A stretch of DNA of 64,000 nt from Verrucomicrobia bacterium LP2A (GTDB lineage: Bacteria > Verrucomicrobiota > Verrucomicrobiia > Methylacidiphilales > Methylacidiphilaceae): assembly GCA_000526255.1 (NCBI GenBank), contig JAFS01000001.1, positions 1,116,001 to 1,180,000 of the forward strand, given 5' to 3'. A program made the translations under genes and the position numbers. Positions 1 through 64,000 of this stretch are shown here, one piece after another (position 1 is the stretch's first letter; each line of letters begins with the position of its first letter). The notes beneath the pieces were generated by a model. The model was not told the DNA's origin, did not search any database, and saw only the letters and a program-made list of their open reading frames with translations.

Positions 1-870
1 TACGCCGACGCCTACACGCTCGATTGCGAACGGGTCCTCTTGACGCTCCTTCGTGGCCTCGGGCCGTGGAAGAACTCTGTCTTCCTGGTCGGCGGGCTGA
101 CGCCGAGATATCTCGTCAAGGCGCGGCCCCCGGAAGTCCCGCTGCACGCCGGCACGCAGGACGTCGACATCGTCATCGACCTCCAGATCCTCGCGGACAC
201 CGGAGCCTACCAGACGCTCGAGGATAACCTTCGGAGGCTCGGGTTTGAGAGAGCGACCAACGATAAGGGGCAGAAGCTCTCCTGGCGTTGGCAGACGCGC
301 ACGGAGCACGGCGCCCTGATGATTCTGGAATTGCTGGCCGATGCCCCCGAGATTGCCGGCGGCAAGGTGCAGCCCTTGCCGACCGCAGGTACGATCTCCG
401 CCCTGAACATTCCTCACTCGTCGATTGTTTTCGACCTGCATCAGTCCACTGAGGTCCAAGCCGAGCTTCTCGGTGGCGCTGGCGTTACGACTGAGATCGT
501 CCGGCATGCCAATCTCGTCAGCTTCACCTGCCTGAAAGCATTGGCATTTGATCAGCGGTTCGAGCGGAAGGATGCGCACGACCTGATCTACTGCATCGAG
601 CACGCCCCGGAGGGGCTAGACGCCGCCGCAGCAGCGTTCCGGGAGGCTCTGGCTGGCAAGCATGGCGTGGTGCTGGCCGACACGCTTGCGATTCTTCGGC
701 GTAGGTTCTGCTCGGATGAAAAGGTTGAGGGCTTCCGCAAAGACGGGCCGGTTGCCGTCGCCCTCTTCGAGCAAGGCGAAGATCTCAAGCTCCGCGAAGC
801 GCGTGCCCTCCGGCAACGTGAAACAAGCGATCTGGTTGCTCGCTTGCTCTCCCTGATTGTAAGAGGGTAA
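1..870 (+). CDS. AbiEii-like nucleotidyltransferase (5' partial)
   Basis: The frame is open from the first base, so the gene starts upstream of the window. The protein shows a nucleotidyltransferase-fold signature: a VGG loop (FLVGGLTPRYL) followed by the acidic motif GTQDVDIVID. A C-terminal helix LKALAFDQRFERKDAHDL resembles the conserved K...R..KD..DL segment of AbiEii/AbiGii toxins and DUF1814-type proteins, which transfer nucleotides to RNA or protein targets. The stop codon (868-870) lies one base before the ATG of the caspase-helicase gene, and that gene's purine-rich ribosome binding site (GAGGG) is inside this gene's end, so the two are almost certainly co-translated. Family membership is inferred from motifs. 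The substrate is unknown and the N-terminus is not visible. Confidence 0.72.
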   Translation, partial: YADAYTLDCERVLLTLLRGLGPWKNSVFLVGGLTPRYLVKARPPEVPLHAGTQDVDIVIDLQILADTGAYQTLEDNLRRLGFERATNDKGQKLSWRWQTRTEHGALMILELLADAPEIAGGKVQPLPTAGTISALNIPHSSIVFDLHQSTEVQAELLGGAGVTTEIVRHANLVSFTCLKALAFDQRFERKDAHDLIYCIEHAPEGLDAAAAAFREALAGKHGVVLADTLAILRRRFCSDEKVEGFRKDGPVAVALFEQGEDLKLREARALRQRETSDLVARLLSLIVRG

Positions 871-871
871 G

Positions 872-3800
872 ATGGCGACGAGCGCAGTCTTCGTTGGTGT
901 CAACAAGCACCGCGATCCTTCGATTCCGGAACTTGGCGGTGCGCGCCGCGACGCCACAGCTCTCTGGGCCCTGTTCACCGATACGATCGAAGGCCTTTCG
1001 GCACGCCTCCTCGTCGACGAACGAGCGACGCATGCTGAAGTATCCGCAGCTATCCTCGGTACGCTTGATGCGGCACGAGAGGACGATGTCGTCGTCGTCA
1101 GCTTCGCGGGTCACGGCTCGCCGGACGGCAGCTTGATCCTGTTTGATACCGATGCCGCCGACTTGGCTGGCACCGCGCTGCCGATGGCCGCTTTAGCCGA
1201 CGCCTTCAAGGGGACGAAAGCTCGGGCGCTACTGTGCATCCTGGACTGCAGCTTCAGCGGACGGGCGCCAGCGCGCGTCCTTGAGAGGGAAGTACAATCG
1301 AGGAATGCCTTCCCGCTGGCTGGGGCATACGGTGAAGGCCGGATCCTCCTGGCCGCCTGCGCGACGACCGAATCGGCGTGGGAACAGCCTGGAACCGGAC
1401 ACGGCCTTCTCACCTATGCGACGATCGAAACGCTAACGCGGAGCGCCGGCGAGACAGTGAGCTTTCCCGAGGTGGCTGAGGAGATTATTCGCTTTGCCCG
1501 GGTCGAGGCTGAGCGGATCGGCGTGACTCAAACGCCCGTCTTTCTCGGCAGCGTACAGGGCGGCCTCGTGCTCCCTGCGCTGAGGCGGGGTGAGAACTTC
1601 GCCGCTGCCTTCCCTGCGATCGCGGTCCCGCAGATGTCCGGGTCGTTCATCGACCTGGCCGAGCATGGTTTCCCGCGGGAGATCGTCGATCAATGGGTCG
1701 AGAACTTCCCGCACGGGCTGAACCAACTGCAGCTAAAGGCCGTGAATGATCATGGCGTCCTTGACGGAAAGTCGTTGCTCGTGGTGGCGCCGACGAGCTC
1801 AGGCAAGACTCTAATCGGCGAACTGGCCGCAATCCGGGCGGTGACCGCCGGCAAGAAAGCCGTGTTCCTTCTGCCGTACCGAGCGCTCGTGAACGAGAAG
1901 TTCGAAGATTTCAGCGCGCGTTTCGCACCCGCCGGCTTGCGAGTCGTGCGGTGCAGCGGTGATGCGTCCGATGGTGCGGCTCCCGTCCTCAGCGGACGGT
2001 ATGATCTCGGGCTCTTCACCTACGAGATGTTTCTGAATCTAGCGCTCGGATCCCCGCGTCTGCTCAATCAACTCGCTTTGGTGGTGCTCGACGAAGGCCA
2101 ATTCACCACTGATCCCACGCGCGGGATTACGGTCGAGCTCATCCTGACCTTGCTGCTTCGGGCGCGACAGCGTGGTATCGAACCCCAGCTTGTCATCTTG
2201 TCGGCCGTTATCGGGAACTTGAATAACTTCGACAGATGGCTGGATTTGCCTGTTCTGAGCTCGCGCGAGCGGCCGGTTCCGCTGATCGAAGGCGTGCTCG
2301 ATCGGCAAGGTGTCTTTCAATTTGTCGACGTAGATGGGACGACAAAGACGGAACCGCTGCTCTCGGCTTACGAGATCGTGCAGCGGCAGGACAAGGCATC
2401 TTCCCAAGATGTGATCGTTCCGCTGGCGAAGCAGCTGGTCGGCAACGGTGAGAAGCTGCTTATTTTTCGGAGCTCCCGCGGCCGCGCGCAGGGTACTGCC
2501 CAGTATCTCTCAAAGGAGCTTGGGCTTCTGCCCGCAACGGGGGTGATCGCTCTCCTTCCGACTCAGGACCTGACAGCCGCTTCTCAGGATTTGCGCGAAT
2601 GCTTGCAGGGAGGCACGGCCTTCCACAATACCAACCTGCTCCGCGCCGAGCGCGAAGCGATCGAGCGGGGATATCGAGCCGCCCAGGACGGCATCCACGT
2701 CCTGGGCGCTACCACCACGCTCGCGGCTGGGATCAACACGCCCGCCTCCACCGTTGTCCTCGCTGAGACCAAATTCGCCAGCGAGGATAGACGGCCCTTC
2801 ACCGTCGCCGAGTACAAGAATATGGCTGGGCGGGCGGGTCGGCTGGGCTACAACGAGAACGGAAAGGCGATCATTCTGGCCAGGTCACCGGCGGAGCGTG
2901 CTCGGCTCTTTCAGCAATATGTGCTAGGGACCCCCGAAGGGATCACCTCATCCTTCCAACAGCGCGACCTCCCAACCTGGACGCTGCGCTTGCTCAGCCA
3001 GGTCCGGGGCGTGCGCCCAGAAGAGATCCCGGGTCTCCTGGTCAACACCTTTGGAGGTTATTCCGCCTCGCTCCGCGACCCTCAGTGGATACCGAGCGTC
3101 GAAGGGGAGGTGTCGGAACTGGTCACGCGCCTACTCGAAGCAGGCCTCGCGGAGCGAGATGGCGAACTGATCCATCTGACACTGCTTGGGCGGGCTTGTG
3201 GAGCATCGTCGCTCTCTTTCGAGTCGAGCCTGCGCCTCATCAAGTTGGTGCGTCAGCTCAACATCACGCAGGCGGACCCGATTCAGATGCTCGCCATCGT
3301 CCAGGTCTTGCCCGAAATGGACCGCATCTACACGCCAGTGATGAAGCGCGGTTCGTCTGAGAGCGTGCGGGCGAGCGATGCGATCCAGCGCTTCGGCCAC
3401 GCCATAGCTGGGGAACTTCAACGCTACTGCAAACCGTTCGAGTTCTGGGCACGCTGCAAACGGGCGTTGCTTCTCTTCGACTGGATTGCGGGCACCTCTA
3501 TCGGCGAACTGGAGCGGCGCTATTCGACGACGCCGTGCCAAGGGGTAGTTCGCTATGGTGATATCATTGGCATCGCGGACGGCGCGCGTTTCCATCTCCG
3601 GTCAGCCCATCAGGTTCTCTCTGCATTGTTTCCTGAGCAGCCGGCGTTTCTTATGGCGCTGGATGAGCTTCTGCGCAGGCTGGAATTCGGATTGCCGGCG
3701 GCCGCGCTCGGGCTGACCGAGCTGCCGATTAATCTGTGCCGTGGGCAGTATCTCGCTTTAGCCGCCGCCGGCGCGAGTAACGCCGAAGGCGCGAAAAGCT

Positions 3801-3898
3801 TGGATCTCGGTACCCTGATACGTTGCGTGGGGGAAGCCGCCGCAAAAGCGATTGCTACAATGCGTGAAGCGCCTGCTCAATCTAGGCTGGGTGGATAG
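872..3898 (+). CDS. Caspase-like peptidase fused to Ski2-type DEAD/DEAH helicase
   Basis: This 1008-residue protein joins two enzymes. Residues 1-235 form a peptidase C14 (caspase/metacaspase) domain: the catalytic His is in FAGHG (H81) and the Cys in DCSFSG (C126). From about residue 280 a superfamily 2 helicase begins, with a Q-like motif (LNQLQLKAVN), Walker A APTSSGKT (306-313), a Walker B variant DEGQ (407-410) and motif VI NMAGRAGRLG (about 650), the last typical of Ski2/Hel308 enzymes. The C-terminal ~300 residues look helical (winged-helix/ratchet-like). The likely logic is a nucleic-acid-sensing motor that switches on a protease. It sits directly behind the nucleotidyltransferase gene in one operon. 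An anti-phage role is inferred from architecture and from the island context. Confidence 0.82.
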   Translation: MATSAVFVGVNKHRDPSIPELGGARRDATALWALFTDTIEGLSARLLVDERATHAEVSAAILGTLDAAREDDVVVVSFAGHGSPDGSLILFDTDAADLAGTALPMAALADAFKGTKARALLCILDCSFSGRAPARVLEREVQSRNAFPLAGAYGEGRILLAACATTESAWEQPGTGHGLLTYATIETLTRSAGETVSFPEVAEEIIRFARVEAERIGVTQTPVFLGSVQGGLVLPALRRGENFAAAFPAIAVPQMSGSFIDLAEHGFPREIVDQWVENFPHGLNQLQLKAVNDHGVLDGKSLLVVAPTSSGKTLIGELAAIRAVTAGKKAVFLLPYRALVNEKFEDFSARFAPAGLRVVRCSGDASDGAAPVLSGRYDLGLFTYEMFLNLALGSPRLLNQLALVVLDEGQFTTDPTRGITVELILTLLLRARQRGIEPQLVILSAVIGNLNNFDRWLDLPVLSSRERPVPLIEGVLDRQGVFQFVDVDGTTKTEPLLSAYEIVQRQDKASSQDVIVPLAKQLVGNGEKLLIFRSSRGRAQGTAQYLSKELGLLPATGVIALLPTQDLTAASQDLRECLQGGTAFHNTNLLRAEREAIERGYRAAQDGIHVLGATTTLAAGINTPASTVVLAETKFASEDRRPFTVAEYKNMAGRAGRLGYNENGKAIILARSPAERARLFQQYVLGTPEGITSSFQQRDLPTWTLRLLSQVRGVRPEEIPGLLVNTFGGYSASLRDPQWIPSVEGEVSELVTRLLEAGLAERDGELIHLTLLGRACGASSLSFESSLRLIKLVRQLNITQADPIQMLAIVQVLPEMDRIYTPVMKRGSSESVRASDAIQRFGHAIAGELQRYCKPFEFWARCKRALLLFDWIAGTSIGELERRYSTTPCQGVVRYGDIIGIADGARFHLRSAHQVLSALFPEQPAFLMALDELLRRLEFGLPAAALGLTELPINLCRGQYLALAAAGASNAEGAKSLDLGTLIRCVGEAAAKAIATMREAPAQSRLGG

Positions 3899-4157
3899 GT
3901 CAATCACGGACGGGAAAGTGAGAAACGGCTGAAGAAGACTTCTCAAGGCGGCCTTCCGGGTTTTCCGCTCCAGCGCGATCCAGGGCGTGTGGACGTGCCG
4001 AATGGGCGCTCACCGACCGCTGTTGCTTGGGCAATGGGGTGAGACGCCCGACGTCTCCTCAGCGCGCTTGTCCGCCGCTAGGAGAGACCCCCGCTTCCAG
4101 TATGAACCACACGCCTCCCCGGGTTGCCTGAGGTGCCTTCGCGCCCCCGGATCCCTC
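3899..4157. other. Intergenic region between convergent genes
   Basis: This is a 259-base stretch between the caspase-helicase gene and the convergent tetR gene. I see no convincing coding frame, RNA gene or clear hairpin-plus-T terminator. Short open frames here are GC-rich noise. Confidence 0.4.
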
Positions 4158-4820
4158 TCACGCCTCACCCCTTCCCCCCGCCCGATCCAACGGGCCGAGG
4201 CCAGCAGCAAAGAGCGAGAGCGACCTCGGCACCGTCTCCTCCGCATCCGGCAGCCGACCGGCGACCGCCAGCGAAGCAAGCCCATGGGCCATCGCCCAGG
4301 CGGCCCGCGCGAGGGACCTGGGCTCCCCGCGCCGAACCGAGCCTTCCTCCTGGCACCGCTCCACCGCGTCCACCAGCAACGCAAACGCTCGCTCCCCCGC
4401 CGCCTGAGCCGCCCGATGACGCTCGAGGTCGGCGAGCTCGGGGCCGAACAGGATCCGGAAGTGCTCCGGGTGGCTCCTGGCAAAGGAGACGTAGGCTTGG
4501 CCCAGGATCTCGAGCCGCTCCCGCGCATTGGCGGCTCGGGCTCCCGCCTCTTCCATCTGGCTGGCCAGGGCGGTAAATCCCTCCTCGGCCAGCGCCGCAA
4601 GAAGCTCCTCCTTGTCTTGAAAGTGGCGGTAGGGGGCCGCTGCGGAGACTCCCGCCCGCTGGGCCACGGCCCGGAGGCTCAACCCGGTCGACCCGCTCCG
4701 CCGGATTTCCGCCAAGGCCGCCTCGATGAGCGCCTCCCGCAAGTGCCCATGGTGATAGGGACGGCCCGTCGCCGCGCGTTTCTTCCTTCCCGCCATGGCA
4801 GCGCGTCTCGGCTCCTCCAT
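4158..4820 (-). CDS. TetR/AcrR-family transcriptional regulator
   Basis: A 220-residue one-component repressor. The N-terminal helix-turn-helix is clear: LIEAALAEIRRSGSTGLSLR, then VAQRAGVSAAAPYRHFQDKE, the classic TetR recognition helix with the Y-HF-K motif. The C-terminal part (AHGLASLAVAGRLPDA) resembles the TetR_C_33/WHG ligand-binding domain. The start may be ATG at 4820 or the internal ATG at 4796 (MAGRKKRAATG). It is divergently transcribed from the FAD oxidoreductase, with only 58 bases between them, and a perfect inverted repeat sits in that gap, so it probably represses the oxidoreductase gene and perhaps itself. The ligand is unknown. Confidence 0.9.
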   Translation of the reverse strand: MEEPRRAAMAGRKKRAATGRPYHHGHLREALIEAALAEIRRSGSTGLSLRAVAQRAGVSAAAPYRHFQDKEELLAALAEEGFTALASQMEEAGARAANARERLEILGQAYVSFARSHPEHFRILFGPELADLERHRAAQAAGERAFALLVDAVERCQEEGSVRRGEPRSLARAAWAMAHGLASLAVAGRLPDAEETVPRSLSLFAAGLGPLDRAGGRGEA

Positions 4821-4838
4821 GCCCAGAGAGTACCAAGA

Positions 4839-4870
4839 ATGTTGACAGCAGCAACATCTTAATGTTATTC
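4839..4870 (+). promoter_or_regulatory. Promoter with overlapping TetR operator candidate
   Basis: A perfect inverted repeat, ATGTTG and CAACAT with a 7-base spacer, spans 4839-4857. It overlaps a good sigma-70 -35 box TTGACA (4842-4847), which is followed after 17 bases by TTATTC (4865-4870) as the -10. The transcription start expected near 4877 falls two bases before the ATG at 4879, so the oxidoreductase mRNA may be leaderless. Repression by occlusion of the -35 box is the natural inference. Confidence 0.62.
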
Positions 4871-4878
4871 ATGCTTAC

Positions 4879-6498
4879 ATGAAGGAGGCCGATCGGCTTC
4901 GCGACCTCCCGGCTCACGCATTCGATACGGTCGTCATCGGTGCGGGCACCGGCGGCCTGACAGCGGCGGCCCTGCTCGCTCGGCGGGGAAAGAAGGTGCT
5001 TCTGCTCGATCAGCACACGGTCCCCGGCGGGAATGCCACGATCTTCTCGCGAAACGGATACCAGTTCGACGTGGGCCTCCACTACCTCGGAGGCTGCCAT
5101 CCCGGCGGCCTCATCCCCCGCATCCTCCGCGCGGCCGGCGCAGAGCCGGTCGTCTTTGAAGAGATGGACCCCGAGGGCTACGACACCCTCCTCTTCCCCG
5201 ACTTTGCCTTCCGGGTTCCCAAGGGGATCGAGATCTTCCGGGAGCGGCTGCGGGAAGCCTTCCCCGAAGAGCGGCGGGGGATCGACCGCTATTGCGCTCT
5301 TCTCCGCTCGCTCGAGCGGCTCCTCCGCGAGCCAGCCCATCCAGCCCGAGCCCTCTGGGCCCTCGCGCGCTCCCCCCTCCTGCTCCGCTGGGCCAGCCGC
5401 TCGTTTGGCGACTTCCTTGAGAGCTGCAGCCCCCATCTCCCGCTGCAAGCCGTCCTCGCCGGCCAGCATGGCGACTACGCCCTCCCGCCCAGCCGCGCCT
5501 CTCTCCTTGTCGGCGCGGGCATCGCCGAGCACTACCTCGAGGGGGCCTACTTTCCCCGCGGCGGCGGCCAGGTCCTTTCCGACCGGCTAGCCGCGGCCTT
5601 CGAGGCGGCGGGCGGAAAGATCCTCCTCCGGAGCCGCGTTCAAGAGATCCTGGTGCGCCACGGAAGGGCCGTCGGCGTCCGCTTCGAGAGCCCCTACCTG
5701 GGCGTCCAAAAGGTCGAGGCCCGGCATGTCCTCTCGAACGCCGACATCAAGGAGACCTTTTTGCGTCTGCTTCCCGAAGGGACGCTCCGCTCGCAGACCC
5801 GGGAGCGAGCCCACCGCTGGGAGATGGCACCCGCGCTCTTCATCGCCTATCTCGGGGTCCGCCGTACGGCCTTGGAGAACCGGCTGGCCCGGACCAACTA
5901 CTGGATCCACTCGACCTACGATCACGAGATCCAGTATCGCCAAGCGGCCCGGGGGGAGTTCCCGGAGGCCCCGACGGTCTACGTTTCGATCGCCTCGCTC
6001 AAGGACCCCAAGAACGAGGCGCTTGCGCCCGAAGGGATCGTCAACCTCCAGCTGATGGCGGTGGCTCCGAGCCAGCCCGAGGCATGGGGACTCTCCCCGG
6101 AGGAAGCGCTCGGCCGCGGCTACCGGCGGAGCGCCCTCTATCGGGAGCGCAAGGAAGCCTTCGGCAAGAGGCTCATCGAGCTCTCGCGTGCGGCGTTCCC
6201 CCGCCTCCCTGAGGAGATCGTCTATCAGGAGCTGGCGACCCCTCTTACCCAGAGCCGCTATACCTGCTCCACGGGAGGAACGGGGTACGGGATCGCCGCT
6301 ACACCCAAGCAGTTTCTGCTCAGCCGCCCGGCAGCAAGGACAGAGCTGCCCGGCCTCCTCCTCTGCGGTGCCAGCTGCCGCACGGGGCATGGGATCGCGG
6401 GGGTCATGATGTCGGGCCTGATGGCCGCCTCGGCCATCCTCGGGCCGCATCTTCTGCCGGAAGTGCTGGGCAAGGCCAACGCCCTCACCCCCTCGTGA
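4879..6498 (+). CDS. CrtI/retinol-saturase-like FAD-dependent oxidoreductase
   Basis: A 539-residue NAD(P)/FAD oxidoreductase. The N-terminal Rossmann dinucleotide-binding motif is VVIGAGTGGLTAAALLARRG, followed by DQHTVPGGNATIF and the GLHYLGG segment seen in phytoene-desaturase and all-trans-retinol 13,14-reductase relatives. The C-terminal FAD-binding segment PGLLLCGASCRTGHGIAGVM is present. The substrate is probably a polyisoprenoid or other hydrophobic polyene, but it cannot be named from sequence. The last ~15 codons (LLPEVLGKANALTPS) lie in a repeat shared with the IS1380 remnant at 12.4 kb, so the native C-terminus may have been replaced. The ATG at 4879 has no upstream Shine-Dalgarno, in keeping with a leaderless transcript. 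Confidence 0.85.
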   Translation: MKEADRLRDLPAHAFDTVVIGAGTGGLTAAALLARRGKKVLLLDQHTVPGGNATIFSRNGYQFDVGLHYLGGCHPGGLIPRILRAAGAEPVVFEEMDPEGYDTLLFPDFAFRVPKGIEIFRERLREAFPEERRGIDRYCALLRSLERLLREPAHPARALWALARSPLLLRWASRSFGDFLESCSPHLPLQAVLAGQHGDYALPPSRASLLVGAGIAEHYLEGAYFPRGGGQVLSDRLAAAFEAAGGKILLRSRVQEILVRHGRAVGVRFESPYLGVQKVEARHVLSNADIKETFLRLLPEGTLRSQTRERAHRWEMAPALFIAYLGVRRTALENRLARTNYWIHSTYDHEIQYRQAARGEFPEAPTVYVSIASLKDPKNEALAPEGIVNLQLMAVAPSQPEAWGLSPEEALGRGYRRSALYRERKEAFGKRLIELSRAAFPRLPEEIVYQELATPLTQSRYTCSTGGTGYGIAATPKQFLLSRPAARTELPGLLLCGASCRTGHGIAGVMMSGLMAASAILGPHLLPEVLGKANALTPS

Positions 6499-6570
6499 GC
6501 ATTGCCCAGGGCTTGGGCTCCTTCAATGAGCCTGGCTGCTCAAAAGCCTCCGGAGCCAGGAGACGGCCAG
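6450..6570. repeat. ~120-bp dispersed repeat, copy 1
   Basis: This stretch matches 12385-12504 with only scattered mismatches. It covers the last codons of the FAD oxidoreductase and, on the minus strand, a tail reading WLRRLLSSQAH-stop that is also the C-terminus of the HEPN protein at 12.5 kb. One copy therefore came from the other by recombination or by an insertion-linked duplication. Confidence 0.75.
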
Positions 6571-6595
6571 TGTGATATTGATGGGAGAGAGACTG

Positions 6596-8110
6596 TCAGA
6601 ACTGGAAAAGCGGGCTCGGATTGCTTTGAGAGACGACGAGCATTAATCGCTCCTTCGCCCTACTGAGGGCGACATACAAGAGGCACCGAGCATCCTCCCG
6701 GTCTGGAAAGGTGGTGGCGTCGCATGGCATCACTACGACGTTGCCGCATTCGAGCCCTTTGGCTTTGTGGATCGTGCTGATGGCGGCATCAGGCGGTTTT
6801 GGCCGCCCGTAGGTGCGGCGGTGGGTTATCTCGGCAAAACCCGAATCAATATCTTCGAAGTTGCCAAGTTTGACCGCCTCCCAGAACTCCCTGCCATGAT
6901 CCATCTCAATCTCGGAGAAATCCGCGTCGCCTTGTTTCAGCTCGGCCAAGCGGGCGAGAAGCTTGGCCACGCCGCGGTGATCGGGCTCAGCCAGCAGGAA
7001 GCGGCCAAGCTCTTGAATCTTGCCAGGCTTGCCTCGACTCCTCGCCCTGCAGCCTTCGCGCACTTCCGTTTTCAACCGATCGCCGAATGCTGAGGGACTG
7101 AAGCCTTTGCCGACGCCGTTCATGAATGCCACGACTGCGGCAACAAGCTCGGAACAGTTGCCGCGGCCCTCTGAGATTGCGTTAACAAGCTTTTCAAGCC
7201 ACGGCCGTGTGTGACCTTCCCACAGAGGGAGCCGGCGGTTGAAGAACGCACGCAACGAGCGTGCAGTCTCGTTGTAACGCGTAAGCACGAGCAGCGAGGC
7301 GTGGGATCGTGTGAATGCGTCGATGGCTCGCCGGTCGGTCGAACCAAGCTGATAGTTCCTGTCCCTACGCGCTTGGTTTTCCGCGACCACGATGGAGACG
7401 CTGGCAGGAAGGTTCTTGCGGAGATCGATCTTCCCACCGCTCTTGAGCACCGCCCGTGCCACAAGGGTCCAACTCCCGAGGTCCGGGCACCCGCTCCAGC
7501 GGTGCGGTGTGTCGAGTTCCTCGAACGCGTGGGCCTGTTTTATGAGAGCGCCCCAATCGTACGCCGGATTGGAGCCAGCCAGTGGTGTTTCCTTGAAAAT
7601 GCGCTGCACCGGGTCTGCGAACACCCGCAATCTGGCGCCTTGATTGAGCAGGGCCATGCCGAGCGCATGCTGATCGCCGGTGCAGTCCTGATGCTCGTCG
7701 CAGATCACGACAGGATAGCGTCTGGCCAAAGCTGCGGCGATCATCGGGTGCTGCTTGAGCAGGACTGCGACGCGAAGCGCAACTTTCCGATAACCGTCAC
7801 GCTCTTTTCGCGCCCAGGTCGGCACGTCAGCCGGGAGGTCAAGCCCGAGATGATAAGCGCTGGCGATACTCGTGATGAGACTGTCGATCGTGCGAATCTC
7901 GACACGACTACCGCTGCCTCTGGTGCGCTCGGCGAACACCGAGCAGGCGGCGTGAGTATGCGTCAGGATCAGGATACGGTCGGTTAGACAGGCTGCGACG
8001 TCACGGGCGTAGTCCGCGCCCTGGTGGGTCTTTCCGCAACCGGCCGGGGCTTCGACCAGCACCAGCGGTGCGTCCGACCTCAAGGCTGCATGGACGGATT
8101 TGTCGCTCAT
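6596..8110 (-). CDS. gajB: GajB-like UvrD/Rep-family helicase (Gabija 1)
   Basis: A 504-residue superfamily 1A helicase. Motif I is EAPAGCGKT and motif II is CDEHQD. Motif III is near VFADPVQRIF, motif V is STIHKAKGLE and motif VI is LLYVALSRAKERLML. The length fits GajB, a compact UvrD-like helicase. The chosen ATG (8108-8110) overlaps the TGA of the upstream GajA-like gene (ATGA, 8107-8110), so translation is coupled. A longer reading from 8197 lies inside gajA and is unlikely. In studied Gabija systems GajB binds the GajA tetramer and senses or processes DNA termini during phage infection. That role is transferred by homology. The gene is last in the operon and ends just before the 6450-6570 repeat. 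Confidence 0.85.
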   Translation of the reverse strand: MSDKSVHAALRSDAPLVLVEAPAGCGKTHQGADYARDVAACLTDRILILTHTHAACSVFAERTRGSGSRVEIRTIDSLITSIASAYHLGLDLPADVPTWARKERDGYRKVALRVAVLLKQHPMIAAALARRYPVVICDEHQDCTGDQHALGMALLNQGARLRVFADPVQRIFKETPLAGSNPAYDWGALIKQAHAFEELDTPHRWSGCPDLGSWTLVARAVLKSGGKIDLRKNLPASVSIVVAENQARRDRNYQLGSTDRRAIDAFTRSHASLLVLTRYNETARSLRAFFNRRLPLWEGHTRPWLEKLVNAISEGRGNCSELVAAVVAFMNGVGKGFSPSAFGDRLKTEVREGCRARSRGKPGKIQELGRFLLAEPDHRGVAKLLARLAELKQGDADFSEIEMDHGREFWEAVKLGNFEDIDSGFAEITHRRTYGRPKPPDAAISTIHKAKGLECGNVVVMPCDATTFPDREDARCLLYVALSRAKERLMLVVSQSNPSPLFQF

Positions 8111-9864
8111 CCATGGAGGTCCAAAATCTCGCTGAGGCCGACGGCCTTTCGAACAGCATTGCAGAAGGGGAGAAGCTGGGGCTTCAACTCTGGCCAAAGC
8201 GTGAGACTGAAGAGCTTATCAGCCAGTTCACGCCCGCCGGCGATCGATTTGAACCATCGGCCGGCATGAGCTTTGTATTCCTTTTTCTCACTTTCCTTGC
8301 CGGCAGGAACGACGCCAAGAGCGGCCTTGATAATGAGGTCCTTGAAGCCGCTGCCGGCGGTCGTCTTGACGGCAGCAAAGTCCTTACTGGGGATTCCGAG
8401 GCGATCGGCCAAGATACGCAATCGGTCGCCAGTTTTTTCGCCGCTGGGATCGGTGATCAATTCTTCCAGCTTGTTGTCGGGCACGACGGCGATGATGTTT
8501 TCTTCAATGCAGCGCGACGGCCACCGGAAAAGCAGGGCGCCGAGCTTCGTGTGCAGCTTCGCCCAGCGCGTGGGATATTTGCCTTCGTCGTCCGCAAATC
8601 CCCCGAAGCGCAAGCCGCCCGCTGCCAGGGCTTCCAAGATGTCAAGCGTGGTGTCGTGCCCACCGCCGTCACTGACGTGGACGCCATGTTTCTCGAGCGA
8701 GGAGCCGAACGCGCGCTCAAGGATAGCCGTGGTGAACCCGAGTTCGGTCGCGCCCTCCGCCACCACGGCGAGCCGCGACAGGAAGGCTTCCGGATCGGTC
8801 TTGCGGTGCTTCGCAATCTTAGTCCCATCGAGCGGCCCGATTTGACCGGTATGGTCCACGTACCAGAGCGAGGATTGTTCCGCGGCCGAGAGGACGGTCG
8901 GGCTGTGGGTGGTCAGAAATACCTGGGACGAGCCGGTCTGGAGCTTCTCAATCAACATTCGCTGCCGGTAGGGTTCGAGCCCGCGCTCCACCTCGTCGAC
9001 AAGAGTGATCGGCGCCTCGCCCTGGTTCTGCGCGGCGATGGCGAGCGCCGACAATCTCCGCGTTCCCGCTCCCCAACTCGCAAGGGGCAATGGGACGCCG
9101 GAGCGATCCGCGGTGAGGCCAATCATTGACGCGATCGATGCGCCTTGGCCGCCGGTGATCGCGAGGTCGAGGCCGGCGGGGAGGCTTTCATTTCTGAACG
9201 CAGTGTCGAGGTTCTTGAGCTCAGTCTGCGCCTCGGTGGTCAACTTCTTCTTGACGTCATTTTTCGCCAGCTCGCTTGCCATGCGCGAGCGCAGGCCTTT
9301 GTCGGAGAGTAGCCGGTCGAGTGCGGAACCCTGGACCAGCCTGAGATCGCGGTCATTGCGATCGTCGCCGAGCAGCCGGACTAGGCCGATGGTGCGCCGC
9401 AGAGCGACGGGAAAGCTGTCAGCAGAGCCGTCGGGCTGGATAATTTCATAGGCGAGTTCGAGGTCTTCGGTGCCGCGGACACGAACACGGTAAACCGGCT
9501 CGCCGCTGGATTGACCATCGTGTTCGAGAGTAGGAACGGATGCTTCTTCACCAGTCCATTCCCAAGGCCACGAGGGTTTCAATTGGCTGTTTATCCCGCC
9601 GCCTGCCGGCAGAAACAGTACAGCCTCTATGGAGAAGCCCGCGTCGATATGTCGATTGTAATAGTCGGGATCGGAGAGTGTCGTCGGATTTACCGGACTG
9701 AGGAGGAGTGCGATGGCTTCGAGGATCGTGGTCTTGCCGACGTCGCCGCCGCCTAGAATGACATTCACGCCGCGCGACGGCTTCCACTTGAGAGACGTGA
9801 TGCCGCGAAATCGCTCGACGGTGAGAGCGTAGATCGTTGGGGCCAGTGACGCGGCGTCGGTCAT
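8107..9864 (-). CDS. gajA: GajA-like OLD-family ATPase/TOPRIM nuclease (Gabija 1)
   Basis: A 585-residue class 2 OLD nuclease. The N-terminal ABC-type ATPase has Walker A GGGDVGKTTILEA, and a signature/Walker B region near ALAIAAQNQG...TLVDEVERGL followed by the D-loop/His switch FLTTHSPTVLSA. The C-terminal TOPRIM domain shows the glutamate motif VVAEGATE and acidic residues GGFADDEG. GajA proteins are nucleotide-gated DNA nickases that act with GajB. Both ends overlap neighbours by four bases (ATGA at 9861-9864 with the Fic gene, ATGA at 8107-8110 with gajB), which marks a tight three-gene operon. RecF or SbcC was considered, but the TOPRIM domain and helicase neighbour argue for Gabija. 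Confidence 0.87.
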   Translation of the reverse strand: MTDAASLAPTIYALTVERFRGITSLKWKPSRGVNVILGGGDVGKTTILEAIALLLSPVNPTTLSDPDYYNRHIDAGFSIEAVLFLPAGGGINSQLKPSWPWEWTGEEASVPTLEHDGQSSGEPVYRVRVRGTEDLELAYEIIQPDGSADSFPVALRRTIGLVRLLGDDRNDRDLRLVQGSALDRLLSDKGLRSRMASELAKNDVKKKLTTEAQTELKNLDTAFRNESLPAGLDLAITGGQGASIASMIGLTADRSGVPLPLASWGAGTRRLSALAIAAQNQGEAPITLVDEVERGLEPYRQRMLIEKLQTGSSQVFLTTHSPTVLSAAEQSSLWYVDHTGQIGPLDGTKIAKHRKTDPEAFLSRLAVVAEGATELGFTTAILERAFGSSLEKHGVHVSDGGGHDTTLDILEALAAGGLRFGGFADDEGKYPTRWAKLHTKLGALLFRWPSRCIEENIIAVVPDNKLEELITDPSGEKTGDRLRILADRLGIPSKDFAAVKTTAGSGFKDLIIKAALGVVPAGKESEKKEYKAHAGRWFKSIAGGRELADKLFSLTLWPELKPQLLPFCNAVRKAVGLSEILDLHG

Positions 9865-11258
9865 TTCGCCTCCCAGACTTGCCGCCAGGCCGCGAATTCC
9901 GAGGGCCGAATTCGATAGCGGGCGAAATTGCCTTCATGCAGGCTTGTGAGTTCGGCCTCGACGATCTCGCCGAAACGCTGGCGGTCGTCTTGGCTGATTT
10001 CTCTCGTTGACCAGGCGGCTATTCGCGCCGCGGCATCCCTGCGACTGACGCGCGCCCGGACGAGGTCGGCGATCAACTCCCGAAATTGCTCTCGATAGCG
10101 AAGTCGGAACGGATCGGGTTCACCAAGGGATTGACGAACGGCGGCGTAGCGGGCGGCCGAACGCTCGTAGGCCCAGATGAAGACGTCCTTGAGAAGATCG
10201 ATCTTGTTCAGCTCATAGACGCCGAGTACGGCTTCCATATAGGTCGCCCGGGGTACATCGGCGAATGATAGCGGCGATAGGTTGCGCTTGATGAGCGGGA
10301 TGTTCGCCGCGAGGCGCGAAACGCGCTTGTTCCCGTCGTCGAAGGGCTGCAGGTAGGGGAGCTGCACCATGACGAAGAAGGCTTGCTCGAAAGGATCGAT
10401 GATCGCAGCCGCCGTCGCCAGAATCTGATCGAAGGTTTCCTCAACGAGCTGCGGCACTTCCAGCGGATGAAATGCCGAGCGCTCGATGCCGACCGCGATA
10501 TAACGCAGCCTGCCGGCTGCTGTGGGATCGGCCAGGAGGTTGTTGGCCAGAAGCGCGTGGAGATTGAGGATGGTGTAGCGGTTGAAGCCGATCTCGTCGG
10601 CGGCGCTGACCAGGAATTCGATCGCGTCCTTGTGGTTCAGGATCATCTGCGCTTCAAGGTGCGCGCGCCCCTCCGCTTCTTCGCCCAACTCAATGAGACG
10701 CTTGGTATCGAGGAGCGAGTAGGTATTGCCTTCGAGGCGGCTTGAATTCCAAGCGAGATCGATCAGAAGCCTGTTGAGGATCTGCATGGCGTAGGTGCCG
10801 GCGGGCTGTTCGGCGATCTGCGAGCGGCCGATGGCCGCAAGATGTGCGCGATCCTCCTCGGTCAGGTAAAAGGAATCGTTCGGCCGATAGCGGTCGAGGA
10901 ATTTACGGTCGTAGCCGACCGGCTTGCGGGCTTCGAGCGCGCGCTGAACATAGTCACGGATAGATGCCCCTGCCTCGGATAGAGGAATCGCGGGCGGTTC
11001 GGCCTCAGGACGCGCAGCGACCTCGGCTGGAGGGATAGCGGCGGCACCAGGGGATATCCGGTACCTCGCCCAGCGGCCTTCGCCGTCCATCACCAGTCGT
11101 TTTCGGTCAACGAGAGATTTCAGGCGGTACTGGAGGGTTCGAAGGGGAATCGGGCCCGCAAGGGAGCGCAGGACCTCTTGCGCCGACGCGCCGTCAGGAT
11201 AGCGGCGGACGGCCTCTTCGATGGAGGCCAACGCATCGGCGGGGGTTTGCTTCGCCAA
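9861..11258 (-). CDS. Fic-fold protein with N-terminal winged helix, catalytic His replaced by Gln
   Basis: This is the first gene of the Gabija 1 operon. The protein has an N-terminal winged-helix segment (SIEEAVRRYPDGASAQEVLR through RWARYRIS), a Fic_N-like region with the inhibitory motif SSRLEGNT ([S/T]xxxE[G/N]) and a Fic domain whose signature reads LQPFDDGNKRVSRL. Canonical Fic AMP-transferases have HPFx(D/E)GNGRxxR, so the catalytic His is Gln and NGR is NKR. It may be inactive or use another chemistry. A TTG at 11258 with AAAGG upstream is the chosen start because it leaves the palindrome cluster in the promoter. A longer start at 11318 is possible. A regulator or guard role for the Gabija pair is inference. 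Confidence 0.82.
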   Translation of the reverse strand: MAKQTPADALASIEEAVRRYPDGASAQEVLRSLAGPIPLRTLQYRLKSLVDRKRLVMDGEGRWARYRISPGAAAIPPAEVAARPEAEPPAIPLSEAGASIRDYVQRALEARKPVGYDRKFLDRYRPNDSFYLTEEDRAHLAAIGRSQIAEQPAGTYAMQILNRLLIDLAWNSSRLEGNTYSLLDTKRLIELGEEAEGRAHLEAQMILNHKDAIEFLVSAADEIGFNRYTILNLHALLANNLLADPTAAGRLRYIAVGIERSAFHPLEVPQLVEETFDQILATAAAIIDPFEQAFFVMVQLPYLQPFDDGNKRVSRLAANIPLIKRNLSPLSFADVPRATYMEAVLGVYELNKIDLLKDVFIWAYERSAARYAAVRQSLGEPDPFRLRYREQFRELIADLVRARVSRRDAAARIAAWSTREISQDDRQRFGEIVEAELTSLHEGNFARYRIRPSEFAAWRQVWEAK

Positions 11259-11270
11259 AATGGGACCTTT

Positions 11271-11369
11271 CTTGCGCGTAGAGCTTATGCGCAAGAATGG
11301 CTCGGGCTCGCGCAACAATCAAGTCTATGCGCAGGCATTCTATCTACGCGCAATAAACATTGCGCGTAG
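11271..11369 (-). promoter_or_regulatory. Palindrome cluster upstream of the Fic-Gabija operon
   Basis: Two perfect palindromes flank this control region: arms CTTGCGC/GCGCAAG at 11271-11295 (11-base spacer) and arms CTACGCGCAAT/ATTGCGCGTAG at 11344-11369 (4-base spacer). Further half-sites of the same TGCGC(A/G) core lie between them (around 11310 and 11328). Such a cooperative operator array suits autoregulation by the winged helix of the Fic protein. Promoter boxes within it are not clear. Confidence 0.65.
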
Positions 11370-11375
11370 CGAGAC

Positions 11376-11570
11376 TCAGCCGCCCTTGGCCTGTTTCCCG
11401 AACGCCGTAAGGAACGTAGCATTGATCCCATCCGGCTTCCGATGAGCCTTGGTTAGTGCGGTTTCACAGCGTTCCCACAGGGCATCTGCCGCGCCGGGGC
11501 TTGAGACGAGTTTGAGCAGGACACCCCTGAGCCACCATTTCTCACGAAGGCCCACCAGAACGAGAAGCAA
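11376..11570 (-). pseudogene. 3' fragment of an unidentified gene cut by the IS1380 element
   Basis: About 65 in-frame residues read from GLREKWWLRGVLLK to FGKQAKGG before a TGA at 11376-11378. The composition looks protein-like (charged, helical), whereas the upstream part of the same frame runs into the IS1380 remnant. It is in the same direction as the Fic-Gabija operon and ends just before the palindrome cluster, so it may be the remains of a gene that once preceded that operon. I do not recognise the family. Confidence 0.4.
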
Positions 11571-11639
11571 GAAAGCCTGCAGAAGAGCACAGGAAAGGCC
11601 ACCTTTCCCTGGTATAAAGTGCGTTAAGCAGACGTAATT

Positions 11640-12435
11640 ACAACGAGGAAGGAAAGCGGCCTTCTCTGACAGAGCGGATCGAAGAGACTTTTGGGTTGAG
11701 AGCCTATTTTTCGCGTCGGGGGAAAGCGGGATTCCCCTAGGACGGGTTTCGAGCGATGGGGACGCAATCCTCTTACGAAAAGCCGATCGGAAGATCCGTT
11801 TGTGAAGACGGCTGGAGCGCTGCTTCCGGGATCGACGCCATCCGGGGCGCATCGTACATCGGATGCGAGAGATGCAGGTGCCGCGCATCTTCGGGATTGC
11901 GCTAGGCTACGAGGCTCTCAATGACCACGAGCAGCTGCATACCGATCCGTTGGTGGCTCTCCTGAGCGGCAAAAGGGATCGGGGAGAGGATCTGGCGGGC
12001 AAGAGTACGCTTGAGCCGCCTGGAACGGGTGGGTCGAAGAGAACGCTACCACAAGATCGATTCCTCAGCCGAAACCGTCGATCGGTGATTGGTCGATCTC
12101 TCCCTTGAAGCGCATCCCCAGCCTCCCAAGGAGGTGGTGCTCGGGTTCGATGCGACCAACATCCCTCTTTACGGACAAGAGCCCGAGCGCTTCTTCCTTG
12201 GGGTTTCCGATGCGTATTGTGATTTGCCGCTCTCCATCTTCGCTAAAGATCAACTCCTCGGTGTGCGGCTTCGGCCATCGAACCCGGATGCGGCGGAGGG
12301 ATCCCTTGCCGAGATCCTCCGGATCGTGGGACACCTCCGCACCCATTGGCCCGAGGTCAGGATCGTGCTCCAGGCCGACTCGGGGCTTCTGCCGGAAGTG
12401 GTGGACAAGGCCAACGCCCTCACCTCCTCGTGAGC
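11640..12435 (+). mobile_element. Degenerate IS1380-family transposase remnant
   Basis: The central part reads RIFGIALGYEALNDHEQLH, the conserved block of IS1380 transposases (GYEDLNDH.LR.DP), followed by LAGKSTL. A +1 frameshift near 12005 moves the frame to LSRLERVGRRERYHKIDS. An in-frame TGA at 12086-12088 interrupts what should be DRWLVDL. Then VLGFDATNIPLYGQ and CDLPLSIFAKDQLL follow, with the second catalytic Asp in LQADSG. The frame breaks again after DSG, where IS1380 proteins continue DSGFCR. Upstream (stop at 11803) the N-terminal half is unreadable. The element is dead. Its 3' end merges with the 120-bp repeat. Confidence 0.8.
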
Positions 12436-12504
12436 TTTGCCCAGGGCTTGGGATCCTTCAATGGGCCTGGCTGCTCAACAGCCTCCGGAGCCAGGGGACG
12501 GCCA
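12385..12504. repeat. ~120-bp dispersed repeat, copy 2
   Basis: Second copy of the sequence at 6450-6570. Here it links the IS1380 remnant's 3' end (plus strand) with the C-terminal codons of the HEPN gene (minus strand). Confidence 0.75.
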
Positions 12505-12766
12505 AGGCCGCACACTGGTAGGCCTCCTCTCCTTCCGCTGCGGAAAAGGCTTCGGTCGGAAAGGCCTCGAGCTCTGCCACAACAAGGCTCCCGACCTCGT
12601 GCGCCCGCGGAGGATCGATCCCCAGGAATCGCAAAGCCGCTTTGAGCACAAGCGCAACCCTCTCTTGCGCCTCTCGCCGAAGATTGGCGTAGGATCGTCT
12701 CTCCCGGAAGACTCCGAGCGCCTCCAGCCGATCTTCGGCCAAGCGTAGATAAGCACGCCAGCTCAA
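12458..12766 (-). CDS. HEPN-domain protein of a HEPN/MNT pair
   Basis: A 102-residue helical protein beginning LSWRAYLRLAEDRLEAL, with a long second helix (YANLRREAQERVALVLKAAL) and GIDPPRAHEVGSLV. This resembles minimal HEPN domains, which pack as four-helix bundles and often act as RNases. The strict Rx4-6H active-site motif is not obvious. The TTG start (12764-12766) overlaps the TGA of the upstream MNT gene (12763-12765), the usual coupling of these toxin-antitoxin pairs. The last ~15 codons fall in the dispersed repeat. In known pairs the MNT partner AMPylates and silences HEPN. Here the MNT is broken, so the HEPN must be weak, silent or otherwise controlled. Confidence 0.62.
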   Translation of the reverse strand: MSWRAYLRLAEDRLEALGVFRERRSYANLRREAQERVALVLKAALRFLGIDPPRAHEVGSLVVAELEAFPTEAFSAAEGEEAYQCAALAVPWLRRLLSSQAH

Positions 12767-13240
12767 CTTGAGTCATCGAGAGCAAAGGAAGCCAAGCCTC
12801 CTTTTCCTCCGGGGCCTCGAAAATCCCAGCATTCCACCCCGGCCAGCGTGATCCTTCGCGCGCCTTCCCGCGTCCGCATCTGCCGGATCCTCTGGAGAAA
12901 CTCCGAAACGAAGCCTCCTCTCTCAAAAAGAATCTTCGCTTCCTCCGGGAGATCGAGGAAGAAGGGAGCTCCCTCCCGCAGCTCCTCGGGCGTGCGAAAG
13001 ATCCAGGAGATCTCTGCGGGATACCCCTGGAGGAAGAGCGCTTCCCGCGCCTCCTCGAGCGACCGGACCGCCTCGCCGCCAAGCCCAGCATACCTCTCTC
13101 GGCGTCGCCAGAGGGAGCTCCCGGGCGATCAGGAGCAGATCGAGGTCAGAGTCGAACCGGGCATCCCCCGCGCGCCACCGATCCCAAGAGCAAAAGACCG
13201 AGGAGGCTCTCGCCATAGATCGTCTAGCAAGCCTCGACGC
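12763..13240 (-). pseudogene. Frameshifted MNT nucleotidyltransferase (partner of HEPN)
   Basis: The conserved core is visible in three frame segments: YGESLLGLLLLGSVARG (motif GSxARG), then DARFDSDLDLLLIARELP (second acidic motif) after one extra G in a run of five near 13170, then RYAGLGGEAVRSLEEAREAL to the TGA at 12763-12765 after a one-base change near 13100. Without correction the first frame meets a stop shortly after the G run. MNT antitoxins of HEPN/MNT modules transfer AMP to the HEPN partner. If the two indels are real the antitoxin is inactive. A sequencing error in the G run is the alternative. Confidence 0.65.
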
Positions 13241-13655
13241 AAAGCGGCAGGAGCGTGCTCCGGCTGCCAACGCCTTGCGCCCCAGCCCAGGGCAGAGCTT
13301 TCGCTGGAAACAAGCACAACCCCTGCCAAGATTGGGGATGAAGGGGGGGGAATGCGGCTTTCCGCTTTTGACGACTCGTGTCCAGATGCTGTCCATCGTG
13401 TGCTATGGCGGCATGGTTTGACGCCATTCCGCGCACTAGCTGGGCGAAACGCTGCCGTCGGCCATCGGGCATCTCGACGCCAACGAATCGTCAGAGATTC
13501 GACAGGACCGCCGTCAGGAGCCGGAACTTCCGCTCTTGCTCCATTCGGACGAACATTGTGGACTGATCAACCCACGGGCAACCCTTTCCCCTCGTTGTGA
13601 TCGCGACGTTTAACGTTCGTTGCTGATCTCCCGGGCATGCCTCATGGTATTGACG
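13241..13655. other. Gene-poor stretch before the Avs-like gene
   Basis: About 415 bases with no convincing full gene. Short frames on both strands (for example 13378-13566 plus and 13224-13472 minus) look like IS-derived debris or chance. The promoter of the Avs-like gene should be in the last part, but no clear -35/-10 pair or ribosome binding site stands out. Confidence 0.35.
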
Positions 13656-16600
13656 ATGGGGCCCGATACCGATAGCCAGCCGTTAATCCACGACCCTGCT
13701 CGAGAAGCGGTGGCATCGATACGGGGCTACGAGGCTCAATTCTGGAGGAGCGTCCTCGTCTGGATGGAACTGAAGGACGAGGAACGCCTCTACCTCGAAT
13801 GCGCGGAAGACATCGACCGGATCAGCGGCACCGGGGCGGAGACTGTCCAGGTCAAAAACGTGGCTGGCAATATCACGTTGAGGTCGCCCGATGTGATCAA
13901 GGCCATCAACAACGCCTGGGAGCATCAACAACGCAATCGACAGCGCAACATAAAGTTTCGATTCCTGACTACATCCGGAATCGGCATTGAGCACGGCGAA
14001 CCCTTCGGGCCCGGAATCGGCGGATTGCGGTTTTGGACCGAGAGCCGCGCATTGGAGGATGAAGCTGAACGTGGACGCACTGCTCGGAAGATTGCGGATT
14101 TTCTCTTGGACGAAGCAAAGGTTTCGCTGCCGGTGCAAAGATTTTTGCGGGAGGCGTCGGACTCGGAGATTTGGAAGAGGATGGTTGCCGCAGTCGAATG
14201 GGACACCGAGGCCGAAGAGGTTCCGGAGATCGTCCGCGAGATCAAGGATCGGCTTGTCCTGCTTGGAAAAGAGGCTTTCGTTGCGCCTGATAAATCCAAG
14301 GAGGTAGCGGACTCGCTGTTCAAGACAGTCTTCGAGACTGCGACGCGGGGGAAGGACCGGTCTCTGATACGCGCGAAGCTGTGGGAGCTTTTCTATGAGC
14401 GGACATACGTCTCGGTGCCGGCCGCAGCCTTCAACCAGCTGCTCCACTCTGTTGCGCAACATCATTTGATGTCTGCCGGGCCATTGCCGATGGCAATCGG
14501 TGGCAGGGCGAGTTGGATCGGTCGTCCACCGCCGCTACCTCTACGTTATTACCATCGCCAGGCGATAATGGACGAGATCGCCGCTCGGCTTTCTTCCAAT
14601 CCTGTGCTGGTTTTGCAGGGGGGCACCGGCGTTGGCAAATCGATTACCGCCGCTGGCCACGCTACTCTATCGACCTCGTCTTGGGGATGGGTCGACATGC
14701 GAGGGGTGCCGGCTGCGACACTCGCCGATCGGCTCGAGTGTGTCGTCGGCGAGCTTGCCGCGGAGGAGGGGATCAAAAATCTCGTGCTGGATAACATCGA
14801 GCTGCCTGCCGATGCGCGCGCTCTCGAGGCGCCCATGGAGCGAATTGCAGCTATTGTCCGTGAGCGCAGCGGCCATCTCATCGTTACTTCCGCCATAGCG
14901 CTGCCGCAGCGCTTGAACCTCGCATTGGCATTGCCCGAAAGCGGGATGATGTCGATCCCGGCGTTCTCGCGGGATGAGATTCGAGAATTCCTGCTGCTCC
15001 GGGGATGTCCAGGACCCCCCGTCGTCGATGGCTGGGCTGCCTTCATCGAATTACATACCAGCGGCCATGCGCAGCTCGTGCATGCGCGGATCGCCACACT
15101 CGAAGAACAAGGTTTCCCGACGCCGGAAATGCCAAGTGCGCTTGCAACGCCCACCGATGTCGTCAAAGCGCAGGAGGAAGCGAGGCGGCTGATTACCGCG
15201 CTGGATCTCCCGACGCGCGAGCTCGCCTACCGACTGAGCCTCACACCTCACGCTCTGCCCAAGGGCCAGGTGATCGCAATTGCGAATTTACAGTCGCCTA
15301 TCCCCGAGCCTGGACTCGCGTTGGATCGGCTGGTTGGACCCTGGGTCGAAGTGGTGGCGGACGGGCTCTACAGGATCTCGCCCCTCCTGCGCAATCTCGG
15401 CGTGGAAATCCAGGGCGAGGCTTGGGCAACGCAGATGCATTGGGATATCGCCCAGAGATTTCTGAGCTTCGAGATCCTCTCGCCGATCGATGTTTCGACG
15501 ATGCTGTTCCATGCCACGGCATCGAAGAATTGGTCGGCAGTAGCGCATCTCACTTCCGGTATCCTGAAGGCAGACAACGAGACTTGGGAGGCCCTGGCAC
15601 GGAGCGCGGGCTGGTTCGTTTTCGTGGGCATTAAAAGTGCGATTCGCCCGGAGACCGACGCCTCTTCACTTGTTCTGCTGCGAAGCTTGCAGTTCCGTTT
15701 GGCGGCCGCGGCTCGCGACGACAAGGGCGCTGCGGCCGTCATTGCCAGCATAGATGAAGAATTGCCGGCGACGGTCAACGATACACCGCAACGACTGGCG
15801 CGGTACTTCTTTCTCGGGCAAGTCCTGCTGCGGACAGAAGTGAAGCTGCCGATGGCGCAGCTCGTAGCGATGAGTCTCGAATACATCCGGCTCGGGGATG
15901 AATTGAAGGAGGTGCTCGTCGCCATCCATAAGCCTGAATTCGACCGCACCATGGCCGGACCGGACGGCATTCCCGATCTGGCCGGAGTGGCTGGCTTCAC
16001 GCTTAGCTCGCATGTGGTGGATCGGCAAAGCTTGTCGTCGCTGCTGCTTGCGTGCGAGCCGCTCGATCCGACGGTGGTCCGCCGCCTTTTGTGGTTTGTC
16101 GGCGGCCGGGAATCTACGGCTCGACAGACCCTCGACCGCGTATGGTTGGCCGAATCGCAATTGGAGACGCCGGACTGGATCGCATGTCGACGGGTCTTCG
16201 AGGATACCTATGCGCTGGCGCGCCGCTGTGCGCTACTCGGCTTGGCCCAGGGTGCGGCCTACGCCATTGCGCGGTTGACCGATGAAAATCTCAACGACTC
16301 AGCCGATGCGCTGCGCCGCGCGGACGCGATGATGGCAGAGATCGGCTCATCACCGGTCCAGGAAGATGGTCGCGCGTTGATCTTGTTGCGCAAGGGCAAT
16401 GCCTCGGATGCGCTAGCAATCTGGCGGGAGCTGCTCCCGCGCTGGACCCAGCGTGACGAGTTCGATCGCCAACAGACCGTTTCGCATCGACTTGCAGCGG
16501 TCGCTGCAGCGCGATTGGGTCATTGGAAGGAAGCTGCGGGCTGGTTGCGCAGTGCCCGGTTGCTGGCGGACAGCGTCAATGCGGCCCTCTACTGCGCGGG

Positions 16601-17738
16601 TCTGTGGGTCGACGAAGCATTTACGCGCTGGAAAAGCGGCGATCATCGCGGCGCTCTCGATTGTGCGGTCGAAGGACTCGAAGCGATCGATCGGCTCCCG
16701 TCCGACGCCGCTGATGAAGGCGCCTATCTCCTACGAAAGCGCGCCAACCTCACCATCATCTGGATGGTGCGGTCGACTGCGGGCTCGCCCCCGACCGGGT
16801 TAACTGAGCCCCCTCCGGCATGGTGCAGCAGCCTGGAGCCCGTGAAGGAGGCCCAAAGAACGCCGAAGTCCAGCGATGCGGCATGGCTACATATCCTGGA
16901 ATTCGAGTTTGCTAGTGGCTTGGGCGATTCGCACTTCCGGAAGTTGGAAGCCCGGTTGAAAACCTCCCCCTACAGCCTGATTCGTTACGCATTCAATAGA
17001 TTGCGCTTACAACACCGACTGCGCAGCCTGATGCTCGAGGATTTTCCAGAGGCGGTTGGTGATTGGACAACCAGTTTTGCTTTGTGCCGCCGTTCTTTCA
17101 AAAAAGATGGCCTCGGCGCAGGGGACTCCCTTGCTGCCGATGCAATCATACCTGAGCATGATCCAGTTGATGCGGAGCTGGTCCTCAGTGGAATGTTGAG
17201 CGCGGTTTTCGCGCTGGCCGCGCGAGGCGCGGTGACGAGCACCATGCTCAACCAATGGTCCTTGAGCGCATCGCGCGCCGACCTGTCTGCAACGATCGAT
17301 CCTTGGTTGAAATTCGTAGCAGGGCTTTTCGTCGACAACACCATCAATGCGCAGACGGCTCTGCGCGATATGTCCCTAGCGTGGCCCTGGCGGGCGGTAG
17401 CGTCGGTCCGGGTGGCGAGTGACCGTGCGACACGGCCGGTCGAGCTGCTGATGACTCACCATGATTGGACCAGCCTGCTGCCCAAGGCACCAGCTGGTTT
17501 CATTGTTCTTGCCGATGTGGAGCACCTGGTGGTGAGCGCATGGCTTCGGCTTGCAAAACGCCATTTCCTGCTCCGTGCGCCCGCGGTAACAGCTGCGTCG
17601 CTCGAACGGGCGTGCGCGAGCGCAGATAGAGGTTGGAGCAAGATCGGAAAGGTTCTGCTCGCGGCGTGCGATGCAGTACCGGCCGAGGTTCCGGCGGAAT
17701 TTCGACAGCGATTTGAAGAGTTACAATGGGCGCCTTGA
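13656..17738 (+). CDS. Avs-like protein: Cap4/DUF4297-type nuclease fused to a STAND NTPase
   Basis: About 1360 residues. The N-terminal ~230 residues match the Cap4/DUF4297 endonuclease pattern: a GY..Q entry (IRGYEAQFWRSV), then LYLECAEDID and VQVK, which supply the acidic and lysine residues of a PD-(D/E)XK site. Next is a STAND-type NTPase with Walker A LQGGTGVGKS (about residue 320) and Walker B NLVLDNIEL (about 380). The remaining ~850 residues are helical and TPR-like (many A.L/W-rich helices), as expected of a phage-protein sensor. Avs proteins oligomerise when they bind phage terminase or portal and then cut DNA. That role is inferred here. ATG 13656 is preferred, 13644 or TTG 13620 are alternatives, and none has a strong ribosome binding site. 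Confidence 0.78.
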   Translation: MGPDTDSQPLIHDPAREAVASIRGYEAQFWRSVLVWMELKDEERLYLECAEDIDRISGTGAETVQVKNVAGNITLRSPDVIKAINNAWEHQQRNRQRNIKFRFLTTSGIGIEHGEPFGPGIGGLRFWTESRALEDEAERGRTARKIADFLLDEAKVSLPVQRFLREASDSEIWKRMVAAVEWDTEAEEVPEIVREIKDRLVLLGKEAFVAPDKSKEVADSLFKTVFETATRGKDRSLIRAKLWELFYERTYVSVPAAAFNQLLHSVAQHHLMSAGPLPMAIGGRASWIGRPPPLPLRYYHRQAIMDEIAARLSSNPVLVLQGGTGVGKSITAAGHATLSTSSWGWVDMRGVPAATLADRLECVVGELAAEEGIKNLVLDNIELPADARALEAPMERIAAIVRERSGHLIVTSAIALPQRLNLALALPESGMMSIPAFSRDEIREFLLLRGCPGPPVVDGWAAFIELHTSGHAQLVHARIATLEEQGFPTPEMPSALATPTDVVKAQEEARRLITALDLPTRELAYRLSLTPHALPKGQVIAIANLQSPIPEPGLALDRLVGPWVEVVADGLYRISPLLRNLGVEIQGEAWATQMHWDIAQRFLSFEILSPIDVSTMLFHATASKNWSAVAHLTSGILKADNETWEALARSAGWFVFVGIKSAIRPETDASSLVLLRSLQFRLAAAARDDKGAAAVIASIDEELPATVNDTPQRLARYFFLGQVLLRTEVKLPMAQLVAMSLEYIRLGDELKEVLVAIHKPEFDRTMAGPDGIPDLAGVAGFTLSSHVVDRQSLSSLLLACEPLDPTVVRRLLWFVGGRESTARQTLDRVWLAESQLETPDWIACRRVFEDTYALARRCALLGLAQGAAYAIARLTDENLNDSADALRRADAMMAEIGSSPVQEDGRALILLRKGNASDALAIWRELLPRWTQRDEFDRQQTVSHRLAAVAAARLGHWKEAAGWLRSARLLADSVNAALYCAGLWVDEAFTRWKSGDHRGALDCAVEGLEAIDRLPSDAADEGAYLLRKRANLTIIWMVRSTAGSPPTGLTEPPPAWCSSLEPVKEAQRTPKSSDAAWLHILEFEFASGLGDSHFRKLEARLKTSPYSLIRYAFNRLRLQHRLRSLMLEDFPEAVGDWTTSFALCRRSFKKDGLGAGDSLAADAIIPEHDPVDAELVLSGMLSAVFALAARGAVTSTMLNQWSLSASRADLSATIDPWLKFVAGLFVDNTINAQTALRDMSLAWPWRAVASVRVASDRATRPVELLMTHHDWTSLLPKAPAGFIVLADVEHLVVSAWLRLAKRHFLLRAPAVTAASLERACASADRGWSKIGKVLLAACDAVPAEVPAEFRQRFEELQWAP

Positions 17739-17744
17739 TCGCCT

Positions 17745-18028
17745 TCAAAGCCTCTTCGCTGCTTCAAGTGGGCAGAGCCAGAAGATCTCCTTCCCTGCCA
17801 CAGCCACTGGCAGCGCGGCAGCGAAAAGCTTGTTTGCGTCTATTCCGTAAACATCCACCAGGTAGCCGTGGCTCGCACTCCTCCGTCAAGGACGATCGAC
17901 GAAGTCGAAGTGTCCTTGGCGGTTTCTTCTCCCTAAAAATCCGTTGAAGACCGATGGCAAGAACCCCGCTTCTTGCCATCCCTTAACGGAAAATCCTCTC
18001 CCCTGACCCACTCCATTCAGCGAGGAGC
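17745..18028 (-). mobile_element. ISL3-family remnant A (internally deleted)
   Basis: The left side (CCTCTTCGCT...GGGCAGAGCC...GAAGATC) matches the transposase 3' end seen at 21.66 kb. The right side (GATGGCAAGAACCCCGCTTCTTGCC through ACTCCATTCAGCGAGGAGC) matches the other end of the same element. The middle is missing. It lies directly between the stop of the Avs-like gene and the stop of the second GajB. Confidence 0.65.
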
Positions 18029-19735
18029 TCATGGATCTACCAGTGGTGGCGCACCATGCGGCCGAACAATCGTCACCAGCAACCTCGCCCGCGTTAAAGC
18101 CACTCGCAACAGCCTGCGGCTCGCGTCAAACGGCTGCTTTTCCGGCTTGTCAAAAAACTTGGATTTGAACGCACCCTCTACCAAGACGACGCCATCAAAT
18201 TCCTTTCCCTTCGACTTATGCATGCTCATCAGCACACACCCTTGGGGATCCCGTTCCGTCGCGATCCGCAGCTCCTCCTCGAGAATATGCTTCACCAGAT
18301 CGCTCGCACCCGCGTAGCTGCCCAAATCCAACCACCGGTTGCTAAGACCGGCAGCCAACGCATCTGTCGCTCTACAAAGCCGCACCAGCCGAGCTTCGCG
18401 AAATAGCAGAGTGAAGTTCGGGTTATTTTGTAGGAGACGCAGAGCAGTTTTCCAATCAGCAACAGGCTCGCCGGTCACTTCGATCCCGGCAGCCAGCGCA
18501 GCTACCAATCCATCGGCGGCCTTGATCCGCGGCGCTTCGCCTTTCGCCACCCTATCTGCTGCTTCTGCGTATGCTCTCGCCAGTTTGGCCATCTTCTTAA
18601 TGGGTTTCTCTGCATTCCTGAGTCTATAGAAGGAAGAAATCAGCTGCAGCGTGCGTTCCAGGCTCTTTTCAGCTGGCGCTGCCGACCATTCCAGAATGGA
18701 GGCGACAACGATCGCGGCCGCTACGGAAAGCTCCGCATCCCCTAGCACGTCATGCTTGAGAGCCGGCAAGGCCTGATTCTTGTAAGTATGGTCCTCGGAA
18801 AGAATGACTGACAGATCGGATATCAGCGCGTTGCTTCGCGCAAGCACTGCTACGCTTGGGTTCGCAATTCCCTTCTTCTGGAGCACCGAAAAGGTCGAGA
18901 TGACCATAGCATGTACGATCTCCGCAAACTTCTTCGGCTGATAGTTCACCTGTTTGACATTCGATGTATCAGGCAAGGGACTTCGGTTGTGCAGTACAGC
19001 GTTCGCAAACTTGAGAATTCCCGCATTTGGGCTTCGGTGATTGTCCCGTCCAAGGTCGAACTCTGTAACCTTGATTGCCTCTCGCAGTTTGTCGATCCGA
19101 TGAGGATCAACCTTAGGATTATATTCGAAAATACGCTGTTCTGGATCAGCAAGGCAGAAGAGATCCGTCCCTTCCGATAGGGCTTTCACGATTTTCCATT
19201 GATCGTCGTCTGTATCCTGAAACTCATCGACGATAATCATCGGAAAGCAATCGGCTACCAGCTCACGCAGAGCTGAGCAGCGTTCAAGCAGCTCGGCTGT
19301 ACCTGGGGCAAAGAGATCGAAACAATACAACCCGAACTCGGTCGCCTGCCTCTGACGCTCGACCTGCCAGTCACCTTCGAACGCCGACTTCTGTAGCCGC
19401 TCATCAGCGGGACAGAGAAAGCGGGTCGGCTTTCCGTGGAGCAGGCGACCATGCGCCTCCAACATCTTCATGCAAAAGGCATGATATGTTTGCACATTCA
19501 CGGCACGGCGTTCAGCAGGTGTCAGGATTTCCTTGCAGCGCCGCAAGACTTGGAAGATCGCTGCCCGTGAAAAAGAGAGAAAGAGTATTTCTTGGCCTGG
19601 CTTCAAGTAGGAGTAGCGTTGCTGAGCTTTTAGTAAGGCGAGAGTCGTCTTGCCTGAGCCTGGCCCACCAAGCACTAGAAGATGGCCAGCCTGGGCGATG
19701 ATCGCCTTGCGCTTATCGCAAAGCTCCAGCTTCAT
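18029..19735 (-). CDS. gajB: GajB-like UvrD-family helicase (Gabija 2)
   Basis: A 568-residue superfamily 1A helicase. Motif I is LVLGGPGSGKTTLAL and motif II is IIVDEFQDTDDDQW. Motif III is near FCLADPEQRIFEYN, motif V MSMHKSKGKEFD and motif VI RLLRVALTRARLLV. It follows the OLD-type nuclease gene by 21 bases in the same direction, the gajA-gajB order. The protein ends VRPHGAPPLVDP, with its stop codon next to the ISL3 remnant, so the extreme C-terminus may be slightly altered. It is only distantly similar in motif details to the GajB at 6.6-8.1 kb, so the two Gabija systems look independently acquired rather than duplicated. Confidence 0.85.
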   Translation of the reverse strand: MKLELCDKRKAIIAQAGHLLVLGGPGSGKTTLALLKAQQRYSYLKPGQEILFLSFSRAAIFQVLRRCKEILTPAERRAVNVQTYHAFCMKMLEAHGRLLHGKPTRFLCPADERLQKSAFEGDWQVERQRQATEFGLYCFDLFAPGTAELLERCSALRELVADCFPMIIVDEFQDTDDDQWKIVKALSEGTDLFCLADPEQRIFEYNPKVDPHRIDKLREAIKVTEFDLGRDNHRSPNAGILKFANAVLHNRSPLPDTSNVKQVNYQPKKFAEIVHAMVISTFSVLQKKGIANPSVAVLARSNALISDLSVILSEDHTYKNQALPALKHDVLGDAELSVAAAIVVASILEWSAAPAEKSLERTLQLISSFYRLRNAEKPIKKMAKLARAYAEAADRVAKGEAPRIKAADGLVAALAAGIEVTGEPVADWKTALRLLQNNPNFTLLFREARLVRLCRATDALAAGLSNRWLDLGSYAGASDLVKHILEEELRIATERDPQGCVLMSMHKSKGKEFDGVVLVEGAFKSKFFDKPEKQPFDASRRLLRVALTRARLLVTIVRPHGAPPLVDP

Positions 19736-19756
19736 TTAGATAGGTTTGCTGCAAGA

Positions 19757-21580
19757 TTAACACGAGAGGGGATCACTGCGTTCTCGGTAGTTCGCAAGCT
19801 CTTGATGGATTTCCTCGAGTATTGTCCGGATCGTCTCCGGGAGCTCATCTGCCGTCGAGCAATGGGAAATCAAGATCGCTGCATAACCAGGACCGTAGGC
19901 GTCGCCCTTGCGAGCCTGCAGTACCTTGAGGGTCAACTCTTCAACGTCGGCGTTGGCTGCACTGGCATCATAGCTGGCGACTCCGGAAGGATAGTCGGAG
20001 CGATCCTTCACTTCTTCCAAGAAGCGGCGGAGCACAGCTATCGGTATCTGTTTGACCAGAAGCTTTTCAATGCCCTTTTCCGGTGACTCCCAAGCCCGCG
20101 TGTAACCCTCGCACTTTTCGAGTCTATCGTGGTTGCCGTGAGGTTTGTCGTAGAACACGAACGACAGCTTGCCGAGCGCAGAGAAGATAGACCCATACCG
20201 ATGCACGGAGCCTAATCCGCCCGCGTTGAAGATGCTGACCCCCGCCAAATCGAAATGCATGTAATGTTCGGTTCCAAGGCTCCTTTCCATGACCGACGAG
20301 GCGGCCGGGAACAGCGCCGCTTCCGTAGAGCCTTCAACCACCAATACCGCGCGGCTCAAGATCGCCTCAGCGAACTGACGCCGCTGCGTCCGAAAGTCCC
20401 TTGGTTTGACCATTTCGGTGTTTATCGACCGCCCATTCAAGATTCCTTTTTCATCTCGGTTGAGGATCATGATCTGCTCGGGATCGAACTGCTCGATTAC
20501 ATAGGGCGAATGCGAAGTGACGATGGCCTGTCCCATCTCGGCGAAAACAAACCGCGTCATACGCCGTTGCGTATGCGGTGGCAGCGCAATCTCCGGCTCC
20601 TCCATGGCAAAAATCACCGATTTGTTATCCTTTAGCTGCGCGATGAAGGTTAGCAGAGCAAACACCAAGAGGTTGATCGACCCTGTCCCCAGCCGGCCGC
20701 ATGGAACGAGGTGTTGGCCGGGCTGAGTGGCAAGGAACAACCGCACCACCTCCCGCAGATGCTCTCGCGTCAGGTCCGACGCAAAAAACGCTGTCGAGCC
20801 GTCTCCAGGCGCCAAATTGACGAAATGCGCCACCCGTGACCGGATCCCGTTGCGGATCTGCTTCAACTGGTCAATCTCTCCAATAGCTGGTTCAAGCTTC
20901 CGTAAATGGTCGAGAGTCTGTTGCCACATCTCCGCCGCTCCGTCCCCGCTGAGCTTCAACACGGAATCGAGTAATGAACCTCGCTGAAAGCTCAACGCGC
21001 GAGAACCAGTCCTACGTGCCCGCAGGAAGATGAAGCCGCAAAGCCGCTTATGTGCGCGAGTAAACGGAACGCGGCCTTGGCCTAGCTCGATTTTCGTCTC
21101 TTCATCGAGTGTCTCCGGCTCCTTTATCGGATGGTCGAAGAAGGTGTTTCCGACGAAGTCGTCTTCCTCGCGATCATATCGGCCGATAAAAATCAAGGGC
21201 AGAGCCCAGACCACTCCTGGCTCGTCTGCCTTTTTAAGACCGTCTTCAGCTTCGTCGACGAAAACACCGGCTTGGTCGTCCCAACGGCGAATGTGGTGAC
21301 GAAATCGCCGCTTCGCCTCGTCCGAAAGCTCTGTGAGGATCGCCTCAATGCGTATTTCGGCGGACACTTCTTGATCCTGGTACTGCCCACAGTGGAAATC
21401 GTGCTCGTCGACAATCGGCTTTTGAAAAAGCCGTTCCGGACCTAGCACGAGGTCCAGCGCCTCACACACAGTCGATTTACCGACGTTATTCCCCCCTACA
21501 AGGAGGGTATGACCGAAAAAATCGACCCTCCCCTGAGAAATGCCTCGGAAATTCGTGATCTTCAGGCGCCGAACTCGCAT
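19757..21580 (-). CDS. gajA: GajA-like OLD-family ATPase/TOPRIM nuclease (Gabija 2)
   Basis: A 607-residue class 2 OLD nuclease. It opens MRVRRLKITNFRGISQG, the conserved RecF/OLD N-terminus, with Walker A LLVGGNNVGKSTVCEA. The ATPase C-lobe has VIFAMEEPEIALPP (Walker B) and IVTSHSPYVIEQF (His switch). TOPRIM motifs are LVVEGSTEAAL and FVFYDKPHGN. The start has a good ribosome binding site (GGGGAG, 6 bases upstream of the ATG at 21580). With the downstream UvrD helicase it forms a standard two-gene Gabija system without the Fic gene. The promoter must lie between 21581 and the ISL3 remnant at about 21655. Confidence 0.87.
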   Translation of the reverse strand: MRVRRLKITNFRGISQGRVDFFGHTLLVGGNNVGKSTVCEALDLVLGPERLFQKPIVDEHDFHCGQYQDQEVSAEIRIEAILTELSDEAKRRFRHHIRRWDDQAGVFVDEAEDGLKKADEPGVVWALPLIFIGRYDREEDDFVGNTFFDHPIKEPETLDEETKIELGQGRVPFTRAHKRLCGFIFLRARRTGSRALSFQRGSLLDSVLKLSGDGAAEMWQQTLDHLRKLEPAIGEIDQLKQIRNGIRSRVAHFVNLAPGDGSTAFFASDLTREHLREVVRLFLATQPGQHLVPCGRLGTGSINLLVFALLTFIAQLKDNKSVIFAMEEPEIALPPHTQRRMTRFVFAEMGQAIVTSHSPYVIEQFDPEQIMILNRDEKGILNGRSINTEMVKPRDFRTQRRQFAEAILSRAVLVVEGSTEAALFPAASSVMERSLGTEHYMHFDLAGVSIFNAGGLGSVHRYGSIFSALGKLSFVFYDKPHGNHDRLEKCEGYTRAWESPEKGIEKLLVKQIPIAVLRRFLEEVKDRSDYPSGVASYDASAANADVEELTLKVLQARKGDAYGPGYAAILISHCSTADELPETIRTILEEIHQELANYRERSDPLSC

Positions 21581-21654
21581 GACAACTCCCCAAACAAGTT
21601 ATATTGGTTTCAGGCAGCTATGATAGAGTAGAGATGCTTTTAATGTCACCTCCC

Positions 21655-22555
21655 TTGAAGGCCTCTTCGCTCTTTCCAGTGGGTAGAGCGGGAAGATCGA
21701 GCCGCAACTTTCCGGCTTTGGGGAAAGGGCCAATTCTCCGGTAGCGGAAGCTCCGAAAGCCTCTGGCCATCTTTTCGGCAAGCTGGATCCGCCCACGGAT
21801 CGCTTCGATGGTTCCGTTGGGGATCCGAGTCTGGAGGAAGGCGATGATTCCCTCCAGGTGCTCTTTGATGGTTTTGGAAAGTCTTCGGAAGGGGGCAAGC
21901 CGACTGCGATCCGCCCACCGGAAGCGCCAGCGGAGCTCTTGGGGATCCTCCTGGGAGAGGATCTCTTGGAGAGCCTCCCGCAACCCAATGGCTCTTCCCA
22001 ACCGAGGATCGGCGGCGCAAAGGGAACTCCGCAGACCCTTCTGCTTTCGCTTCGCGTCCATTCGTTTCCTCGGAGCGCCCAGAGGCTCCCTTTGACGTGA
22101 GCCCTGGGCGTGAGCACTCCTTGGGCACCTGGTCGACCGACCGCCCCCCGCCTCCTCCCGCCGAACCGCACGCTCCGGACAGTCGACCGAGAAACTCAAG
22201 GGATCCACTCGGTCCGGTACTGCCAGAACTTCATCTGCCTCCACCGCGCCGTGCACGGGGAAAAGGTCTTCGACATTCTGGACAGCGGAACCGATGAGCT
22301 TGCTGAAAACCCTCGCCAGATCTTCAGAGTATCCTCCTTCGCGGAGAGCTCGCTCCGGCTCACCTTTCCCTTCCGAACCCAGTGGCAGCGCCGCAGCAAA
22401 AGGCTTGTTCGCAGCCATCCCGCAAGCATGAGTGTTCTTGACGGCCTCCTCTCCCCCGAACAATCCGGCAAAGAGGGATGGCAAGAACCCCGCTCTTGTC
22501 GCTCCGTAACCGAAAATTCCCTCCCTTGACCCACTCCATTTCCCGGGGAGCCCCT
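21655..22555 (-). mobile_element. ISL3-family (IS204/IS1001-like) remnant B
   Basis: The minus strand encodes the C-terminal half of an ISL3-family transposase: LRGNEWTRSE...RLGRAIGLREALQEIL, then EGIIAFLQTRIPNGTIEAIR and QLAEKMARGFRSFRYRRI, the family's conserved NG.IE..N.RIQ..K..ARG.R.F block. Frames are broken several times and the N-terminal domain is unreadable. It is the longest of five same-oriented copies. The other boundary is marked by ACTCCATTTCCCGGGGAGCC. The 190 bases from its end to the SEC-C gene hold nothing I can identify. Confidence 0.78.
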
Positions 22556-22743
22556 TAATGCCGCAATCAGCGCAAGAAGGGAAGCCCGTATGGCGGCCTG
22601 GACAGCTCCAGTCCGACTTCTAAGGATGTCAGAGGCGCGGCTGCATCGAGGCTCAATACAAGAACGGGGATGGTCGACGCTCAAAGCGGAGGTGAGCGCA
22701 TTGAAGCGCGAGTTTCGCTTCCTTGGCAGGCCCCATCCTCTAT

Positions 22744-24408
22744 TTACGTCAGTTCGCATCTCGCGTCTCGGGCTAGTTGGGATGTTGTCACGCCATTGAC
22801 AACCTCAAAAAGGCCCCAGCTCTTTACCATGGCTTCGCAGTAGATGGCCCGTAGCTGATCCGCATCCATCGCCTCTGCGTCCGGAACCTGCCCCTGCATA
22901 CGAGCGAGAAGCTCATCGCGGGTCATTTTAGCATGGGCGTGCAGGAGGAATTCAAACAAGTCCTGGGGCGTTTTTATCCCCTTTGGGGGACGCACAACCA
23001 CCCCGAAATAGGCATCGGAATGTGCCCGGTAGTCCGCGAGTTGAGCGTCGCTCACCGGTAACTTGACCAGATGGGATTTGCCGTCCGCACAGTTGACGGC
23101 AACAAACACGCTCCTTTCGGCCTTCACCATGATCGCACTGGCGACCGTGCCGAGGATGTCTTCGCCGTTCGGCCCGGCTCCTTCGAAATTGCAGGTTTCC
23201 CCAATCTGGATCGGGGGCGGTTCACCGCCCAGTCCGACTGACGGAAGGGCACCATCGAATGTAGCTGGCCATGTCAGGATTTTTGTAAGCCCCTCAGCGA
23301 CGCGGAGCGCATCCGCGTGCTTCCGCTGCTGCATGTAGCGATCTGATAACCTGTAGAGGCCCGCACGATTGAAGTCCAAAATGCCGAGACCCACCGGCCA
23401 TGCAAACACCTGCGCTAACCTTTCCGGATTCTTGTGGAAGTTCAGGTTGGTCACGAAGAGATAGGCCTTTTCGCCTTTCGGGAGCTCCTCCTTCTCGTAC
23501 TTGGCAAGACGCTTCTTTATGGCCTCGACAAAGGCGGGGAGATTCTCCTGGCTGATATCGGCAGGCATCTCCGCATTGAGGTCGAGAAAGATCATCCGCT
23601 CGCAATCGGCTGGCTTCGCCAGCGCGGCATTAAGCTGTTTGATGAAGCTGGAAAGCGGATTGGATGAGCTCGTGCCATCTGCCGTCGTCCGCCCTAGCTC
23701 GCCAGCCACTGCACGCATCTTGGCTTCGACCCAATATCTTTTTCCGGTGAGCGGAGAAATCGCCTTAAACTCGCAGTGCCTTCGGCTTGGATTGGTCTCA
23801 TCCTCGAGCGACAGCGTGAACCCCGCCAACAGGAAGGCACTGGCCAGCTGGATCTCGTAATAGGCTCCTTGGAAGTTTCCGGGATTCTTCAAGCGCCGAA
23901 GGAGGCGGGCCTGCAGCTCGACATTGTGCTCGAGCAAATAGAGCCTATAAGCAACCGAGAAATAAGAGGCGACAATGCCCGTTACAGGAATTTTGGCGGG
24001 CTGGCCTGGCTGCGGGACGTACCCTGGCCGCAGGTAGCACCATGCATCGTGCCACTGCAGGAGCGGGTGCCGTTCCGGCAGCGGCTTGGCGATTCCAGCG
24101 TTGACCCACTCGGAACCAACCTTCGTCAGTAGATAATCGCTAAAAAAATCCGTGAAGGTTTTCCAGGTCTTTGAGCAATAGAGCGTGCTGCCGACCGCGA
24201 CGAATTGGCGATCTTGCCAACGTAGGGAGATTATCGGCTTTCCAAGCCCCTGCTGAGCCTGCCGGATGCGCTCATGCGCCGCAGAATGCTTCCAAAACCT
24301 AGCGATATCTGGGAAGTCAGACGGATAGTGGGCGCCTGTAAGCCCATGACAGTGCTTGAATTTCTTTCCACTACCACAAGGGCACTGCGCATTGCGGCTG
24401 ACCTTCAT
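22744..24408 (-). CDS. SEC-C zinc-motif protein with PD-(D/E)XK-like nuclease core
   Basis: A 554-residue protein. The N-terminus is a SEC-C zinc motif, QCPCGSGKKFKHCHG (C9, C11, H19/C20). Around residues 180-232 a nuclease-like core is visible: YYEIQLASAFLLAG (E185), HCEFKA (E213) and YWVEAKMR (E228-x-K230), the spacing of PD-(D/E)XK enzymes with a preceding helix. The C-terminal third is unassigned. It lies 21 bases downstream of the 1353-residue XRE-nuclease gene on the same strand, so the two are very likely one operon. SEC-C motifs also occur on SecA and unrelated proteins, so the motif alone gives no function. Its job, probably in defence, is inferred. Confidence 0.7.
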   Translation of the reverse strand: MKVSRNAQCPCGSGKKFKHCHGLTGAHYPSDFPDIARFWKHSAAHERIRQAQQGLGKPIISLRWQDRQFVAVGSTLYCSKTWKTFTDFFSDYLLTKVGSEWVNAGIAKPLPERHPLLQWHDAWCYLRPGYVPQPGQPAKIPVTGIVASYFSVAYRLYLLEHNVELQARLLRRLKNPGNFQGAYYEIQLASAFLLAGFTLSLEDETNPSRRHCEFKAISPLTGKRYWVEAKMRAVAGELGRTTADGTSSSNPLSSFIKQLNAALAKPADCERMIFLDLNAEMPADISQENLPAFVEAIKKRLAKYEKEELPKGEKAYLFVTNLNFHKNPERLAQVFAWPVGLGILDFNRAGLYRLSDRYMQQRKHADALRVAEGLTKILTWPATFDGALPSVGLGGEPPPIQIGETCNFEGAGPNGEDILGTVASAIMVKAERSVFVAVNCADGKSHLVKLPVSDAQLADYRAHSDAYFGVVVRPPKGIKTPQDLFEFLLHAHAKMTRDELLARMQGQVPDAEAMDADQLRAIYCEAMVKSWGLFEVVNGVTTSQLARDARCELT

Positions 24409-24429
24409 GCGACCGCACCTTTGGACCGG

Positions 24430-27400
24430 CTATCTCCAGTCGCGGCGTTGAACATCTTGGTCTTCCCGCTGCCCTGCGCTTTCATAGAGATCCGCTACCT
24501 GGTAGAGCAACCCGGATGTGCGGGGCCAGCCAAAGCGAGTCGCTTCGGCAGAGCTGCGGTATCGAGCGAGAAGCTCGCGCTCCTGGTCGCCGCCGTCATT
24601 CGGCAATCGCCAAGTACTCCCGTGCTTCTTGATCAGGCCATCGATGACGCCAGCTTCGATCTCGTCGCTCCGGAGCCGTTCGATCGCGTCGCGCACGGCG
24701 ATCGCCGGCCAGACACCATCCGTCTCCGGCGGGATATACGCCAGCATCTGTCCGATATGGAAATCGCCGACTGCGGTCCGGCCCGTCTCCTTGCAGAGCC
24801 GCCTTGCCTGCTCGATCCATTGCATGAGCTTGCCACAATCGATCGATCCGTTCTCCGCGCCCGGAACGCCCTTCCACGAGGTGAGGAGACGATAGGCGCA
24901 ATCGGCCTTGGCGCGCCGCCTTTCCGTGGGCTCTTCTTCCGTCTCTTGGACACGGCTCTCTCGAGCCGGACGATAGAGCAATCCAATGATTTCGGCAAAA
25001 AACCCCGGATCCGCATTCATTCGCCGGTGCAAGGCTCCAACCGAGCGAGGTATATTGCGGAGAAACGGGCAGTAAGACCATTCCAGACGGGCGATCTCGC
25101 TCTGGTCGGCATCCGGCCGCTGGTCGAGCTCCTGCAGGAGCCGTTCGAGGCAATTGTAGTGCCAGATCTCAGGACCGGCCTCGGGGTTTGGGCCGTTCAT
25201 CTCGATCAGCGACTTGTCGAGCACGCGGATGAGAGTGTCCGTCGGAACTCGCTGCCGAGCGGATGCCGCGACCAAGGACGCGGCCATGCCCCGGCCGACC
25301 TCCAGCAGCTTCCCAGTTACGAAGAGCTCATGGCCCGCCGCTTTCCGGAGCGAGAATTCCGGCACCCGTTTCCAATATTCATCCTCTAGAGCTTTGCCGA
25401 AAGCCGCGATGCGATCCCAAAGGGTCTTGTCATGCGGCATCGCCAAAAGAACGATGAGGACCATCTCCTTGGTCCAGCCCTCGGCGAGGGCGCGATCAAG
25501 CAGGCCATACGCCCATTCGATTCCCAGCTTCTTTATGCAGCCGGAGACAATCCCACGGCCAACGGCGGCAAGCCGATCACCTGCCTTAAGGCAATGGGCC
25601 AGAAGAAGGAGGAGTTGGCCTTCCGCGATCTCAGATGCGGCGGCCGTGCCGATGGCGACGGGATTCTCTACATCTACAGTGCGCGCGAAGCCGATCAGGG
25701 CGTTCACTCCGCCGGAGCTCAGGATCCCTTTGACGGCATCCCGTCTTGCAGCCTCGACCGCCTCCTCATCGGCTTGCGAATCGTGAGCCGGAGGATGGAT
25801 CAGTAGCGGCTCGCTTGCGAAGAGCCATGCCATCCGCTTGACGTCATCCTTTGGCGTCAGGCGGTTGTAGATCGCCTCTAGCGGAGCCAAATCCTCCTCA
25901 GGCAGCACCCAACCCTCCCCAGCGAAGCGCCGATGATGATTGAGCAACTTCCGGATCACCGCCCACAGCTCGTCCCGTGTCTTATCATCGAACCGGTCCA
26001 GAGATGCCGAGAGCAGGGAGACCGCTTCCCGGCATCGCTCTGGAAGGAGCTGGGCGAAATGGTCGGCGAAGAGGGAAACCCAGCGGCCGCCGTCCCCCTG
26101 CACATCCTCCAAGAGGCGCTTGGCGATTTTGTCAATGTATGCTGCCCAGATAGGCATCGTAATGGCTTCTTTGCAGCGTCCCTCGGAAAAATCCCGCCAT
26201 CGCGGACGGGCGGACGGAAAGGTCGTCTCAGCCTTGGCTGATACAAGCGCGCGCATCAGTTCCCAGGCGATTTGCGGCTCTTCTTTCCTTAGCCGGTCGA
26301 GCGCGGCGAGCCGCTCGTTCAGCGTCGCGAAGGTCTGAGACGGCCACGGCAGAAAGATGTTACGGAGCACCTCCAGCGGACCGTTGGAATGGGGACGATC
26401 GGTGCGCATCAGCGCGGCAAGCCGCGCGAGCACCAGGGACGCTCGTAAGAAATATCCCGGGCTCCAGCTCAGGCACTCCAAGCCCGAGAGCAGGAAGTGC
26501 GCGTCATGCCCGTCGATGGGCAGAGGCCTGAACTCGTCCTTGAACAGCGCCAGCACTGGCGGGTCATCGAGCCGAAGGCTCGCCTCCACCGCCGATAGGA
26601 ACGCGTCCGGCTCAGCTTCCGCGAAGAGGTCGAGCTGGGGATGCACCGACCACCAGCGGCGCGCATCCGCGCCATCAAGAAGGCGGCGCACAATCCCGGT
26701 GACTCGTAGGCCCGCGTCGCTAAGCCCCGCTTTCTTCCCGAAGATGGCAAGCGCCATCAGCATCTCGCCTAGACCCCGGCGCAGATAGTCTGAATGGATC
26801 AGCGGCATCTGCCCCGGTGGGGGAGCAAGCCAGCGGCGGTCGCTTGGCAGGTCATAGCGGGGATCGGGCGAGCCAAAGACCGTTACGGCGACTTCGACGA
26901 ACCGCTCAAGATCCTGCGCCGTGACATAACGAGCAAGGCGGAAGAGCGCATCGCGCAGCGAGGCGACCTTCCAGACGTTGCCCAATTTCCGGAGCGGGCT
27001 CTCGGTCTCTTCAAGCAAGGGGGTGAGCTCGCGCACCAGAGCGTCGTAGTCCTTCCCCGCGAGGCATTGCAGCTGTTCGCGATCGAGGGGATTGGACTCA
27101 TCCCAGCCGCCGGCCAAGAGCGCCGGGATCATTTTCGAGGCGTTCTCCGGTTTCGCCCACTCTGGTTCCATTCTTGCGGCGGCGGACGGGTAGAGCCGCC
27201 TAAAGACAGCGAGGCTTCCCGCGATGTCCCGAGCCGCCTCTCTTGCCTCATCGTCACCAAGCCTCATCCCCGTGAGCGCGGCTTCAACTTCGACCCGCAG
27301 CGCGCGAGGAAGGCGGATCACCGGTTCGGACGCGCCGACCCTCGATCCGAAAACGCTGTAGACGTGGTGCCCATGTTCAACAAGCCGTTGTGCGAGACCG

Positions 27401-28491
27401 GGATTGCTGTTTTCCACCAGGACAATAATCAGCGGCGTCAGGCTTTGTCCAAGTGTGCGCGCCGGTTCGGGTTCGGCCGCGATGAGGCAGCGCGCAAGGT
27501 ACGGCATCCTGTCATCAGCGGGCAGCTGGGCGATGAGCGCGAAGAGGAACGCAATCCCCTCTTCGGTTGATTCCGCCTCGACGGCTATGTGCCCAGGGTC
27601 GCCGGAAAGCCACTTCCAGACTTGAGCGGCCGCCTCGTCGCGCCCGGCTAGGACCAGGTCGCCGCTGACCGGCCATTTGGTCGAGAGCGACCACTCCTCC
27701 CAGACCGCCTCGATCTGCTGCAGTCCAGGCGTCAAGCTGCCGGTGAGGACGGCGAGCCAGTGCCCGACTGCCGGATGCATCTCGATCCAATGGACAAGAT
27801 CGACGGCGTCATAGGCGCGAACGTCGGCCCAGCTCCCCTCTGCCTTTTTCTCCGTAACCCACTTGTCCTTGCCTGGCCACCGGCACGGGGTGACGAAAAC
27901 GAATGTCGATTCCTTGGGATTGATGTTGCCCGGTTGCTCTGTTCGCTTCCGGAAGTCGCTCTCGACCTTGCCTTTGATCTTGCTGGTTTGCGTCGAGAGC
28001 TCCCACCCGGAGACGCCATCGGGGATATAGGTGGTTCCAGCCCCTACCCGGCACTGCCCGTCCCAACCGTGGAGCTCGCTGGCGTCGCCGCTGGGAAAGC
28101 GCAGCTCTGCCTCGTGCCCTTTTTCGGCGCGGATGAGGCGGGTCAACAGCTCGGGGAGCCTGCCTCGGCACGCCCGCGTCTGCGCCCATTGGCGCAAGGT
28201 GGTTTCCTCTATGAACCGGAATGGCGTGCGCCCTTTCGACGAAGCAAGAGGCCTGCCGCCGGGCCGCCCTTGCACCGAGCCGTCTGTGGTGATCCTGATC
28301 CCCTCGGCGACCAGGGTGTTCACTATGGCCTGAAGGTTGTTCGGAATCGGACTGCGGAAGCCTCGCTCGAAATCAGCCAAAGTCGAAAGGGCAATTCCAG
28401 CCCGTTTTGCCAGATCGCGCTGCGACCAGCCCAACAAGGCTCGGGCCGCTTTAATTTGGGTCGGGGACGGGAATTGATTCGACTTCAGCAT
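24430..28491 (-). CDS. Giant XRE-PD-(D/E)XK-helical-repeat protein
   Basis: A 1353-residue multidomain protein. Residues 10-65 are an XRE helix-turn-helix (IKAARALLGWSQRDLAKRAG then STLADFERG). Residues ~125-240 contain a restriction-like core: HGWDGQ (D144), VSGWELST (E164) and a KIKGKVESDFRKRT segment, then TFVFVTPCRW. Residues ~275-325 align with a P-loop position (LVLAGRDE...HIAVEAESTEEGIAF) but lack a GxxxxGK loop, so any NTPase is dead or absent. The remaining ~1000 residues are helical without a named domain. The overall plan (DNA reader, nuclease, degenerate STAND-like centre, long sensor) recalls Avs-type proteins but is not one I can name. It probably autoregulates through the XRE domain. 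Confidence 0.68.
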   Translation of the reverse strand: MLKSNQFPSPTQIKAARALLGWSQRDLAKRAGIALSTLADFERGFRSPIPNNLQAIVNTLVAEGIRITTDGSVQGRPGGRPLASSKGRTPFRFIEETTLRQWAQTRACRGRLPELLTRLIRAEKGHEAELRFPSGDASELHGWDGQCRVGAGTTYIPDGVSGWELSTQTSKIKGKVESDFRKRTEQPGNINPKESTFVFVTPCRWPGKDKWVTEKKAEGSWADVRAYDAVDLVHWIEMHPAVGHWLAVLTGSLTPGLQQIEAVWEEWSLSTKWPVSGDLVLAGRDEAAAQVWKWLSGDPGHIAVEAESTEEGIAFLFALIAQLPADDRMPYLARCLIAAEPEPARTLGQSLTPLIIVLVENSNPGLAQRLVEHGHHVYSVFGSRVGASEPVIRLPRALRVEVEAALTGMRLGDDEAREAARDIAGSLAVFRRLYPSAAARMEPEWAKPENASKMIPALLAGGWDESNPLDREQLQCLAGKDYDALVRELTPLLEETESPLRKLGNVWKVASLRDALFRLARYVTAQDLERFVEVAVTVFGSPDPRYDLPSDRRWLAPPPGQMPLIHSDYLRRGLGEMLMALAIFGKKAGLSDAGLRVTGIVRRLLDGADARRWWSVHPQLDLFAEAEPDAFLSAVEASLRLDDPPVLALFKDEFRPLPIDGHDAHFLLSGLECLSWSPGYFLRASLVLARLAALMRTDRPHSNGPLEVLRNIFLPWPSQTFATLNERLAALDRLRKEEPQIAWELMRALVSAKAETTFPSARPRWRDFSEGRCKEAITMPIWAAYIDKIAKRLLEDVQGDGGRWVSLFADHFAQLLPERCREAVSLLSASLDRFDDKTRDELWAVIRKLLNHHRRFAGEGWVLPEEDLAPLEAIYNRLTPKDDVKRMAWLFASEPLLIHPPAHDSQADEEAVEAARRDAVKGILSSGGVNALIGFARTVDVENPVAIGTAAASEIAEGQLLLLLAHCLKAGDRLAAVGRGIVSGCIKKLGIEWAYGLLDRALAEGWTKEMVLIVLLAMPHDKTLWDRIAAFGKALEDEYWKRVPEFSLRKAAGHELFVTGKLLEVGRGMAASLVAASARQRVPTDTLIRVLDKSLIEMNGPNPEAGPEIWHYNCLERLLQELDQRPDADQSEIARLEWSYCPFLRNIPRSVGALHRRMNADPGFFAEIIGLLYRPARESRVQETEEEPTERRRAKADCAYRLLTSWKGVPGAENGSIDCGKLMQWIEQARRLCKETGRTAVGDFHIGQMLAYIPPETDGVWPAIAVRDAIERLRSDEIEAGVIDGLIKKHGSTWRLPNDGGDQERELLARYRSSAEATRFGWPRTSGLLYQVADLYESAGQREDQDVQRRDWR

Positions 28492-28504
28492 TTGCGTCTG
28501 ACAT

Positions 28505-28552
28505 CATATTATGCAGGTTTCGAAAAGTATCAGTCGATCAAGCGAAAGTCAA
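28505..28552 (-). promoter_or_regulatory. Candidate promoter/operator of the XRE-SEC-C operon
   Basis: On the minus strand TTGACT (28547-28552) is followed after 17 bases by TACTTT (28524-28529). Between the -10 and the ATG at 28491 lies the small perfect palindrome CATAATATG (28505-28513), a plausible XRE half-site pair. The spacing is good but the evidence is a motif match only. Confidence 0.42.
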
Positions 28553-28741
28553 GGAGCCAATCCGGAATCGACCGGGTCTCGCGGCTTCGGATGGTGCCGG
28601 CCCGATCCTCGGTGGCTGGTTCGGGATCTCTCTCCGCCGCCATGAGCCGAAGCAGATGCTCTTGCCTCGCCTCGAACCAAAGCGGCAAAGGAGTCGGGCT
28701 AGCTGCTTCGACGCTGCTCATCTGGTTAGGTTTTCGCCATC

Positions 28742-29848
28742 ATGCACGGCATCAATGCGGAGGCCTGGGCGTTGACCACCGTGTGGTGCGCGCAGTGCGA
28801 GCGCTCGCTCCCCTGGCGGGTCGGCCTTCCTATGAGGCGGTGCGGAAGCGGATCCGGGTGGTCAGCGGCGGGGCCGGCAGCTCGGCTTTCCGGCAGCCGG
28901 AAGCGCTCGATCGACTCTAGCCCCTTTGACGGTCCTACCGGACGGGGCTCCGATCCCCAACCGGCCGCCGCGGTCCTGGGGAGTTCCTCGGGAAGTGGTG
29001 ACCGGGCTCGCCCGTTGGCCGAGCACGAAGCGCTTGATTGGGGGAGCTTCTAATGATCGACCATGAGCCGCTCCTGGCCATGCTGACCCGCCTCAAATTG
29101 ACCGCGATCCGGGATCAGCTCGATCGCCTCCCAGACGAGGCAGCGAGTGGTGAGCTCACCCTGCGCGAGACTCTGGCCTTGCTCTGCGAGCGGGAGATGG
29201 CCAGAAAGGATGAGCGACGTACCCCGGTGGGCCTTTCCATCACCCATCTTCCCCGGGTGACCACCCTTGCCGGCTTCGACTTCGCAGCAGGGCCTTCACT
29301 AGACGAGCGCCAGATCCGGGAGCTTTCGGCCTGCAGCTTCGATCGCCCACAGGGAGAACCTGCTTCTTCCTGGTCCTCCGGGAGTGGGCAAGACCCACCT
29401 GGCGATTGCCTTGGCCCGCGAGGCGATCCCGGCAGGTTACACCGCCCTCTTCGTCTCGGCCCCGGCCCTGGTAGCAAGCTTCGCTCGCGCGCATGCTGAA
29501 GGACATTGGGAGAAACGAATCTCCCACTTCGCCACGCCCAAGCTCCTCGTCGTCGACGAACTGGGCGATCTCCCCTTCGAGCCCAACGCCGTCCATCTCT
29601 TCTTCCCGTTGGTCTTGCGCCGCTGCGAACGGGGGAGCCGCCGGACCACCAGCAACAGGAACGTGAGCGGATGGGGTATGGTGTTCGGTGATGCTCTTGT
29701 GGCCACCGCGATCCTCGATCGACTCAAGGAGAAACGGCGCGCTAAGCTACTGCTGCATCGGCTCAGCCCTTTGCCGCAACTGCTCAGAAAACTGCACCGG
29801 GGGGCAATTCTCCATGTCGCCAAGGGGTCAATTCCTGATGTCGCTTGA
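28742..29848 (+). mobile_element. IS21-family remnant (istA tail and broken istB)
   Basis: The istB helper ATPase is readable in pieces: from the ATG at 29053, with a GGGGGAG ribosome binding site, MIDHEPLLAMLTRLKLTAIR to FDFAAGPSLDERQIREL. A frameshift near 29340 follows, then ENLLLLGPPGVGKTHLAIAL (Walker A), LLVVDELGDLPFE (Walker B) and WGMVFGDALVATAILDRL. Family members normally continue LLHHSHVLNI..ESYRLKEK after ILDRL. Here ILDRLKEKRR is direct, so about 15 codons are deleted. The stop before istB (TAATG at 29050-29054) ends a degenerate istA tail beginning near 28742. The element cannot transpose by itself. Confidence 0.75.
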
Positions 29849-30060
29849 CAATTTGCCCAACCCGCCACGATATAGTCGCGGCTCAGGTGGAGGAAAGACT
29901 ATTGCACTCTCTCATTACCAGAGCAATCAGACGAATTTGGCATTCGCGAGGGGCGAGGATCCATACAGAACGTCACGACGCTGAAGCAACCACTGTTTTG
30001 CCCGCCGATTCGAGAATGCCGGCGTGCATTGCTCCAATTTGGCCATTACCCCGTATTGGC

Positions 30061-30804
30061 ATGTCAGAGCATGACGTTCGCAGTCAGTTTGCTAAATTTA
30101 CCCTGTGGCATTACGGCTACGAATTCGAAGGTGGGCTTTCCTTTCTGCCAAACCATTTGATGGGGAACAATCTAACCCGCGATCGACGCCGTCCTATCCA
30201 GCGCTTTCAGCATTTTATGCCTTATCTGGTTGAAGCTCTGGGCGGCAATCTAAAGGGCAAACGAATTCTGGACATCGCGTGTAACTCAGGCTTCTGGTCA
30301 ATTCAGTGTGCTCTTCTCGGGGCGACAGTGGTGGGGTTCGACGCGCGATCTGAACTCATTGAACAGGCTAGGCTGATCAAGAGAATTGTCGGCGTAGAAA
30401 ATGCGGTATTCGAGACGCTTCCATTTGGAGAAATGACTCCCGAAAGGCTTGGCCGCTTCGATGCGGTTCTTAATCTTGGCATTCTCTATCATCTACCGGA
30501 TCCGCTCGCAGCCTTGTTTGCCACGAAAGCGATGGCGGAGAACGTGATTGTAGTGGACACAAGCTTGTTCGTGAGCGACGAACCGGTGGTTCGTTACATT
30601 TGGGAAGAGCCAGTCGACATTCGGGACGCAGTTACCGCGGGTATCGTCGGGTATCCGAGCCCATCTGCATTAGAACTGATGTTCAGGCATATTGGTATTC
30701 CTCACACATTCCGCGTGCCGATCACCACGGACGATATGCCGCAGGACTATCTGGCTGGAGAACGGGCCACTTGGCTAGGGCTGCTTCACCGACCCGCTTC
30801 TTGA
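30061..30804 (+). CDS. Class I SAM-dependent methyltransferase
   Basis: From the ATG at 30061 the protein is about 247 residues. SAM motif I is clear: GKRILDIACNSGFWSIQCAL, followed by GATVVGFDARSELIEQA (acidic motif II), and FDAVLNLGILYHLPDPL is motif IV-like. The C-terminal part lacks a known substrate domain, and DUF1698-type or small-molecule methyltransferases are the closest match by motif style. The frame stays open back to 29845 inside the IS21 remnant, but those 72 codons look like IS sequence, so the internal start is preferred although its ribosome binding site is weak. Base composition seems more AT-rich than that of its neighbours, which suggests transfer. The ISL3 remnant C starts 20 bases after the stop. 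Confidence 0.75.
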   Translation: MSEHDVRSQFAKFTLWHYGYEFEGGLSFLPNHLMGNNLTRDRRRPIQRFQHFMPYLVEALGGNLKGKRILDIACNSGFWSIQCALLGATVVGFDARSELIEQARLIKRIVGVENAVFETLPFGEMTPERLGRFDAVLNLGILYHLPDPLAALFATKAMAENVIVVDTSLFVSDEPVVRYIWEEPVDIRDAVTAGIVGYPSPSALELMFRHIGIPHTFRVPITTDDMPQDYLAGERATWLGLLHRPAS

Positions 30805-30825
30805 TCGCACCGCCGACCGGACTTT

Positions 30826-31425
30826 GAAATTCAGCCTCTTCTCCGTTTCCCGTAGGTAGAGCAGGAAGATCAAGCCGCAGCTTTCCGGCTTTGAGGAACG
30901 CGGCAATGCTCTGGTAGCGGAAGCTACGAAAGCCTCTGGCCATCTTTTTGGGCAAGCTAGGCCCGCCCGCGGATCGCTTCGATGGTTCCGTTGGGGATCC
31001 GGCTCTGGAGAAAGGCGATGATTCCCCACCAGGTGCTCCTGGATGGTTTTGGAGAGTCTTCGGAAGGGGGCAAGCCGACTGCGATCAGCCCACCGGAACC
31101 ACCAGCGGAGCTCCTGGGGATCCTCCGGGGAGAGGATCTCTGGGAGAGCCTCCCGCAACCCAATGGCTCTTCCCAACCGAGGATCGGCGGCGCAAGGGGA
31201 ATGGCCCAGACCCTTCTGCTCCTGGCTTCGCATCCATGCGTTGCCTCGGAGCGCCCAGAGGCTTGCTTTCGGGAGCGCTCCCGGACTCGGGAACTTCTTG
31301 CGCACCGAATCGGCCTCCTCGCTTCCCAAGATCCATCGAAGACCGATGGCAAGAACGCCGCTTCTTGCCCCCCCTCGAACCGAAATCCGCACCCCTGGCC
31401 ACTCCATTCTGCGGGGAGCCAAGAA
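30826..31425 (-). mobile_element. ISL3-family remnant C
   Basis: Minus-strand fragments include SLWALRGNAWMRS, LGRAIGLREALPEILSPED and NGTIEAIRGRA, then KMARGFRSFRYQSIAAFLKA and KLRLDLPALPTG, the same transposase C-terminus as remnant B but with different frameshifts. The right boundary carries CACTCCATTCTGCGGGGAGCC. About 600 bp remain. Confidence 0.75.
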
Positions 31426-31519
31426 TCGAAGGAGGGTTCGCCACTCACTCGCCTCGCAAAAGTGGAGCGACGGTTTTCGCCACAATAGCAGCGCCCACCC
31501 AATCGGAAGCTCTGCCTTT

Positions 31520-32692
31520 TCAGAGCGGCAGCGGATCGGTTCCCTGGTCAAGCAACGCCAGACAGTCCGAATAGGAGTAGATCCGGCCACGGTGCCGTCC
31601 TGTAAGCTCCCGGACGATGCCGATCTTGGCAAGATTCTCCAAGGCCGCGCCGGCGGTCGGGAAAGAAATGCCGAGCTTATCGGAAGCCGTCTTGATGGTG
31701 ACGATCGGACTTGCCTGCATCAGCTCGTGGACCCGAAGTGCCGACGAGGCCAATCGGCCGAGGCCGGCGATCTTCTGCCGGTGCTCCTCGAACAGCGCCA
31801 TGAGCTTGCGCGCCGTCTCGGCTGCTTGCTCGGCCGTCTGCGCGATGCCGGACAGGAAGAACTCCATCCAGCTCTCCCACGCGCCCGCCTCCCGAACCTC
31901 CTGTAGCAGACGGTAGTAGTCGTCGCGCCGGGATTTCAGGAAGAGGCTCAGGTAGAGGATCGGTTCGTGCAACACCCCGGCCTCACACAGGATCAGCGGG
32001 ATGAGCAGCCGGCCCAACCGTCCATTCCCGTCGAGGAAGGGATGGATCGTCTCGAACTGGACGTGGGCCATGCCCGCCCTGATGAGGGGAGGGAGGGCCG
32101 GGTCCTCGGTGTGCAAAAAATGCTCCAGCGCATCCAGGCATTCATCGAGCCGATCTGGCGGCGGAGGCACGAAGAGGGCGTTACCGGGGCGGGTGCCCCC
32201 GATCCAGCTCTGCGAGCGGCGGAATTCGCCCGGTTGCTTTGCGGCGCCACGCCCGGACTTGAGCAGGATCGCATGCATGTCGCGAATCAACCTGAGCGAC
32301 AGAGGAAATCCACCGCGCAGGCGCGAAACACCATGGTCGATCGCCGCGACATAGTTCGACACTTCGGTCACGTCGTCGAGGCCGACGGCTGGCGCCTCGT
32401 GATTTTCAAACAGGAGCAGGTCGGACAGCGAGGATTGCGTGCCCTCAATCTGCGCGGAGAGGAGGGCCTCCTTGCGGACGTACATGTAGAGGAAGAGGGG
32501 CGTCGATCGCAGGATCGTGGTCACACCGTCAAGGCGCCCGATGGAGGCGATCGCGCGCTCGTAGACATTCATGAACCGCCCCAGCTCGAGCGGGGGATCG
32601 GGCGGCAACGGCGCAGGCACGTAGGCGCGCACGCGCTCGCCCCCTGCGCTCCTCTCGACATAGGTACCAAGCCTCCGGTTCCGCGCGTCCAT
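31520..32692 (-). CDS. Fic-family protein AMP-transferase (canonical motif)
   Basis: A 390-residue Fic protein. The N-terminal Fic_N region holds the inhibitory motif SAQIEGT ([S/T]xxxE[G/N]). The Fic signature is intact, IHPFLDGNGRLGRLLIPLIL, with catalytic His and both signature Arg. The C-terminal region (VHELMQASPIVTIKTASDKL...GRIYSYSDCLAL) is a winged helix. Such class II Fic enzymes AMPylate targets under self-inhibition and are often autoregulated. ATG at 32692 (MDARNRRLG) is preferred over 32710. The first ~90 bases and the upstream region are duplicated at 36.96-37.06 kb, where the rest of the gene is absent. A fragmentary AbrB/PIN pair lies upstream on the same strand. Confidence 0.9.
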   Translation of the reverse strand: MDARNRRLGTYVERSAGGERVRAYVPAPLPPDPPLELGRFMNVYERAIASIGRLDGVTTILRSTPLFLYMYVRKEALLSAQIEGTQSSLSDLLLFENHEAPAVGLDDVTEVSNYVAAIDHGVSRLRGGFPLSLRLIRDMHAILLKSGRGAAKQPGEFRRSQSWIGGTRPGNALFVPPPPDRLDECLDALEHFLHTEDPALPPLIRAGMAHVQFETIHPFLDGNGRLGRLLIPLILCEAGVLHEPILYLSLFLKSRRDDYYRLLQEVREAGAWESWMEFFLSGIAQTAEQAAETARKLMALFEEHRQKIAGLGRLASSALRVHELMQASPIVTIKTASDKLGISFPTAGAALENLAKIGIVRELTGRHRGRIYSYSDCLALLDQGTDPLPL

Positions 32693-32973
32693 CACCTGCG
32701 ATCCTTTCATTAGCTCCGCCCGTTATTGAAACGAATCGGACTTCGCTTTAATAACTGGCCTGGCTAATTTAAGCGAGCCTCTCCGTCGCATTCCCTGCCT
32801 GATGCAGCTCCGCGTCCCCGCCATCCCCCAGGCACATTCTGCCACCCAAGCTGAGAGATCCGGCGGCGCGGAATGGCTCCAGGGATCCGAAGCCGGTCCC
32901 CGTGGACCAAGCCATCGTGCATGTCCTCTGACCAGAGGGTGTCACCATTGGCCAGGGGCGCAGAAGCGAGATC
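32602..32973. repeat. PIN-tail/Fic-head duplication, copy 1
   Basis: This 372-bp segment is repeated at 36961-37320 (360 bp) with scattered substitutions and one 12-base gap. It spans the Fic start codons, the AT-rich promoter gap and the 3' end of a PIN toxin gene. Confidence 0.85.
32863..32967 (-). pseudogene. 3' fragment of a PIN-domain toxin gene, copy 1
   Basis: The minus strand reads ASAPLANGDTLWSEDMHDGL and then VHGDRLRI, which fits the C-terminal PIN motif (G...LWSEDm..G......LRI.NPF) of VapC-type RNases. The N-terminal catalytic half is missing and the frame is not continuous with the antitoxin fragment just upstream. Confidence 0.5.
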
Positions 32974-32991
32974 AACGACGGATCGAGGAAG

Positions 32992-33206
32992 CTACCGGGC
33001 ATTCGCCTTGTCCTAGCGGACAGTCGTGCACGAAACGCGCGCAGGCGCTTCAGGAGCTCTTCCGGCCCAGGATTGCGGGCGACCGCAAAGGCTCGCGCAG
33101 CGGCAACGGGAATTTCCATCTCGTCTCCTTCCTTTCGCTCCAGCGCGTCGACGACCGTCGCCGGCAGACGGACGGCCAAGCGATGGGCCCACTTCGCGGC
33201 CTGCAT
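32992..33206 (-). pseudogene. Damaged AbrB/MazE-type antitoxin
   Basis: From the ATG at 33206 the protein reads MQAAKWAHRLAVRLPATVVD, then LERKEGDEMEI and EELLKRLRAFRARL, a SpoVT-AbrB swapped-hairpin antitoxin of the kind paired with PIN toxins. Near its end the frame shifts: the expected terminus DKANAR-stop is present in the next frame (stop at 32992-32994), preceded by a TAG in that frame. Uncorrected, translation would run on to 32769. With the PIN fragment downstream it marks a dead vapBC pair. ISL3 remnant D begins only about 16 bases upstream of the start codon. Confidence 0.6.
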
Positions 33207-33221
33207 GGCGATCCTGCTAAA

Positions 33222-34135
33222 TACCTCTTCTCCGTTTCCCGTAGGCAGAGCGGGAAGATCGAGCCGCAACTTTCCGGCTTTGAGGAACGCGGCAATTCTC
33301 AGGTAGCGGAAGCTCCGAAAGCTTCTGGCCATCTTTTTGGGCAAGCTGGATCCGCCCGCGGATCGCTTCGATGGTTCCGTTGGGGATCCGAGTCTGGAGA
33401 AAGGCGATGATTCCCCCCAGATGCTCTTGGATGGTTTTGGAGAGTCTTCGGACGGGGGCAAGCCGACTGCGCTCAGCCCAAGGGAGCCATCAGCGGAGCT
33501 CTTGGGGATCCTCCGAGAGAGGATCTCTTCGAGCGGCTCCCGCAACCCAATGGCTCTTCCCAACCGAGGATCGGCGGCGCAAAGGGAACTACGCAGACCC
33601 TTCTGCTCCTCGCTTCGCGTCCATTCGTTTCCTCGGAGCACCCAGAGGCTCCCTTTGACGCCAGCCCTGGGCGTGAGCACTCCTTGGGCACCTGGTCGAC
33701 CGCCCCCCCCGCCCCCTCCCGCCGAACCGCACGCTCCGGACAGTCGACCGAGAAACCCAAGGGATCCACTCGGTCCGGTACTGCCAGAAGTTCATCTGCC
33801 TCCAAAGCTTCTGCACGGTGTCCTGCGTGGGGGGAAAGTCTTCGAGATTCCGGAGAGGCGAACCGATGATCTTACTCCAAACCGTAGCGAGATCTTGTCA
33901 GCATGCTCGTTCGGGGAATGCTCACTCTGGCTCACCTTCCCTTCCCTTCCGAGCCCAGTGGCAGCGCCGCATCAAAACGCTTGTTCGCGTCCTTCTCGCA
34001 AGCATGAGTGTTCTTGACGGCCTCGTCTCTCCCCAAAATCCGTCGAAGACGGATCGCAAGAAGTCCGCGTCTTGCTAGCCCTTAACCGAAAATCCCGTCC
34101 ATCTCACTCACTTAATTCAGCGGGGAGCCCCCAAG
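33222..34135 (-). mobile_element. ISL3-family remnant D
   Basis: Minus-strand pieces match remnants B and C: VKGSLWVLRGNEWTRSEEQK, PRLGRAIGLREPLEEILS, GSPTEPSKRSAGGSSLPKKM in a shifted frame and FRSFRYLRIAAFLKAGKLRL. The distal end shows GATCGCAAGAAGTCCGCGTC and AATTCAGCGGGGAGCC. It is the second near-complete C-terminal copy in the window. No intact transposase frame remains. Confidence 0.77.
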
Positions 34136-34302
34136 GAATACTCCCAAACTCGCCTCCCGTGGAGACCTCTTGTTGACGTCCCTAAGGTCATTTATGGCTG
34201 TCGTTCGATGAGCGCTATGGGTAAGTTTGCCCTGTGCCAGCTCGAAGCTGAACTGAATTTGAGGATTAGCCCACAGGAGATGAAAACCCGTTGGGAGGTC
34301 TT

Positions 34303-35649
34303 GTGAAAAAACTATATCTTCTTGCCGCAACTAGCTTACTTCTAAGCATCTCCAGCCTTCTAGCAGCTGCCAACAACTTAGCGGAATTGGAGCAAGCGGC
34401 CAAGAAGGGGGATGCCCAAGCGCAATGCAAGCTGGGCTTTGCCTATTACCAAGGCAAAGGCGTTCCCCGAGATTTTACAGAGGCAGTCTATTGGTTTCGG
34501 AAATCGGCTGAGCAGGGGAATGCCGAGGCGCAATTGATCAGCGGCCGCGCCTACTATGTTGGTGTAGGCGTTCCTCAAAATTATACTCAGGCAATCTATT
34601 GGTATCGGAAATCGGTTGAGCAGGGGAATGCCGAGGCGCAATTCAGCCTGGGCCTTGCCTACGACGAAGGGAAAGGCGTTCCGCAGGATTACGCCCAGGC
34701 CGTGTTTTGGTATCGGAAAGCAGCCGAGCAAGGGGATGCCAAGGCCCAATTCAGCCTGGGCCTTGCCTACGACGAAGGGAAAGGCGTTCCGCAGGATTAC
34801 GCCCAGGCCGTGTTTTGGTATCGGAAAGCGGCTGAGCAGGGGAATGCCGCGGCGCAATTCAATCTGGCCCTTGCCTACGACGAAGGGAAAGGCGTTCCGC
34901 TGGATTCCACCCAGGCGGTCTATTGGTATCGAAAAGCAGCCGAACAGGGGGATGCCGTGGCGCAATGCAATCTGGGCGCTGCCTACGACGAAGGGAAAGG
35001 CGTTCCGCTGGATTCCACCCAGGCGGTCAATTGGTTCCGGAAAGCAGCCGAACAGGGGGATGCCGTGGCGCAATTCAACCTGGCCCTTGCCTACGACAAA
35101 GGCAAAGGCGTCCCGCAGGATTCCACCCAGGCAGTCTATTGGTATCGAAAAGCAGCCGAACAGGGGGATGCCGCGGCGGAACTCAATTTGGGCTTTGCCT
35201 ACGACGAAGGCCAAGGCGTCCCGCAGGATTACGCCCAGGCGGTCTATTGGTTTCGGAGAGCCGCCGAGCAGGGGAATGCCAAGGCGCAATATAATCTAGG
35301 GTTCGCCTATGCGCATGGCCAAGGCGTCCCGCAGGATTCCACCCAGGCGGCGAATTGGTTTCGGAAAGCAGCCGAACAGAGAAATGCTGTGGCGCAATTC
35401 GCTTTGGGCTTTGCCTACGACGAAGGGAAAGGCGTCCCGCAGGATTCCACCCAGGCCGTGTTTTGGTATCGGAAAGCGGCCGAACAGGGGAATGCCAAGG
35501 CGCAATATAATCTAGGGTTCGCCTATGCGCATGGCCAAGGCGTTCCGCAGGATTATGCTCAGGCGGTCTATTGGTATCGAAAAGCGGCCGAACAGGGGAA
35601 TGCCGATGCGAAGGAACGTCTTGCTGCCCTCGAGGTGCGACCAAAATAG
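34303..35649 (+). CDS. Secreted Sel1-repeat protein
   Basis: The GTG at 34303 has a strong ribosome binding site (GGGAGG at 34293-34298) and starts an evident signal peptide, VKKLYLLAATSLLLSISSLL, with cleavage likely after AAA or AANN. Eleven Sel1-like repeats of 36 residues follow (consensus A.AQ..LG.AYDEGKGVPQDY.QAV.WYRKAAEQGN), then a short tail ending EVRPK. Total length is 448 residues. Sel1 repeats are TPR-like helical solenoids used for protein binding, often in the periplasm or at host contacts. Several neighbouring repeats are nearly identical at DNA level (for example 34632-34739 and 34740-34847), so the array is recent or kept uniform by recombination. It stands alone between two ISL3 remnants. 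Confidence 0.92.
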   Translation: MKKLYLLAATSLLLSISSLLAAANNLAELEQAAKKGDAQAQCKLGFAYYQGKGVPRDFTEAVYWFRKSAEQGNAEAQLISGRAYYVGVGVPQNYTQAIYWYRKSVEQGNAEAQFSLGLAYDEGKGVPQDYAQAVFWYRKAAEQGDAKAQFSLGLAYDEGKGVPQDYAQAVFWYRKAAEQGNAAAQFNLALAYDEGKGVPLDSTQAVYWYRKAAEQGDAVAQCNLGAAYDEGKGVPLDSTQAVNWFRKAAEQGDAVAQFNLALAYDKGKGVPQDSTQAVYWYRKAAEQGDAAAELNLGFAYDEGQGVPQDYAQAVYWFRRAAEQGNAKAQYNLGFAYAHGQGVPQDSTQAANWFRKAAEQRNAVAQFALGFAYDEGKGVPQDSTQAVFWYRKAAEQGNAKAQYNLGFAYAHGQGVPQDYAQAVYWYRKAAEQGNADAKERLAALEVRPK

Positions 35650-35689
35650 GCGGAATCGGGGAGCGTGTCCAAAAATTTGTGTGTGGGTC

Positions 35690-35945
35690 CCACCCGAGGA
35701 TCGGCGGCGCAAAGGGAACGACGCAGACCCTTCTGCTCCTCGCTCCGCGTCCATGTGTTGCCTCGGAGCGCGCCGAGGCTTCCTTTCGGCAGCGCTCCCT
35801 GACGCCGGAACTCCTTGCGCACCGGATCGGCCTCCTCGCTTCCCAAGATCCGTCGAAGACCGATGGCAAGAACCCGCTTCTGACCCCCCCTTGAACCGAA
35901 AATCCGCTCCCCTGGCCCACTCCGTTCTGCGGGGAGCCCGATTGG
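35690..35945 (-). mobile_element. ISL3-family remnant E
   Basis: About 255 bp matching the distal part of remnants B-D: CCCGAGGATCGGCGGCGCAA, CGTCGAAGACCGATGGCAAG and CACTCCGTTCTGCGGGGAGC. The transposase 3' half is absent here. Same orientation as the other four. Confidence 0.7.
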
Positions 35946-35952
35946 GAGGAGC

Positions 35953-36534
35953 TCAAGCAGGAGGGTTCTCGACCGGGGCCGGGGACCGCTCCGCTCCTCG
36001 CCGGGAAAGGCAGGCTTGCCTATCTACGATTGCCTTTCTTCCTTCTAGCCCTGGCCGGGCTTCATGAGCACTGGCGGCCAATGGACAGGGCCCCTCAGGC
36101 AGGCAGGGAACGCCGGTCTTCAGAGAGGCGGCGCGCAGCTCCTTGTCGAGTGTCGCCAAGGGGAGATTGCGGCGCATCGCCAGCTCAAGAGAGGCACCGG
36201 CAGAGAGCGTGAGCCCAAGAGAGCGCGCCAGCTCCATGCTCGCAGTTGCCGCTCGGGGAACCGTTTGCGGATCTGTCTCGATGGGGAGTCCCCCAAGGAT
36301 GGTCAGGAAGTGGCTCGACTCGGCAACGGTCCAGCGCTTGTGCCGCTCGGCCATGAGCAAGATGTTGCAAGCCTCCAATGCCCAATGTGCCGGAACGATG
36401 GCCTGTCCGCCGTTGTGGAGCAGATCGAGCAACGCATCCGTGGCGGCTGTGGCTTCCCCAGCGAAGAACCACGAGAGGGTGACCGAGGAGTCGAGAACGA
36501 GCTCCCGGCTCAACGGCGTCCCTTGCTGCGCCAC
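35953..36534 (-). CDS. vapC: PIN-domain toxin (VapC-type)
   Basis: A PIN-domain RNase. The first catalytic Asp is in LVLDSSVTLSW, a conserved Glu is in HWALEACNILL, and the distal acidic residue is in LPLATLDKELRAASL. The usual VapC length is ~130-140 residues. The conserved domain ends near LKTGVPCL, and the remaining ~45 residues (to VENPPA) look like run-on reading towards ISL3 remnant E, so the native stop may have been lost. Its ATG at 36534 overlaps the 3' end of the antitoxin gene by 25 bases, giving the usual antitoxin-first operon. The target RNA is unknown. Confidence 0.85.
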   Translation of the reverse strand: MAQQGTPLSRELVLDSSVTLSWFFAGEATAATDALLDLLHNGGQAIVPAHWALEACNILLMAERHKRWTVAESSHFLTILGGLPIETDPQTVPRAATASMELARSLGLTLSAGASLELAMRRNLPLATLDKELRAASLKTGVPCLPEGPCPLAASAHEARPGLEGRKAIVDRQACLSRRGAERSPAPVENPPA

Positions 36535-36755
36535 TGGAGGATCTCCTCAAGACTGGCACTTCTCTGCTTGCGGGTAGCGCGCATCTTGGCAATGGCCTCG
36601 AGGATGTCTCGCCGGGGAGGACGCCCGATCGGAACGATCCGGGAAATGTCGATATTGTGGCGGCTGATGACAATCTCCTCGCCCCGACTCACTCGATCCA
36701 TAAGCTCGGAGAGCTTGTTCTTTGCCTCGGCAAGAGGAATAGAAGCAGGGGACAT
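36510..36755 (-). CDS. Phd/YefM-family antitoxin (VapB partner)
   Basis: 81 residues. The N-terminal Phd-like DNA-binding/dimerisation motif is SIPLAEAKNKLSELMDRVSR, followed by GEEIVISRHNIDISRIVPI. The C-terminal helix RSASLEEILQWRSKGRR would wrap the toxin. It is the first gene of the pair and overlaps vapC by 25 bases. The palindrome at 36773-36791, just upstream of its ATG, is the probable autoregulatory operator. Confidence 0.88.
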   Translation of the reverse strand: MSPASIPLAEAKNKLSELMDRVSRGEEIVISRHNIDISRIVPIGRPPRRDILEAIAKMRATRKQRSASLEEILQWRSKGRR

Positions 36756-36772
36756 AATGCCGCGCTCCGCTT

Positions 36773-36791
36773 ATCTAGACTAAAGCTAGAT
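36773..36791 (-). promoter_or_regulatory. Operator palindrome of the Phd-PIN pair
   Basis: A perfect inverted repeat, ATCTAG and CTAGAT with a 7-base AT-rich spacer, starts 18 bases upstream of the antitoxin ATG. The position and AT-rich core fit conditional-cooperativity autoregulation known for Phd/YefM systems. No footprint evidence exists here. Confidence 0.55.
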
Positions 36792-36796
36792 TATTT

Positions 36797-37057
36797 TCAA
36801 AGAAGAGATCCCGCACGTCGGAAATCGCGGCGGATCGAGGGACCTCTCCACCGCAGCCACAGCGGGGCTCGCCCGATTTTCCCCTCGGGATCATCGAGCT
36901 CGCTACCCTTGCTTGCCAGCGCAAGATCTGGCCAAGCCAGGAGATCGCAGGCTTGCCAAAGCGGCAACGGCGCAGGCACGTAGGCGCCCCCTGCGCTCCT
37001 CTCGATATCGGAACCAAGCCTGCGGTTCTCCGCGTCCGTCCCCTGCGATCCGTTCAT
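36797..37057 (-). pseudogene. 5' fragment of a duplicated Fic gene
   Basis: The frame begins MNGSQGTDAENRRLGSDIER and continues SAGGAYVPAPLPL, clearly the N-terminus of the Fic protein at 31.5-32.7 kb. After that point it runs into unrelated sequence (ACDLLAWPDLALASKG), so the catalytic domain is absent. It is a dead copy created by the 360-bp duplication. Confidence 0.75.
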
Positions 37058-37320
37058 TCGCTCCGCCCGTTATTAAAACGAATCGGCCTTCGCTTGAATA
37101 ACTGGCCTGGCTCATTTAAGCCAACCTCTCCGTCGCATCCCCGGCCCGATGTCGGTCCGCGTCCCCGCCATCCCCCAGGCCCATGCTGCCACCCGAGCGG
37201 AGAGATCCGGCGGCGCGGAATGGCTCCAGGGATCCGAAGCCGGTCCCCGAGGACCAAGCCCTCGTGCATGTCCTCTGAACAGCGGGTGTCACCATTGGCC
37301 AGGGGCGCAGAGGAGAGATC
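36961..37320. repeat. PIN-tail/Fic-head duplication, copy 2
   Basis: Second copy of 32602-32973. Order and orientation are the same: Fic head, AT-rich gap, PIN tail. Copy 2 has lost the other ends of both genes. Confidence 0.85.
37210..37315 (-). pseudogene. 3' fragment of a PIN-domain toxin gene, copy 2
   Basis: The minus strand reads PLANGDTRCSEDMHEGLVLG then DRLRIPGAIPRR, the same PIN tail as copy 1 with a few substitutions. No antitoxin remains beside it. Confidence 0.48.
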
Positions 37321-37373
37321 GAGGAGGGGAGGCCCCCGCAAAGGCCCGCGGATGGGCGATCGGGGAATGCCGG

Positions 37374-38060
37374 TCAATCGCCCGATTCGGGAGGGCTCGC
37401 CTTCGGCCAATGGCGATGGAACCAATCGGCGGCCAATCGAGCCACTTCCTGCAGGGTTCCCGGCTCCTCGAAGAGATGGGTCGCTCCGGGGACGATGGCG
37501 AGCTCCTTCTCGCAGTGGAGCGCGCGCAGCGCTTCTCGATTCAAGCGGAGCACCGGATGGTCTTCCCCGCCGACGATCAGCAGGGTCGGAGTCCGCACCC
37601 GGGCCAAGGCGGCCCCGGCAAGATCGGGCCTGCCTCCCCGGGCGACGACCGCCGCGATCTCCTCGCCCTCGTGGGCGGCGGCGACCAGCGCCGCTCCGCC
37701 GCCGGTGCTCGAGCCGAAGTAGCCGAGAGCCATGCGCGGGTCGCCCAGGCGGTCTCGCAGCCAGCGTGCCGCGCCCTCCAGCCGTCCGGCCAGGAATGGG
37801 ATATCGAAGCGGAGAGCGGCGGTCCGCTCGTCCTCCTCTTCCTCCTCGGGAGTCAAGAGATCGAACAGCAGGGTGCCCGAGCCACTCCTCCGGAGGATCT
37901 CGGCCACAAACCGGTTGCGGGGACTGAAGCGGCTCGAGCCGCTGCCATGCGCAAAGAGCACGATCCCGCCAGCAGCGGGGGGCACTTCGAGCGTGCCGGG
38001 CAAGAGGATCTCGTCGAGGGCAACCTCGACCTCCTCCTTCCATCCTCCCTTTTTGGCCAT
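37374..38060 (-). CDS. Alpha/beta hydrolase (dienelactone-hydrolase-like)
   Basis: About 228 residues. The oxyanion/HG region is GIVLFAHGSGSSRFSPRN, the nucleophile elbow GYFGSSTGGGAAL, the acid lies in LLIVGGEDHPVL and the catalytic His in PGATHLFEEPGTL. This is a complete Ser-Asp-His arrangement. Relatives are often annotated as dienelactone hydrolases or as partners of phosphoribosyltransferase-like proteins, with substrates unproven. The ATG at 38060 is preferred over a TTG at 38081. It is transcribed away from zwf with a ~195-base gap and is the first ordinary gene after the defence island. Confidence 0.82.
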   Translation of the reverse strand: MAKKGGWKEEVEVALDEILLPGTLEVPPAAGGIVLFAHGSGSSRFSPRNRFVAEILRRSGSGTLLFDLLTPEEEEEDERTAALRFDIPFLAGRLEGAARWLRDRLGDPRMALGYFGSSTGGGAALVAAAHEGEEIAAVVARGGRPDLAGAALARVRTPTLLIVGGEDHPVLRLNREALRALHCEKELAIVPGATHLFEEPGTLQEVARLAADWFHRHWPKASPPESGD

Positions 38061-38255
38061 AGGGACAAGAACGATCGGCAACGGTCCTTTTGGGTAAATT
38101 ACCTCCAGGTTTCCTCTGCCGCAAGGCGCTTCCCGGCTTGCGCTGCCGGGGAGCCATCCCCTACTCTTCCCCCGACCGACCGGAAGAAGCTCCGGCGAAG
38201 CCGCGCGCGGGCCGCACCGGCACCCGAGTCAACCACCGAACAGGGAAACTCCCCC

Positions 38256-39764
38256 ATGAACCGCTCCTCGCTCTCCCCCACCGTCCTCGTCATCTTCGGC
38301 GCTGCGGGCGACCTTGCCTGGCGCAAGCTCGTGCCCGCCCTCTACTGCCTCTCGGCGGAAGGATGGCTTCCCGAGAAGTTCGCCATCGTCGGCGTCGACC
38401 GCAAGGAGATGACCAAGGAGGAGCTCTTGGGCCACTTCCGTTCCGGCATCGAATCCTTCTGCCGCCGCAAGCTCGACGATGCTTCCTGGACGACCTTTGC
38501 CACCTCCCTCACCCAATACCATTGCGGAGACCTCGCCCATCCGGATACCTTCGGGGTCCTGGCCAAGGCGATCGAAGACCTTTCCCAGCAGTGGGGCGGG
38601 CCCGCCAACCCGGTCTTCTACCTCGCCGTCTCGCCGACGCTCATCGAGCCGATTGCCACGGGCTTGGGGAAGGTGGGGCTCGGCAAGAACACCCCCGGGA
38701 GCCGAATCGTGGTCGAGAAGCCCTTCGGGCGGGACCTCGCCTCGGCCGAAGCGCTCAACCGCTCCCTGGCTGAGGTCTTTGCCGAGAAGCAGATCTTCCG
38801 GATCGACCACTACCTCGGCAAGGAGACCGTCCAGAACATCCTCGCCCTCCGCTTTGGGAACGCCTGGTTCGAGCCGATCTGGGACCGCCGCTACATCGAC
38901 AGTGTGCAGATCACGGTCGCCGAAACGATCGGGGTCGAGCAGCGGGGCTCATACTACGAGCATGCCGGCGCCCTGCGCGACATGGTCCAGAACCACCTCC
39001 TCCAGCTCCTCTGCACCGTGGCAATGGAGCCGCCGGTCTCCTTCGAGGCGGAAGAGGTCCGCAACAAGAAGACCGACGTGCTCCACGCGATCCGCCCCTT
39101 CCCCACGGAAGCCGTCCACCGGCTGGCGGTGCGCGGCCAATATGGCTCGGGCTGGGTGCATGGCGAGCATGTCCCCGCCTACCGGAGCGAGCCGAGTGTT
39201 TCCCCAAGCTCCTTGATCGAGACCTTCGTCGCCCTCAAGGTCTTCGTCGACAACTGGCGCTGGCAGGACGTTCCGTTCTACCTGCGGACGGGCAAGCGGC
39301 TGCCGCAGCGCGTCTCCCAGATCGTGATCAGCCTTCGGCCCGTCCCCCACCAGGCCTTTCCCGAAATCGCGGTCGACCAGTGGCATCCCAACCGGATGAT
39401 CCTCAATATCCAGCCCAAGGAGAGCATCCTGCTCAACTTCCAGGCGAAACGGCCGGGGCCGACGATCCGGCTGACTCCGGTCGACCTCCGGTTCTCCTAT
39501 CCCGACGCCTTCCAGTCCGAATCCCCGGAAGCCTACGAAACCCTGCTGCGGGATGTGATCCTGGGGGATGGCACCCTCTTCATGCGCGCCGACCAGGTCG
39601 AGGCGGCCTGGTCCCTGGTCGATCCCATCTTGCAAGTCTGGGAATCCAACGCTCCGACCGACTTCCCCAACTACGCGGCGGGGAGCTGGGGGCCCGAGGC
39701 GGCGCAGGTCCTGATCGCCCGAGACGGCAGGAGCTGGTTCGAGAGCCCGGAGGACGGCGAGTAG
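38256..39764 (+). CDS. zwf: Glucose-6-phosphate 1-dehydrogenase
   Basis: 502 residues, full length for the family. It catalyses the NADP-dependent oxidation of glucose 6-phosphate to 6-phosphogluconolactone, the first step of the oxidative pentose phosphate pathway. Visible motifs: the dinucleotide-binding loop VIFGAAGDLAWRKLVPALY near the N-terminus, the substrate-binding peptide FRIDHYLGKETVQN with the catalytic-site Lys and His, and the C-terminal LLRDVILGDGTLFMRADQVE. The ATG at 38256 has an AGGGA ribosome binding site. The open frame upstream (back to 37149) is the duplication region and is not coding. zwf and argG converge with a 5-base gap. Confidence 0.97.
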   Translation: MNRSSLSPTVLVIFGAAGDLAWRKLVPALYCLSAEGWLPEKFAIVGVDRKEMTKEELLGHFRSGIESFCRRKLDDASWTTFATSLTQYHCGDLAHPDTFGVLAKAIEDLSQQWGGPANPVFYLAVSPTLIEPIATGLGKVGLGKNTPGSRIVVEKPFGRDLASAEALNRSLAEVFAEKQIFRIDHYLGKETVQNILALRFGNAWFEPIWDRRYIDSVQITVAETIGVEQRGSYYEHAGALRDMVQNHLLQLLCTVAMEPPVSFEAEEVRNKKTDVLHAIRPFPTEAVHRLAVRGQYGSGWVHGEHVPAYRSEPSVSPSSLIETFVALKVFVDNWRWQDVPFYLRTGKRLPQRVSQIVISLRPVPHQAFPEIAVDQWHPNRMILNIQPKESILLNFQAKRPGPTIRLTPVDLRFSYPDAFQSESPEAYETLLRDVILGDGTLFMRADQVEAAWSLVDPILQVWESNAPTDFPNYAAGSWGPEAAQVLIARDGRSWFESPEDGE

Positions 39765-39769
39765 CGCGC

Positions 39770-40963
39770 CTACCCCCGCTGCCGCCGGGCGAGCGTGCGC
39801 AGCCGGAGGGCGCTCAAGCGGATGAAGCCGCCCGCATCGCGCGGATCGTAGGCTCCCTGGTCGGCCTCCATGGTCGCAAGCTGCGGATTGTAGAGGGAGC
39901 AGGGACTCTTTCGGCCCAGCGTCTGGAGAGCTCCCTTGAAGAGGCGGAGGCGGACCGTGCCGGTCACGTACTGCTGGCTCTGCTCGATGGCCGCCTGGAG
40001 AAACTCCCGCTCTGGTGCAAACCAGAACCCGTAGTAGACCAGCTCGGCATAGCGGGGCAGGAGCGAGTCCCGCAAATGCATGACCTCCCGGTCGAGGGTC
40101 AAGGTCTCGATCTGGCGGTGGGCAAAGCGGAGGATCGTCCCTCCGGGACATTCGTAGACCCCGCGCGACTTCATCCCGACGAAGCGGTTCTCGACGAGGT
40201 CGACGCGGCCAATGCCATGCCTCCCCCCGATCTCGTTGAGGGCGCCCAGGGCCTCCGCGGGGGAGAGGGCCTTCCCGTTGACGGCGACGCAGTTTCCGCC
40301 TGCGAAGTCGAGATCGACCGTCTCCGGCTCATCGGGGGCGCGCTCCGGATCGCGCGTCAGCCGGAAGAGATCGGCGGGCGGGGGCTGCCACGGATCCTCG
40401 AGGACCCCGCTCTCGTAGCTGATGTGAAAGAGGTTGCGGTCCATCGAGTAGGGCTTGGCCTGCGTGACGGGGACCGGGATCCCGTGCTTCTCCGCGTAGC
40501 GGATCAGATCGGCCCTGCCCTCGAGCTCCCACTCCCGCCAAGGCGCGATGACGCGCAGATCCGGGGCGAGGGCCGCAAAGGTGAGCTCGAAGCGCACCTG
40601 ATCGTTCCCTTTCCCGGTCGCTCCGTGAGCGACCGCGTCGGCTCCGAGCTCCCGGGCGATCTCGACCTGCTTCTTGGCAATCAGCGGGCGCGCAATCGAG
40701 GTGCCCAGCAGGTACTGGTCCTCGTAGAGCGCTCCCGCCCGCAGCATCGGGAAGACATAGTCCCGGACGAACTCCTCCCGGAGATCGGAGATGACACAGC
40801 GGGAAGCCCCGGTCCGGCACGCCTTCTCCTCGAGGCCGGCCAGCTCCTCCGCCTGTCCGACGTCGGCGCAGTAGGCGATGACCTCGGCCTGGTACTGCTC
40901 GGTCAGCCACTTGAGGATCACGGAGGTGTCGAGCCCTCCCGAATAGGCCAGAACGATTTTCAT
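39770..40963 (-). CDS. argG: Argininosuccinate synthase
   Basis: 397 residues. It joins citrulline and aspartate with ATP in arginine biosynthesis. The N-terminal PP-loop ATP-binding motif [15 protein letters not shown] is intact, and [12 protein letters not shown] and [17 protein letters not shown] are family signatures. ATG at 40963 ([10 protein letters not shown]) is preferred over 40978. It converges with zwf and lies 49 bases downstream of dxs on the same strand, so co-transcription with dxs is possible but not shown. Confidence 0.97.
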
Positions 40964-41012
40964 AGAAGCTTCCCGCACAAAACGGATGTTCTTTCCGACC
41001 GGGGAATCCCGC

Positions 41013-42902
41013 CTACGCGATCTCCCCGAAGGAGCTCTGCCTTCTCTTGAGGACGGGACGGAGCTTTTCCAGAGCCGCCGGGACGGTCAGGCCGTATTTC
41101 CTTCGCAGCTGATCGACCTTGCCATGCTCGATGTACTGGTCGGGCCAACCGATCCGGACGACGGGGACCGCAATCCCCAGCTCGGAGAGCGCCTCGAGCA
41201 CGAGCGACCCAAAGCCGCCGGCCAGGACATGGTCCTCGATGGTGACGATCGCCTCGACACTCCGGCCGAAGAACTCGAGGGTTCCCCGGTCGAGCGGCTT
41301 GACCGTCCGCGGATTGATCAGGGCGGCCGAGATCCCCTCGGCCTCGAGGGCCGTCGCCAGCTCGCGGCCCATCGGCAGCATCATCCCCAAGCTGAAGATC
41401 GCCACATCCCTCCCGTGCTGGAGGACCTCGGCCCTGCCGATCGGAATCATCTCCGGGAAAGGCTTCACGGCGACGCCGGAGCCGGCTCCGCGCGGATACC
41501 GGATCGCGACGGGACCGGGATGGTGCATGGCCGTGAAGAGCATGTCGGCCAGCTCGTCCTCGTCCTTGGGATGGAGAAGGGTGATGTTGGGGACGCAGCG
41601 CAGGTAGGCGATATCGAAGAGCCCGTGGTGGGTCGGTCCGTCGTCTCCCGAGAGCCCCCCCCGGTCCATGCAGAACACCACGGGGAGGTTTTGGAGGCAG
41701 ACATCGTGGACGATCTGGTCATAGGCGCGCTGCAGAAAGGTCGAATAGATCGCGCAGTAGGGCTTGAACCCCTTGGTGGCCAGCCCGGCCGCAAAGAGCA
41801 CCGCGTGCTCCTCGGCGATCCCGGTATCGAAATAGCGGTCGGGGAACTTCGGTTGAAACCGGTCGAGCGCGGTCCCGTTCGGCATGGCCGCCGTGATCGC
41901 CACTACGTTCCGGTTCTGGTCGGCCAGCTTGACCAGGGTGTCGGCGAAGACCTGGGAGCAGGTCACGATCTCGCTCGCCGGCGTCTCTCCGGTCACCGGG
42001 TGGTAGGGACCGAGGCCGTGGAACTTCTTCTGCTTCTCCATGGCCGGGGCAAAGCCCTTTCCCTTCTGGGTCAGCACGTGGAAGAGGACCGGATGCTCCT
42101 GATGCTTGAGGAACTCGAACATCGAGATCAGCATCGCCACATCGTGGCCGTCGACCGGGCCGTAATAGGTCAGCCCGAGCTCCTCGAAGATGACACTTGG
42201 CAGGAGCAGGCTCTTGACCGCCTCTTCCGCCTTCCGCGCCGCCCGCAGGACCCCGCGGTTGGGGATCTTCTTCAAGAACTCCTCCGCCCGGTCTCGGAGC
42301 CAGGAGTAGGTCGGATGGCTGACGATGCGGCTGAAATAGCTCGCGATCGCCCCGACGTTCTTGTCGATCGACCACTCGTTGTCGTTGAGGACCACGATCA
42401 GCCGCTGGGTCTGATCGCAGACATTGTTGAGCGCCTCGTAGGTGACACCGCACGTGAATGCCGCGTCTCCGCAGACAGCGACCACGTTCTCCTTCCCCCC
42501 CCGTTGGTCGCGGCCGACCGCCATGCCCAGGGCCGCGGAGAGGGCGGTGCCGGCATGGCCCGCTCCGTAGCAATCGTGCTCGCTCTCCTCGCGGTTGAGG
42601 AATCCCGACAGACCGTTCGGCTGCCGGATCGTCGCAAAGCGTTCGCGGCGGCCCGTCAGGAGCTTGTGGACATAGCCCTGGTGGCTGACGTCGAAGAGAA
42701 AGTGGTCTTCCGGCGTCTGGAAGACGTAATGGAGCGCGATCGTCAGCTCGACCACCCCCAGGTTGGGGCCGAGATGGCCGCCGTTCTTCGCCAGGACCCC
42801 GATCATCTCCTGGCGGATCTCCTCGGCCAGCTGAGGCAGCTCTGCGATCGAAAGCTTCTTTAGATCCGCCGGTGAGTCGATCCCATCGAGTAGACGTGCC
42901 AA
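41013..42902 (-). CDS. dxs: 1-deoxy-D-xylulose-5-phosphate synthase
   Basis: 629 residues. A thiamine-diphosphate enzyme that condenses pyruvate and glyceraldehyde 3-phosphate in the non-mevalonate isoprenoid pathway. Motifs: [35 protein letters not shown], the ThDP-binding GDAAFTCG...[13 protein letters not shown], and the transketolase C-terminal domain with [15 protein letters not shown] and [15 protein letters not shown]. It directly follows xseB (3-base gap), the order xseB-dxs seen in many bacteria. Isoprenoid supply may also serve the CrtI-like enzyme at 4.9 kb, but no linkage is implied. Confidence 0.97.
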
Positions 42903-42905
42903 GGA

Positions 42906-43193
42906 TTACCCCTCCCTTCCGGCTTCCCCCCGGCGGGCCGAGTCCTTCTGCTCTTCCCGCGGCGCACCGGCGGCCGATAGCTCGCCACCAGACCCTTGCG
43001 CCAAAACGGTGATTTTCTGTTCCGCCAGGGAGAGTTTGTCACTACAAAACTTCACCAGGCGCATCCCCTCCTCGTAGCGCTCGAGCAGATCCTCCAGAGC
43101 CAGGTCTCCGCTCTCCATCCGGGAGACGATCTCCTGCAGCCGTCGAAAGGACTCCTCGAAGGTAGGTCCGCCTGCGGTATCGGTTTTCGCCAT
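42906..43193 (-). CDS. xseB: Exodeoxyribonuclease VII small subunit
   Basis: 95 residues. The conserved region is TFEESFRRLQEIVSRMESGD, LALEDLLERYEEGMRLVKFC and KLSLAEQKI. XseB forms helical complexes with XseA and degrades single-stranded DNA. A charged tail (APREEQKDSARRGEAG) extends the usual ~75-80 residues. No xseA is in the window. It is immediately upstream of dxs and probably in one transcript with the preceding hypothetical gene. Confidence 0.93.
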   Translation of the reverse strand: MAKTDTAGGPTFEESFRRLQEIVSRMESGDLALEDLLERYEEGMRLVKFCSDKLSLAEQKITVLAQGSGGELSAAGAPREEQKDSARRGEAGREG

Positions 43194-43204
43194 GGCGAGC
43201 CGCG

Positions 43205-43729
43205 CTATCCCCGGATCTCCGAGACTTCCCGCCTCCCCATGCGTAACCGATCGTCTCCGGAAAGGATCTCCTCGAGTCCCTTCCAGCCCACGTCGTCGAT
43301 CTCGTTGAAGAGGCGGAGGTAAATTGCGACATCAAGGGTCGGGTAGCGAGCGAGAAGCCCTTCAAGCGCCGCCCGAAGCTTTTCCGAGGACGGCTCCTCC
43401 GGAAACGCCTCGACCACCCCCTGTCGGTCGTGCGGGATCTCGAGCGCATCGAGCCAGGCGCAGAGCATCGGTGCGCGCGTGTGTACAAGCCAGCGGGAGA
43501 AGAGATGGGAGGAAATCTCCTCGCTCTGCGGTAGAGAAAGCACGTGGCTGGAGAGCTGATGCCGCTCGGTCTTAGCCATCTCCAAGAGCTTCGCCTGCCG
43601 GATCCCGAGGCGGCGGCTGGTCAGCTCGACCACGACGCGGTAGAGCCGCTTATCGGAGTCCCGTACCGCCAGAAGGATCTCATGGACCAATTCCTCTGGA
43701 ATTTCCTGCCAAAGAATGCACGTTGCCAT
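43205..43729 (-). CDS. Conserved-looking hypothetical protein
   Basis: 174 residues, soluble, mostly helical (IPEELVHEILLAVRDSDKRL, TERHQLSSHVLSLPQSEEI, LFNEIDDVGWKGLEEILSGD). I do not recognise a domain. It sits 11 bases upstream of xseB on the same strand and its start lies just beside the divergent nfo leader, so it is probably the first gene of the xseB-dxs transcript. Codon use matches the core genes, so it is likely a lineage-specific housekeeping gene. Confidence 0.72.
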   Translation of the reverse strand: MATCILWQEIPEELVHEILLAVRDSDKRLYRVVVELTSRRLGIRQAKLLEMAKTERHQLSSHVLSLPQSEEISSHLFSRWLVHTRAPMLCAWLDALEIPHDRQGVVEAFPEEPSSEKLRAALEGLLARYPTLDVAIYLRLFNEIDDVGWKGLEEILSGDDRLRMGRREVSEIRG

Positions 43730-43803
43730 GCGCGTTGTGGGGAGTCATCTTGCCTCCGCAGTTCAAAAAGACAATCGTTTTCCACGATCATCGGAACCGG
43801 AGA

Positions 43804-44862
43804 ATGCGGAAAGGCCCAAGGAAGGAAGAAGAAGACCGGCAGATCCCCGCCGCTGAAGACCGAGCCCCTGCCCTCCCGCTCTCCCCTTCCGAGCTCTCCG
43901 GCCACCTCCTGGGGGCCCATGTCTCGATCGCTGGAGGAGTCGAGCGCGCGGTCGAGCGTGCGCTCCAATGCGGCTTTTCCGCGGCGCAGATCTTCCTCAA
44001 GAACTGCCGGCAATGGAGGGCCCCGGCGCTCAGGCCGGAGGAAGCCTCGGCCTTCCGCAAGGCCGCCTCCGCCTCGGGTCTCTTCTTCTTCGGACATGCC
44101 GGCTACCTCCTCAACCTCGCCTCTGCCTCGGATCTCCTTGCGGAGCAATCTCTCCAAGCGCTCCGCGACGAGGTGGAGCGTGCCAAGCTTCTGGGACTTC
44201 CCTTCCTCGTCCTGCATCCCGGAACGGCCGCCCGCGGCGAAGAGCCCGAAGCGGCCCTCTCCCGGCTGGCCCACCGGCTCCGGAGCCTCTTCCCGAAGGG
44301 CTCTTTGCAGCCGGAAGTCGGGATTGCGCTCGAGACGATGGCGGGCCAAGGAAGCCAGCTCGGATGGCGTCTGGAGCAGCTTTCCTGGCTTCTCGAGGAG
44401 CTCGACGACCCACGCCGGTTCGGAATCTGCCTGGATACCGCGCACCTCTGGGCAGCTGGCTACCCGATCGCGACGCCGGCCGGCTATCGGGCCTTCACCG
44501 CAGAGCTCGAAGAGCGACGACTCGCCGCCCGGGTCTGGGCCATTCATCTCAACGACTCGGCAGCGCCGTTCGGATCGCGGCGGGATCGCCACGAGCATCT
44601 CGGACGGGGGACCTTGGGCCTTTCCGCCTTCGGCCAGATCCTCCAGGATCCGCGCTGGTCCCGGGTCCCGATGGTCCTGGAGACGCCCAAAGAAGACGGA
44701 GGGGAGGCCGACTGTCGCAACCTGCGCGCGATCCTGCCGTTCCTATCCGAAAAGCCCCCTGGAACCCGATTGGAAAAGGCCCGCAGGGCACCGAAAAACG
44801 GAAAAAAAGCGCTAGCGTTCCTTCCGGACCGGACCTATAGGGTATATCATGAGTCAACCTAA
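43804..44862 (+). CDS. nfo: Deoxyribonuclease IV-like AP endonuclease
   Basis: About 352 residues, with a TIM-barrel zinc endonuclease core preceded by a ~35-residue charged leader. Family motifs: LGAHVSIAGGVERAVERAL, AAQIFLKNCRQWR, VLHPGTAARGEE, ICLDTAHLWAAGY, AIHLNDSAAPFGSRRDRHEH and the terminal metal-ligand LETPKEDGG. The enzyme cleaves abasic sites in base-excision repair. ATG 43804 is preferred; upstream sequence overlaps the divergent gene's start. The C-terminal tail overlaps the glutaredoxin gene by 14 bases, so the two are co-transcribed. Confidence 0.93.
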   Translation: MRKGPRKEEEDRQIPAAEDRAPALPLSPSELSGHLLGAHVSIAGGVERAVERALQCGFSAAQIFLKNCRQWRAPALRPEEASAFRKAASASGLFFFGHAGYLLNLASASDLLAEQSLQALRDEVERAKLLGLPFLVLHPGTAARGEEPEAALSRLAHRLRSLFPKGSLQPEVGIALETMAGQGSQLGWRLEQLSWLLEELDDPRRFGICLDTAHLWAAGYPIATPAGYRAFTAELEERRLAARVWAIHLNDSAAPFGSRRDRHEHLGRGTLGLSAFGQILQDPRWSRVPMVLETPKEDGGEADCRNLRAILPFLSEKPPGTRLEKARRAPKNGKKALAFLPDRTYRVYHEST

Positions 44863-45187
44863 GATCATTGCCTATCTGAAGCCCACCTGCGGCTGGAGCC
44901 AAGGCGTGCGGGCGATCTTCCGCAAATATCAGCTTCCCTACGAAGACCGCGACATCGTCAATGTGCCGGCGTTCCGGGAGGAGATGATGCAGAAGAGCGG
45001 CCAACCCCTTTCCCCGTGCGTCGAGGTCGATGGCGAAATGCTCGCCGACGTCAGCGGCCAGGAACTCGAAAAATGGCTTTTCGCCAAGGGCTTCGTTCAA
45101 GAGAGCGATCGCCCGGTGGAAGCTCCGACCGACCAGGGGTGCTCGGGCGAGCACCACGGCGAGATCCCCGTCAAGTTCAACTTCTAA
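44849..45187 (+). CDS. Glutaredoxin-like protein with CGWS active site
   Basis: 112 residues with a thioredoxin-fold N-terminus: IIAYLKPTCGWSQGVRAIFR, then LPYEDRDIVNVP and GQPLSPCVEVDGEMLADVSG. The single Cys of CGWS makes it monothiol at the active-site position. A C-terminal extension (DQGCSGEHHGEIPVKFNF) carries another Cys and two His. It starts inside the 3' end of nfo and converges with the uracil-DNA glycosylase gene with a 4-base overlap. A redox or iron-sulfur role is plausible but unproven. Confidence 0.85.
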   Translation: MSQPKIIAYLKPTCGWSQGVRAIFRKYQLPYEDRDIVNVPAFREEMMQKSGQPLSPCVEVDGEMLADVSGQELEKWLFAKGFVQESDRPVEAPTDQGCSGEHHGEIPVKFNF

Positions 45188-45960
45188 CTTCCCCGTCTCT
45201 CCCTCGGAAGCGGGCTCTCGAGGAGCTCGCGGGCGCGGGAGAAGACGGCGTCGAACATCGCCTCGGTCAACCGGCCGGTGAAGGTGTTCTGTTGGCTCGG
45301 GTGATACGAGGCGAGGAGAGCGCGCTTTCCCGGAAGCGCGATCTCTGCCCCGTGGGCAAAGGGAGCCTTCGCCCGAAGGAACTGTCCCCTTTCTTCCGGC
45401 CAGCGCTCCCGGGCCCAGCGGAGGAGAGTCTCGAAAGCCATGCCGCCGAGAGCGACAAAAACCTGAAGGCGGCTGAGCGCATCGAGCTCTCGCGCAAGGA
45501 AGGGGTAGCAGTTCCGTCGCTCGGAGGGCAAAGGCCGATTTTCCGGCGGACAACAGCGGACGGCGGCGCTCACGAAGCAGTCGGTGAGCTGCAGGCCGTC
45601 TTCCCGATCGCGCGAGAGGGGCTGATTGGCAAAGCCCGCCCGGTGGAGCGCGCGGAAGAGCCAGTCCCCGCTCCGGTCCCCGGTAAAGATCCTGCCCGTC
45701 CGGTTGCCTCCATGCGCGGCGGGCGCCAAGCCGAGCAGGAGAAGGCGGGCGCGCGGGTCTCCGAACCCCGGCACCGGCTTGGCCCAGTAGCGCCATCCCG
45801 CATAGCGCCTGGGGGCATGCGCAGCCGCCTCCTCGCGCCAGGCCACCAGGCGGGGACAGCGGCGGCAATCCACGACCTCGCCTTCGATGGCCGCGAGGAG
45901 CCGATCAGAAGAACTCCCTTCCCCCGGCGAATGGCCCCCCTCGCCTTTCCGCCGCGTCAT
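45184..45960 (-). CDS. Family-5 uracil-DNA glycosylase (UdgB-like)
   Basis: 258 residues from the ATG at 45960. The N-terminal cysteine pair CRRCPRLVAWREE belongs to an iron-sulfur cluster as in family 4/5 enzymes. The UdgB signature GLAPAAHGGNRTGRIFTGD is intact and the C-terminal motif is LASYHPSQQNTFTGRLT. These enzymes excise uracil and other deaminated bases. The start codon overlaps the stop of the upstream deaminase gene (ATGA, 45957-45960), so a deaminase and a deaminated-base repair enzyme are translationally coupled. Confidence 0.92.
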   Translation of the reverse strand: MTRRKGEGGHSPGEGSSSDRLLAAIEGEVVDCRRCPRLVAWREEAAAHAPRRYAGWRYWAKPVPGFGDPRARLLLLGLAPAAHGGNRTGRIFTGDRSGDWLFRALHRAGFANQPLSRDREDGLQLTDCFVSAAVRCCPPENRPLPSERRNCYPFLARELDALSRLQVFVALGGMAFETLLRWARERWPEERGQFLRAKAPFAHGAEIALPGKRALLASYHPSQQNTFTGRLTEAMFDAVFSRARELLESPLPRERRGS

Positions 45961-46442
45961 GGTCCGAAGCTCCCTCCGGCCCCCCGTTCTCCCTCGCGAA
46001 GCCCGATGTCTTCCTCCCAAGCGAGGGGAGAGCGGCGGATGAACGCGCCGAGCAGCTCCCGGCACTCGGCGTCATCCCTCACCTCGACCGCCACCCCGCA
46101 GCGACGCAACAGCTCTTCCGACCCGAGGAAGGTCCGGTTTTCCCCAATGACCACCCGGGGGATGCGGTAGAGGAGGATCGCCCCCGTGCACATCGGGCAG
46201 GGCGAAAGGGTCGTATAGAGGGTGCAGGAGCGGTAGAGGGAGGCGGGCTGACGACCGAGGTTCTCGAGGGCGTCCATTTCTCCGTGACGGATCGCGCTCC
46301 CCCACTGGATCCTACGATTGCGGCCCCGCGCCAGGATCTGGTCTCCCTGGACGATCACCGCGCCAATGGGGATGCCACCTTCTGCCAGGCCCGCGCGCGC
46401 CTCGGCGATCGCTGCTTCCAGGAATGGGTCGGGGGAGGACAT
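45957..46442 (-). CDS. Cytosine-deaminase-like nucleoside/base deaminase
   Basis: 161 residues. Zinc-deaminase motifs HGEMDALENLG (catalytic His and Glu) and SPCPMCTGAILLYRIPRVVI (Cys pair) are intact, and ENRTFLGSEELL follows. The overall style is closest to the yeast FCY1-type cytosine deaminase and differs from TadA. It would convert cytosine to uracil in pyrimidine salvage, with substrate inferred. The gene is first in an operon with the uracil-DNA glycosylase. Confidence 0.85.
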   Translation of the reverse strand: MSSPDPFLEAAIAEARAGLAEGGIPIGAVIVQGDQILARGRNRRIQWGSAIRHGEMDALENLGRQPASLYRSCTLYTTLSPCPMCTGAILLYRIPRVVIGENRTFLGSEELLRRCGVAVEVRDDAECRELLGAFIRRSPLAWEEDIGLREGERGAGGSFGP

Positions 46443-46833
46443 CTCAGCTCTTCTGGCCGCTTTTCACCTCACTTGGACCCTTACTGCACCATCCGCGCAA
46501 GGAATATCGTCTTGGAGCTCGTCGGGTGCATTTTCCCGCCCCTTCCCCATTGCGCCCATCGGTAGCAGATAAGAGCAAAGCATTGACTGCGCCTTTGGCG
46601 GAACGCTATTCTTGTGCCCCGACGGGAAGTTCCGGCCAGCGTTTTCCGCGCATTCCGCTTGTGGACGGCAGCGAAGCTGAGGAAGAGCTTCGTCCTGCTT
46701 CCGGGCTTCCGATCCTGGCGCCTGTGGCCTGGGGCTGCGGGCGCGATCCAACCATTCGAACGAAGTGCTTTTCCCTTTCTGGAGGAAGGCGCTACGGCGA
46801 AGAGACAAACCGAGGGAAGAAAGGAGAACGAGC
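46443..46833. other. Divergent intergenic region between the deaminase and HAD genes
   Basis: 391 bases with no convincing gene. It contains a sigma-70-like promoter pointing right (next entry) and must hold the promoter of the leftward deaminase operon. No riboswitch or repeat was recognised. Confidence 0.45.
46583..46612 (+). promoter_or_regulatory. Sigma-70-like promoter for the HAD phosphatase
   Basis: TTGACT (46583-46588) and TATTCT (46607-46612) are separated by 18 bases. The expected start near 46619 leaves a ~215-base leader before the ATG at 46834. Confidence 0.5.
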
Positions 46834-47559
46834 ATGACCGCACGGGAACGGCAGGATGGAGCCAGCAAGGTGGATCTTCGGGCAAGCTCTTCTCCCCGGG
46901 ACGGGCAGTGGGCCGCCATCTTTGACTGGGACGGTGTGTTGGCCAACTCCATGGGCCCTCATCTCGAGAGCTGGCACCGTCTCGCCGAAGAGGAGCGGCG
47001 GCTGCTTCCTCCCGACTTTTTCCTCCCCTCCTTTGGCAAGAAGAACGACTGGGTGATTCCGCATCTGCTCCGCTGGACGGAGGATCCCCACGAAATCTCG
47101 CGCATCGGTGCGCGAAAGGAGGAGCTCTATCGCGCCATCGTTGCGGAGCGGGGAGTCGAGCTTTATCCCGGAGGGCTGACTCTGTGCGCGTCGCTTGCGA
47201 ACGGGTCGATTCCCATGGCCATCGCTTCCTCGACGGCGCGAGCCAATATCGAGCTCACTCTCGATCAGTTTGACCTCCGGCATTTCTTCCAGGCGATCGT
47301 GACGGCCGAGGATGTGCACCAAGGCAAGCCCGATCCAGAGGTCTTCCTCCTCGCGGCCAAGCGAATCGGAGTCTCACCGGAGCGGTGCGTCGTCTTTGAG
47401 GATGCGCCAGCCGGAGTGGAGGCGGGCATACGGGCGGGCATGCGGGTAATCGCCGTCACGACGACCAACCCCGCGGAGGCGCTCCGGAACGCGGATCGAA
47501 CCCTCCCGGGCCTCGAGGGGTTGACCGCCTCCCAAATCGAGGAGTGGTTCTCCCGCTGA
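46834..47559 (+). CDS. HAD-family phosphatase (beta-phosphoglucomutase-like)
   Basis: 241 residues. HAD motif I is FDWDGVLANS, motif II AIASSTARAN, and motif III/IV GKPDPEVFLLAAKRIG with VVFEDAPAGVEAG. A helical cap between them (SWHRLAEEERRLLPPDFFLP) is typical of beta-phosphoglucomutase and sugar-phosphatase relatives. The ATG at 46834 has an AAGGAG ribosome binding site. The longer frame from 46765 is leader. It converges with the phosphotransferase gene. The precise sugar phosphate is unknown. Confidence 0.88.
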   Translation: MTARERQDGASKVDLRASSSPRDGQWAAIFDWDGVLANSMGPHLESWHRLAEEERRLLPPDFFLPSFGKKNDWVIPHLLRWTEDPHEISRIGARKEELYRAIVAERGVELYPGGLTLCASLANGSIPMAIASSTARANIELTLDQFDLRHFFQAIVTAEDVHQGKPDPEVFLLAAKRIGVSPERCVVFEDAPAGVEAGIRAGMRVIAVTTTNPAEALRNADRTLPGLEGLTASQIEEWFSR

Positions 47560-47575
47560 GGGCGGCACGCGTGCC

Positions 47576-48739
47576 TCAGGCGGCCGCGTTGCCTTGGAAC
47601 TTCCAATCGCTTCCCCGTTCCAGCCTTTCGATCGGCACCATTCTGCCGCCATTCTTTTCGAGCGAGAGGCGCAGCTCGGGCAAGTGATCCTGAATCAACC
47701 GGTTGAGCAGCAAAACGCCGGTGGCATAGATTGCGACGCCCTTCGACTCCTTCTCGTCTCTCGCCAGGTGGAACGGCATGTCCGAGATGAAATGGATCCC
47801 CTCATTGAAGAGCGAGAGCATCGCCACCTCTTCCTTCGAGGCGTAGCGGGAGAGAATCCCCTCCAGGCTCTCGGAGATGCGGTTGTATTTCTCGTATGCC
47901 GGCGTCGGAGGGAAGCTGAGATCGATTGCGGCTTCCCCCTCCTTGGCCTCCCAATCCACCTGAAATTCTCCCCGGTGGATCAGATCATACTTTCCGCGAG
48001 CGGAATGGTAGAGCTTGCCGGCATCGTACCAAGCATCGCAATAGCCATAACCCCGCGGATCGACCAGCTTGAACGAGCCTGTCTCGCGATCCACCAGGAT
48101 GTTGTCGAAGTGGAGATCGCCATGAACGAAGGGAGAGACCGCTTCCGGTCGCAGCTTCTCCTGGATCTCCGGGGCTTCCTCGATCGCCTTGAGAATCGCC
48201 GGGGCATTGAAGCACTCCTCCCCTTGGATGACGATCCGATCGGCAAGAATGAGCTTTTCGAAGAGCGGCGCTTTCTGCATCGTTTCCGAAAAGCGTGCCC
48301 ATGCTCGCAGAAAGTGGAGCTGCTCCAAATAATCGTCCGGGGGAGGTGTCGCTTCCCGGCCGTAGGCGTGCGCAAAGAGGAAATCGAGAATCCGTCTGAG
48401 CCACTCCGTCCCTTCCGCGGCGCTTGCCTCGCCGTCGCAGAGGATCCTCCGCAGCGTCGGCAGGGCGATGAACTCCTGCTCCATCGCCACCGCTGAGGAC
48501 GAGACATACGATCGAATCACCTTGGGAAATTTTTCCGCGAGGTCCTCCGGAAGCTGCTGCAAGAAACGGACTTCGTCCTTGAGCTTGCGGGCGCCGTCCC
48601 CTTTGGCCTGCTTATGCAGGTAGGAGATGACCTTGGTCCCGGCATGAGATCCTCCGATTCTCCCCATGCTTGCGTCGATCCGATCCGGAACGAGTTGCTT
48701 TTCTTCGAACACGCCGTCACCGACTTGCACCTTGATCAT
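47576..48739 (-). CDS. Aminoglycoside-phosphotransferase-fold kinase
   Basis: 387 residues. The catalytic loop VHGDLHFDNILVDRET and metal-binding KLVDPRGYGYCDAWYDAGKL define the APH/choline-kinase fold. The N-lobe has an unusual opening (VQVGDGVFEEKQLVPDRIDA) and a Gly-rich segment RIGGSHAGTKV. These kinases phosphorylate sugars, choline or amino alcohols. The gene follows the RmlD-like reductase by 11 bases in one operon, which hints at polysaccharide or capsule decoration rather than drug resistance, though this is an inference. Confidence 0.8.
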   Translation of the reverse strand: MIKVQVGDGVFEEKQLVPDRIDASMGRIGGSHAGTKVISYLHKQAKGDGARKLKDEVRFLQQLPEDLAEKFPKVIRSYVSSSAVAMEQEFIALPTLRRILCDGEASAAEGTEWLRRILDFLFAHAYGREATPPPDDYLEQLHFLRAWARFSETMQKAPLFEKLILADRIVIQGEECFNAPAILKAIEEAPEIQEKLRPEAVSPFVHGDLHFDNILVDRETGSFKLVDPRGYGYCDAWYDAGKLYHSARGKYDLIHRGEFQVDWEAKEGEAAIDLSFPPTPAYEKYNRISESLEGILSRYASKEEVAMLSLFNEGIHFISDMPFHLARDEKESKGVAIYATGVLLLNRLIQDHLPELRLSLEKNGGRMVPIERLERGSDWKFQGNAAA

Positions 48740-48750
48740 GGGATCCTCCG

Positions 48751-49728
48751 TTATTTGCTGGTTTGCCCTGTCGAGATTCCTGTCGCCCTCCGAGACGATT
48801 CCGCATCGCTCCGGAATCGCTCCGCAACTCGGACGATCGAGTCGCGCAAGGGGCGGAAGCGGAATCGGTCGGAAAGGGCCTGCAAAAACTTCTCATTCGA
48901 GAGCCGCATCGACGGGGGCCTTCGGGCGCGAGCGCCGCTCTCTTCCCCCTTCTTTTCCCGGACCAACCCTGCAGGCTTGCCCAAGTAATGCGCGAAGGCG
49001 CGCGCCAGGTCGAATTTCGTCGCCGTTTCCGAAGGAACGAGATGGATGATTCCCGAAAGGGATGAATCGGCCATGAGCCGGATCGCCTCCGCTGCCTCTT
49101 CCCGGAGCAGCGGGCTCCTCAGCTGTTGGTTGTCGTAGGATGCGGGCTGCTCCATCCAGAGCCGGAGCAGGGTGTCGGTAGCAAAATCGGTCCTCTCCGG
49201 AGGGGGAGCATACCCAAAGAGAAAGGGGAGCCGAATCACGAGATTCTGTGGAATCTCCAGAACCAGCTTCTCCGCCTCCGCCTTGGTCGCGCCGTAGACT
49301 TGCAGCGGGCAGACGGGGTCTTCCTCGATGTATGGCTCCTGCTTTCGTCCGTCGAAGACATAGTCGGTCGAAAGGAAGAGGAATCTTTTCCTTCTTCTCT
49401 GGCAAACCTCCAACAGATGGCGCGTCCCCTCCACGTTGACGCGCCAGGCCGTTTCGGGATCCGTTTCGCAGAGATCGGGGTCTGCGAGCGCCGCAGCATG
49501 AATGCAGGTCGCAAACGGGATCGCCTCAAGCAGTCGGCCCACCTCTTCCCCCCTTGTGAGATCGACCGCCAGCGGCTCCGCGCCGGGGATGGCGGGCCGA
49601 CGCGAGAGAGCGTAGACGAGCCGCTGGCCCGCCATCGCCTTTACGAGAGCGGCTCCCAAAAAACCACTCGCGCCGGTAACGAGAACCGGATCGGCGCTTC
49701 GTTGCTTTCCTTCGTTGCCTTGATTCAT
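48751..49728 (-). CDS. RmlD/dTDP-4-dehydrorhamnose-reductase-like SDR protein
   Basis: 325 residues from the ATG at 49728. The NAD(P)-binding loop VLVTGASGFLGAALVKAM, the HAAALADPDLCETDPE segment and the Y-x3-K site QVYGATKAEAEKL match RmlD-type extended short-chain dehydrogenases. They usually reduce dTDP-4-keto-6-deoxy sugars. No rmlA, rmlB or rmlC is in the window. It is the first gene of the pair with the APH-fold kinase. Confidence 0.82.
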   Translation of the reverse strand: MNQGNEGKQRSADPVLVTGASGFLGAALVKAMAGQRLVYALSRRPAIPGAEPLAVDLTRGEEVGRLLEAIPFATCIHAAALADPDLCETDPETAWRVNVEGTRHLLEVCQRRRKRFLFLSTDYVFDGRKQEPYIEEDPVCPLQVYGATKAEAEKLVLEIPQNLVIRLPFLFGYAPPPERTDFATDTLLRLWMEQPASYDNQQLRSPLLREEAAEAIRLMADSSLSGIIHLVPSETATKFDLARAFAHYLGKPAGLVREKKGEESGARARRPPSMRLSNEKFLQALSDRFRFRPLRDSIVRVAERFRSDAESSRRATGISTGQTSK

Positions 49729-50118
49729 TCTGCTTCGTGCATTTTTCAACCTTCTGCATTAAGAAGCGGAACTTTCGGCTCCGCTCCGGGATATGCTCCA
49801 GGAATCAAGCACCAAACCAAACGATCGATCCAAATGGGGAAACGGCAAGGGGAAAGAGAAAAGAGCGATCAAGAACCTTGCCTTAATGATAGATTAACTT
49901 ATGGGAGAAGGCGGTCAACCCTCTTTTTTGCTTTTCTTTCCTCCGAGCGGTTGCCCAAGCTCGCCGCCAGAGGCGGATGCGCCCGCTCCCCCACGATTCG
50001 TGGCCACGAGCCCGCCAAGCGCCTTGGCCTCCTCGACACGCAACCGATTCCATTCGGATTTTTGGAAATCTCCTCTTTTAGGATTGACCACCCCGGAAGT
50101 CCGGCTATTGTTACCGCA
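49729..50118. other. Intergenic leader upstream of the SAM riboswitch
   Basis: 390 bases between the divergent RmlD-like gene and the riboswitch. A short AT-rich section near 49860-49910 probably holds promoters for both directions, and a small palindrome (CCACGA/TCGTGG) lies near 50000, but no clean -35/-10 pair was found. No gene was seen. Confidence 0.4.
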
Positions 50119-50240
50119 ACTCTTATCGAGAGCGGCGGAGGGAACTGGCCCGACGAAACCGCGGCAACCGGGGAGAGGCGAAAGCCGATCCCGTCAGGTG
50201 CTAACCCCAGCTCCGGGAAGGCCCGGGGAAGGATGAGAGG
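50119..50240 (+). ncRNA. SAM-I (S-box) riboswitch
   Basis: The core matches the S-box consensus: CTCTTATCGAGAGCGG, GGAGGGAACTGGCCC, GAAACC and GCGGCAACC, then AGGTGCTAAC. The closing P1 helix pairs CTCTTATC (50120-50127) with GATGAGAG (50232-50239). S-box aptamers bind S-adenosylmethionine and shut off methionine/SAM genes. Here it precedes a threonine-synthase-like gene and a sulfur-carrier gene. Confidence 0.9.
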
Positions 50241-50266
50241 GATGAGAATCCCTATCGTAGCTCGTC

Positions 50267-50298
50267 GCATCGGTGAGAGCCAGAAAGGCAGCCGATGC
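50267..50298 (+). promoter_or_regulatory. Start-codon-sequestering hairpin
   Basis: GCATCGG (50267-50273) can pair with CCGATGC (50292-50298), enclosing the AAAGG ribosome binding site and burying the ATG at 50295. It lies just after the riboswitch P1 and could be the translational expression platform. No poly-U terminator was seen. Confidence 0.55.
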
Positions 50299-51569
50299 AG
50301 TCTGAGTTTTTTACGAACCTCCGGTGCCGCGAATGCGGCCGGCTCTATCCCAAAGAGGCCGTCCATGTCTGCGAATGGGACTTCGGCCCCCTCGAGGCGG
50401 TTTACGACTACGAAGCCATTCGCCAGCAGATCTCCCGGGATCGGATCGAATCCCGACCTCCCACGATGTGGCGTTATCGGGAGTTCCTCCCTCTGGACGG
50501 AGAGCCGACGGTCGGCACGCAGGTCGGCTTTACTCCGCTCGTCCGGGCCGACCGCCTGGCCAAGGCCCTCGGGGTGCGAGAAGCCTATGTCAAGAACGAC
50601 ACCGTCAACTACCCGACCCTCTCCTTCAAGGATCGGGTCGTGGCGGTCTCCCTCTCGCGAGCGAAGGAGATGGGATTTACCGTCGTCGCCTGCGCCTCGA
50701 CGGGAAATCTCGCCAACAGCGTCGCGGCCAATGCGGCGAGCGTCGGCCTCGAAAGCTACGTGCTGATTCCGTCCGACCTTGAGGCGTCGAAGGTTTTAGG
50801 AAGCCTCGTCTACGGAAGCCGGGTCATCGGGATTCGTGGACCGTACGACAAGGTCAACCGCCTCTGCTCGGAGATCGCCGGGAAATACCAGTGGGCGTTC
50901 GTCAACGTCAACCTCCGGCCCTACTACGCCGAGGGATCGAAGACCATGGGCTTCGAAATCGCGGAGCAGCTCGGCTGGCGCCTTCCCTCTCATACGGTGA
51001 TCCCGATGGCGAGCGGCTCGCTTTTGACCAAGATTGCCAAATCGTATCAAGAGTTGATCGTGACGAACCTGGTCGAAAAGACCCCTTTCGCCATCCATGG
51101 CGCTCAGGCCACTGGATGCAATCCGATCAGCGAGGCCTTTCGGAAGGGGACGGATCTCGTGCAGCCGGTGCCCAAGCCCCAGACCATCGCCAAGTCGCTG
51201 GCGATCGGCACGCCCGCCGACGGGTACTATGCGATTCAGACGATGCGGAAGAGCGGAGGAGCGGCCGAAGACGCCTCCGACGCGGAGATCCTCGCGGGCA
51301 TTCAGCTGCTGGCCGAAACCGCCGGAATCTTTGCGGAAACGGCCGGAGGAGTGACGGTGGCCTGTGCGCGCAAGCTCATCGCCTCCGGAAAGATTCCGGA
51401 AGACGCCTCGGTCGTGCTCTGCATCACGGGCCACGGCTTGAAGACGGCCGAAGCTCTCTCCGGAGTCTTGGCCTCGCCTCGAGTGATCGACCCGAGCTTG
51501 CGGGAATTCGACCGCCTGGTTTCCTCCGACTTGGGCCAAGCCTCCCTTCCGGAAACGGTCGCACCGTAG
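50295..51569 (+). CDS. thrC: Threonine-synthase-like PLP enzyme under SAM riboswitch
   Basis: 424 residues, fold-type II PLP enzyme. The N-terminal zinc-ribbon-like segment is LRCRECGRLYPKEAVHVCEW. The PLP lysine is in YPTLSFKDRVVAV and the phosphate cradle in CASTGNLANSVAANAASVG. By homology it converts O-phosphohomoserine to threonine. SAM-I control and the coupled sulfur-carrier and NIL genes make a role in sulfur transfer to a homoserine derivative (homocysteine formation) an attractive alternative. The start codon lies in the hairpin described above. A second thrC elsewhere in the genome would favour the alternative. Confidence 0.88.
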   Translation: MQSEFFTNLRCRECGRLYPKEAVHVCEWDFGPLEAVYDYEAIRQQISRDRIESRPPTMWRYREFLPLDGEPTVGTQVGFTPLVRADRLAKALGVREAYVKNDTVNYPTLSFKDRVVAVSLSRAKEMGFTVVACASTGNLANSVAANAASVGLESYVLIPSDLEASKVLGSLVYGSRVIGIRGPYDKVNRLCSEIAGKYQWAFVNVNLRPYYAEGSKTMGFEIAEQLGWRLPSHTVIPMASGSLLTKIAKSYQELIVTNLVEKTPFAIHGAQATGCNPISEAFRKGTDLVQPVPKPQTIAKSLAIGTPADGYYAIQTMRKSGGAAEDASDAEILAGIQLLAETAGIFAETAGGVTVACARKLIASGKIPEDASVVLCITGHGLKTAEALSGVLASPRVIDPSLREFDRLVSSDLGQASLPETVAP

Positions 51570-51606
51570 AGCCATGATTTTCAACCAGAGAAAGGAAAAC
51601 AAGACG

Positions 51607-51903
51607 ATGAGTGAAGTGAGCGCAGAACAGACGATCCCCGTGAGAATTCCCACCCCTCTCCGCGGATTGACGGGCAACAAGGATCAGGTCTCCGCGCGGG
51701 GAGAGACGATTGGAGAGCTTCTCAAGGATCTCCAAGCCCAGTTCCCGGGCATCGGAGAACGGCTCTTCGACCAGACGGGCGCACTCCGCCGCTTCGTCGC
51801 GGTCTATGTCAACGGCGAGGATATCCGCTTCCTCAAGGACCAGGAGACTCCGGTCGGGCCGGAGGACGAAGTGAGCATCGTGCCGGCTGTGGCGGGAGGC
51901 TGA
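51607..51903 (+). CDS. MoaD/ThiS-family sulfur-carrier protein
   Basis: 98 residues, ubiquitin-like beta-grasp protein. TIGELLKDLQAQFPGIGERL, VYVNGEDIRFLKDQETPVGP and EDEVSIVPAVAGG-stop are typical. The exposed C-terminal GlyGly is the site of thiocarboxylation by an E1-like MoeB/ThiF enzyme, which is not in the window. ATG 51607 is chosen. It lies 37 bases after the threonine-synthase-like gene in the same riboswitch-controlled operon and probably delivers sulfide to that enzyme or a partner. Molybdopterin or thiamin use is less likely in this context. Confidence 0.85.
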   Translation: MSEVSAEQTIPVRIPTPLRGLTGNKDQVSARGETIGELLKDLQAQFPGIGERLFDQTGALRRFVAVYVNGEDIRFLKDQETPVGPEDEVSIVPAVAGG

Positions 51904-51908
51904 AGACC

Positions 51909-52157
51909 GTGGCAAGAGAGAAACAGAGACTTTGGCTGACCTTCGGCGAGGCGCTCTGCCAACGGCCGATCATCTGGGAGCTCAGCCGCTCGTTCGACCT
52001 GGCCTTCAATATCCGAAGCGCCCAGGTCACACAGACGACAGGAATCGTCGCCATCGAGCTCGAAGGGGAACGAGAGGTCCTCAAGCGGGCGATCCAGTGG
52101 CTCGAGAAGACGGGGGTTGCGGTCGAGCCGGTCGAGCTCAGCACGATCGAAGGCTAA
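51909..52157 (+). CDS. NIL-domain protein
   Basis: 82 residues with a GTG start 5 bases after the sulfur-carrier stop. The pattern RLWLTFGEALCQRPIIWELS, FNIRSAQVTQTTGIVAIELE and VLKRAIQWLEKTGVAVEPV fits the NIL domain, an ACT-like fold known from the methionine transporter MetN and from homocysteine-biosynthesis clusters. It may bind methionine or guide sulfur transfer. It is the last gene of the SAM-controlled operon and converges with the rplQ end. Confidence 0.78.
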   Translation: MAREKQRLWLTFGEALCQRPIIWELSRSFDLAFNIRSAQVTQTTGIVAIELEGEREVLKRAIQWLEKTGVAVEPVELSTIEG

Positions 52158-52225
52158 AGCGGCCTCAGCCGTCCCCGAGCACCCTTCGCTTCCTGCGCAA
52201 ACCGGGTCCCGCCGTCAGCGAGGCT

Positions 52226-52648
52226 TCAAGCCGAAGTCGCCTGCTCCGAGGACGCCGCTTTCGAAGGCTCTTCGCCTCCGTCGGCAGAGGACGTCGTCTC
52301 GGTCCATTCGATCACCGCCATTCGGGCGGCATCGGAGAGGCGATACCCGATCTTGGTCACACGGGTATAGCCTCCGGCCCGACCGGCAAATCGTGGCCCG
52401 ATCTCCCCGAACAGCTTTTGGACCGCCTCCTTCCCGTGGAGCCGGCCGGCAGCAAGGCGCCTGTGGTGGAGGGAGCCCTTCTTGGCCAGGGTGACCAGCT
52501 TTTCCGCATAAGGCTGCAATGCCTTGGCCTTGCTGAGGGTCGTCTTCGTCCGATTATGCTGGATGAGGGCGGTTGCGAGATTCGCGAGAAGCGACTCCCG
52601 ATGCTTGGACAGCCTCCCCAGCTTGCCGCGTCGTTTCAAATGGCGCAT
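52226..52648 (-). CDS. rplQ: 50S ribosomal protein L17
   Basis: 140 residues: MRHLKRRGKLGRLSKHRESL opens the family signature, followed by NLATALIQHNRTKTTLSKAK. A low-complexity acidic/Ala-Ser tail (ADGGEEPSKAASSEQATSA) extends it beyond the usual ~120. L17 lines the peptide-exit side of the large subunit. Last gene of the alpha operon, 15 bases after rpoA. Confidence 0.97.
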   Translation of the reverse strand: MRHLKRRGKLGRLSKHRESLLANLATALIQHNRTKTTLSKAKALQPYAEKLVTLAKKGSLHHRRLAAGRLHGKEAVQKLFGEIGPRFAGRAGGYTRVTKIGYRLSDAARMAVIEWTETTSSADGGEEPSKAASSEQATSA

Positions 52649-52663
52649 TGTCGTGTCCCTTGG

Positions 52664-53689
52664 TTATTCCTCGCTCGTAGCTTCCGAAACGGCCGGAGCT
52701 TCTGCCTCCAAGAGACCCGGGCCGAGCTTCATTCCGAGGGCGAGGCCCAACTGGGCGAGCTTGGATTTGATTTCGTTCAGCGACTTCTTCCCGAAGTTTC
52801 GATATTTGAGCATCTCCGCCTCTGTCTTCTCGGCCAGTTGGCCCACCGTGGCGATATTGGCGTTGTTGAGGCAGTTGGCCGCCCGAACCGAGAGCTCGAT
52901 TTCGTTGACGCTCATGTTCAAAACCTTCCGAAGGCGGCTCTCCGCTTCCTGAACAGGCGGCTTCGGCTTCTCGAACTCCACCGTATCCTTGCCGTAGCCA
53001 ACAAAGAGATCGAGGTGATGGCGAAGAATCGCCGCGGCTTGCACGAGCGCGTCGTCCGCAGTAATCCGCCCGTCGGTCCAGATTTCCAAAACCAATCGAT
53101 CGTAGTCGGTCCGCTGACCGACGCGGGTGTTTTCGACCTCGTACTTGACGCGGCGGACCGGGGAAAAGAGGCAGTCGATCGGAATGAGGCCGATCGCCTG
53201 CTCCTCCTTCTTGTTTTCTTCGGCAATCAGGAAGCCTCGGCCGACCTTGACCTCCAACTCCATCTGGAACTCCTGCTTCTTGTCGAGAGTGCAAATGAGC
53301 TGGCCGGGGTTCACGAGCTCGACGCCGGTCTCGAGCTGAATGTCGCCGGCGACCACAGGCCCCTCCTTGACCACTTCCAGCGCGAGAGCGCGCGGCTCCC
53401 TCGAAGGGATCCGGAAGAGAATCTTTTTCAGATTCAACACGATCTCCGGCACGTCCTCCACGATACCTGGCAGGCTCGTGAATTCATGGAGAGCCCCGTC
53501 GATCTTGATCGCCGAAATCGCGGCGCCTTCGAGCGAAGAGAGGAGGGCGCGACGCAAGGAAGTGCCGATCGTCTGCCCATAGCCGGCCTCCAGGGGCTCG
53601 ACTACGTAGCGACCGTACGTCTCCGTGGAAACCGCTTCATCCTTCGCCAAGGAATGGGGCATTTCAAAACGACCTAAGCGCACTGCCAT
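52664..53689 (-). CDS. rpoA: RNA polymerase alpha subunit
   Basis: 341 residues. The N-terminal assembly domain shows VVEPLEAGYGQTIGTSLRRA, LLSSLEGAAISAIKIDGALH and FTSLPGIVEDVPEIVLNLKK. The C-terminal domain has SVNEIELSVRAANCLNNANI, VGQLAEKTEAEML and GKKSLNEIKSKLAQLGLALG, the UP-element and activator contact domain. It lies between rpsD and rplQ in the alpha operon. Confidence 0.98.
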   Translation of the reverse strand: MAVRLGRFEMPHSLAKDEAVSTETYGRYVVEPLEAGYGQTIGTSLRRALLSSLEGAAISAIKIDGALHEFTSLPGIVEDVPEIVLNLKKILFRIPSREPRALALEVVKEGPVVAGDIQLETGVELVNPGQLICTLDKKQEFQMELEVKVGRGFLIAEENKKEEQAIGLIPIDCLFSPVRRVKYEVENTRVGQRTDYDRLVLEIWTDGRITADDALVQAAAILRHHLDLFVGYGKDTVEFEKPKPPVQEAESRLRKVLNMSVNEIELSVRAANCLNNANIATVGQLAEKTEAEMLKYRNFGKKSLNEIKSKLAQLGLALGMKLGPGLLEAEAPAVSEATSEE

Positions 53690-53785
53690 AGAACAGATTA
53701 CCTCCTACGTCCACCCAAGTTCCGGCCCCTGCGAGGCACGGGAAACCTCCCGTTCGTCGCAACCGGACTCCGATCCTTGCGATCC

Positions 53786-54391
53786 TTACGAATAGAATTC
53801 CACCACCAGCTGCTCGTTCGCAATCGGCCGCACCTCGTCTTTGCTGGGCAGCCGCTTGACCTCACCGCGAAGCTTCTCCCTTTCCAACACGAGCCAATCG
53901 GGGACGCGCGCGACCTGCATCGCCTCGAGGTTTCGCAAGGCCAGCTTTCGCGATTGCGGCTGGTCGCGCACCTCGACCATGTCTCCCGGCTGCGTCCCGA
54001 AGCTCGGCGTCATCGTTCGACGCCCGTTCACCTGCACATGGCCGTGAGCAATCATCTGCCGCGCACCGAAGCGCGTTGTCGCGAAACCGAGCCGATGCAC
54101 GATATTGTCGAGCCGAGATTCGAGAAGCTGGAGCAGCACCTCTCCGGTGATCCCCCGTTTCTTGAGGGCGGAGGCAAAATAGCGACGAAATTGGTGCTCC
54201 GTCACTCCGTACATGAGGCGGAGCTTCTGCTTTTCGGCCAAGGCGATGGCGTAGTCGGAGTGCTTGCGCCGACTCTTCTCTCCATGAACCCCCGGCGGAT
54301 AGGGCCGCTTCTCCAGAGCTTTGCAGGGCCCAAACAGGGCGACGTTGTACCGGCGCGCCTTCTTCGCCCGGGGACCAAGATATCGTGCCAT
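53786..54391 (-). CDS. rpsD: 30S ribosomal protein S4
   Basis: 201 residues: MARYLGPRAKKARRYNVALF, then PYPPGVHGEKSRRK and the S4 RNA-binding motif ESRLDNIVHRLGFATTRFGA. The N-terminal zinc Cys cluster is absent (a single Cys in FGPCKAL), so it is a zinc-free form. Primary 16S-binding protein and, in model bacteria, translational regulator of this operon. Confidence 0.98.
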   Translation of the reverse strand: MARYLGPRAKKARRYNVALFGPCKALEKRPYPPGVHGEKSRRKHSDYAIALAEKQKLRLMYGVTEHQFRRYFASALKKRGITGEVLLQLLESRLDNIVHRLGFATTRFGARQMIAHGHVQVNGRRTMTPSFGTQPGDMVEVRDQPQSRKLALRNLEAMQVARVPDWLVLEREKLRGEVKRLPSKDEVRPIANEQLVVEFYS

Positions 54392-54424
54392 ATGACCTCT
54401 TCTGATACCTGAGGAACGTTCCGC

Positions 54425-54925
54425 TCAGACTCGCCTCGATTTCCGCGGACGGCATCCGTTGTGGGGAACCGGCGTGACGTCGAGGATCATCGACACCTCG
54501 AGTCCGACAACCTGTAAGGCACGGATCGCCGATTCCCGACCCATCCCCGGCCCCTTGACCTTGACGAGCACCTCCCGCACGCCCTGCGCCACGGCTTGCC
54601 GAGCGGCATCCTGCGCGGCAAGCTGCGCGACGTAGGCGGTCGACTTTCTCGAACCGCGGAAGCCGCAACGGCCAGCGCTCGACCAGGAGATCGTCCTGCC
54701 GTTGAGATCCGTAATCGTGACCACGGTGTTATTGAAGGTAGCGAGAATGTGCGCGACCCCGCTGTGAACCCCCTTGCCGCTCTTGCCCTTGTGCTTCTTC
54801 TCCTTCTCCACGGGCTCGACTGGCGCCGTCTTGATCTCGGCACCTTTGGGCGCGGCCCCAACCTTGGGTTCCGCCGGGCGCGGCGTCTCTTCCGAGACCG
54901 GGTTCGTCTGCTCTTCCTCCGCCAT
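54425..54925 (-). CDS. rpsK: 30S ribosomal protein S11 with N-terminal extension
   Basis: 166 residues against ~130 in most bacteria. The core begins near [20 protein letters not shown] and ends [15 protein letters not shown], with [20 protein letters not shown] in between. The ~40-residue N-terminal extension is acidic and Pro/Ala-rich ([17 protein letters not shown]) and then basic ([12 protein letters not shown]). Similar extensions are known in some Verrucomicrobiota, which is part of the basis for the organism guess. Confidence 0.97.
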
Positions 54926-54967
54926 AAAATCTCTCCGCTACGATCCGCTTACGCAACAGCCCGAAGG

Positions 54968-55363
54968 TTACACCTTCCCCTTCTTGGCTTCCTTCCTCCG
55001 CACCACTCCGACCGTCCGCCGCGGGCCCTTGCGCGTCCGCGCATTCGTCGACGTCCGCTGCCCGCGAACCGGCAGACCGCGGAGGTGCCGGATCCCGCGA
55101 TAACACTTAATCCCCTGCAGGCGCTTGAGATTCTGCTGGATCTCCCGGCGCAGGTCCCCTTCGATCACGAAGTTGTTGTCCTGGATGATCTGGACCATTC
55201 GATTGATCTGCTGATCGGTCAGCTCCTTGGCTCGCAAGTCGGGATTGATCTCGGCCAGCTCGCAGATCCACTTCGCCCGGGAAGGGCCGATTCCGTAAAT
55301 GTAAGGAAGAGCCGCGACGGTTCGCTTGGCCCCTGGGATTTCCACTCCGAGGATACGAGGCAT
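54968..55363 (-). CDS. rpsM: 30S ribosomal protein S13
   Basis: 131 residues: [40 protein letters not shown] and the basic tail [20 protein letters not shown]. It contacts the 30S head and the P-site tRNA. It follows rpmJ by 28 bases. Confidence 0.98.
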
Positions 55364-55391
55364 GATCTTTTTTCTGTCCTGACGTCCGGAC

Positions 55392-55508
55392 CTATCCCTG
55401 CCGCTGCTTGAGCCGGGGGTTCTTCTTGTTGATGATATAAATTCGTCCCTTGCGACGCACGACTTGACAGTTGGCGGTGCGCCGACGAACGGAAGACCGA
55501 ACCTTCAT
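55392..55508 (-). CDS. rpmJ: 50S ribosomal protein L36 (zinc-less form)
   Basis: 38 residues in one frame: [20 protein letters not shown] then [18 protein letters not shown]. Canonical L36 carries a CxxC...C...H zinc site. Here only one Cys remains (C14): the other Cys positions are Thr and Asn and the His position is Leu. It is therefore the C-minus type, usually made under zinc limitation where a second rpmJ exists. It is the first gene of the operon, with an AGAGGAG ribosome binding site. Confidence 0.95.
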
Positions 55509-55577
55509 GAAGCTCCTCTTGGTAACATCGTGGTAACATCGATTCGCTTTTCATCGCTCACACGATGAAGAGGTCGA

Positions 55578-55606
55578 TTTATAGCGGAGCGGCGTTCCTT
55601 TGGCAA
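55578..55606 (-). promoter_or_regulatory. Promoter of the rpmJ-rpsM-rpsK-rpsD-rpoA-rplQ operon
   Basis: On the minus strand TTGCCA (55601-55606) and TATAAA (55578-55583) are exactly 17 bases apart, a near-consensus sigma-70 promoter. The start should fall near 55571, giving a ~60-base leader with a repeated GATGTTACCA (two copies just before the ribosome binding site), which could be a protein- or structure-based control site. Confidence 0.75.
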
Positions 55607-55629
55607 GTTTTTTTGTTGTTGACCGCCCC

Positions 55630-56442
55630 TCACTCATCGGAGCCTTCCTCTTGCCCAGTCGCCACCGCCCCTTTACTCTCGGAAGAGCCGGCCATCCCGT
55701 GATCGGTAAGCACTTCGGGCTCCCCCGCCGTGATCAGTACCGTATGCTCAAAGTGGGCGGAACGCCGACCATCGGTCGTCACGACCGTCCACCCGTCCGA
55801 AAGCAGCCGCACCGCAGCCCCGCCGGCATTGACCATCGGCTCGATCGCGAGCGTCATGCCCGCCTTCAACCGGGGTCCCGCTCCCATTCGACCGTAGTTG
55901 GGAACCTGGGGCTCTTCGTGGAGCTTGCGACCCACGCCATGGCCGACAAACTCCCGCACGACCTCGAACCCCTGCTCCCGGACGCAGGCCTCGATCGCCG
56001 CGCCGATGTCGCCGACCCGATTGCCCGCCCGGGCCTGTGCAATTCCCACCCAGAGCGCCCGCCGCGTGACTTCGACCAGCTTGAGATCGCCAGGCTCCCC
56101 CATCCCGATCGGAAAGGTAGCCGCCGTGTCGCCGACCCAGCCATCCTTGACGATGCCCACGTCGAGCTTGACCAGATCCCCATACTGGAGCATCCGATCC
56201 CCGCCGATCCCGTGGACCACCTCGTCGTTGACCGAGATGCAGATCGTCCCCGGAAACCCACGGTACCCGAGAAAGGCGCTCTTCCCTCCGCGCGCGGCGA
56301 TCAACTCGGCGGCATAGCGATCAACCTCGCCCGTCCTGACCCCGGGAGCCAGGATCGAACGCAATGCGTCGACCACTTCCGCCACCAGGCGGCCGCTGCG
56401 GCGCATTCCGTCAATATCCTTCCCATGCTTGATCGGGATCAT
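55630..56442 (-). CDS. map: Methionine aminopeptidase type I
   Basis: 270 residues from the ATG at 56442. Two-metal pita-bread fold: VNDEVVHGIGGDRMLQYGDL, VKLDVGIVKDGWVGDTAATF (Asp ligands), FVGHGVGRKLHEEPQVPNYG (His ligand) and FEHTVLITAGEPEVLT. It removes initiator methionine from nascent proteins. It is upstream of the alpha operon in the same direction with a separate promoter between them, an ancient ribosomal-cluster arrangement. The C-terminal tail (AVATGQEEGSDE) is acidic. Confidence 0.96.
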   Translation of the reverse strand: MIPIKHGKDIDGMRRSGRLVAEVVDALRSILAPGVRTGEVDRYAAELIAARGGKSAFLGYRGFPGTICISVNDEVVHGIGGDRMLQYGDLVKLDVGIVKDGWVGDTAATFPIGMGEPGDLKLVEVTRRALWVGIAQARAGNRVGDIGAAIEACVREQGFEVVREFVGHGVGRKLHEEPQVPNYGRMGAGPRLKAGMTLAIEPMVNAGGAAVRLLSDGWTVVTTDGRRSAHFEHTVLITAGEPEVLTDHGMAGSSESKGAVATGQEEGSDE

Positions 56443-56515
56443 GGCAACGATGGCAAGAAGCAAACGGCCGCTTCTCCCGGCCGAGCAACCAGCGGCGGTC
56501 TCACGTGAAGGATCT

Positions 56516-56809
56516 CTACTCCTGCTTCCCGGCTCCCACGCCGGAAGCGGTCGAAACGAAAAGCCTCCTGACTACTCGCTGTTTCCGTCGGGCGGCCGCG
56601 TTCCGAGTGAGCCGCCCCCGCTTGACGAGCCGATCCAAGACGGACTGGAACTGGGAGAAAAAGCCAATCGCATCTTCCTTGTTTTCGGAAGCCGCCTTCT
56701 CGCGCATCTGGCGCGAGACCTGCTGCAATTCCTTCTTGGCTTTCAGGTTGTATCCTCTTTTGCGGAGACTCTTCCGCGCTTGCTTTGCGGCTGACCGAGT
56801 GTTAGGCAT
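56516..56809 (-). CDS. rpsT: 30S ribosomal protein S20
   Basis: 97 residues: MPNTRSAAKQARKSLRKRGY, then NLKAKKELQQVSRQMREKAA and RLTRNAAARRKQRVVRRLF, the long basic helical protein that binds 16S rRNA. The ATG at 56809 is clear. It lies 73 bases upstream of map and divergent from the membrane-protease gene. Confidence 0.95.
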   Translation of the reverse strand: MPNTRSAAKQARKSLRKRGYNLKAKKELQQVSRQMREKAASENKEDAIGFFSQFQSVLDRLVKRGRLTRNAAARRKQRVVRRLFVSTASGVGAGKQE

Positions 56810-56841
56810 GGGGGTTTTCTAATAAGAAGCTTCTGCCGGCA

Positions 56842-57576
56842 GTGTCAAGCCTAGCGAAGATATTTAAGTTCCTCCTCGGGCTCTGCGCCATGCCGCTGAT
56901 CGCAGCCGAGGTTCTGCTCCTCAAGGATATTCTCGAAAGCTATTTTCGGGAGGGGTCCTGGCTTACGCTTCCCGTGGGGAGCTTCGGCGCCGGGCTCCTC
57001 CTCTGGACCCTCGCCTGCTTTCTTTGGAGGATTCCCAATCGTCCCTACATCTTCGCCCACGAGCTGACCCACGCGCTCGCGGTCTACCTTCACGGCGGGA
57101 ACGTTTCCCGGTTCCGGGTCGGTAGCCGGAGCGGCAGCGTCCGCTGCAACCGGTCCAACCTCTGGATCGTTCTTTCCCCCTATTTCGTCCCCTTCTATAT
57201 GCTGCTCTGGCTGGGCTTGTGGACCATCGTTGACTTTTACTGGCCGATCCGGTCCTATCAATGGCTCCTCTACGCGGGAACGGGGTTCACATGGGGATTC
57301 CATCTCTTCTTTACCGTGGAAGCCGTGCATCGGGAACAGCCGGATCTCCACGTGGAAGGCTGGTTCTTCTCCCTCGTGGTGATTGTGGGACTCAACTTGT
57401 GCATCCTGGCGGCTCTTCTCGGCTTCCTCTCGCCGACTTGGAACGTTTCGCGCTTCCTCTCGCGCTTCGGAGACCATCTCCATCTCTGCTACCGGCTCTG
57501 CGGGCAGGGCTTTGTGGCCTTCTCATCCTGGGCGACTCGACCGGAGCTGCTTTCCCCGCACGCAGACCATCCCTGA
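56842..57576 (+). CDS. Putative M50-like membrane metalloprotease
   Basis: 244 residues with a GTG start. About six hydrophobic segments (for example FLLGLCAMPLIAAEVLLL, GAGLLLWTLACFLW, LSPYFVPFYMLLWLGLWTIV, VVIVGLNLCILAALLGFL). The zinc-binding HExxH motif is in YIFAHELTHALAVYLHGG, followed by VSRFRVGSRSGSV, the arrangement of site-2-like (M50B) proteases. The second-half metal Asp motif is not obvious, so activity is uncertain. It is upstream of argS with a 39-base gap and divergent from rpsT. Confidence 0.72.
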   Translation: MSSLAKIFKFLLGLCAMPLIAAEVLLLKDILESYFREGSWLTLPVGSFGAGLLLWTLACFLWRIPNRPYIFAHELTHALAVYLHGGNVSRFRVGSRSGSVRCNRSNLWIVLSPYFVPFYMLLWLGLWTIVDFYWPIRSYQWLLYAGTGFTWGFHLFFTVEAVHREQPDLHVEGWFFSLVVIVGLNLCILAALLGFLSPTWNVSRFLSRFGDHLHLCYRLCGQGFVAFSSWATRPELLSPHADHP

Positions 57577-57615
57577 TCTTCCCGTAACGCCTGGATCTCC
57601 CTCGATTTTTTCGCC

Positions 57616-59355
57616 ATGCAATTCCCCACAGAGTTCTTACGAGAGAAGCTGATCGCCATCCTCGAAAAGGATGGGTTCGGCGACCCTCTCCCCGAGCCCC
57701 TCCTCGAGCCTTGCGCGGATCCGCGCTTTGGCGATCTCCAGAGCAATGTTGCCCTGGTCCTAGGCAAGCGCCACGGTCAGGAGCCGCGCACGCTGGCCGC
57801 CAAGCTCGCTGCCGCCGTGGGAGAGACCGATTGGTCGCTTCCCCCTGAGGTCGCCGGCCCCGGGTTCCTCAATTTTCGCTTCAAGCCGGATCGGTGCGTG
57901 AGCGCCTTTTTCTCCCTCGTCGGGGATTCCCGGCTCGGCGTCGAGGAAGCAGAGAAGCCGCAGAGGGTCGTGGTCGACTACTCGAGCCCCAACATCGCCA
58001 AGGAGATGCACGTCGGCCACCTGCGGAGCACAATCCTCGGGGAATGTCTCGCCCGCGTCTACCGCTTCCTGGGCCATCGAGTGACTACGGTCAACCACCT
58101 GGGCGACTGGGGCACCCAATTCGGCATGGTTCTCCTCGGCTTCAAGCGACAGGGGGAAGAGGCCCGACTCGAGGAGCGTCCCCTCGAATATCTCGAGGAG
58201 CTCTATCAGCAGATCCAGACGGTGGCCAAGGAGGATCCGGCGATTCGGGAGGAAGCAAAAGCGGAGCTCTGGAAGCTCCAGAACGGAGACCCGGAAAACC
58301 TCGCTCTCTGGCGCCGCTTCATTGCGGCTTCGCAAGTCGAGCTCGCCCGCATCTACGAGGAGCTCGGCGTCCATTTCGACTTCACGATGGGGGAGAGTGC
58401 CTATCGCGATCAGCTCCCTTCGGTCGTCCACGATCTCCAGGCGTCCGGCATTGCCCAGCCGAGCCAAGGGGCGGTCTGCGTCTTCTTCCCGGACGAGCCC
58501 GAGCTGCAGGACAAGCCCTTCCTCATCCAGAAGAGCGACGGGGCCTATCTCTACGCCACGACCGACTTGGCCGCCCTCCGCTTCCGGGTCGAAGAGTGGA
58601 AGGCCGATCGGATCCTCTACATCACCGACGGCCGGCAACGTCTCCACTTCCAGCAGCTCGCCGCAACCGCGAAGCGGTGGGGATTGCCCGTCCGGATCGA
58701 GCATGTCTGGTTCGGCTCGATCCTAGGCGAGGACAAGAAGCCGCTCAAGACCCGGGAGGGGAAGCCGATCAAGCTGCGCGAGCTGATTGCCGAGGCGTTG
58801 CGGCGGGCCTACGCGATCATTACCGAAAAGAGGCCCGATCTTCCTGAAGAGCGAAAGGTCCGGATCGCGCGCGCCGTCGGGCTCGGAGCCCTCAAGTACG
58901 CCGACCTCTCGCAGAACCGCAATCTCGACTACATCTTCCGCTGGGAAAAACTCCTCTCCTTCGAGGGCAACACCGCTCCTTACCTGCTCAACGCCTACGT
59001 CCGGATCCGGGCGATCCTTCGGAAGGCGGAGGCTTCGGGCTTCTCCGCGGCCCACGGCCCTCTGAAAGAGCCCGCCGAGCTGCGGCTGGTCAAGCTCCTC
59101 CTCGACTTCTGTCCAACCCTTGAACGGGTCGAGTCCGAAAGCCGGCCGCACTTCCTCTGCACCTACCTCTATGAGGTGGCCCGCGCCTTCCACCGATTCT
59201 ACGAATCGTGCCCGGTCTTGCAGCCGGGTCCGCATCCGAGCAGGGAATGGGCGGCGAGCCAGCGGGCGGCGCGGCTGGCCCTCTGTCAGGGTACCGCAGC
59301 CACCCTGGGCGCGGGTCTCGACCTGCTGGGGATCGAGCGCCTCGAGGAAATGTAG
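57616..59355 (+). CDS. argS: Arginyl-tRNA synthetase
   Basis: 579 residues. The class I HIGH motif is SSPNIAKEMHVGHLRSTILG (HVGH), then NHLGDWGTQFGMVL. KMSK is replaced as usual in this family (TREGKPIKLRELI), and the C-terminal anticodon-binding domain begins near GNTAPYLLNAYVRIRAILRK. It charges tRNA-Arg. It shares a transcription direction with the two-component genes that follow, but they have their own start region. Confidence 0.97.
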   Translation: MQFPTEFLREKLIAILEKDGFGDPLPEPLLEPCADPRFGDLQSNVALVLGKRHGQEPRTLAAKLAAAVGETDWSLPPEVAGPGFLNFRFKPDRCVSAFFSLVGDSRLGVEEAEKPQRVVVDYSSPNIAKEMHVGHLRSTILGECLARVYRFLGHRVTTVNHLGDWGTQFGMVLLGFKRQGEEARLEERPLEYLEELYQQIQTVAKEDPAIREEAKAELWKLQNGDPENLALWRRFIAASQVELARIYEELGVHFDFTMGESAYRDQLPSVVHDLQASGIAQPSQGAVCVFFPDEPELQDKPFLIQKSDGAYLYATTDLAALRFRVEEWKADRILYITDGRQRLHFQQLAATAKRWGLPVRIEHVWFGSILGEDKKPLKTREGKPIKLRELIAEALRRAYAIITEKRPDLPEERKVRIARAVGLGALKYADLSQNRNLDYIFRWEKLLSFEGNTAPYLLNAYVRIRAILRKAEASGFSAAHGPLKEPAELRLVKLLLDFCPTLERVESESRPHFLCTYLYEVARAFHRFYESCPVLQPGPHPSREWAASQRAARLALCQGTAATLGAGLDLLGIERLEEM

Positions 59356-59398
59356 GGCAAACGCGACGAAAGCCTTGCAGCGCCCCTGGGACACGATC

Positions 59399-60544
59399 AT
59401 GCTTCTTCCGGGCATGGGACGAAAGACCGCGAAACTCGACAAAGAGGGTTTTCACCGTGAGCCCTGCGGCCTTTCCGTGGCGGACTGTCTGGGGGCTGAA
59501 CGGATCCAAGGCTTTTGCTCCATCGCGGGATGGATGCATCAGATGCTCGACCAGATGCTCGAGGGCATGCTCGTCTTGGGCGCCGAGCTCTCGATCGAAA
59601 TCGTCAACCGCGCGGCAGCGGGTATCTTCGGCTATCTCCCGGGCGAGTTGCTCGGGCGACCCCTGGCTTCGCTCTTGCACACGCCAGAACAGACCATCAT
59701 CCCCTCGGTCGACTTTCCGCATCTCCCGCCCACGACTCTCTCCTTCGCCACAGGCCGTCATGAGGCTCTCGGACGGCGGAAGAGCGGCGAAATCTTTTCT
59801 CTGGAGTTATCCGTAAGTCGATCGGTCGTGGAAGGGCGTTCCGCGCTCACCATTCTCGTACGGGATCTGACTGAACGGAGAGCCTTGGAACGGGCTCTCT
59901 TCGATGCCGAAGCCCGGGAACGGCTACGGATCGGGCAAGACATCCATGACAGCCTCTGCCAGATGCTGATTGGAGTTCACTATCAGGCGGAGCTCCTGCA
60001 ATCGAAGCTTCACGAGCGCTCCCTCCCGGAAGCGGCCCTCGCCTCGCGGATCGGCGAGCTCATCCGAGAGGCGAGCGACTTCGCGCGCGCTCTCGCGCAG
60101 GGGCTGATGCCGCTGGCGATCTCTCCCGCACAGCTGCCGCAGGCGCTCGGCGATCTGGCCCGGAAGAGCGAAGAGCATTCGGGGATCCCCTGCCGCTTCG
60201 CGCTGATCGGCCAGCCGGCGCTTCGGGATGCAGCCACCGCCCTCCACCTCTACCAGATCGCCCAGGAGTCGCTCCACAATGCCGTTCGGCATGGGAAGCC
60301 GCGCCACATCGAAATTCTTTTGGGCGGGGGGGCCGAGTCCGTTTATCTTCGCATAGCGGACGACGGAGAAGGGATGCGACCCAAGGCTGCGGCCAGCTCC
60401 GGTATCGGGCTGCGGTCGATGCGATACCGAGCCGGACTGATCGGAGGCGTAATCCGCTTCGAAGCAAGACCCAAGGGAGGAGTGATCGTCCTTTGCACGG
60501 TTCCTTCCGCCCCGACGGGAAATAAGAAGGGCAGCAGGAAATGA
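59399..60544 (+). CDS. PAS-containing NarL-type sensor histidine kinase
   Basis: Up to 381 residues from ATG 59399 (ATG 59531 is an alternative that starts at the PAS domain). The PAS domain runs MLDQMLEGMLVLGAELSIEI, VNRAAAGIFGYLPGELLGRP to LTILVRDLTERRAL. The HisKA_3 phosphoacceptor is in RERLRIGQDIHDSLCQMLIG and the HATPase_c N box in QESLHNAVRHGK, with LRIADDGEGM and GIGLRSMRYRAGLIGG as G boxes. There are no transmembrane segments, so it senses a cytoplasmic signal. Its stop overlaps the regulator start (ATGA, 60541-60544). Confidence 0.88.
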   Translation: MLLPGMGRKTAKLDKEGFHREPCGLSVADCLGAERIQGFCSIAGWMHQMLDQMLEGMLVLGAELSIEIVNRAAAGIFGYLPGELLGRPLASLLHTPEQTIIPSVDFPHLPPTTLSFATGRHEALGRRKSGEIFSLELSVSRSVVEGRSALTILVRDLTERRALERALFDAEARERLRIGQDIHDSLCQMLIGVHYQAELLQSKLHERSLPEAALASRIGELIREASDFARALAQGLMPLAISPAQLPQALGDLARKSEEHSGIPCRFALIGQPALRDAATALHLYQIAQESLHNAVRHGKPRHIEILLGGGAESVYLRIADDGEGMRPKAAASSGIGLRSMRYRAGLIGGVIRFEARPKGGVIVLCTVPSAPTGNKKGSRK

Positions 60545-61227
60545 AAGAGACCAGAGGCAAGTCGGGCGAGCCGAGGAAGGTCCTGATCGTCGACGACCAC
60601 GCGCTCGTGAGCGAAGGGATCGCACAGCTCATCGGAGCCAAGGGAGGGCTTACGGTCTGCGGAACGGCGGCGAGCGCCCATGAAGGTTTCGACCTGGTCG
60701 CGAAGACGAAACCCGATCTGGTCATTGTCGACCTCTCCCTGCCCGGAAAAAGCGGGCTGGAGCTCATCAAGGATATTCATGCGGCCTATCCTGAAGTGGC
60801 GATCCTCACTCTTTCGATGCACGAGGAGTCGCTCTATGCGGAGCGGGCTCTCCGGGCGGGAGCGAGGGGCTATCTCATGAAGAGCGAAGGGGGCCAAAAG
60901 CTCCTCGAAGGCATTCAACGAGTGCTCGAAGGCGGCATCTTCGTCAGCGAATCGGTCGCCAGCCGCGTCCTCGAGCGATTTTCCGGCCGGCGGGCCAAGC
61001 CCATGTTGAGCCCCGTCGAGTCGCTCAGCGACCGGGAGTTCGAGGTCTTCCTGCTGATCGGACGCGGCCTCGGAACCCGGCAGATCGCCGATCAGCTCCA
61101 CTTGAGCATCAAGACCGTGGAAGCCTATCGAGGCAGCCTCAAGGAAAAGCTCAAGCTTGCCTCGGGACCCGAGCTCGTCCATTACGCGATTTCCTGGCAA
61201 CAGTCCCAGGCGGTCCCCAACGCTTGA
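60541..61227 (+). CDS. NarL/LuxR-family response regulator
   Basis: 228 residues. Receiver domain: KVLIVDDHALVSEGIAQLIG with the acidic pocket, the phospho-acceptor Asp in PDLVIVDLSLPGKSGLELIK, and the conserved Thr/Ser and Lys in ILTLSMHEESLYAERALRAG and YLMKSEGG. The output is a LuxR-type helix-turn-helix, LSDREFEVFLLIGRGLGTRQ, IADQLHLSIKTVEAYRGSLK. Cognate to the PAS kinase by 4-base overlap. Confidence 0.95.
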   Translation: MKETRGKSGEPRKVLIVDDHALVSEGIAQLIGAKGGLTVCGTAASAHEGFDLVAKTKPDLVIVDLSLPGKSGLELIKDIHAAYPEVAILTLSMHEESLYAERALRAGARGYLMKSEGGQKLLEGIQRVLEGGIFVSESVASRVLERFSGRRAKPMLSPVESLSDREFEVFLLIGRGLGTRQIADQLHLSIKTVEAYRGSLKEKLKLASGPELVHYAISWQQSQAVPNA

Positions 61228-61264
61228 CGCGCCCCTTCCCGCAATCGGGCGGAACCTTCCTGTC

Positions 61265-62443
61265 ATGGACCCGTCTCAGTGGGTGACCGAAAGTGTCCTC
61301 AAGTCCGCGCGCTCCTTCGGGGAAGCTTGCTGGCTCGCCACTCTCCTCGGACGCTTTACATTCTGGGATCCGATCGAGCGGACCGTCGGAGACCGACTGC
61401 CTCCGAACGCCACCCTCTCGACGGAAAGGGCCATCGTCGGCTTCCTCGCGGTCGGAGCCATCCCCGTGCTAAGCTCCCTTCTCCCGGCCCTGGGAAGAAG
61501 TCCAGCCCCGGCGACCTTTGGCGCCTTCCTGGGAGGTCTCTTCGGCCTCGGGTTTCTTTTGTCATTGCCCTTGCGGAAGCCGACGATTCCCTGGTCCGTG
61601 CTCCCCTGGACCCTCTGGGCCCTACTGGCCTGTACCCTCCTTCTCGATCCCGCCGGGAAGCCGGCCACCCCCCTCGGGCCGGAAGCACCCCTGCTCTGGA
61701 GGGTGCTCGTCCGGCTCTTTCTCCTTTCCCTCTCCTTGTGGATGGCCACCCTTCTCGCCGAGCTGTTGATCCTCACACCGGTCCTTGCGCGAATGGGCAG
61801 ACGCGACCCCTTCATCTTGCTCCTCGGGACCGGGTCACTGGTGAACAGCTATGCGATCACTCTCTTCGGCATAACCGGCCTCGGCCTGGTGTGGCTGCTC
61901 CTCTTCCATCCCCTCTCCTCCTCTTCCGGCTCTTCCGGTTCGCTTCTGGAGGCGATCGGGGCGTTCTCGCTCTTCGCCCTCCTTCTCCGATCCTTCCACC
62001 AGGTCTTGGCCGAGCCAGCGGCGACGGCCGTCCTGATGCGTCCCCGGGCCCGCCGCTCTCCCGACGCCCAATCCGGAGCCCCCACCGCCTGCCGGCTCCC
62101 CTTGACCACGCATGCCCTCGAGCTCTTCGCCGTTGCGGGGACGCTCGTGGCAGGGAACGTCCTGGCCGCCCGCCCTCTGGACGGAATGCCCCCCGTCCTG
62201 GCATTCCGCTCGACCGACCTCCTGATCCTGCCTCTGCTCCTGCTCGTGGCCGCCGGAGGCCATCGGCTCTTTCATTTCAGCCGGCAGCTCGTACAAGCCT
62301 GCCTCGATCTACCCCGGGAGGAAAAGCCCGACCGGGTTCCCCCGGTCCTGGTCCTGCTCGGGCTGCGCCAATGGCTCTGGGCTGGAGGGGTCTTTTCTCT
62401 GGGTGCCATGGCGATCGTCACGGTGACGAGCCATCTCCATTGA
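61265..62443 (+). CDS. Polytopic membrane protein of unknown function
   Basis: 392 residues, about nine predicted transmembrane helices (for example IVGFLAVGAIPVLSSLLPAL, GAFLGGLFGLGFLLSLPL, LVRLFLLSLSLWMATLLAEL, LVNSYAITLFGITGLGLVWL, LLILPLLLLVAAGGHRLFHF). I do not recognise a family motif. ATG 61265 is preferred. It is 37 bases downstream of the response regulator and might be in the same transcript, so a link to that signalling system is possible. Confidence 0.7.
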   Translation: MDPSQWVTESVLKSARSFGEACWLATLLGRFTFWDPIERTVGDRLPPNATLSTERAIVGFLAVGAIPVLSSLLPALGRSPAPATFGAFLGGLFGLGFLLSLPLRKPTIPWSVLPWTLWALLACTLLLDPAGKPATPLGPEAPLLWRVLVRLFLLSLSLWMATLLAELLILTPVLARMGRRDPFILLLGTGSLVNSYAITLFGITGLGLVWLLLFHPLSSSSGSSGSLLEAIGAFSLFALLLRSFHQVLAEPAATAVLMRPRARRSPDAQSGAPTACRLPLTTHALELFAVAGTLVAGNVLAARPLDGMPPVLAFRSTDLLILPLLLLVAAGGHRLFHFSRQLVQACLDLPREEKPDRVPPVLVLLGLRQWLWAGGVFSLGAMAIVTVTSHLH

Positions 62444-62538
62444 AAACGAATGGGCTCCCCGACTCCTTTCCCGCTTGCCGCTCCCGCCCGGATCTGCTTT
62501 GCTCCTCCCGTAGGCGTTCGCGCAAGCATCGCCGATCC

Positions 62539-62613
62539 GACCCCATTGTGTAGTGGTTAGCACCCCACCCTTTCAAGGTGGTAGCACGGGTTCGAATCCC
62601 GTTGGGGTCGCCA
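62539..62613 (+). tRNA. tRNA-Glu (anticodon UUC)
   Basis: Cloverleaf: acceptor GACCCCA pairs with TGGGGTC (62603-62609). The anticodon stem CCACC/GGTGG encloses loop CTTTCAA with anticodon TTC, and the T-arm ACGGGTTCGAATCCCGT is consensus. CCA is encoded at 62611-62613. Confidence 0.97.
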
Positions 62614-62647
62614 TTCCCCAGCAACCGTTCAACCCAGTCGGGGTTCT

Positions 62648-63793
62648 TTACTTTCGGATGTTCGCTCCTCGCTGCGCTTCCCGGCCGACCGCATCGAGGC
62701 TCGGGTAGTCGGTGTACCCCTTCTCCCCGCCTCCGTAAAACGTGGACGGGTCGGGCGCGTTGAGCGGCGCCTGGCGGCGGAATCGCTCCGGTAGGTCGGG
62801 ATTGGCCAGGAAAAGCTTGCCGAAGGCGATCGCGTCCGCGACCCCCGCGGCGATCGCCGCCTCGGCACGCGCGGCGGTATAATTTCCGCAGAAGGTCAAA
62901 ACCGCAGAAAAGGCCCTGCGCAGCGCACCCCTCTCCTCCTCGGTCAGCGGCGAACCGCCCGCCCAGTCGGGCTCCGCGATATGGAGATAGGCGATCTTTC
63001 GCCTGTCGAGCTCGGCTGCGACGTAGAGCGAGGTCTCCAGGCTCCCTTCGACGCTCATATCCGAGAAGACCCCATTGGGGGAAAGCCGAACCCCGATCCG
63101 CTCGCGACCGACCGCCTCGGCGGCCGCATCGACGACTTCGAGCAAGAATCGCGCCCGGTTCGGGAGAGAGCCCCCATATTCGTCGCGGCGCTGGTTGGCC
63201 CGAAGGTCGAGAAACTGGTTGAGGAGGTAGCCGTTGGCTCCGTGGATTTCGACCAGGTCGAATCCCGCCCGGCGTGCTCGGAGGGCCGCCGCGGCATATT
63301 CCCCGACGATTCTCCGGATCTCCGGCTGCGAAAGCTCCCGCGGTGCTTCCACCGGCACCTGGGCCGGGGTGCCATCGGGGAGGACGACGAAGCATTCGGT
63401 CTTCTCCGCGCGAATCGGGGAAGCGCCCACGGGCGGCTGCCCTCCTTCCTGGAGGAGAGGATGGGAGACCCGGCCGACATGCCAGAGTTGGAGGGCGATC
63501 CGTCCGCCCGCGTGGTGAACCGCCTCGACGACCCGGCGCCAGCCCGCTTCCTGAGCATCGGTATAGATCCCTGGGGTCCAGGCGTACCCCTGCCCTTCCC
63601 GGCTGATCTGGGTGGCCTCGCTGACGATGAGGCCCGCAGAAGCCCGCTGCGCGTAATACCGGGCATTGAGCTCGGTGGGAACATCTCCGGGCTGCCCCGC
63701 CCGCGATCGCGTCAGGGGAGCCATCCAGATCCGGTTAGGCGTCGGCACCGCCCCCACGGTCAACGGGGAGAAAAGATGGGATCGAGAAGACAT
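62648..63793 (-). CDS. Old Yellow Enzyme family ene-reductase (NemA-like)
   Basis: 381 residues from ATG 63793. FMN-dependent TIM-barrel enzyme: [57 protein letters not shown] and the HxxN substrate pair in [20 protein letters not shown], then [20 protein letters not shown] and [20 protein letters not shown]. These enzymes reduce activated C=C bonds and nitro compounds with NADPH. The longer frame to 63979 overlaps the divergent acetyltransferase start and is rejected. Confidence 0.93.
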
Positions 63794-63874
63794 GGTGGCT
63801 TTGTAGCGGCTTTTCCGGTCCGAGGCGAGCCGCGAAGCGGGCAGACCGCCAAACGATCTGCTATCCTTCGCCCG

Positions 63875-64000
63875 ATGAGCCAACAAGCCACCCGCCTCGA
63901 CTCCTATTTTGCCCGGATCGGCTACGGCGGCCCGGCAACCCCTTCTCTCGATACCCTCTGCTCCCTCCACTCCCTCCATCCCCAGGCCATTCCGTTCGAG
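63875..64000 (+). CDS. Arylamine N-acetyltransferase-like protein (3' partial)
   Basis: The frame begins [20 protein letters not shown] and continues to HPQAIPFE at the window end, matching the N-terminus of arylamine N-acetyltransferases (YF.RIGY.G...PTL..L..LH..H...IPFEN). The catalytic Cys lies beyond the window. Divergent from the Old Yellow Enzyme gene with an 81-base gap. Confidence 0.8.

Follow-up and report, generated by a model that had tools for sequence, protein, structure and literature searches.

Two described defense systems are among the closest to the gene that we consider here. In Hachiman (HamAB and HamMAB; PMC12278908, PMC12799240), a Ski2-like SF2 helicase is the proposed DNA sensor, and in HamMAB it is coupled to a protease effector; the helicase HamB controls a trypsin-like protease that is fused to HamA, and this protease activates a pro-nuclease (PMC12799240). 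Canu (CanABC; PMC12799240) has a caspase-family protease and is found in a defense island. The bacterial caspase homolog MaOC1 cleaves an antitoxin (PMC7935541), and in the type IV toxin-antitoxin system AbiE (AbiEi/AbiEii; PMC3985639), a winged helix-turn-helix (HTH) protein and a nucleotidyltransferase (NTase) are encoded in a coupled operon. Caspase-helicase fusions have already been counted: in a 2012 survey of prokaryotic caspases, 12 of the 671 metacaspases from bacteria are listed with a helicase-type domain, in passages that give no family, context, or function for these fusions (PMC3501461).

We analyzed a 64,000-nucleotide stretch of DNA (the window) that begins with an NTase gene and a caspase-helicase fusion (Table 1). 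A sequence-only reading had described these as two adjoining genes, one base apart, that act as a single unit. The spacing is correct (the NTase ends at 870 and the 1008-codon reading frame runs from 872 to 3898), and Pfam and NCBIfam agree that the caspase and the Ski2-type helicase lie in one reading frame. The NTase actually starts 27 nt before the window (L002:9974-10870, 298 amino acids). Farther upstream is a gene for a 360-amino-acid HTH protein (L002:8892-9974) whose stop codon overlaps the start codon of the NTase, so in this genome the HTH gene, the NTase, and the fusion make up a three-gene unit. The fusion's other immediate neighbor is a TetR gene.

Table 1. Features of the NTase and the fusion, with positions in the window.
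Feature	Position	Strand	Basis
Putative type IV TA toxin, AbiEii/GSU2403-like nucleotidyltransferase	1..870	+	5' end cut by window; GG40-41, D63-V-D65 motif
Caspase-Hel308-like helicase fusion, 1008 aa	872..3898	+	ORF and Pfam/NCBIfam matches
Caspase domain (C14, EACC1-type), aa 1-235	872..1576	+	Pfam 2e-6; NCBIfam NF047832 7e-26; metacaspase-4 6e-7
Catalytic His81 codon	1112..1114	+	Invariant (81/81)
Cys126, non-nucleophilic x position of D-x-C	1247..1249	+	S or A in 4 active-looking homologs
Ser127, codon AGC, nucleophile column	1250..1252	+	Cys in 80/81 homologs
Disordered loop directly after active site, aa 129-153	1256..1330	+	pLDDT < 50
Complete Hel308-like SF2 helicase, aa 257-1000	1640..3871	+	VIA match to 9b15: Z 38.2, rmsd 3.5, 672 residues
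Walker A (motif I) APTSSGKT, aa 306-313	1787..1810	+	G311, K312, T313 invariant (82/82)
Motif II DEGQ, aa 407-410	2090..2101	+	D407, E408 invariant (82/82)
Motif VI NMAGRAGR, aa 650-657	2819..2842	+	R654, R657 invariant (82/82)

The helicase half of the fusion is complete. Pfam identifies DEAD (residues 287-448, 2e-20) and Helicase_C (559-659, 1e-5) domains, and the NCBIfam model for Hel308 matches at 3e-82. The AlphaFold model of residues ~257-1000 (pLDDT 87) has two RecA domains followed by a winged helix, a ratchet, and C-terminal helices; it aligns end to end with Hel308, and Foldseek also finds the Hel308-type fold (2zj8, 2.5e-43). The helicase motifs that had been picked out by eye hold across the family: motifs I, II, III, V, and VI are near-invariant in 82 sequences, including K312 of Walker A, D407/E408, and R654/R657. 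The fusion shares the whole fold (about 670 residues, 26-28% identity) with archaeal Hel308 and the helicase domain of Pol-theta, but it differs from these in having an N-terminal caspase and a sporadic distribution in bacterial defense islands.

Among defense models, the fusion's best matches are PADLOC's HamB models (9e-33), and phmmer matches it to HamB at 9e-21. However, its helicase is more like Hel308 (VIA Z of 38, besides the NCBIfam match), which is the best of the 50 structural matches listed; HamB is absent from this listing, which by its design does not cover every match. Also, unlike in Hachiman, the protease is a caspase and is on the same chain as the helicase. We rejected membership in Hachiman because no HamA (DUF1837) gene was found among the annotated recurrent neighbors of the fusion or the genes that adjoin it in the window (NTase and TetR). 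Canu was rejected as well: when all neighboring genes were scanned for the motif [ST]HxHxDH, none next to the fusion qualified as an MBL pro-nuclease like that of Canu or HamM, and instead of an Ig-like domain, which we did not see, the fusion has a helicase. The expectation that no named system would match was borne out in PADLOC-DB (2023) and in a literature search, which did not find a caspase-helicase fusion described as a system (most subscription journals are outside its coverage).

The N-terminal domain has a caspase fold, but in the window's copy, the residues at the active site suggest that protease activity has probably been lost (C127S). Pfam's caspase family (C14) matches residues 5-197 at 2e-6, which is over its cutoff. 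The nearest curated model, NF047832, describes caspases associated with EACC1 (PMC7159879); it matches at 7e-26, but with 91 bits the fusion is below the model's cutoff of 140, and the helicase at its C terminus also sets it apart from those proteins. A catalytic dyad of H81 and C126 had been proposed. The histidine stands, as AGHG, which includes the GHG catalytic-His motif, is found in all 81 members. The cysteine does not: the nucleophile is at column 127, within the motif D-x-C-[FH]-S-G, and this column aligns with C139 of metacaspase-4. Cys127 is present in 80 of 81 alignable complete members, and the sole exception is the window's copy, which has serine (LDCSFSG). The rest of the family matches the catalytic-Cys pattern D-x-C-x-[SA]-G, while the window's copy (D-C-S-F-S-G) does not, so the claim of a conserved dyad fails for this copy.

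Because H81 and C127 are near-invariant across many phyla, the family seems to be under selection for proteolysis. Given the serine at the nucleophile column, the window's copy most likely keeps its helicase or sensor function without proteolysis. We looked for relaxed selection on its caspase domain but did not see it, with a dN/dS of about 0.08 (compared to the homolog at L036). As there is no relaxed constraint, S127 might serve some purpose, might be very recent, or might be a sequencing error. In the structural model, the disordered loop that follows the active site is a possible L2-like activation loop.

The fusion family includes at least 143 loci plus 12 plasmids and is scattered and nested across phyla; conjugative plasmids are among the carriers. 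It is absent from the same genus or family as the window's organism and from 384 other alphaproteobacterial genomes that we sampled. Searching viral contigs with a single protein gave no match, and searching them with an alignment gave one locus (L113). The suggested defense-island setting was supported. Neighbors of the fusion include QatABCD (8 loci), Lamassu LmuA/B, AbiE, an Mrr endonuclease, AbiJ_NTD4, and a kinase, and 60 neighboring proteins matched 56 PADLOC models (at 1e-20), whereas 60 controls drawn from the same genomes matched 4. (This comparison counts models in a small matched sample, and the controls are from arbitrary chromosomal stretches.) No adjacent gene is constant across the loci, so gene context does not point to a substrate.

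The NTase is putatively AbiEii-like. Its GG40-41 and D63-V-D65 motifs are invariant in 15 homologs, two of which match AbiEii (3.7e-5), and the names of relatives at NCBI and the AbiEi-like partner agree; but the window's NTase itself has no match in Pfam. Another of the 15 matches NTP_transf_8 (9e-6). Comparing the NTase to a typical AbiEii profile with hhalign, with few sequences on either side, gave no match, and neither did comparing its profile to PDB. (The AlphaFold model was poor, with a pLDDT of 45 from too shallow an alignment, and was left unused.) The AbiEi-like winged HTH gene is directly upstream of the NTase, with an overlap of 1-4 nt. AbiEi_2 weakly matches 13 of 15 HTH homologs (best 9e-6), and the protein's N-terminal region resembles PD-(D/E)xK; the HTH protein from the window's genome lacks the Glu of E-x-K. 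The two proteins differ from AbiE in this N-terminal region and in the NTase's lack of Pfam or AbiEii profile matches. By gene order and homology, the HTH protein and the NTase are an obligate pair that resembles a type IV toxin-antitoxin module, with the NTase as the putative toxin.

This pair is directly upstream of the fusion, with 1-11 nt between NTase and fusion, in 9 of 85 scorable loci, from several classes and three places on the tree. If roughly 1% of genomes contain the NTase, then the chance of 9 or more is ~2e-7, ignoring relatedness. So the two-gene order does recur, far more often than expected by chance, but the NTase is missing from ~90% of fusion loci, and its constant partner is the HTH protein. 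Also, dozens of plasmids carry the pair but not the fusion, and the pair is found alone and at the head of other defense operons, such as Mrr-Qat in Delftia, a large DEAD/DEAH helicase in Caballeronia, and, judging from sequence, SIR2/HerA/Qat-looking genes (L156). We therefore rejected the NTase as a dedicated partner; on this genomic evidence the pair is an accessory that the fusion does not require.

We propose that the core of the locus is a single-gene candidate defense protein, a helicase with an N-terminal caspase, with an exchangeable toxin-antitoxin leader. The architecture, conservation, and distribution of the fusion, the mobility of the leader, and the C127S change are apparent from the sequences; for the proposal as a whole, we see about an even chance. 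It rests on the complete Hel308 fold with invariant ATPase motifs and near-invariant H81/C127; on the spread across phyla and plasmids, among defense genes and with PADLOC enrichment; on the HTH-NTase pair's heading other defense operons and also standing alone; and, by analogy, on the protease controlled by HamB and the antitoxin cleaved by a caspase homolog. The Hel308-type motor would load onto and translocate along aberrant DNA, such as replication forks that have stalled or branched, or the ends and single strands that result from an invading phage or plasmid or from damage. A change in shape or oligomerization after translocation would switch on the caspase, which would cleave one or more host or neighboring proteins and stop growth. 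The HTH-NTase module, having been placed several times at the heads of defense operons, probably regulates, guards, or adds to them. More tentatively, the fusions might be a widespread unnamed defense family whose single polypeptide is both DNA sensor and executioner, a bacterial counterpart of signaling from helicase sensors to caspases, with swapped leaders such as AbiEi/NTase as additional or caspase-released effectors, and with natural C127S variants.

We also considered that the three genes work together: the helicase would sense foreign DNA, and the caspase would cleave the AbiEi-like HTH antitoxin and free the NTase toxin. MaOC1 is a precedent (PMC7935541), and the recurrence of the pair just upstream of the fusion fits as well. 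But this seems unlikely given that so few fusion loci have the pair, that the pair also stands alone or before unrelated defense genes, and that the window's copy lacks the nucleophile. Less likely still is that the protein is a housekeeping Hel308-type repair helicase with the caspase as a regulatory or docking domain and no role in defense. The full repair-type helicase would be expected, but the sporadic distribution, the conjugative plasmids, and the defense neighbors would not.

Alternatively, the window's copy could be a decaying or recently inactivated (C127S) allele of a toxic defense gene, and so a passenger or an inactive sensor. This is a real possibility, which we rate somewhat below even. 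It is the only copy of 81 without Cys127, the HTH protein upstream is missing a motif residue too (the Glu of E-x-K), and other copies are naturally broken: at L091, a transposase-like gene lies between two pieces of the fusion, and the copies at L053 and L096 are interrupted. On the other hand, the window's copy has an unbroken reading frame and a full set of undamaged helicase motifs, and a dN/dS of about 0.1 indicates purifying selection on both domains.

To our knowledge, known immune pathways have helicase sensing and caspase execution on separate proteins. If our proposal of a single-gene defense protein is correct, then one chain with both would be a compact model, open to testing, of proteolytic cell death set off by nucleic acids. 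The swappable toxin-antitoxin leader shows how new components are added to defense operons. The natural C127S copy cautions against calling catalytic dyads from one sequence, and it is a ready-made control for experiments.

The caspase-helicase gene begins one base beyond the stop codon of the AbiEii-like nucleotidyltransferase (NTase), as the sequence-only reading had it. That reading described a two-gene unit, and the order and spacing are as stated, but a third gene lies upstream and the NTase starts outside the window. The NTase ORF crosses the left edge of the window and its start in the source genome (2.47 Mb in three contigs; the window is G000:C1:1116001-1180000) lies 27 nt earlier (298 aa; L002:9974-10870, where L002 is the stretch around that edge). 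Its ATG overlaps the stop codon of a gene for a 360-aa AbiEi-like protein (HTH; L002:8892-9974). Given this overlap and the one-base gap, we consider the unit to be HTH - NTase - caspase-helicase.

Coordinates of the fusion and of nearby defense-related genes in the window
Feature	Position	Strand	Notes
Caspase-helicase fusion	872-3898		1008 aa
GajB-like (Gabija)	6596-8197	-	overlaps GajA-like
GajA-like (Gabija)	8107-9864	-	overlaps GajB-like and Fic
Fic protein	9861-11318	-	overlaps GajA-like

The fusion matches Pfam's Peptidase_C14 (amino acids 5-197), DEAD (287-448), and Helicase_C (559-659), with a weak match to archaeal helicase domain 4 (805-939). In NCBIfam, the helicase half is closest to Hel308 (3e-82) and the caspase half to the EACC1-associated type (7e-26, under that model's cut-off). 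Its top PADLOC (defense-system) models are for HamB (9e-33); PADLOC has no model for the fusion as such. In an AlphaFold2 model (67 sequences; mean pLDDT 87.4, pTM 0.86), amino acids 257-1000 match, end to end, both archaeal Hel308 (Foldseek, VIA-align; Z 38.2, rmsd 3.5, 672 residues) and the human Pol-theta helicase (Z 35). The sole long disordered stretch (129-153) directly follows the caspase active site.

The catalytic dyad had been placed at H81 and C126. H81 is invariant among complete family members, as are the helicase motifs, but C126 is the variable "x" of the family signature D-x-C-F-[SA]-G (mostly LDCCFSG, with LDSCFSG in three and LDACFAG in one), and the cysteine column is residue 127. 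This column aligns (HMM alignment) with Cys139 of DSCHSGG in metacaspase-4 (6w8s), the catalytic cysteine of that protein. The window copy has LDCSFSG (codons TGC AGC), which keeps C126 and puts serine at 127; it is alone in this among 81 sequences. Judging from these residues, the window copy is unlikely to be an active protease. Selection around Ser127 is strong (for amino acids 1-230 against the homologous locus L036, dN is 0.07 and dS is 0.86), so the caspase domain is not visibly decaying; the caspase/helicase divergence ratio is 1.06 for this pair, and the remaining pairs have a median of 1.20. The change is either recent, an error, or tolerated for some other reason.

The HTH protein has a winged HTH, and 13 of 15 homologs match AbiEi_2 (best 9e-6). 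The region before the winged HTH resembles the PD-(D/E)xK fold (a weak NucS match), which would be unusual for an antitoxin; the Glu of its putative E-x-K is Ala in the window copy. GG40-41 and D63/D65 are kept in 15 NTase homologs, a few of which match AbiEii or NTP_transf_8, and NCBI names the NTase's relatives AbiEii/AbiGii toxin or GSU2403-fold NTase. Plasmids also carry the two genes side by side in this order (at least 80% of the NTase is covered in 52 records). Tblastn found the fusion on 12 plasmids (at least 80% coverage), none of which is among the best 40 NTase plasmids, and the fusion is not present in the seven HTH-NTase plasmid loci that we read. HTH-NTase also leads other defense operons: in Delftia, a restriction endonuclease and QatABC follow; in Caballeronia, a large helicase follows; in L156, SIR2-like, HerA-like, and QatA-like genes follow (from sequence starts only); in other plasmid loci the pair stands alone.

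The pair lies 1-11 nt upstream of the fusion in nine loci (the window, L036, L038, L041, L042, L044, L045, L048, and L096), and the eight usable carriers require three changes on a tree of 81 complete fusions. NTase prevalence is about 1% (3/368 and 3/385 genomes in two class samples), and the enrichment over this (about 2e-7, ignoring kinship among loci) makes some functional or mechanistic link likely. The NTase and the fusion had been proposed to form a single functional unit: the order does recur above prevalence (9/85 loci), but the link is not obligate, as the pair occurs without the fusion. Among the 85 loci whose upstream gene could be read, 29 have one on the same strand within 50 nt of the fusion, and these genes are of different kinds (nine NTases, nine 74-aa DUF2158 proteins, and others), so we view the fusion as an independent gene that is joined by various small leaders. 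The DUF2158 proteins (74-94 aa) lie 2-6 nt upstream in nine alphaproteobacterial loci (such as 8757-8981 in L025, L033, and L082).

A single scan across 84,980 species genomes gave 143 relatives of the fusion, and we retained 78 distinct loci. These are from Pseudomonadota, Bacteroidota, Cyanobacteriota, Acidobacteriota, Actinomycetota, Chloroflexota, Armatimonadota, Nitrospirota, Myxococcota, Gemmatimonadota, Bacillota, and two candidate phyla; one locus is on a viral contig. Some fusions are naturally broken: a transposase-like gene separates the two pieces in L091 (9001-13335), and L053 and L096 have interrupted frames. The window copy branches within the alphaproteobacterial copies (97% support; 82% to Rhodopila), and searches of the six other genomes of its genus and of further relatives gave no full-length match, so it was acquired horizontally. 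The host is a methanotroph, with two pmoA-like (AMO/pMMO) genes (G000:C1:1248861-1252951 of the source genome).

The sequence-only reading had suggested testing the two-gene order for enrichment in defense islands; for the fusion, defense genes are enriched among the neighbors: in a matched sample from 15 genomes, 60 neighbors of the fusion match 56 PADLOC models at 1e-20, versus 4 for 60 controls, which amounts to about ten proteins versus two because the models overlap. QatABCD is immediately downstream in eight loci, L035 has a complete or partial Lamassu upstream, and L062 has an SMC/SIR2 pair nearby; other neighbors include AbiE pairs, an Mrr endonuclease, AbiJ_NTD4, a kinase, and a multiubiquitin/ThiF cassette. 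In the window, 2.7 kb separate the fusion from the GajA-like, GajB-like, and Fic genes downstream.

The Gabija-like/Fic genes are flanked by two copies of a 119-bp repeat (6451-6569 and 12386-12504; 93% identity), which resemble the edges of an inserted island. The whole HTH-to-Fic stretch lies between inverted repeats that are about 84% identical, one about 1.7 to 1.36 kb ahead of the window and the other at 11687-12395. Upstream of the island, adjacent methyltransferase-like genes contain a 772-bp tandem duplication (90.5% identity; L002 4-772 and 1104-1875). On rhizobial plasmids, the ubiquitin-like cassette (a multiubiquitin protein, a ThiF-family E1-like enzyme, and, where annotated, DUF6527) is upstream of the fusion in L023 and L034 and downstream in L025, L033, and L082. 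On Bosea and Rhodopseudomonas plasmids, TIR-domain proteins adjoin separate caspase-family proteins near the fusion (L029 13177-21042; L031 6167-8059).

In line with the sequence-only reading, we found no named defense system for the fusion in the literature searched or among PADLOC's models; there is one earlier count of caspase-helicase fusions, from 2012 (12 of 671 sequences; PMC3501461). HamMAB, in which DNA and ATP hydrolysis act through a HamB helicase complex to control a fused protease (PMC12799240), is a working precedent for the logic that we propose, and the bacterial caspase homolog MaOC1 can cleave an antitoxin (PMC7935541). Every mechanistic step beyond the architecture is an inference. 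In active family members, the Hel308 motor would bind aberrant DNA and, once bound, would trigger the caspase in the same chain; a DNA-triggered fused caspase is the most likely reading. We rate the caspase-helicase as a candidate protease-coupled defense helicase.

Follow-up and report, generated by a model that had tools for sequence, protein, structure and literature searches.

A winged-helix pseudo-Fic protein as the probable autorepressor of a predicted Gabija operon

Repressors encoded at the head of defence operons have been described in several systems. BrxR acts as a leader repressor in association with many defence systems (PMC9122601), and the WYL-domain repressors BrxR and CapW (PMC9122601, PMC9122588) are products of the first gene of a defence operon, have a DNA-binding domain and inverted repeats at their own promoter, and occur with diverse defence systems. 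RptR, the repressor of type I restriction-modification islands (PMC12255303), is also a defence-island leader with repeated operators in its own promoter. For the Fic fold, a possible role of Fic-fused HTH domains in the regulation of expression was noted by Kinch and colleagues in 2009, and CccR of Yersinia pseudotuberculosis, a Fic-HTH protein, has been proven to repress itself via a promoter palindrome at -35/-10 (PMC9755527).

Here we analyzed an operon in a 64,000-nucleotide stretch of DNA (hereafter, the window) from Verrucomicrobia bacterium LP2A, in which a predicted Gabija system, a two-gene antiviral system of bacteria, is headed by a gene whose product combines a predicted winged helix with a degenerate Fic domain. 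Like BrxR and CapW, this protein is encoded first in a defence operon, carries a predicted DNA-binding domain, has inverted repeats in its promoter region and occurs with diverse defence systems, but it has the degenerate Fic domain rather than a WYL sensor, and its predicted operators form an array of several half-sites. It is similar to RptR as a leader of defence genes with repeated operators in its promoter; unlike it, RptR is a small single-domain protein that has no Fic fold and uses the operator TAGCTA. The combination of a Fic domain and a DNA-binding domain is common to CccR and the window's protein, although autoregulation is proven for the former and predicted for the latter. CccR is a secreted toxin with an active His-192 and a C-terminal HTH (PMC9755527), whereas the protein described here has a predicted N-terminal HTH, has lost the His and heads a defence operon. 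It would work in the manner of BrxR and CapW, on a Fic fold. In the literature searched, which covered part of the journals and so gives no proof of novelty, we found no report of a Fic protein at the head of Gabija and none of a regulator that acts on Gabija transcription.

Gene order and Gabija identity

The operon is located in a 2.47-Mb genome and consists of three genes in the order Fic, gajA and gajB, all on the minus strand. The program-listed ORFs were 9861-11318 for Fic, 8107-9864 for gajA and 6596-8197 for gajB, and two of the starts were re-set by alignment with relatives: that of Fic to a TTG at 11256-11258 (position 1 of the protein model), which is preceded by an AAAGG box, and that of gajB to an ATG at 8108-8110. 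The first gene (9861-11258) thus codes for a winged-helix pseudo-Fic protein of 465 aa, gajA (8107-9864) for a protein of 585 aa with an ABC ATPase and a TOPRIM nuclease domain (OLD class 2; PADLOC, Pfam, AlphaFold2 and Foldseek) and gajB (6596-8110) for a UvrD-like helicase of 504 aa (PADLOC and phmmer). The Fic stop and the gajA start share an ATGA at 9861-9864, which is identical in six other genomes, and the gajA stop and the gajB start share a second ATGA at 8107-8110. The Fic-led Gabija operon with two ATGA overlaps, as given in a preliminary description of this DNA, was confirmed by the ORFs, by the Pfam and PADLOC families and by the sequence at the junctions. That description also stated that stoichiometric co-expression is built in, which does not follow from ATGA overlaps by themselves; ATGA or GTGA overlaps are common at gajA/gajB junctions without Fic (39 of 55 Fic-less loci). 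The overlap at this junction is ordinary, and we dropped it as a special feature. No small antitoxin gene of the FicA/FicT or Phd/Doc type was present beside Fic, whose downstream neighbour is gajA, and no Pfam family was matched by the upstream ORF (11376-11888).

GajA matched the PADLOC model PDLC04168 (5e-75) and, above the Pfam cut-off, the OLD-like TOPRIM family PF20469. GajB matched PDLC04173 (3e-55) and the solved GajB structure 8jqb (phmmer, 8.6e-6). When GajA was compared by sequence with solved structures, PtuA and RecF were matched and GajA was not, but the fold search did match GajA: an AlphaFold2 model with a pLDDT of 86 was similar to solved Bacillus cereus GajA (8sm3_A; Foldseek, 9.3e-16) and to a Thermus OLD nuclease (6p74; 3.6e-17). 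Glu370 of the TOPRIM active site was invariant in a 36-row alignment, and the acid pair is Asp425-x-Glu427 (DxE), as opposed to DxD in B. cereus GajA. As in described Gabija systems (PMC10781630), an OLD class 2 nuclease gene and a UvrD-like helicase gene are adjacent and co-directional, and the predicted fold is the same; in contrast to the B. cereus pair, the window's pair is distant in sequence and headed by Fic. By architecture and modelled fold, the gajA-gajB pair is a predicted Gabija system.

The pseudo-Fic protein and its candidate operators

The leader protein matched the Fic family in Pfam (PF02661, 5e-11) and, weakly, the PADLOC defence candidate PDC-S04. Pfam yielded only Fic, and a WYL domain was absent. 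The N-terminal 70 residues were predicted as a winged helix, in agreement with the preliminary description, and the AlphaFold2 model supported this for residues 11-70, which form three helices and a hairpin (block pLDDT 81-90). The predicted DNA-recognition helix (residues 39-51, including RTLQYRL, pLDDT >80) is encoded at 11106-11144 on the minus strand. The model was built from 12 rows, and its good parts were limited to the wHTH and a region close to the C-terminus; most of the Fic domain was poor, too poor for inspection of the pocket, and the weak fold matches of this model were set aside.

For sequence comparison we used 68 distinct Fic proteins, the window's included, drawn from plasmids, virus contigs and genomes. 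The class II Fic inhibitory motif is intact (SSRLEGN, 10725-10745, minus strand) and is present in all 68 as [ST][ST]xxE[GN]N. The Fic motif itself is degenerate (QPFDDGNKRVSR, 10314-10349, minus strand): Gln replaces the catalytic His here and in every other member of the set (68/68; QPFxDxNKRxSR and close variants). The other four Fic proteins of the genome keep HPF, including a SoFic-like one at 31520-32710 of the window. The His of the Fic motif is the catalytic base; because it is Gln in the pseudo-Fic protein, AMPylation is unlikely, and a role as AMPylase was rejected on this ground. As the phosphate loop and the inhibitory Glu are both kept, the domain may bind a nucleotide. The protein resembles SoFic and other class II Fic AMPylases in its Fic fold, its predicted winged helix and its SxxxEG inhibitory motif, and differs from them in the Gln at the catalytic position and in the wHTH, which is at the opposite end.

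Upstream of the Fic gene we found a tentative promoter (11294-11322, minus strand), composed of TTGATT (11317-11322), a 17-nt spacer and CATTCT (11294-11299), in which the -35 and -10 elements were assigned only from conservation across nine Fic promoters; it was too weak to be detected by a generic sigma-70 promoter scan. Candidate operators lie around and within it. Upstream of the promoter is O1, a perfect 26-nt inverted repeat (11344-11369) whose arms, CTACGCGCAAT and ATTGCGCGTAG, are separated by 4 nt. The preliminary description ended its range at 11369, the exact end of this palindrome, and did not mention the palindrome, which proved central to the analysis. A half-site just upstream of -35 (TGCGCATA, 11326-11333, minus strand) forms a conserved block of columns in the promoter alignment, and another (TTGCGCG, 11309-11315, minus strand) was placed in the -35/-10 spacer by sequence and the same alignment. 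A further pair (TTGCGCATAAGCTCTACGCGCAA, 11272-11294) covers the presumed transcription start, just before the ribosome site. In a pattern search of the 2.47-Mb genome, O1 and this pair were the sole copies of the two paired forms. TTGCGCRTA had four matches in the 64-kb window, all at 11272-11368, compared to 0.46 expected. Inverted-repeat operators are predicted over Fic's own promoter, and a DNA-binding domain is predicted in the product of the first gene.

Similar arrays were observed across the Fic family. A 6-mer was repeated significantly beyond shuffles in 45 of 55 regions upstream of Fic genes, compared to 2 of 54 control regions taken 1 kb downstream of these Fic genes and 1 of 62 control regions that precede a gajA without Fic. 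In the family alignment, residue 44 in the recognition helix and the residue just before the helix track the operator type. Among rows with a clear class, all 21 with Tyr or His at residue 44 had TTGCGC as the commonest word, and all 32 with Arg had non-TTGCGC classes, nearly always TGGCGC or TGTCGC and otherwise a close variant. On the tree, Tyr and Arg are separated by a single change; a tree-corrected test therefore cannot be significant, and this association alone is not independent evidence. When all columns were scanned in the Arg rows, TGGCGC was best separated from TGTCGC by residue 38, where the recognition helix starts, with Ser/Pro/Ala versus Asn/Asp/Thr dividing the two; the three informative independent pairs all agreed (3/3; sign test 0.25, three pairs only). 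Such a coupling of operator and helix, in this small sample, is what would be expected if pseudo-Fic proteins bind the arrays.

Recurrence, history and other partners

A GajA alignment scanned against GTDB species genomes gave 79 gajA loci. The same Fic gene was directly upstream of gajA in six of them (a Rhizobiales MAG, two Bradyrhizobium, Reyranella, Sphingobium and a Sphingomonadales MAG), and 73 had no such gene. The preliminary description had named a Fic gene beside Gabija in this genome alone as a refuting condition, and these six genomes show that this condition does not hold. As the order and the ATGA overlap between Fic and gajA recur in all six, the arrangement is more than chance. 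Fic-bearing rows formed two separate, strongly supported groups in a GajA tree of 75 rows, implying at least two gains or losses of Fic. In the larger group (five members from two phyla) the branching orders of GajA and Fic match, which suggests that the Fic-gajA unit travels together. Exceptions were also observed: an Afipia (L086) has gajAB of this larger group without Fic, and an Acidibrevibacterium plasmid (L023) has Fic without gajAB, though its Fic is nested in the Gabija-linked clade. In a congener of the window's genome, Fic is 99.4% identical, whereas gajA is truncated behind codon 96.

The nearest full-length relatives of GajA and Fic were found in alphaproteobacteria (about 85% identity), and gajA matches in genomes of the same genus and the same order were few, which points to a horizontal transfer. 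Relatives of the window's GajA were found neither in viral contigs nor in phage records. Part of the sample of Fic relatives came from uneven searches in the orders of the Bradyrhizobium locus (6 of 397 genomes), the Variovorax locus (30 of 399) and Sphingobium (2 of 296), and frequencies in the family are therefore not population estimates.

Most Fic relatives were solo, with no partner gene and no gajA. Since most are partnerless, control of a neighbour is not the general role of these proteins. Where partners occurred, they were not restricted to Gabija. On one plasmid (L163) Fic was directly followed by a gene of the SIR2 type and one for a short prokaryotic Argonaute; these two genes also stood behind Fic, after a short gap, in a second locus (L164), and a remnant of the SIR2 gene was joined to Fic by an ATGA overlap in a third (L027). 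A more distant Fic relative (L169) was located 117 nt before the Shango genes sngA and sngB. In another locus (L183) Fic overlapped the start of an HsdS gene that seems to be broken; a further locus (L182) looks alike. In other genomes, members of the window's gajAB family were in turn also found to follow Vsr and HsdS genes at a distance of 4 nt. This partner pattern fits a portable controller rather than a Gabija subunit, but could also come from a selfish gene that defence genes have joined. A general reading of Fic as a Gabija-specific component was rejected, given the 73 of 79 gajA loci without Fic and the majority of Fic relatives without gajA.

Regulatory model and alternative explanations

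The operon, the operator array, the coupling of operator and recognition helix and the loss of the His were observed, and their best explanation, which we consider probable, is that the winged-helix pseudo-Fic protein is an autorepressor that puts Gabija under switchable control; its DNA binding, repression, derepression and inducing ligand are what we infer. The protein would bind the array of TTGCGC(R)TA half-sites that covers the promoter at the upstream palindrome, the spacer and the transcription start, and occupancy of the latter two would block RNA polymerase. Autorepression would keep Gabija low in healthy cells. The protein would control its own gene and also gajA and gajB, which are on the same transcript and translationally coupled to it. 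The degenerate Fic domain, which retains the NKRxxR loop and the SxxxEG motif, may be a sensor of a ligand or nucleotide, whose state would release the DNA and allow expression of Gabija to rise. We favour transcriptional control because operator arrays are conserved in front of Fic genes. The retention of an almost identical Fic in the congener with the cut gajA counts for an autorepressor. What counts against it is that an activator, or a toxin repressing itself as CccR does, would leave similar operators. The preliminary description proposed that Fic could regulate, guard or extend Gabija; the operator arrays support the first of these, and the other two are not supported. Fic is not part of Gabija as such, given the 73 loci without it, the many Fic relatives without gajA and the other defence genes that it heads, and the Gln in place of His argues against an AMPylating component.

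The operon could also be a mere concatenation, in which Fic, as a defence or selfish gene, is independent and regulates itself, while gajAB was appended to it and borrows its promoter with no functional link. Such an origin would agree with the many solo relatives that have operators of their own, with the gajAB family members behind Vsr and HsdS genes, with the weak match of Fic to a PADLOC defence candidate, and with a Fic that was kept where gajA is broken and is solo in L023 despite its place in a Gabija-linked clade. However, the Fic-gajA unit arose or was kept at least twice, with the same ATGA overlap in all seven genomes including the window's, and the Fic and GajA trees agree in a five-member clade spanning two phyla. 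We therefore regard the absence of a functional link as unlikely, and the operators would still control gajAB anyway.

It is very improbable that Fic is a third effector, a toxin or AMPylase that would be active within a three-gene Gabija and modify a host or phage target on infection. The Fic superfamily does have phage-defending members (SoFic, cited in PMC11514479), and the inhibitory motif of regulated Fic toxins is retained; yet the catalytic His is lost throughout the family and kept in the other four Fic proteins of this genome, the toxicity of CccR needs its Fic motif (H192A tested; PMC9755527), and most related gajAB loci have no Fic. We give the least credence of all to a guard or subunit that binds the GajAB complex and either keeps it in an inactive state or detects when phage inhibit it. 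The tight translational coupling and the co-inheritance of Fic with gajA would fit such a role, but equally close Fic relatives stand without gajA, a close member of the gajA clade (L086) lacks Fic, and effectors unrelated to GajA are headed by the same Fic, so that an interface specific to GajA is not to be expected.

An extension of the autorepressor model to the whole family is possible, if doubtful: pseudo-Fic proteins may be widespread immune controllers whose dead pocket binds an infection-responsive nucleotide, such that the operators are released, the downstream defence genes (Gabija, short Argonaute/SIR2 or Shango) are switched on and Gabija is inducible. Gabija is among the commonest defence systems, and we found no description of how its transcription is controlled; with a leader repressor whose operators can be read, this control would become directly testable. 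In this protein, moreover, the Fic enzyme fold would have become a transcription switch. A Gln-Fic together with arrays of TTGCGC, TGGCGC or TGTCGC may serve as a sequence signature for finding regulated defence operons, and the same switch, as it also heads other defence systems, looks like a portable controller of bacterial immunity.

Genes leading gajAB in other genomes

We observed several different genes at the head of relatives of the window gajAB pair. One example involved a retron III-A type reverse transcriptase (PADLOC, 3e-153), which contains the YADD motif and precedes gajAB by 42–93 nt in five alphaproteobacterial loci (L047, L048, L049, L050 and L053; positions 1954–6464 in L047). 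Apart from tRNA, no Rfam family matched in L047, L048, L050 or L051. Two other loci (L038 and L039) have a Vsr endonuclease gene as leader, upstream of locus position 6001, and this gene overlaps gajAB by 4 nt in both. A type I specificity subunit leads gajAB in three loci (L041, L065 and L082), with a 4-nt overlap at the junction in L082.

Additional leaders were found on rhizobial plasmids. An AbiE toxin-antitoxin pair is followed by gajAB in L019 (4329–7731), and a gene for a DUF1612/HTH_13 protein lies upstream of gajA in L021; the neighbor upstream of gajA in L022 is related to the latter protein and similar in size. The DUF1612/HTH_13 domain family has been tied to Fic (Kinch 2009).

Defense-type genes in the window and a gajA remnant

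The island containing the Fic-gajA-gajB operon also carries a second, distinct Gabija pair (18029–21580, minus strand), composed of gajB-like (18029–19735; PADLOC, 2e-199) and gajA-like (19757–21580; PADLOC, 5e-231) genes and having no Fic gene. A 1008-residue fusion of a caspase-like domain and a Hel308-type helicase (872–3898, plus strand) is probably a defense protein. A 1372-residue protein (13620–17738, plus strand), in which no Pfam domain was found, matched LmuA/DUF4297 at its N-terminus (3.5e-10) and is likely a large defense protein. A SoFic-like Fic protein (31520–32710, minus strand; PADLOC, 6.7e-118) has an intact HPFLDGNGR motif. Elsewhere in the same genome, a 112-codon remnant of a second gajA copy, 94% identical at the DNA level to the window gajA (8107–9864), was located on contig C2 near 867461–867814 (L211, 9465–9800).

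Genes divergent from Fic

In two loci (L025 and L172), a gene pair encoding a calcineurin-type phosphoesterase and a large AAA protein lies upstream of Fic and is transcribed divergently from it. Because the predicted operators are situated in the intergenic region shared by Fic and this pair, Fic may control both sides of the divergent region.
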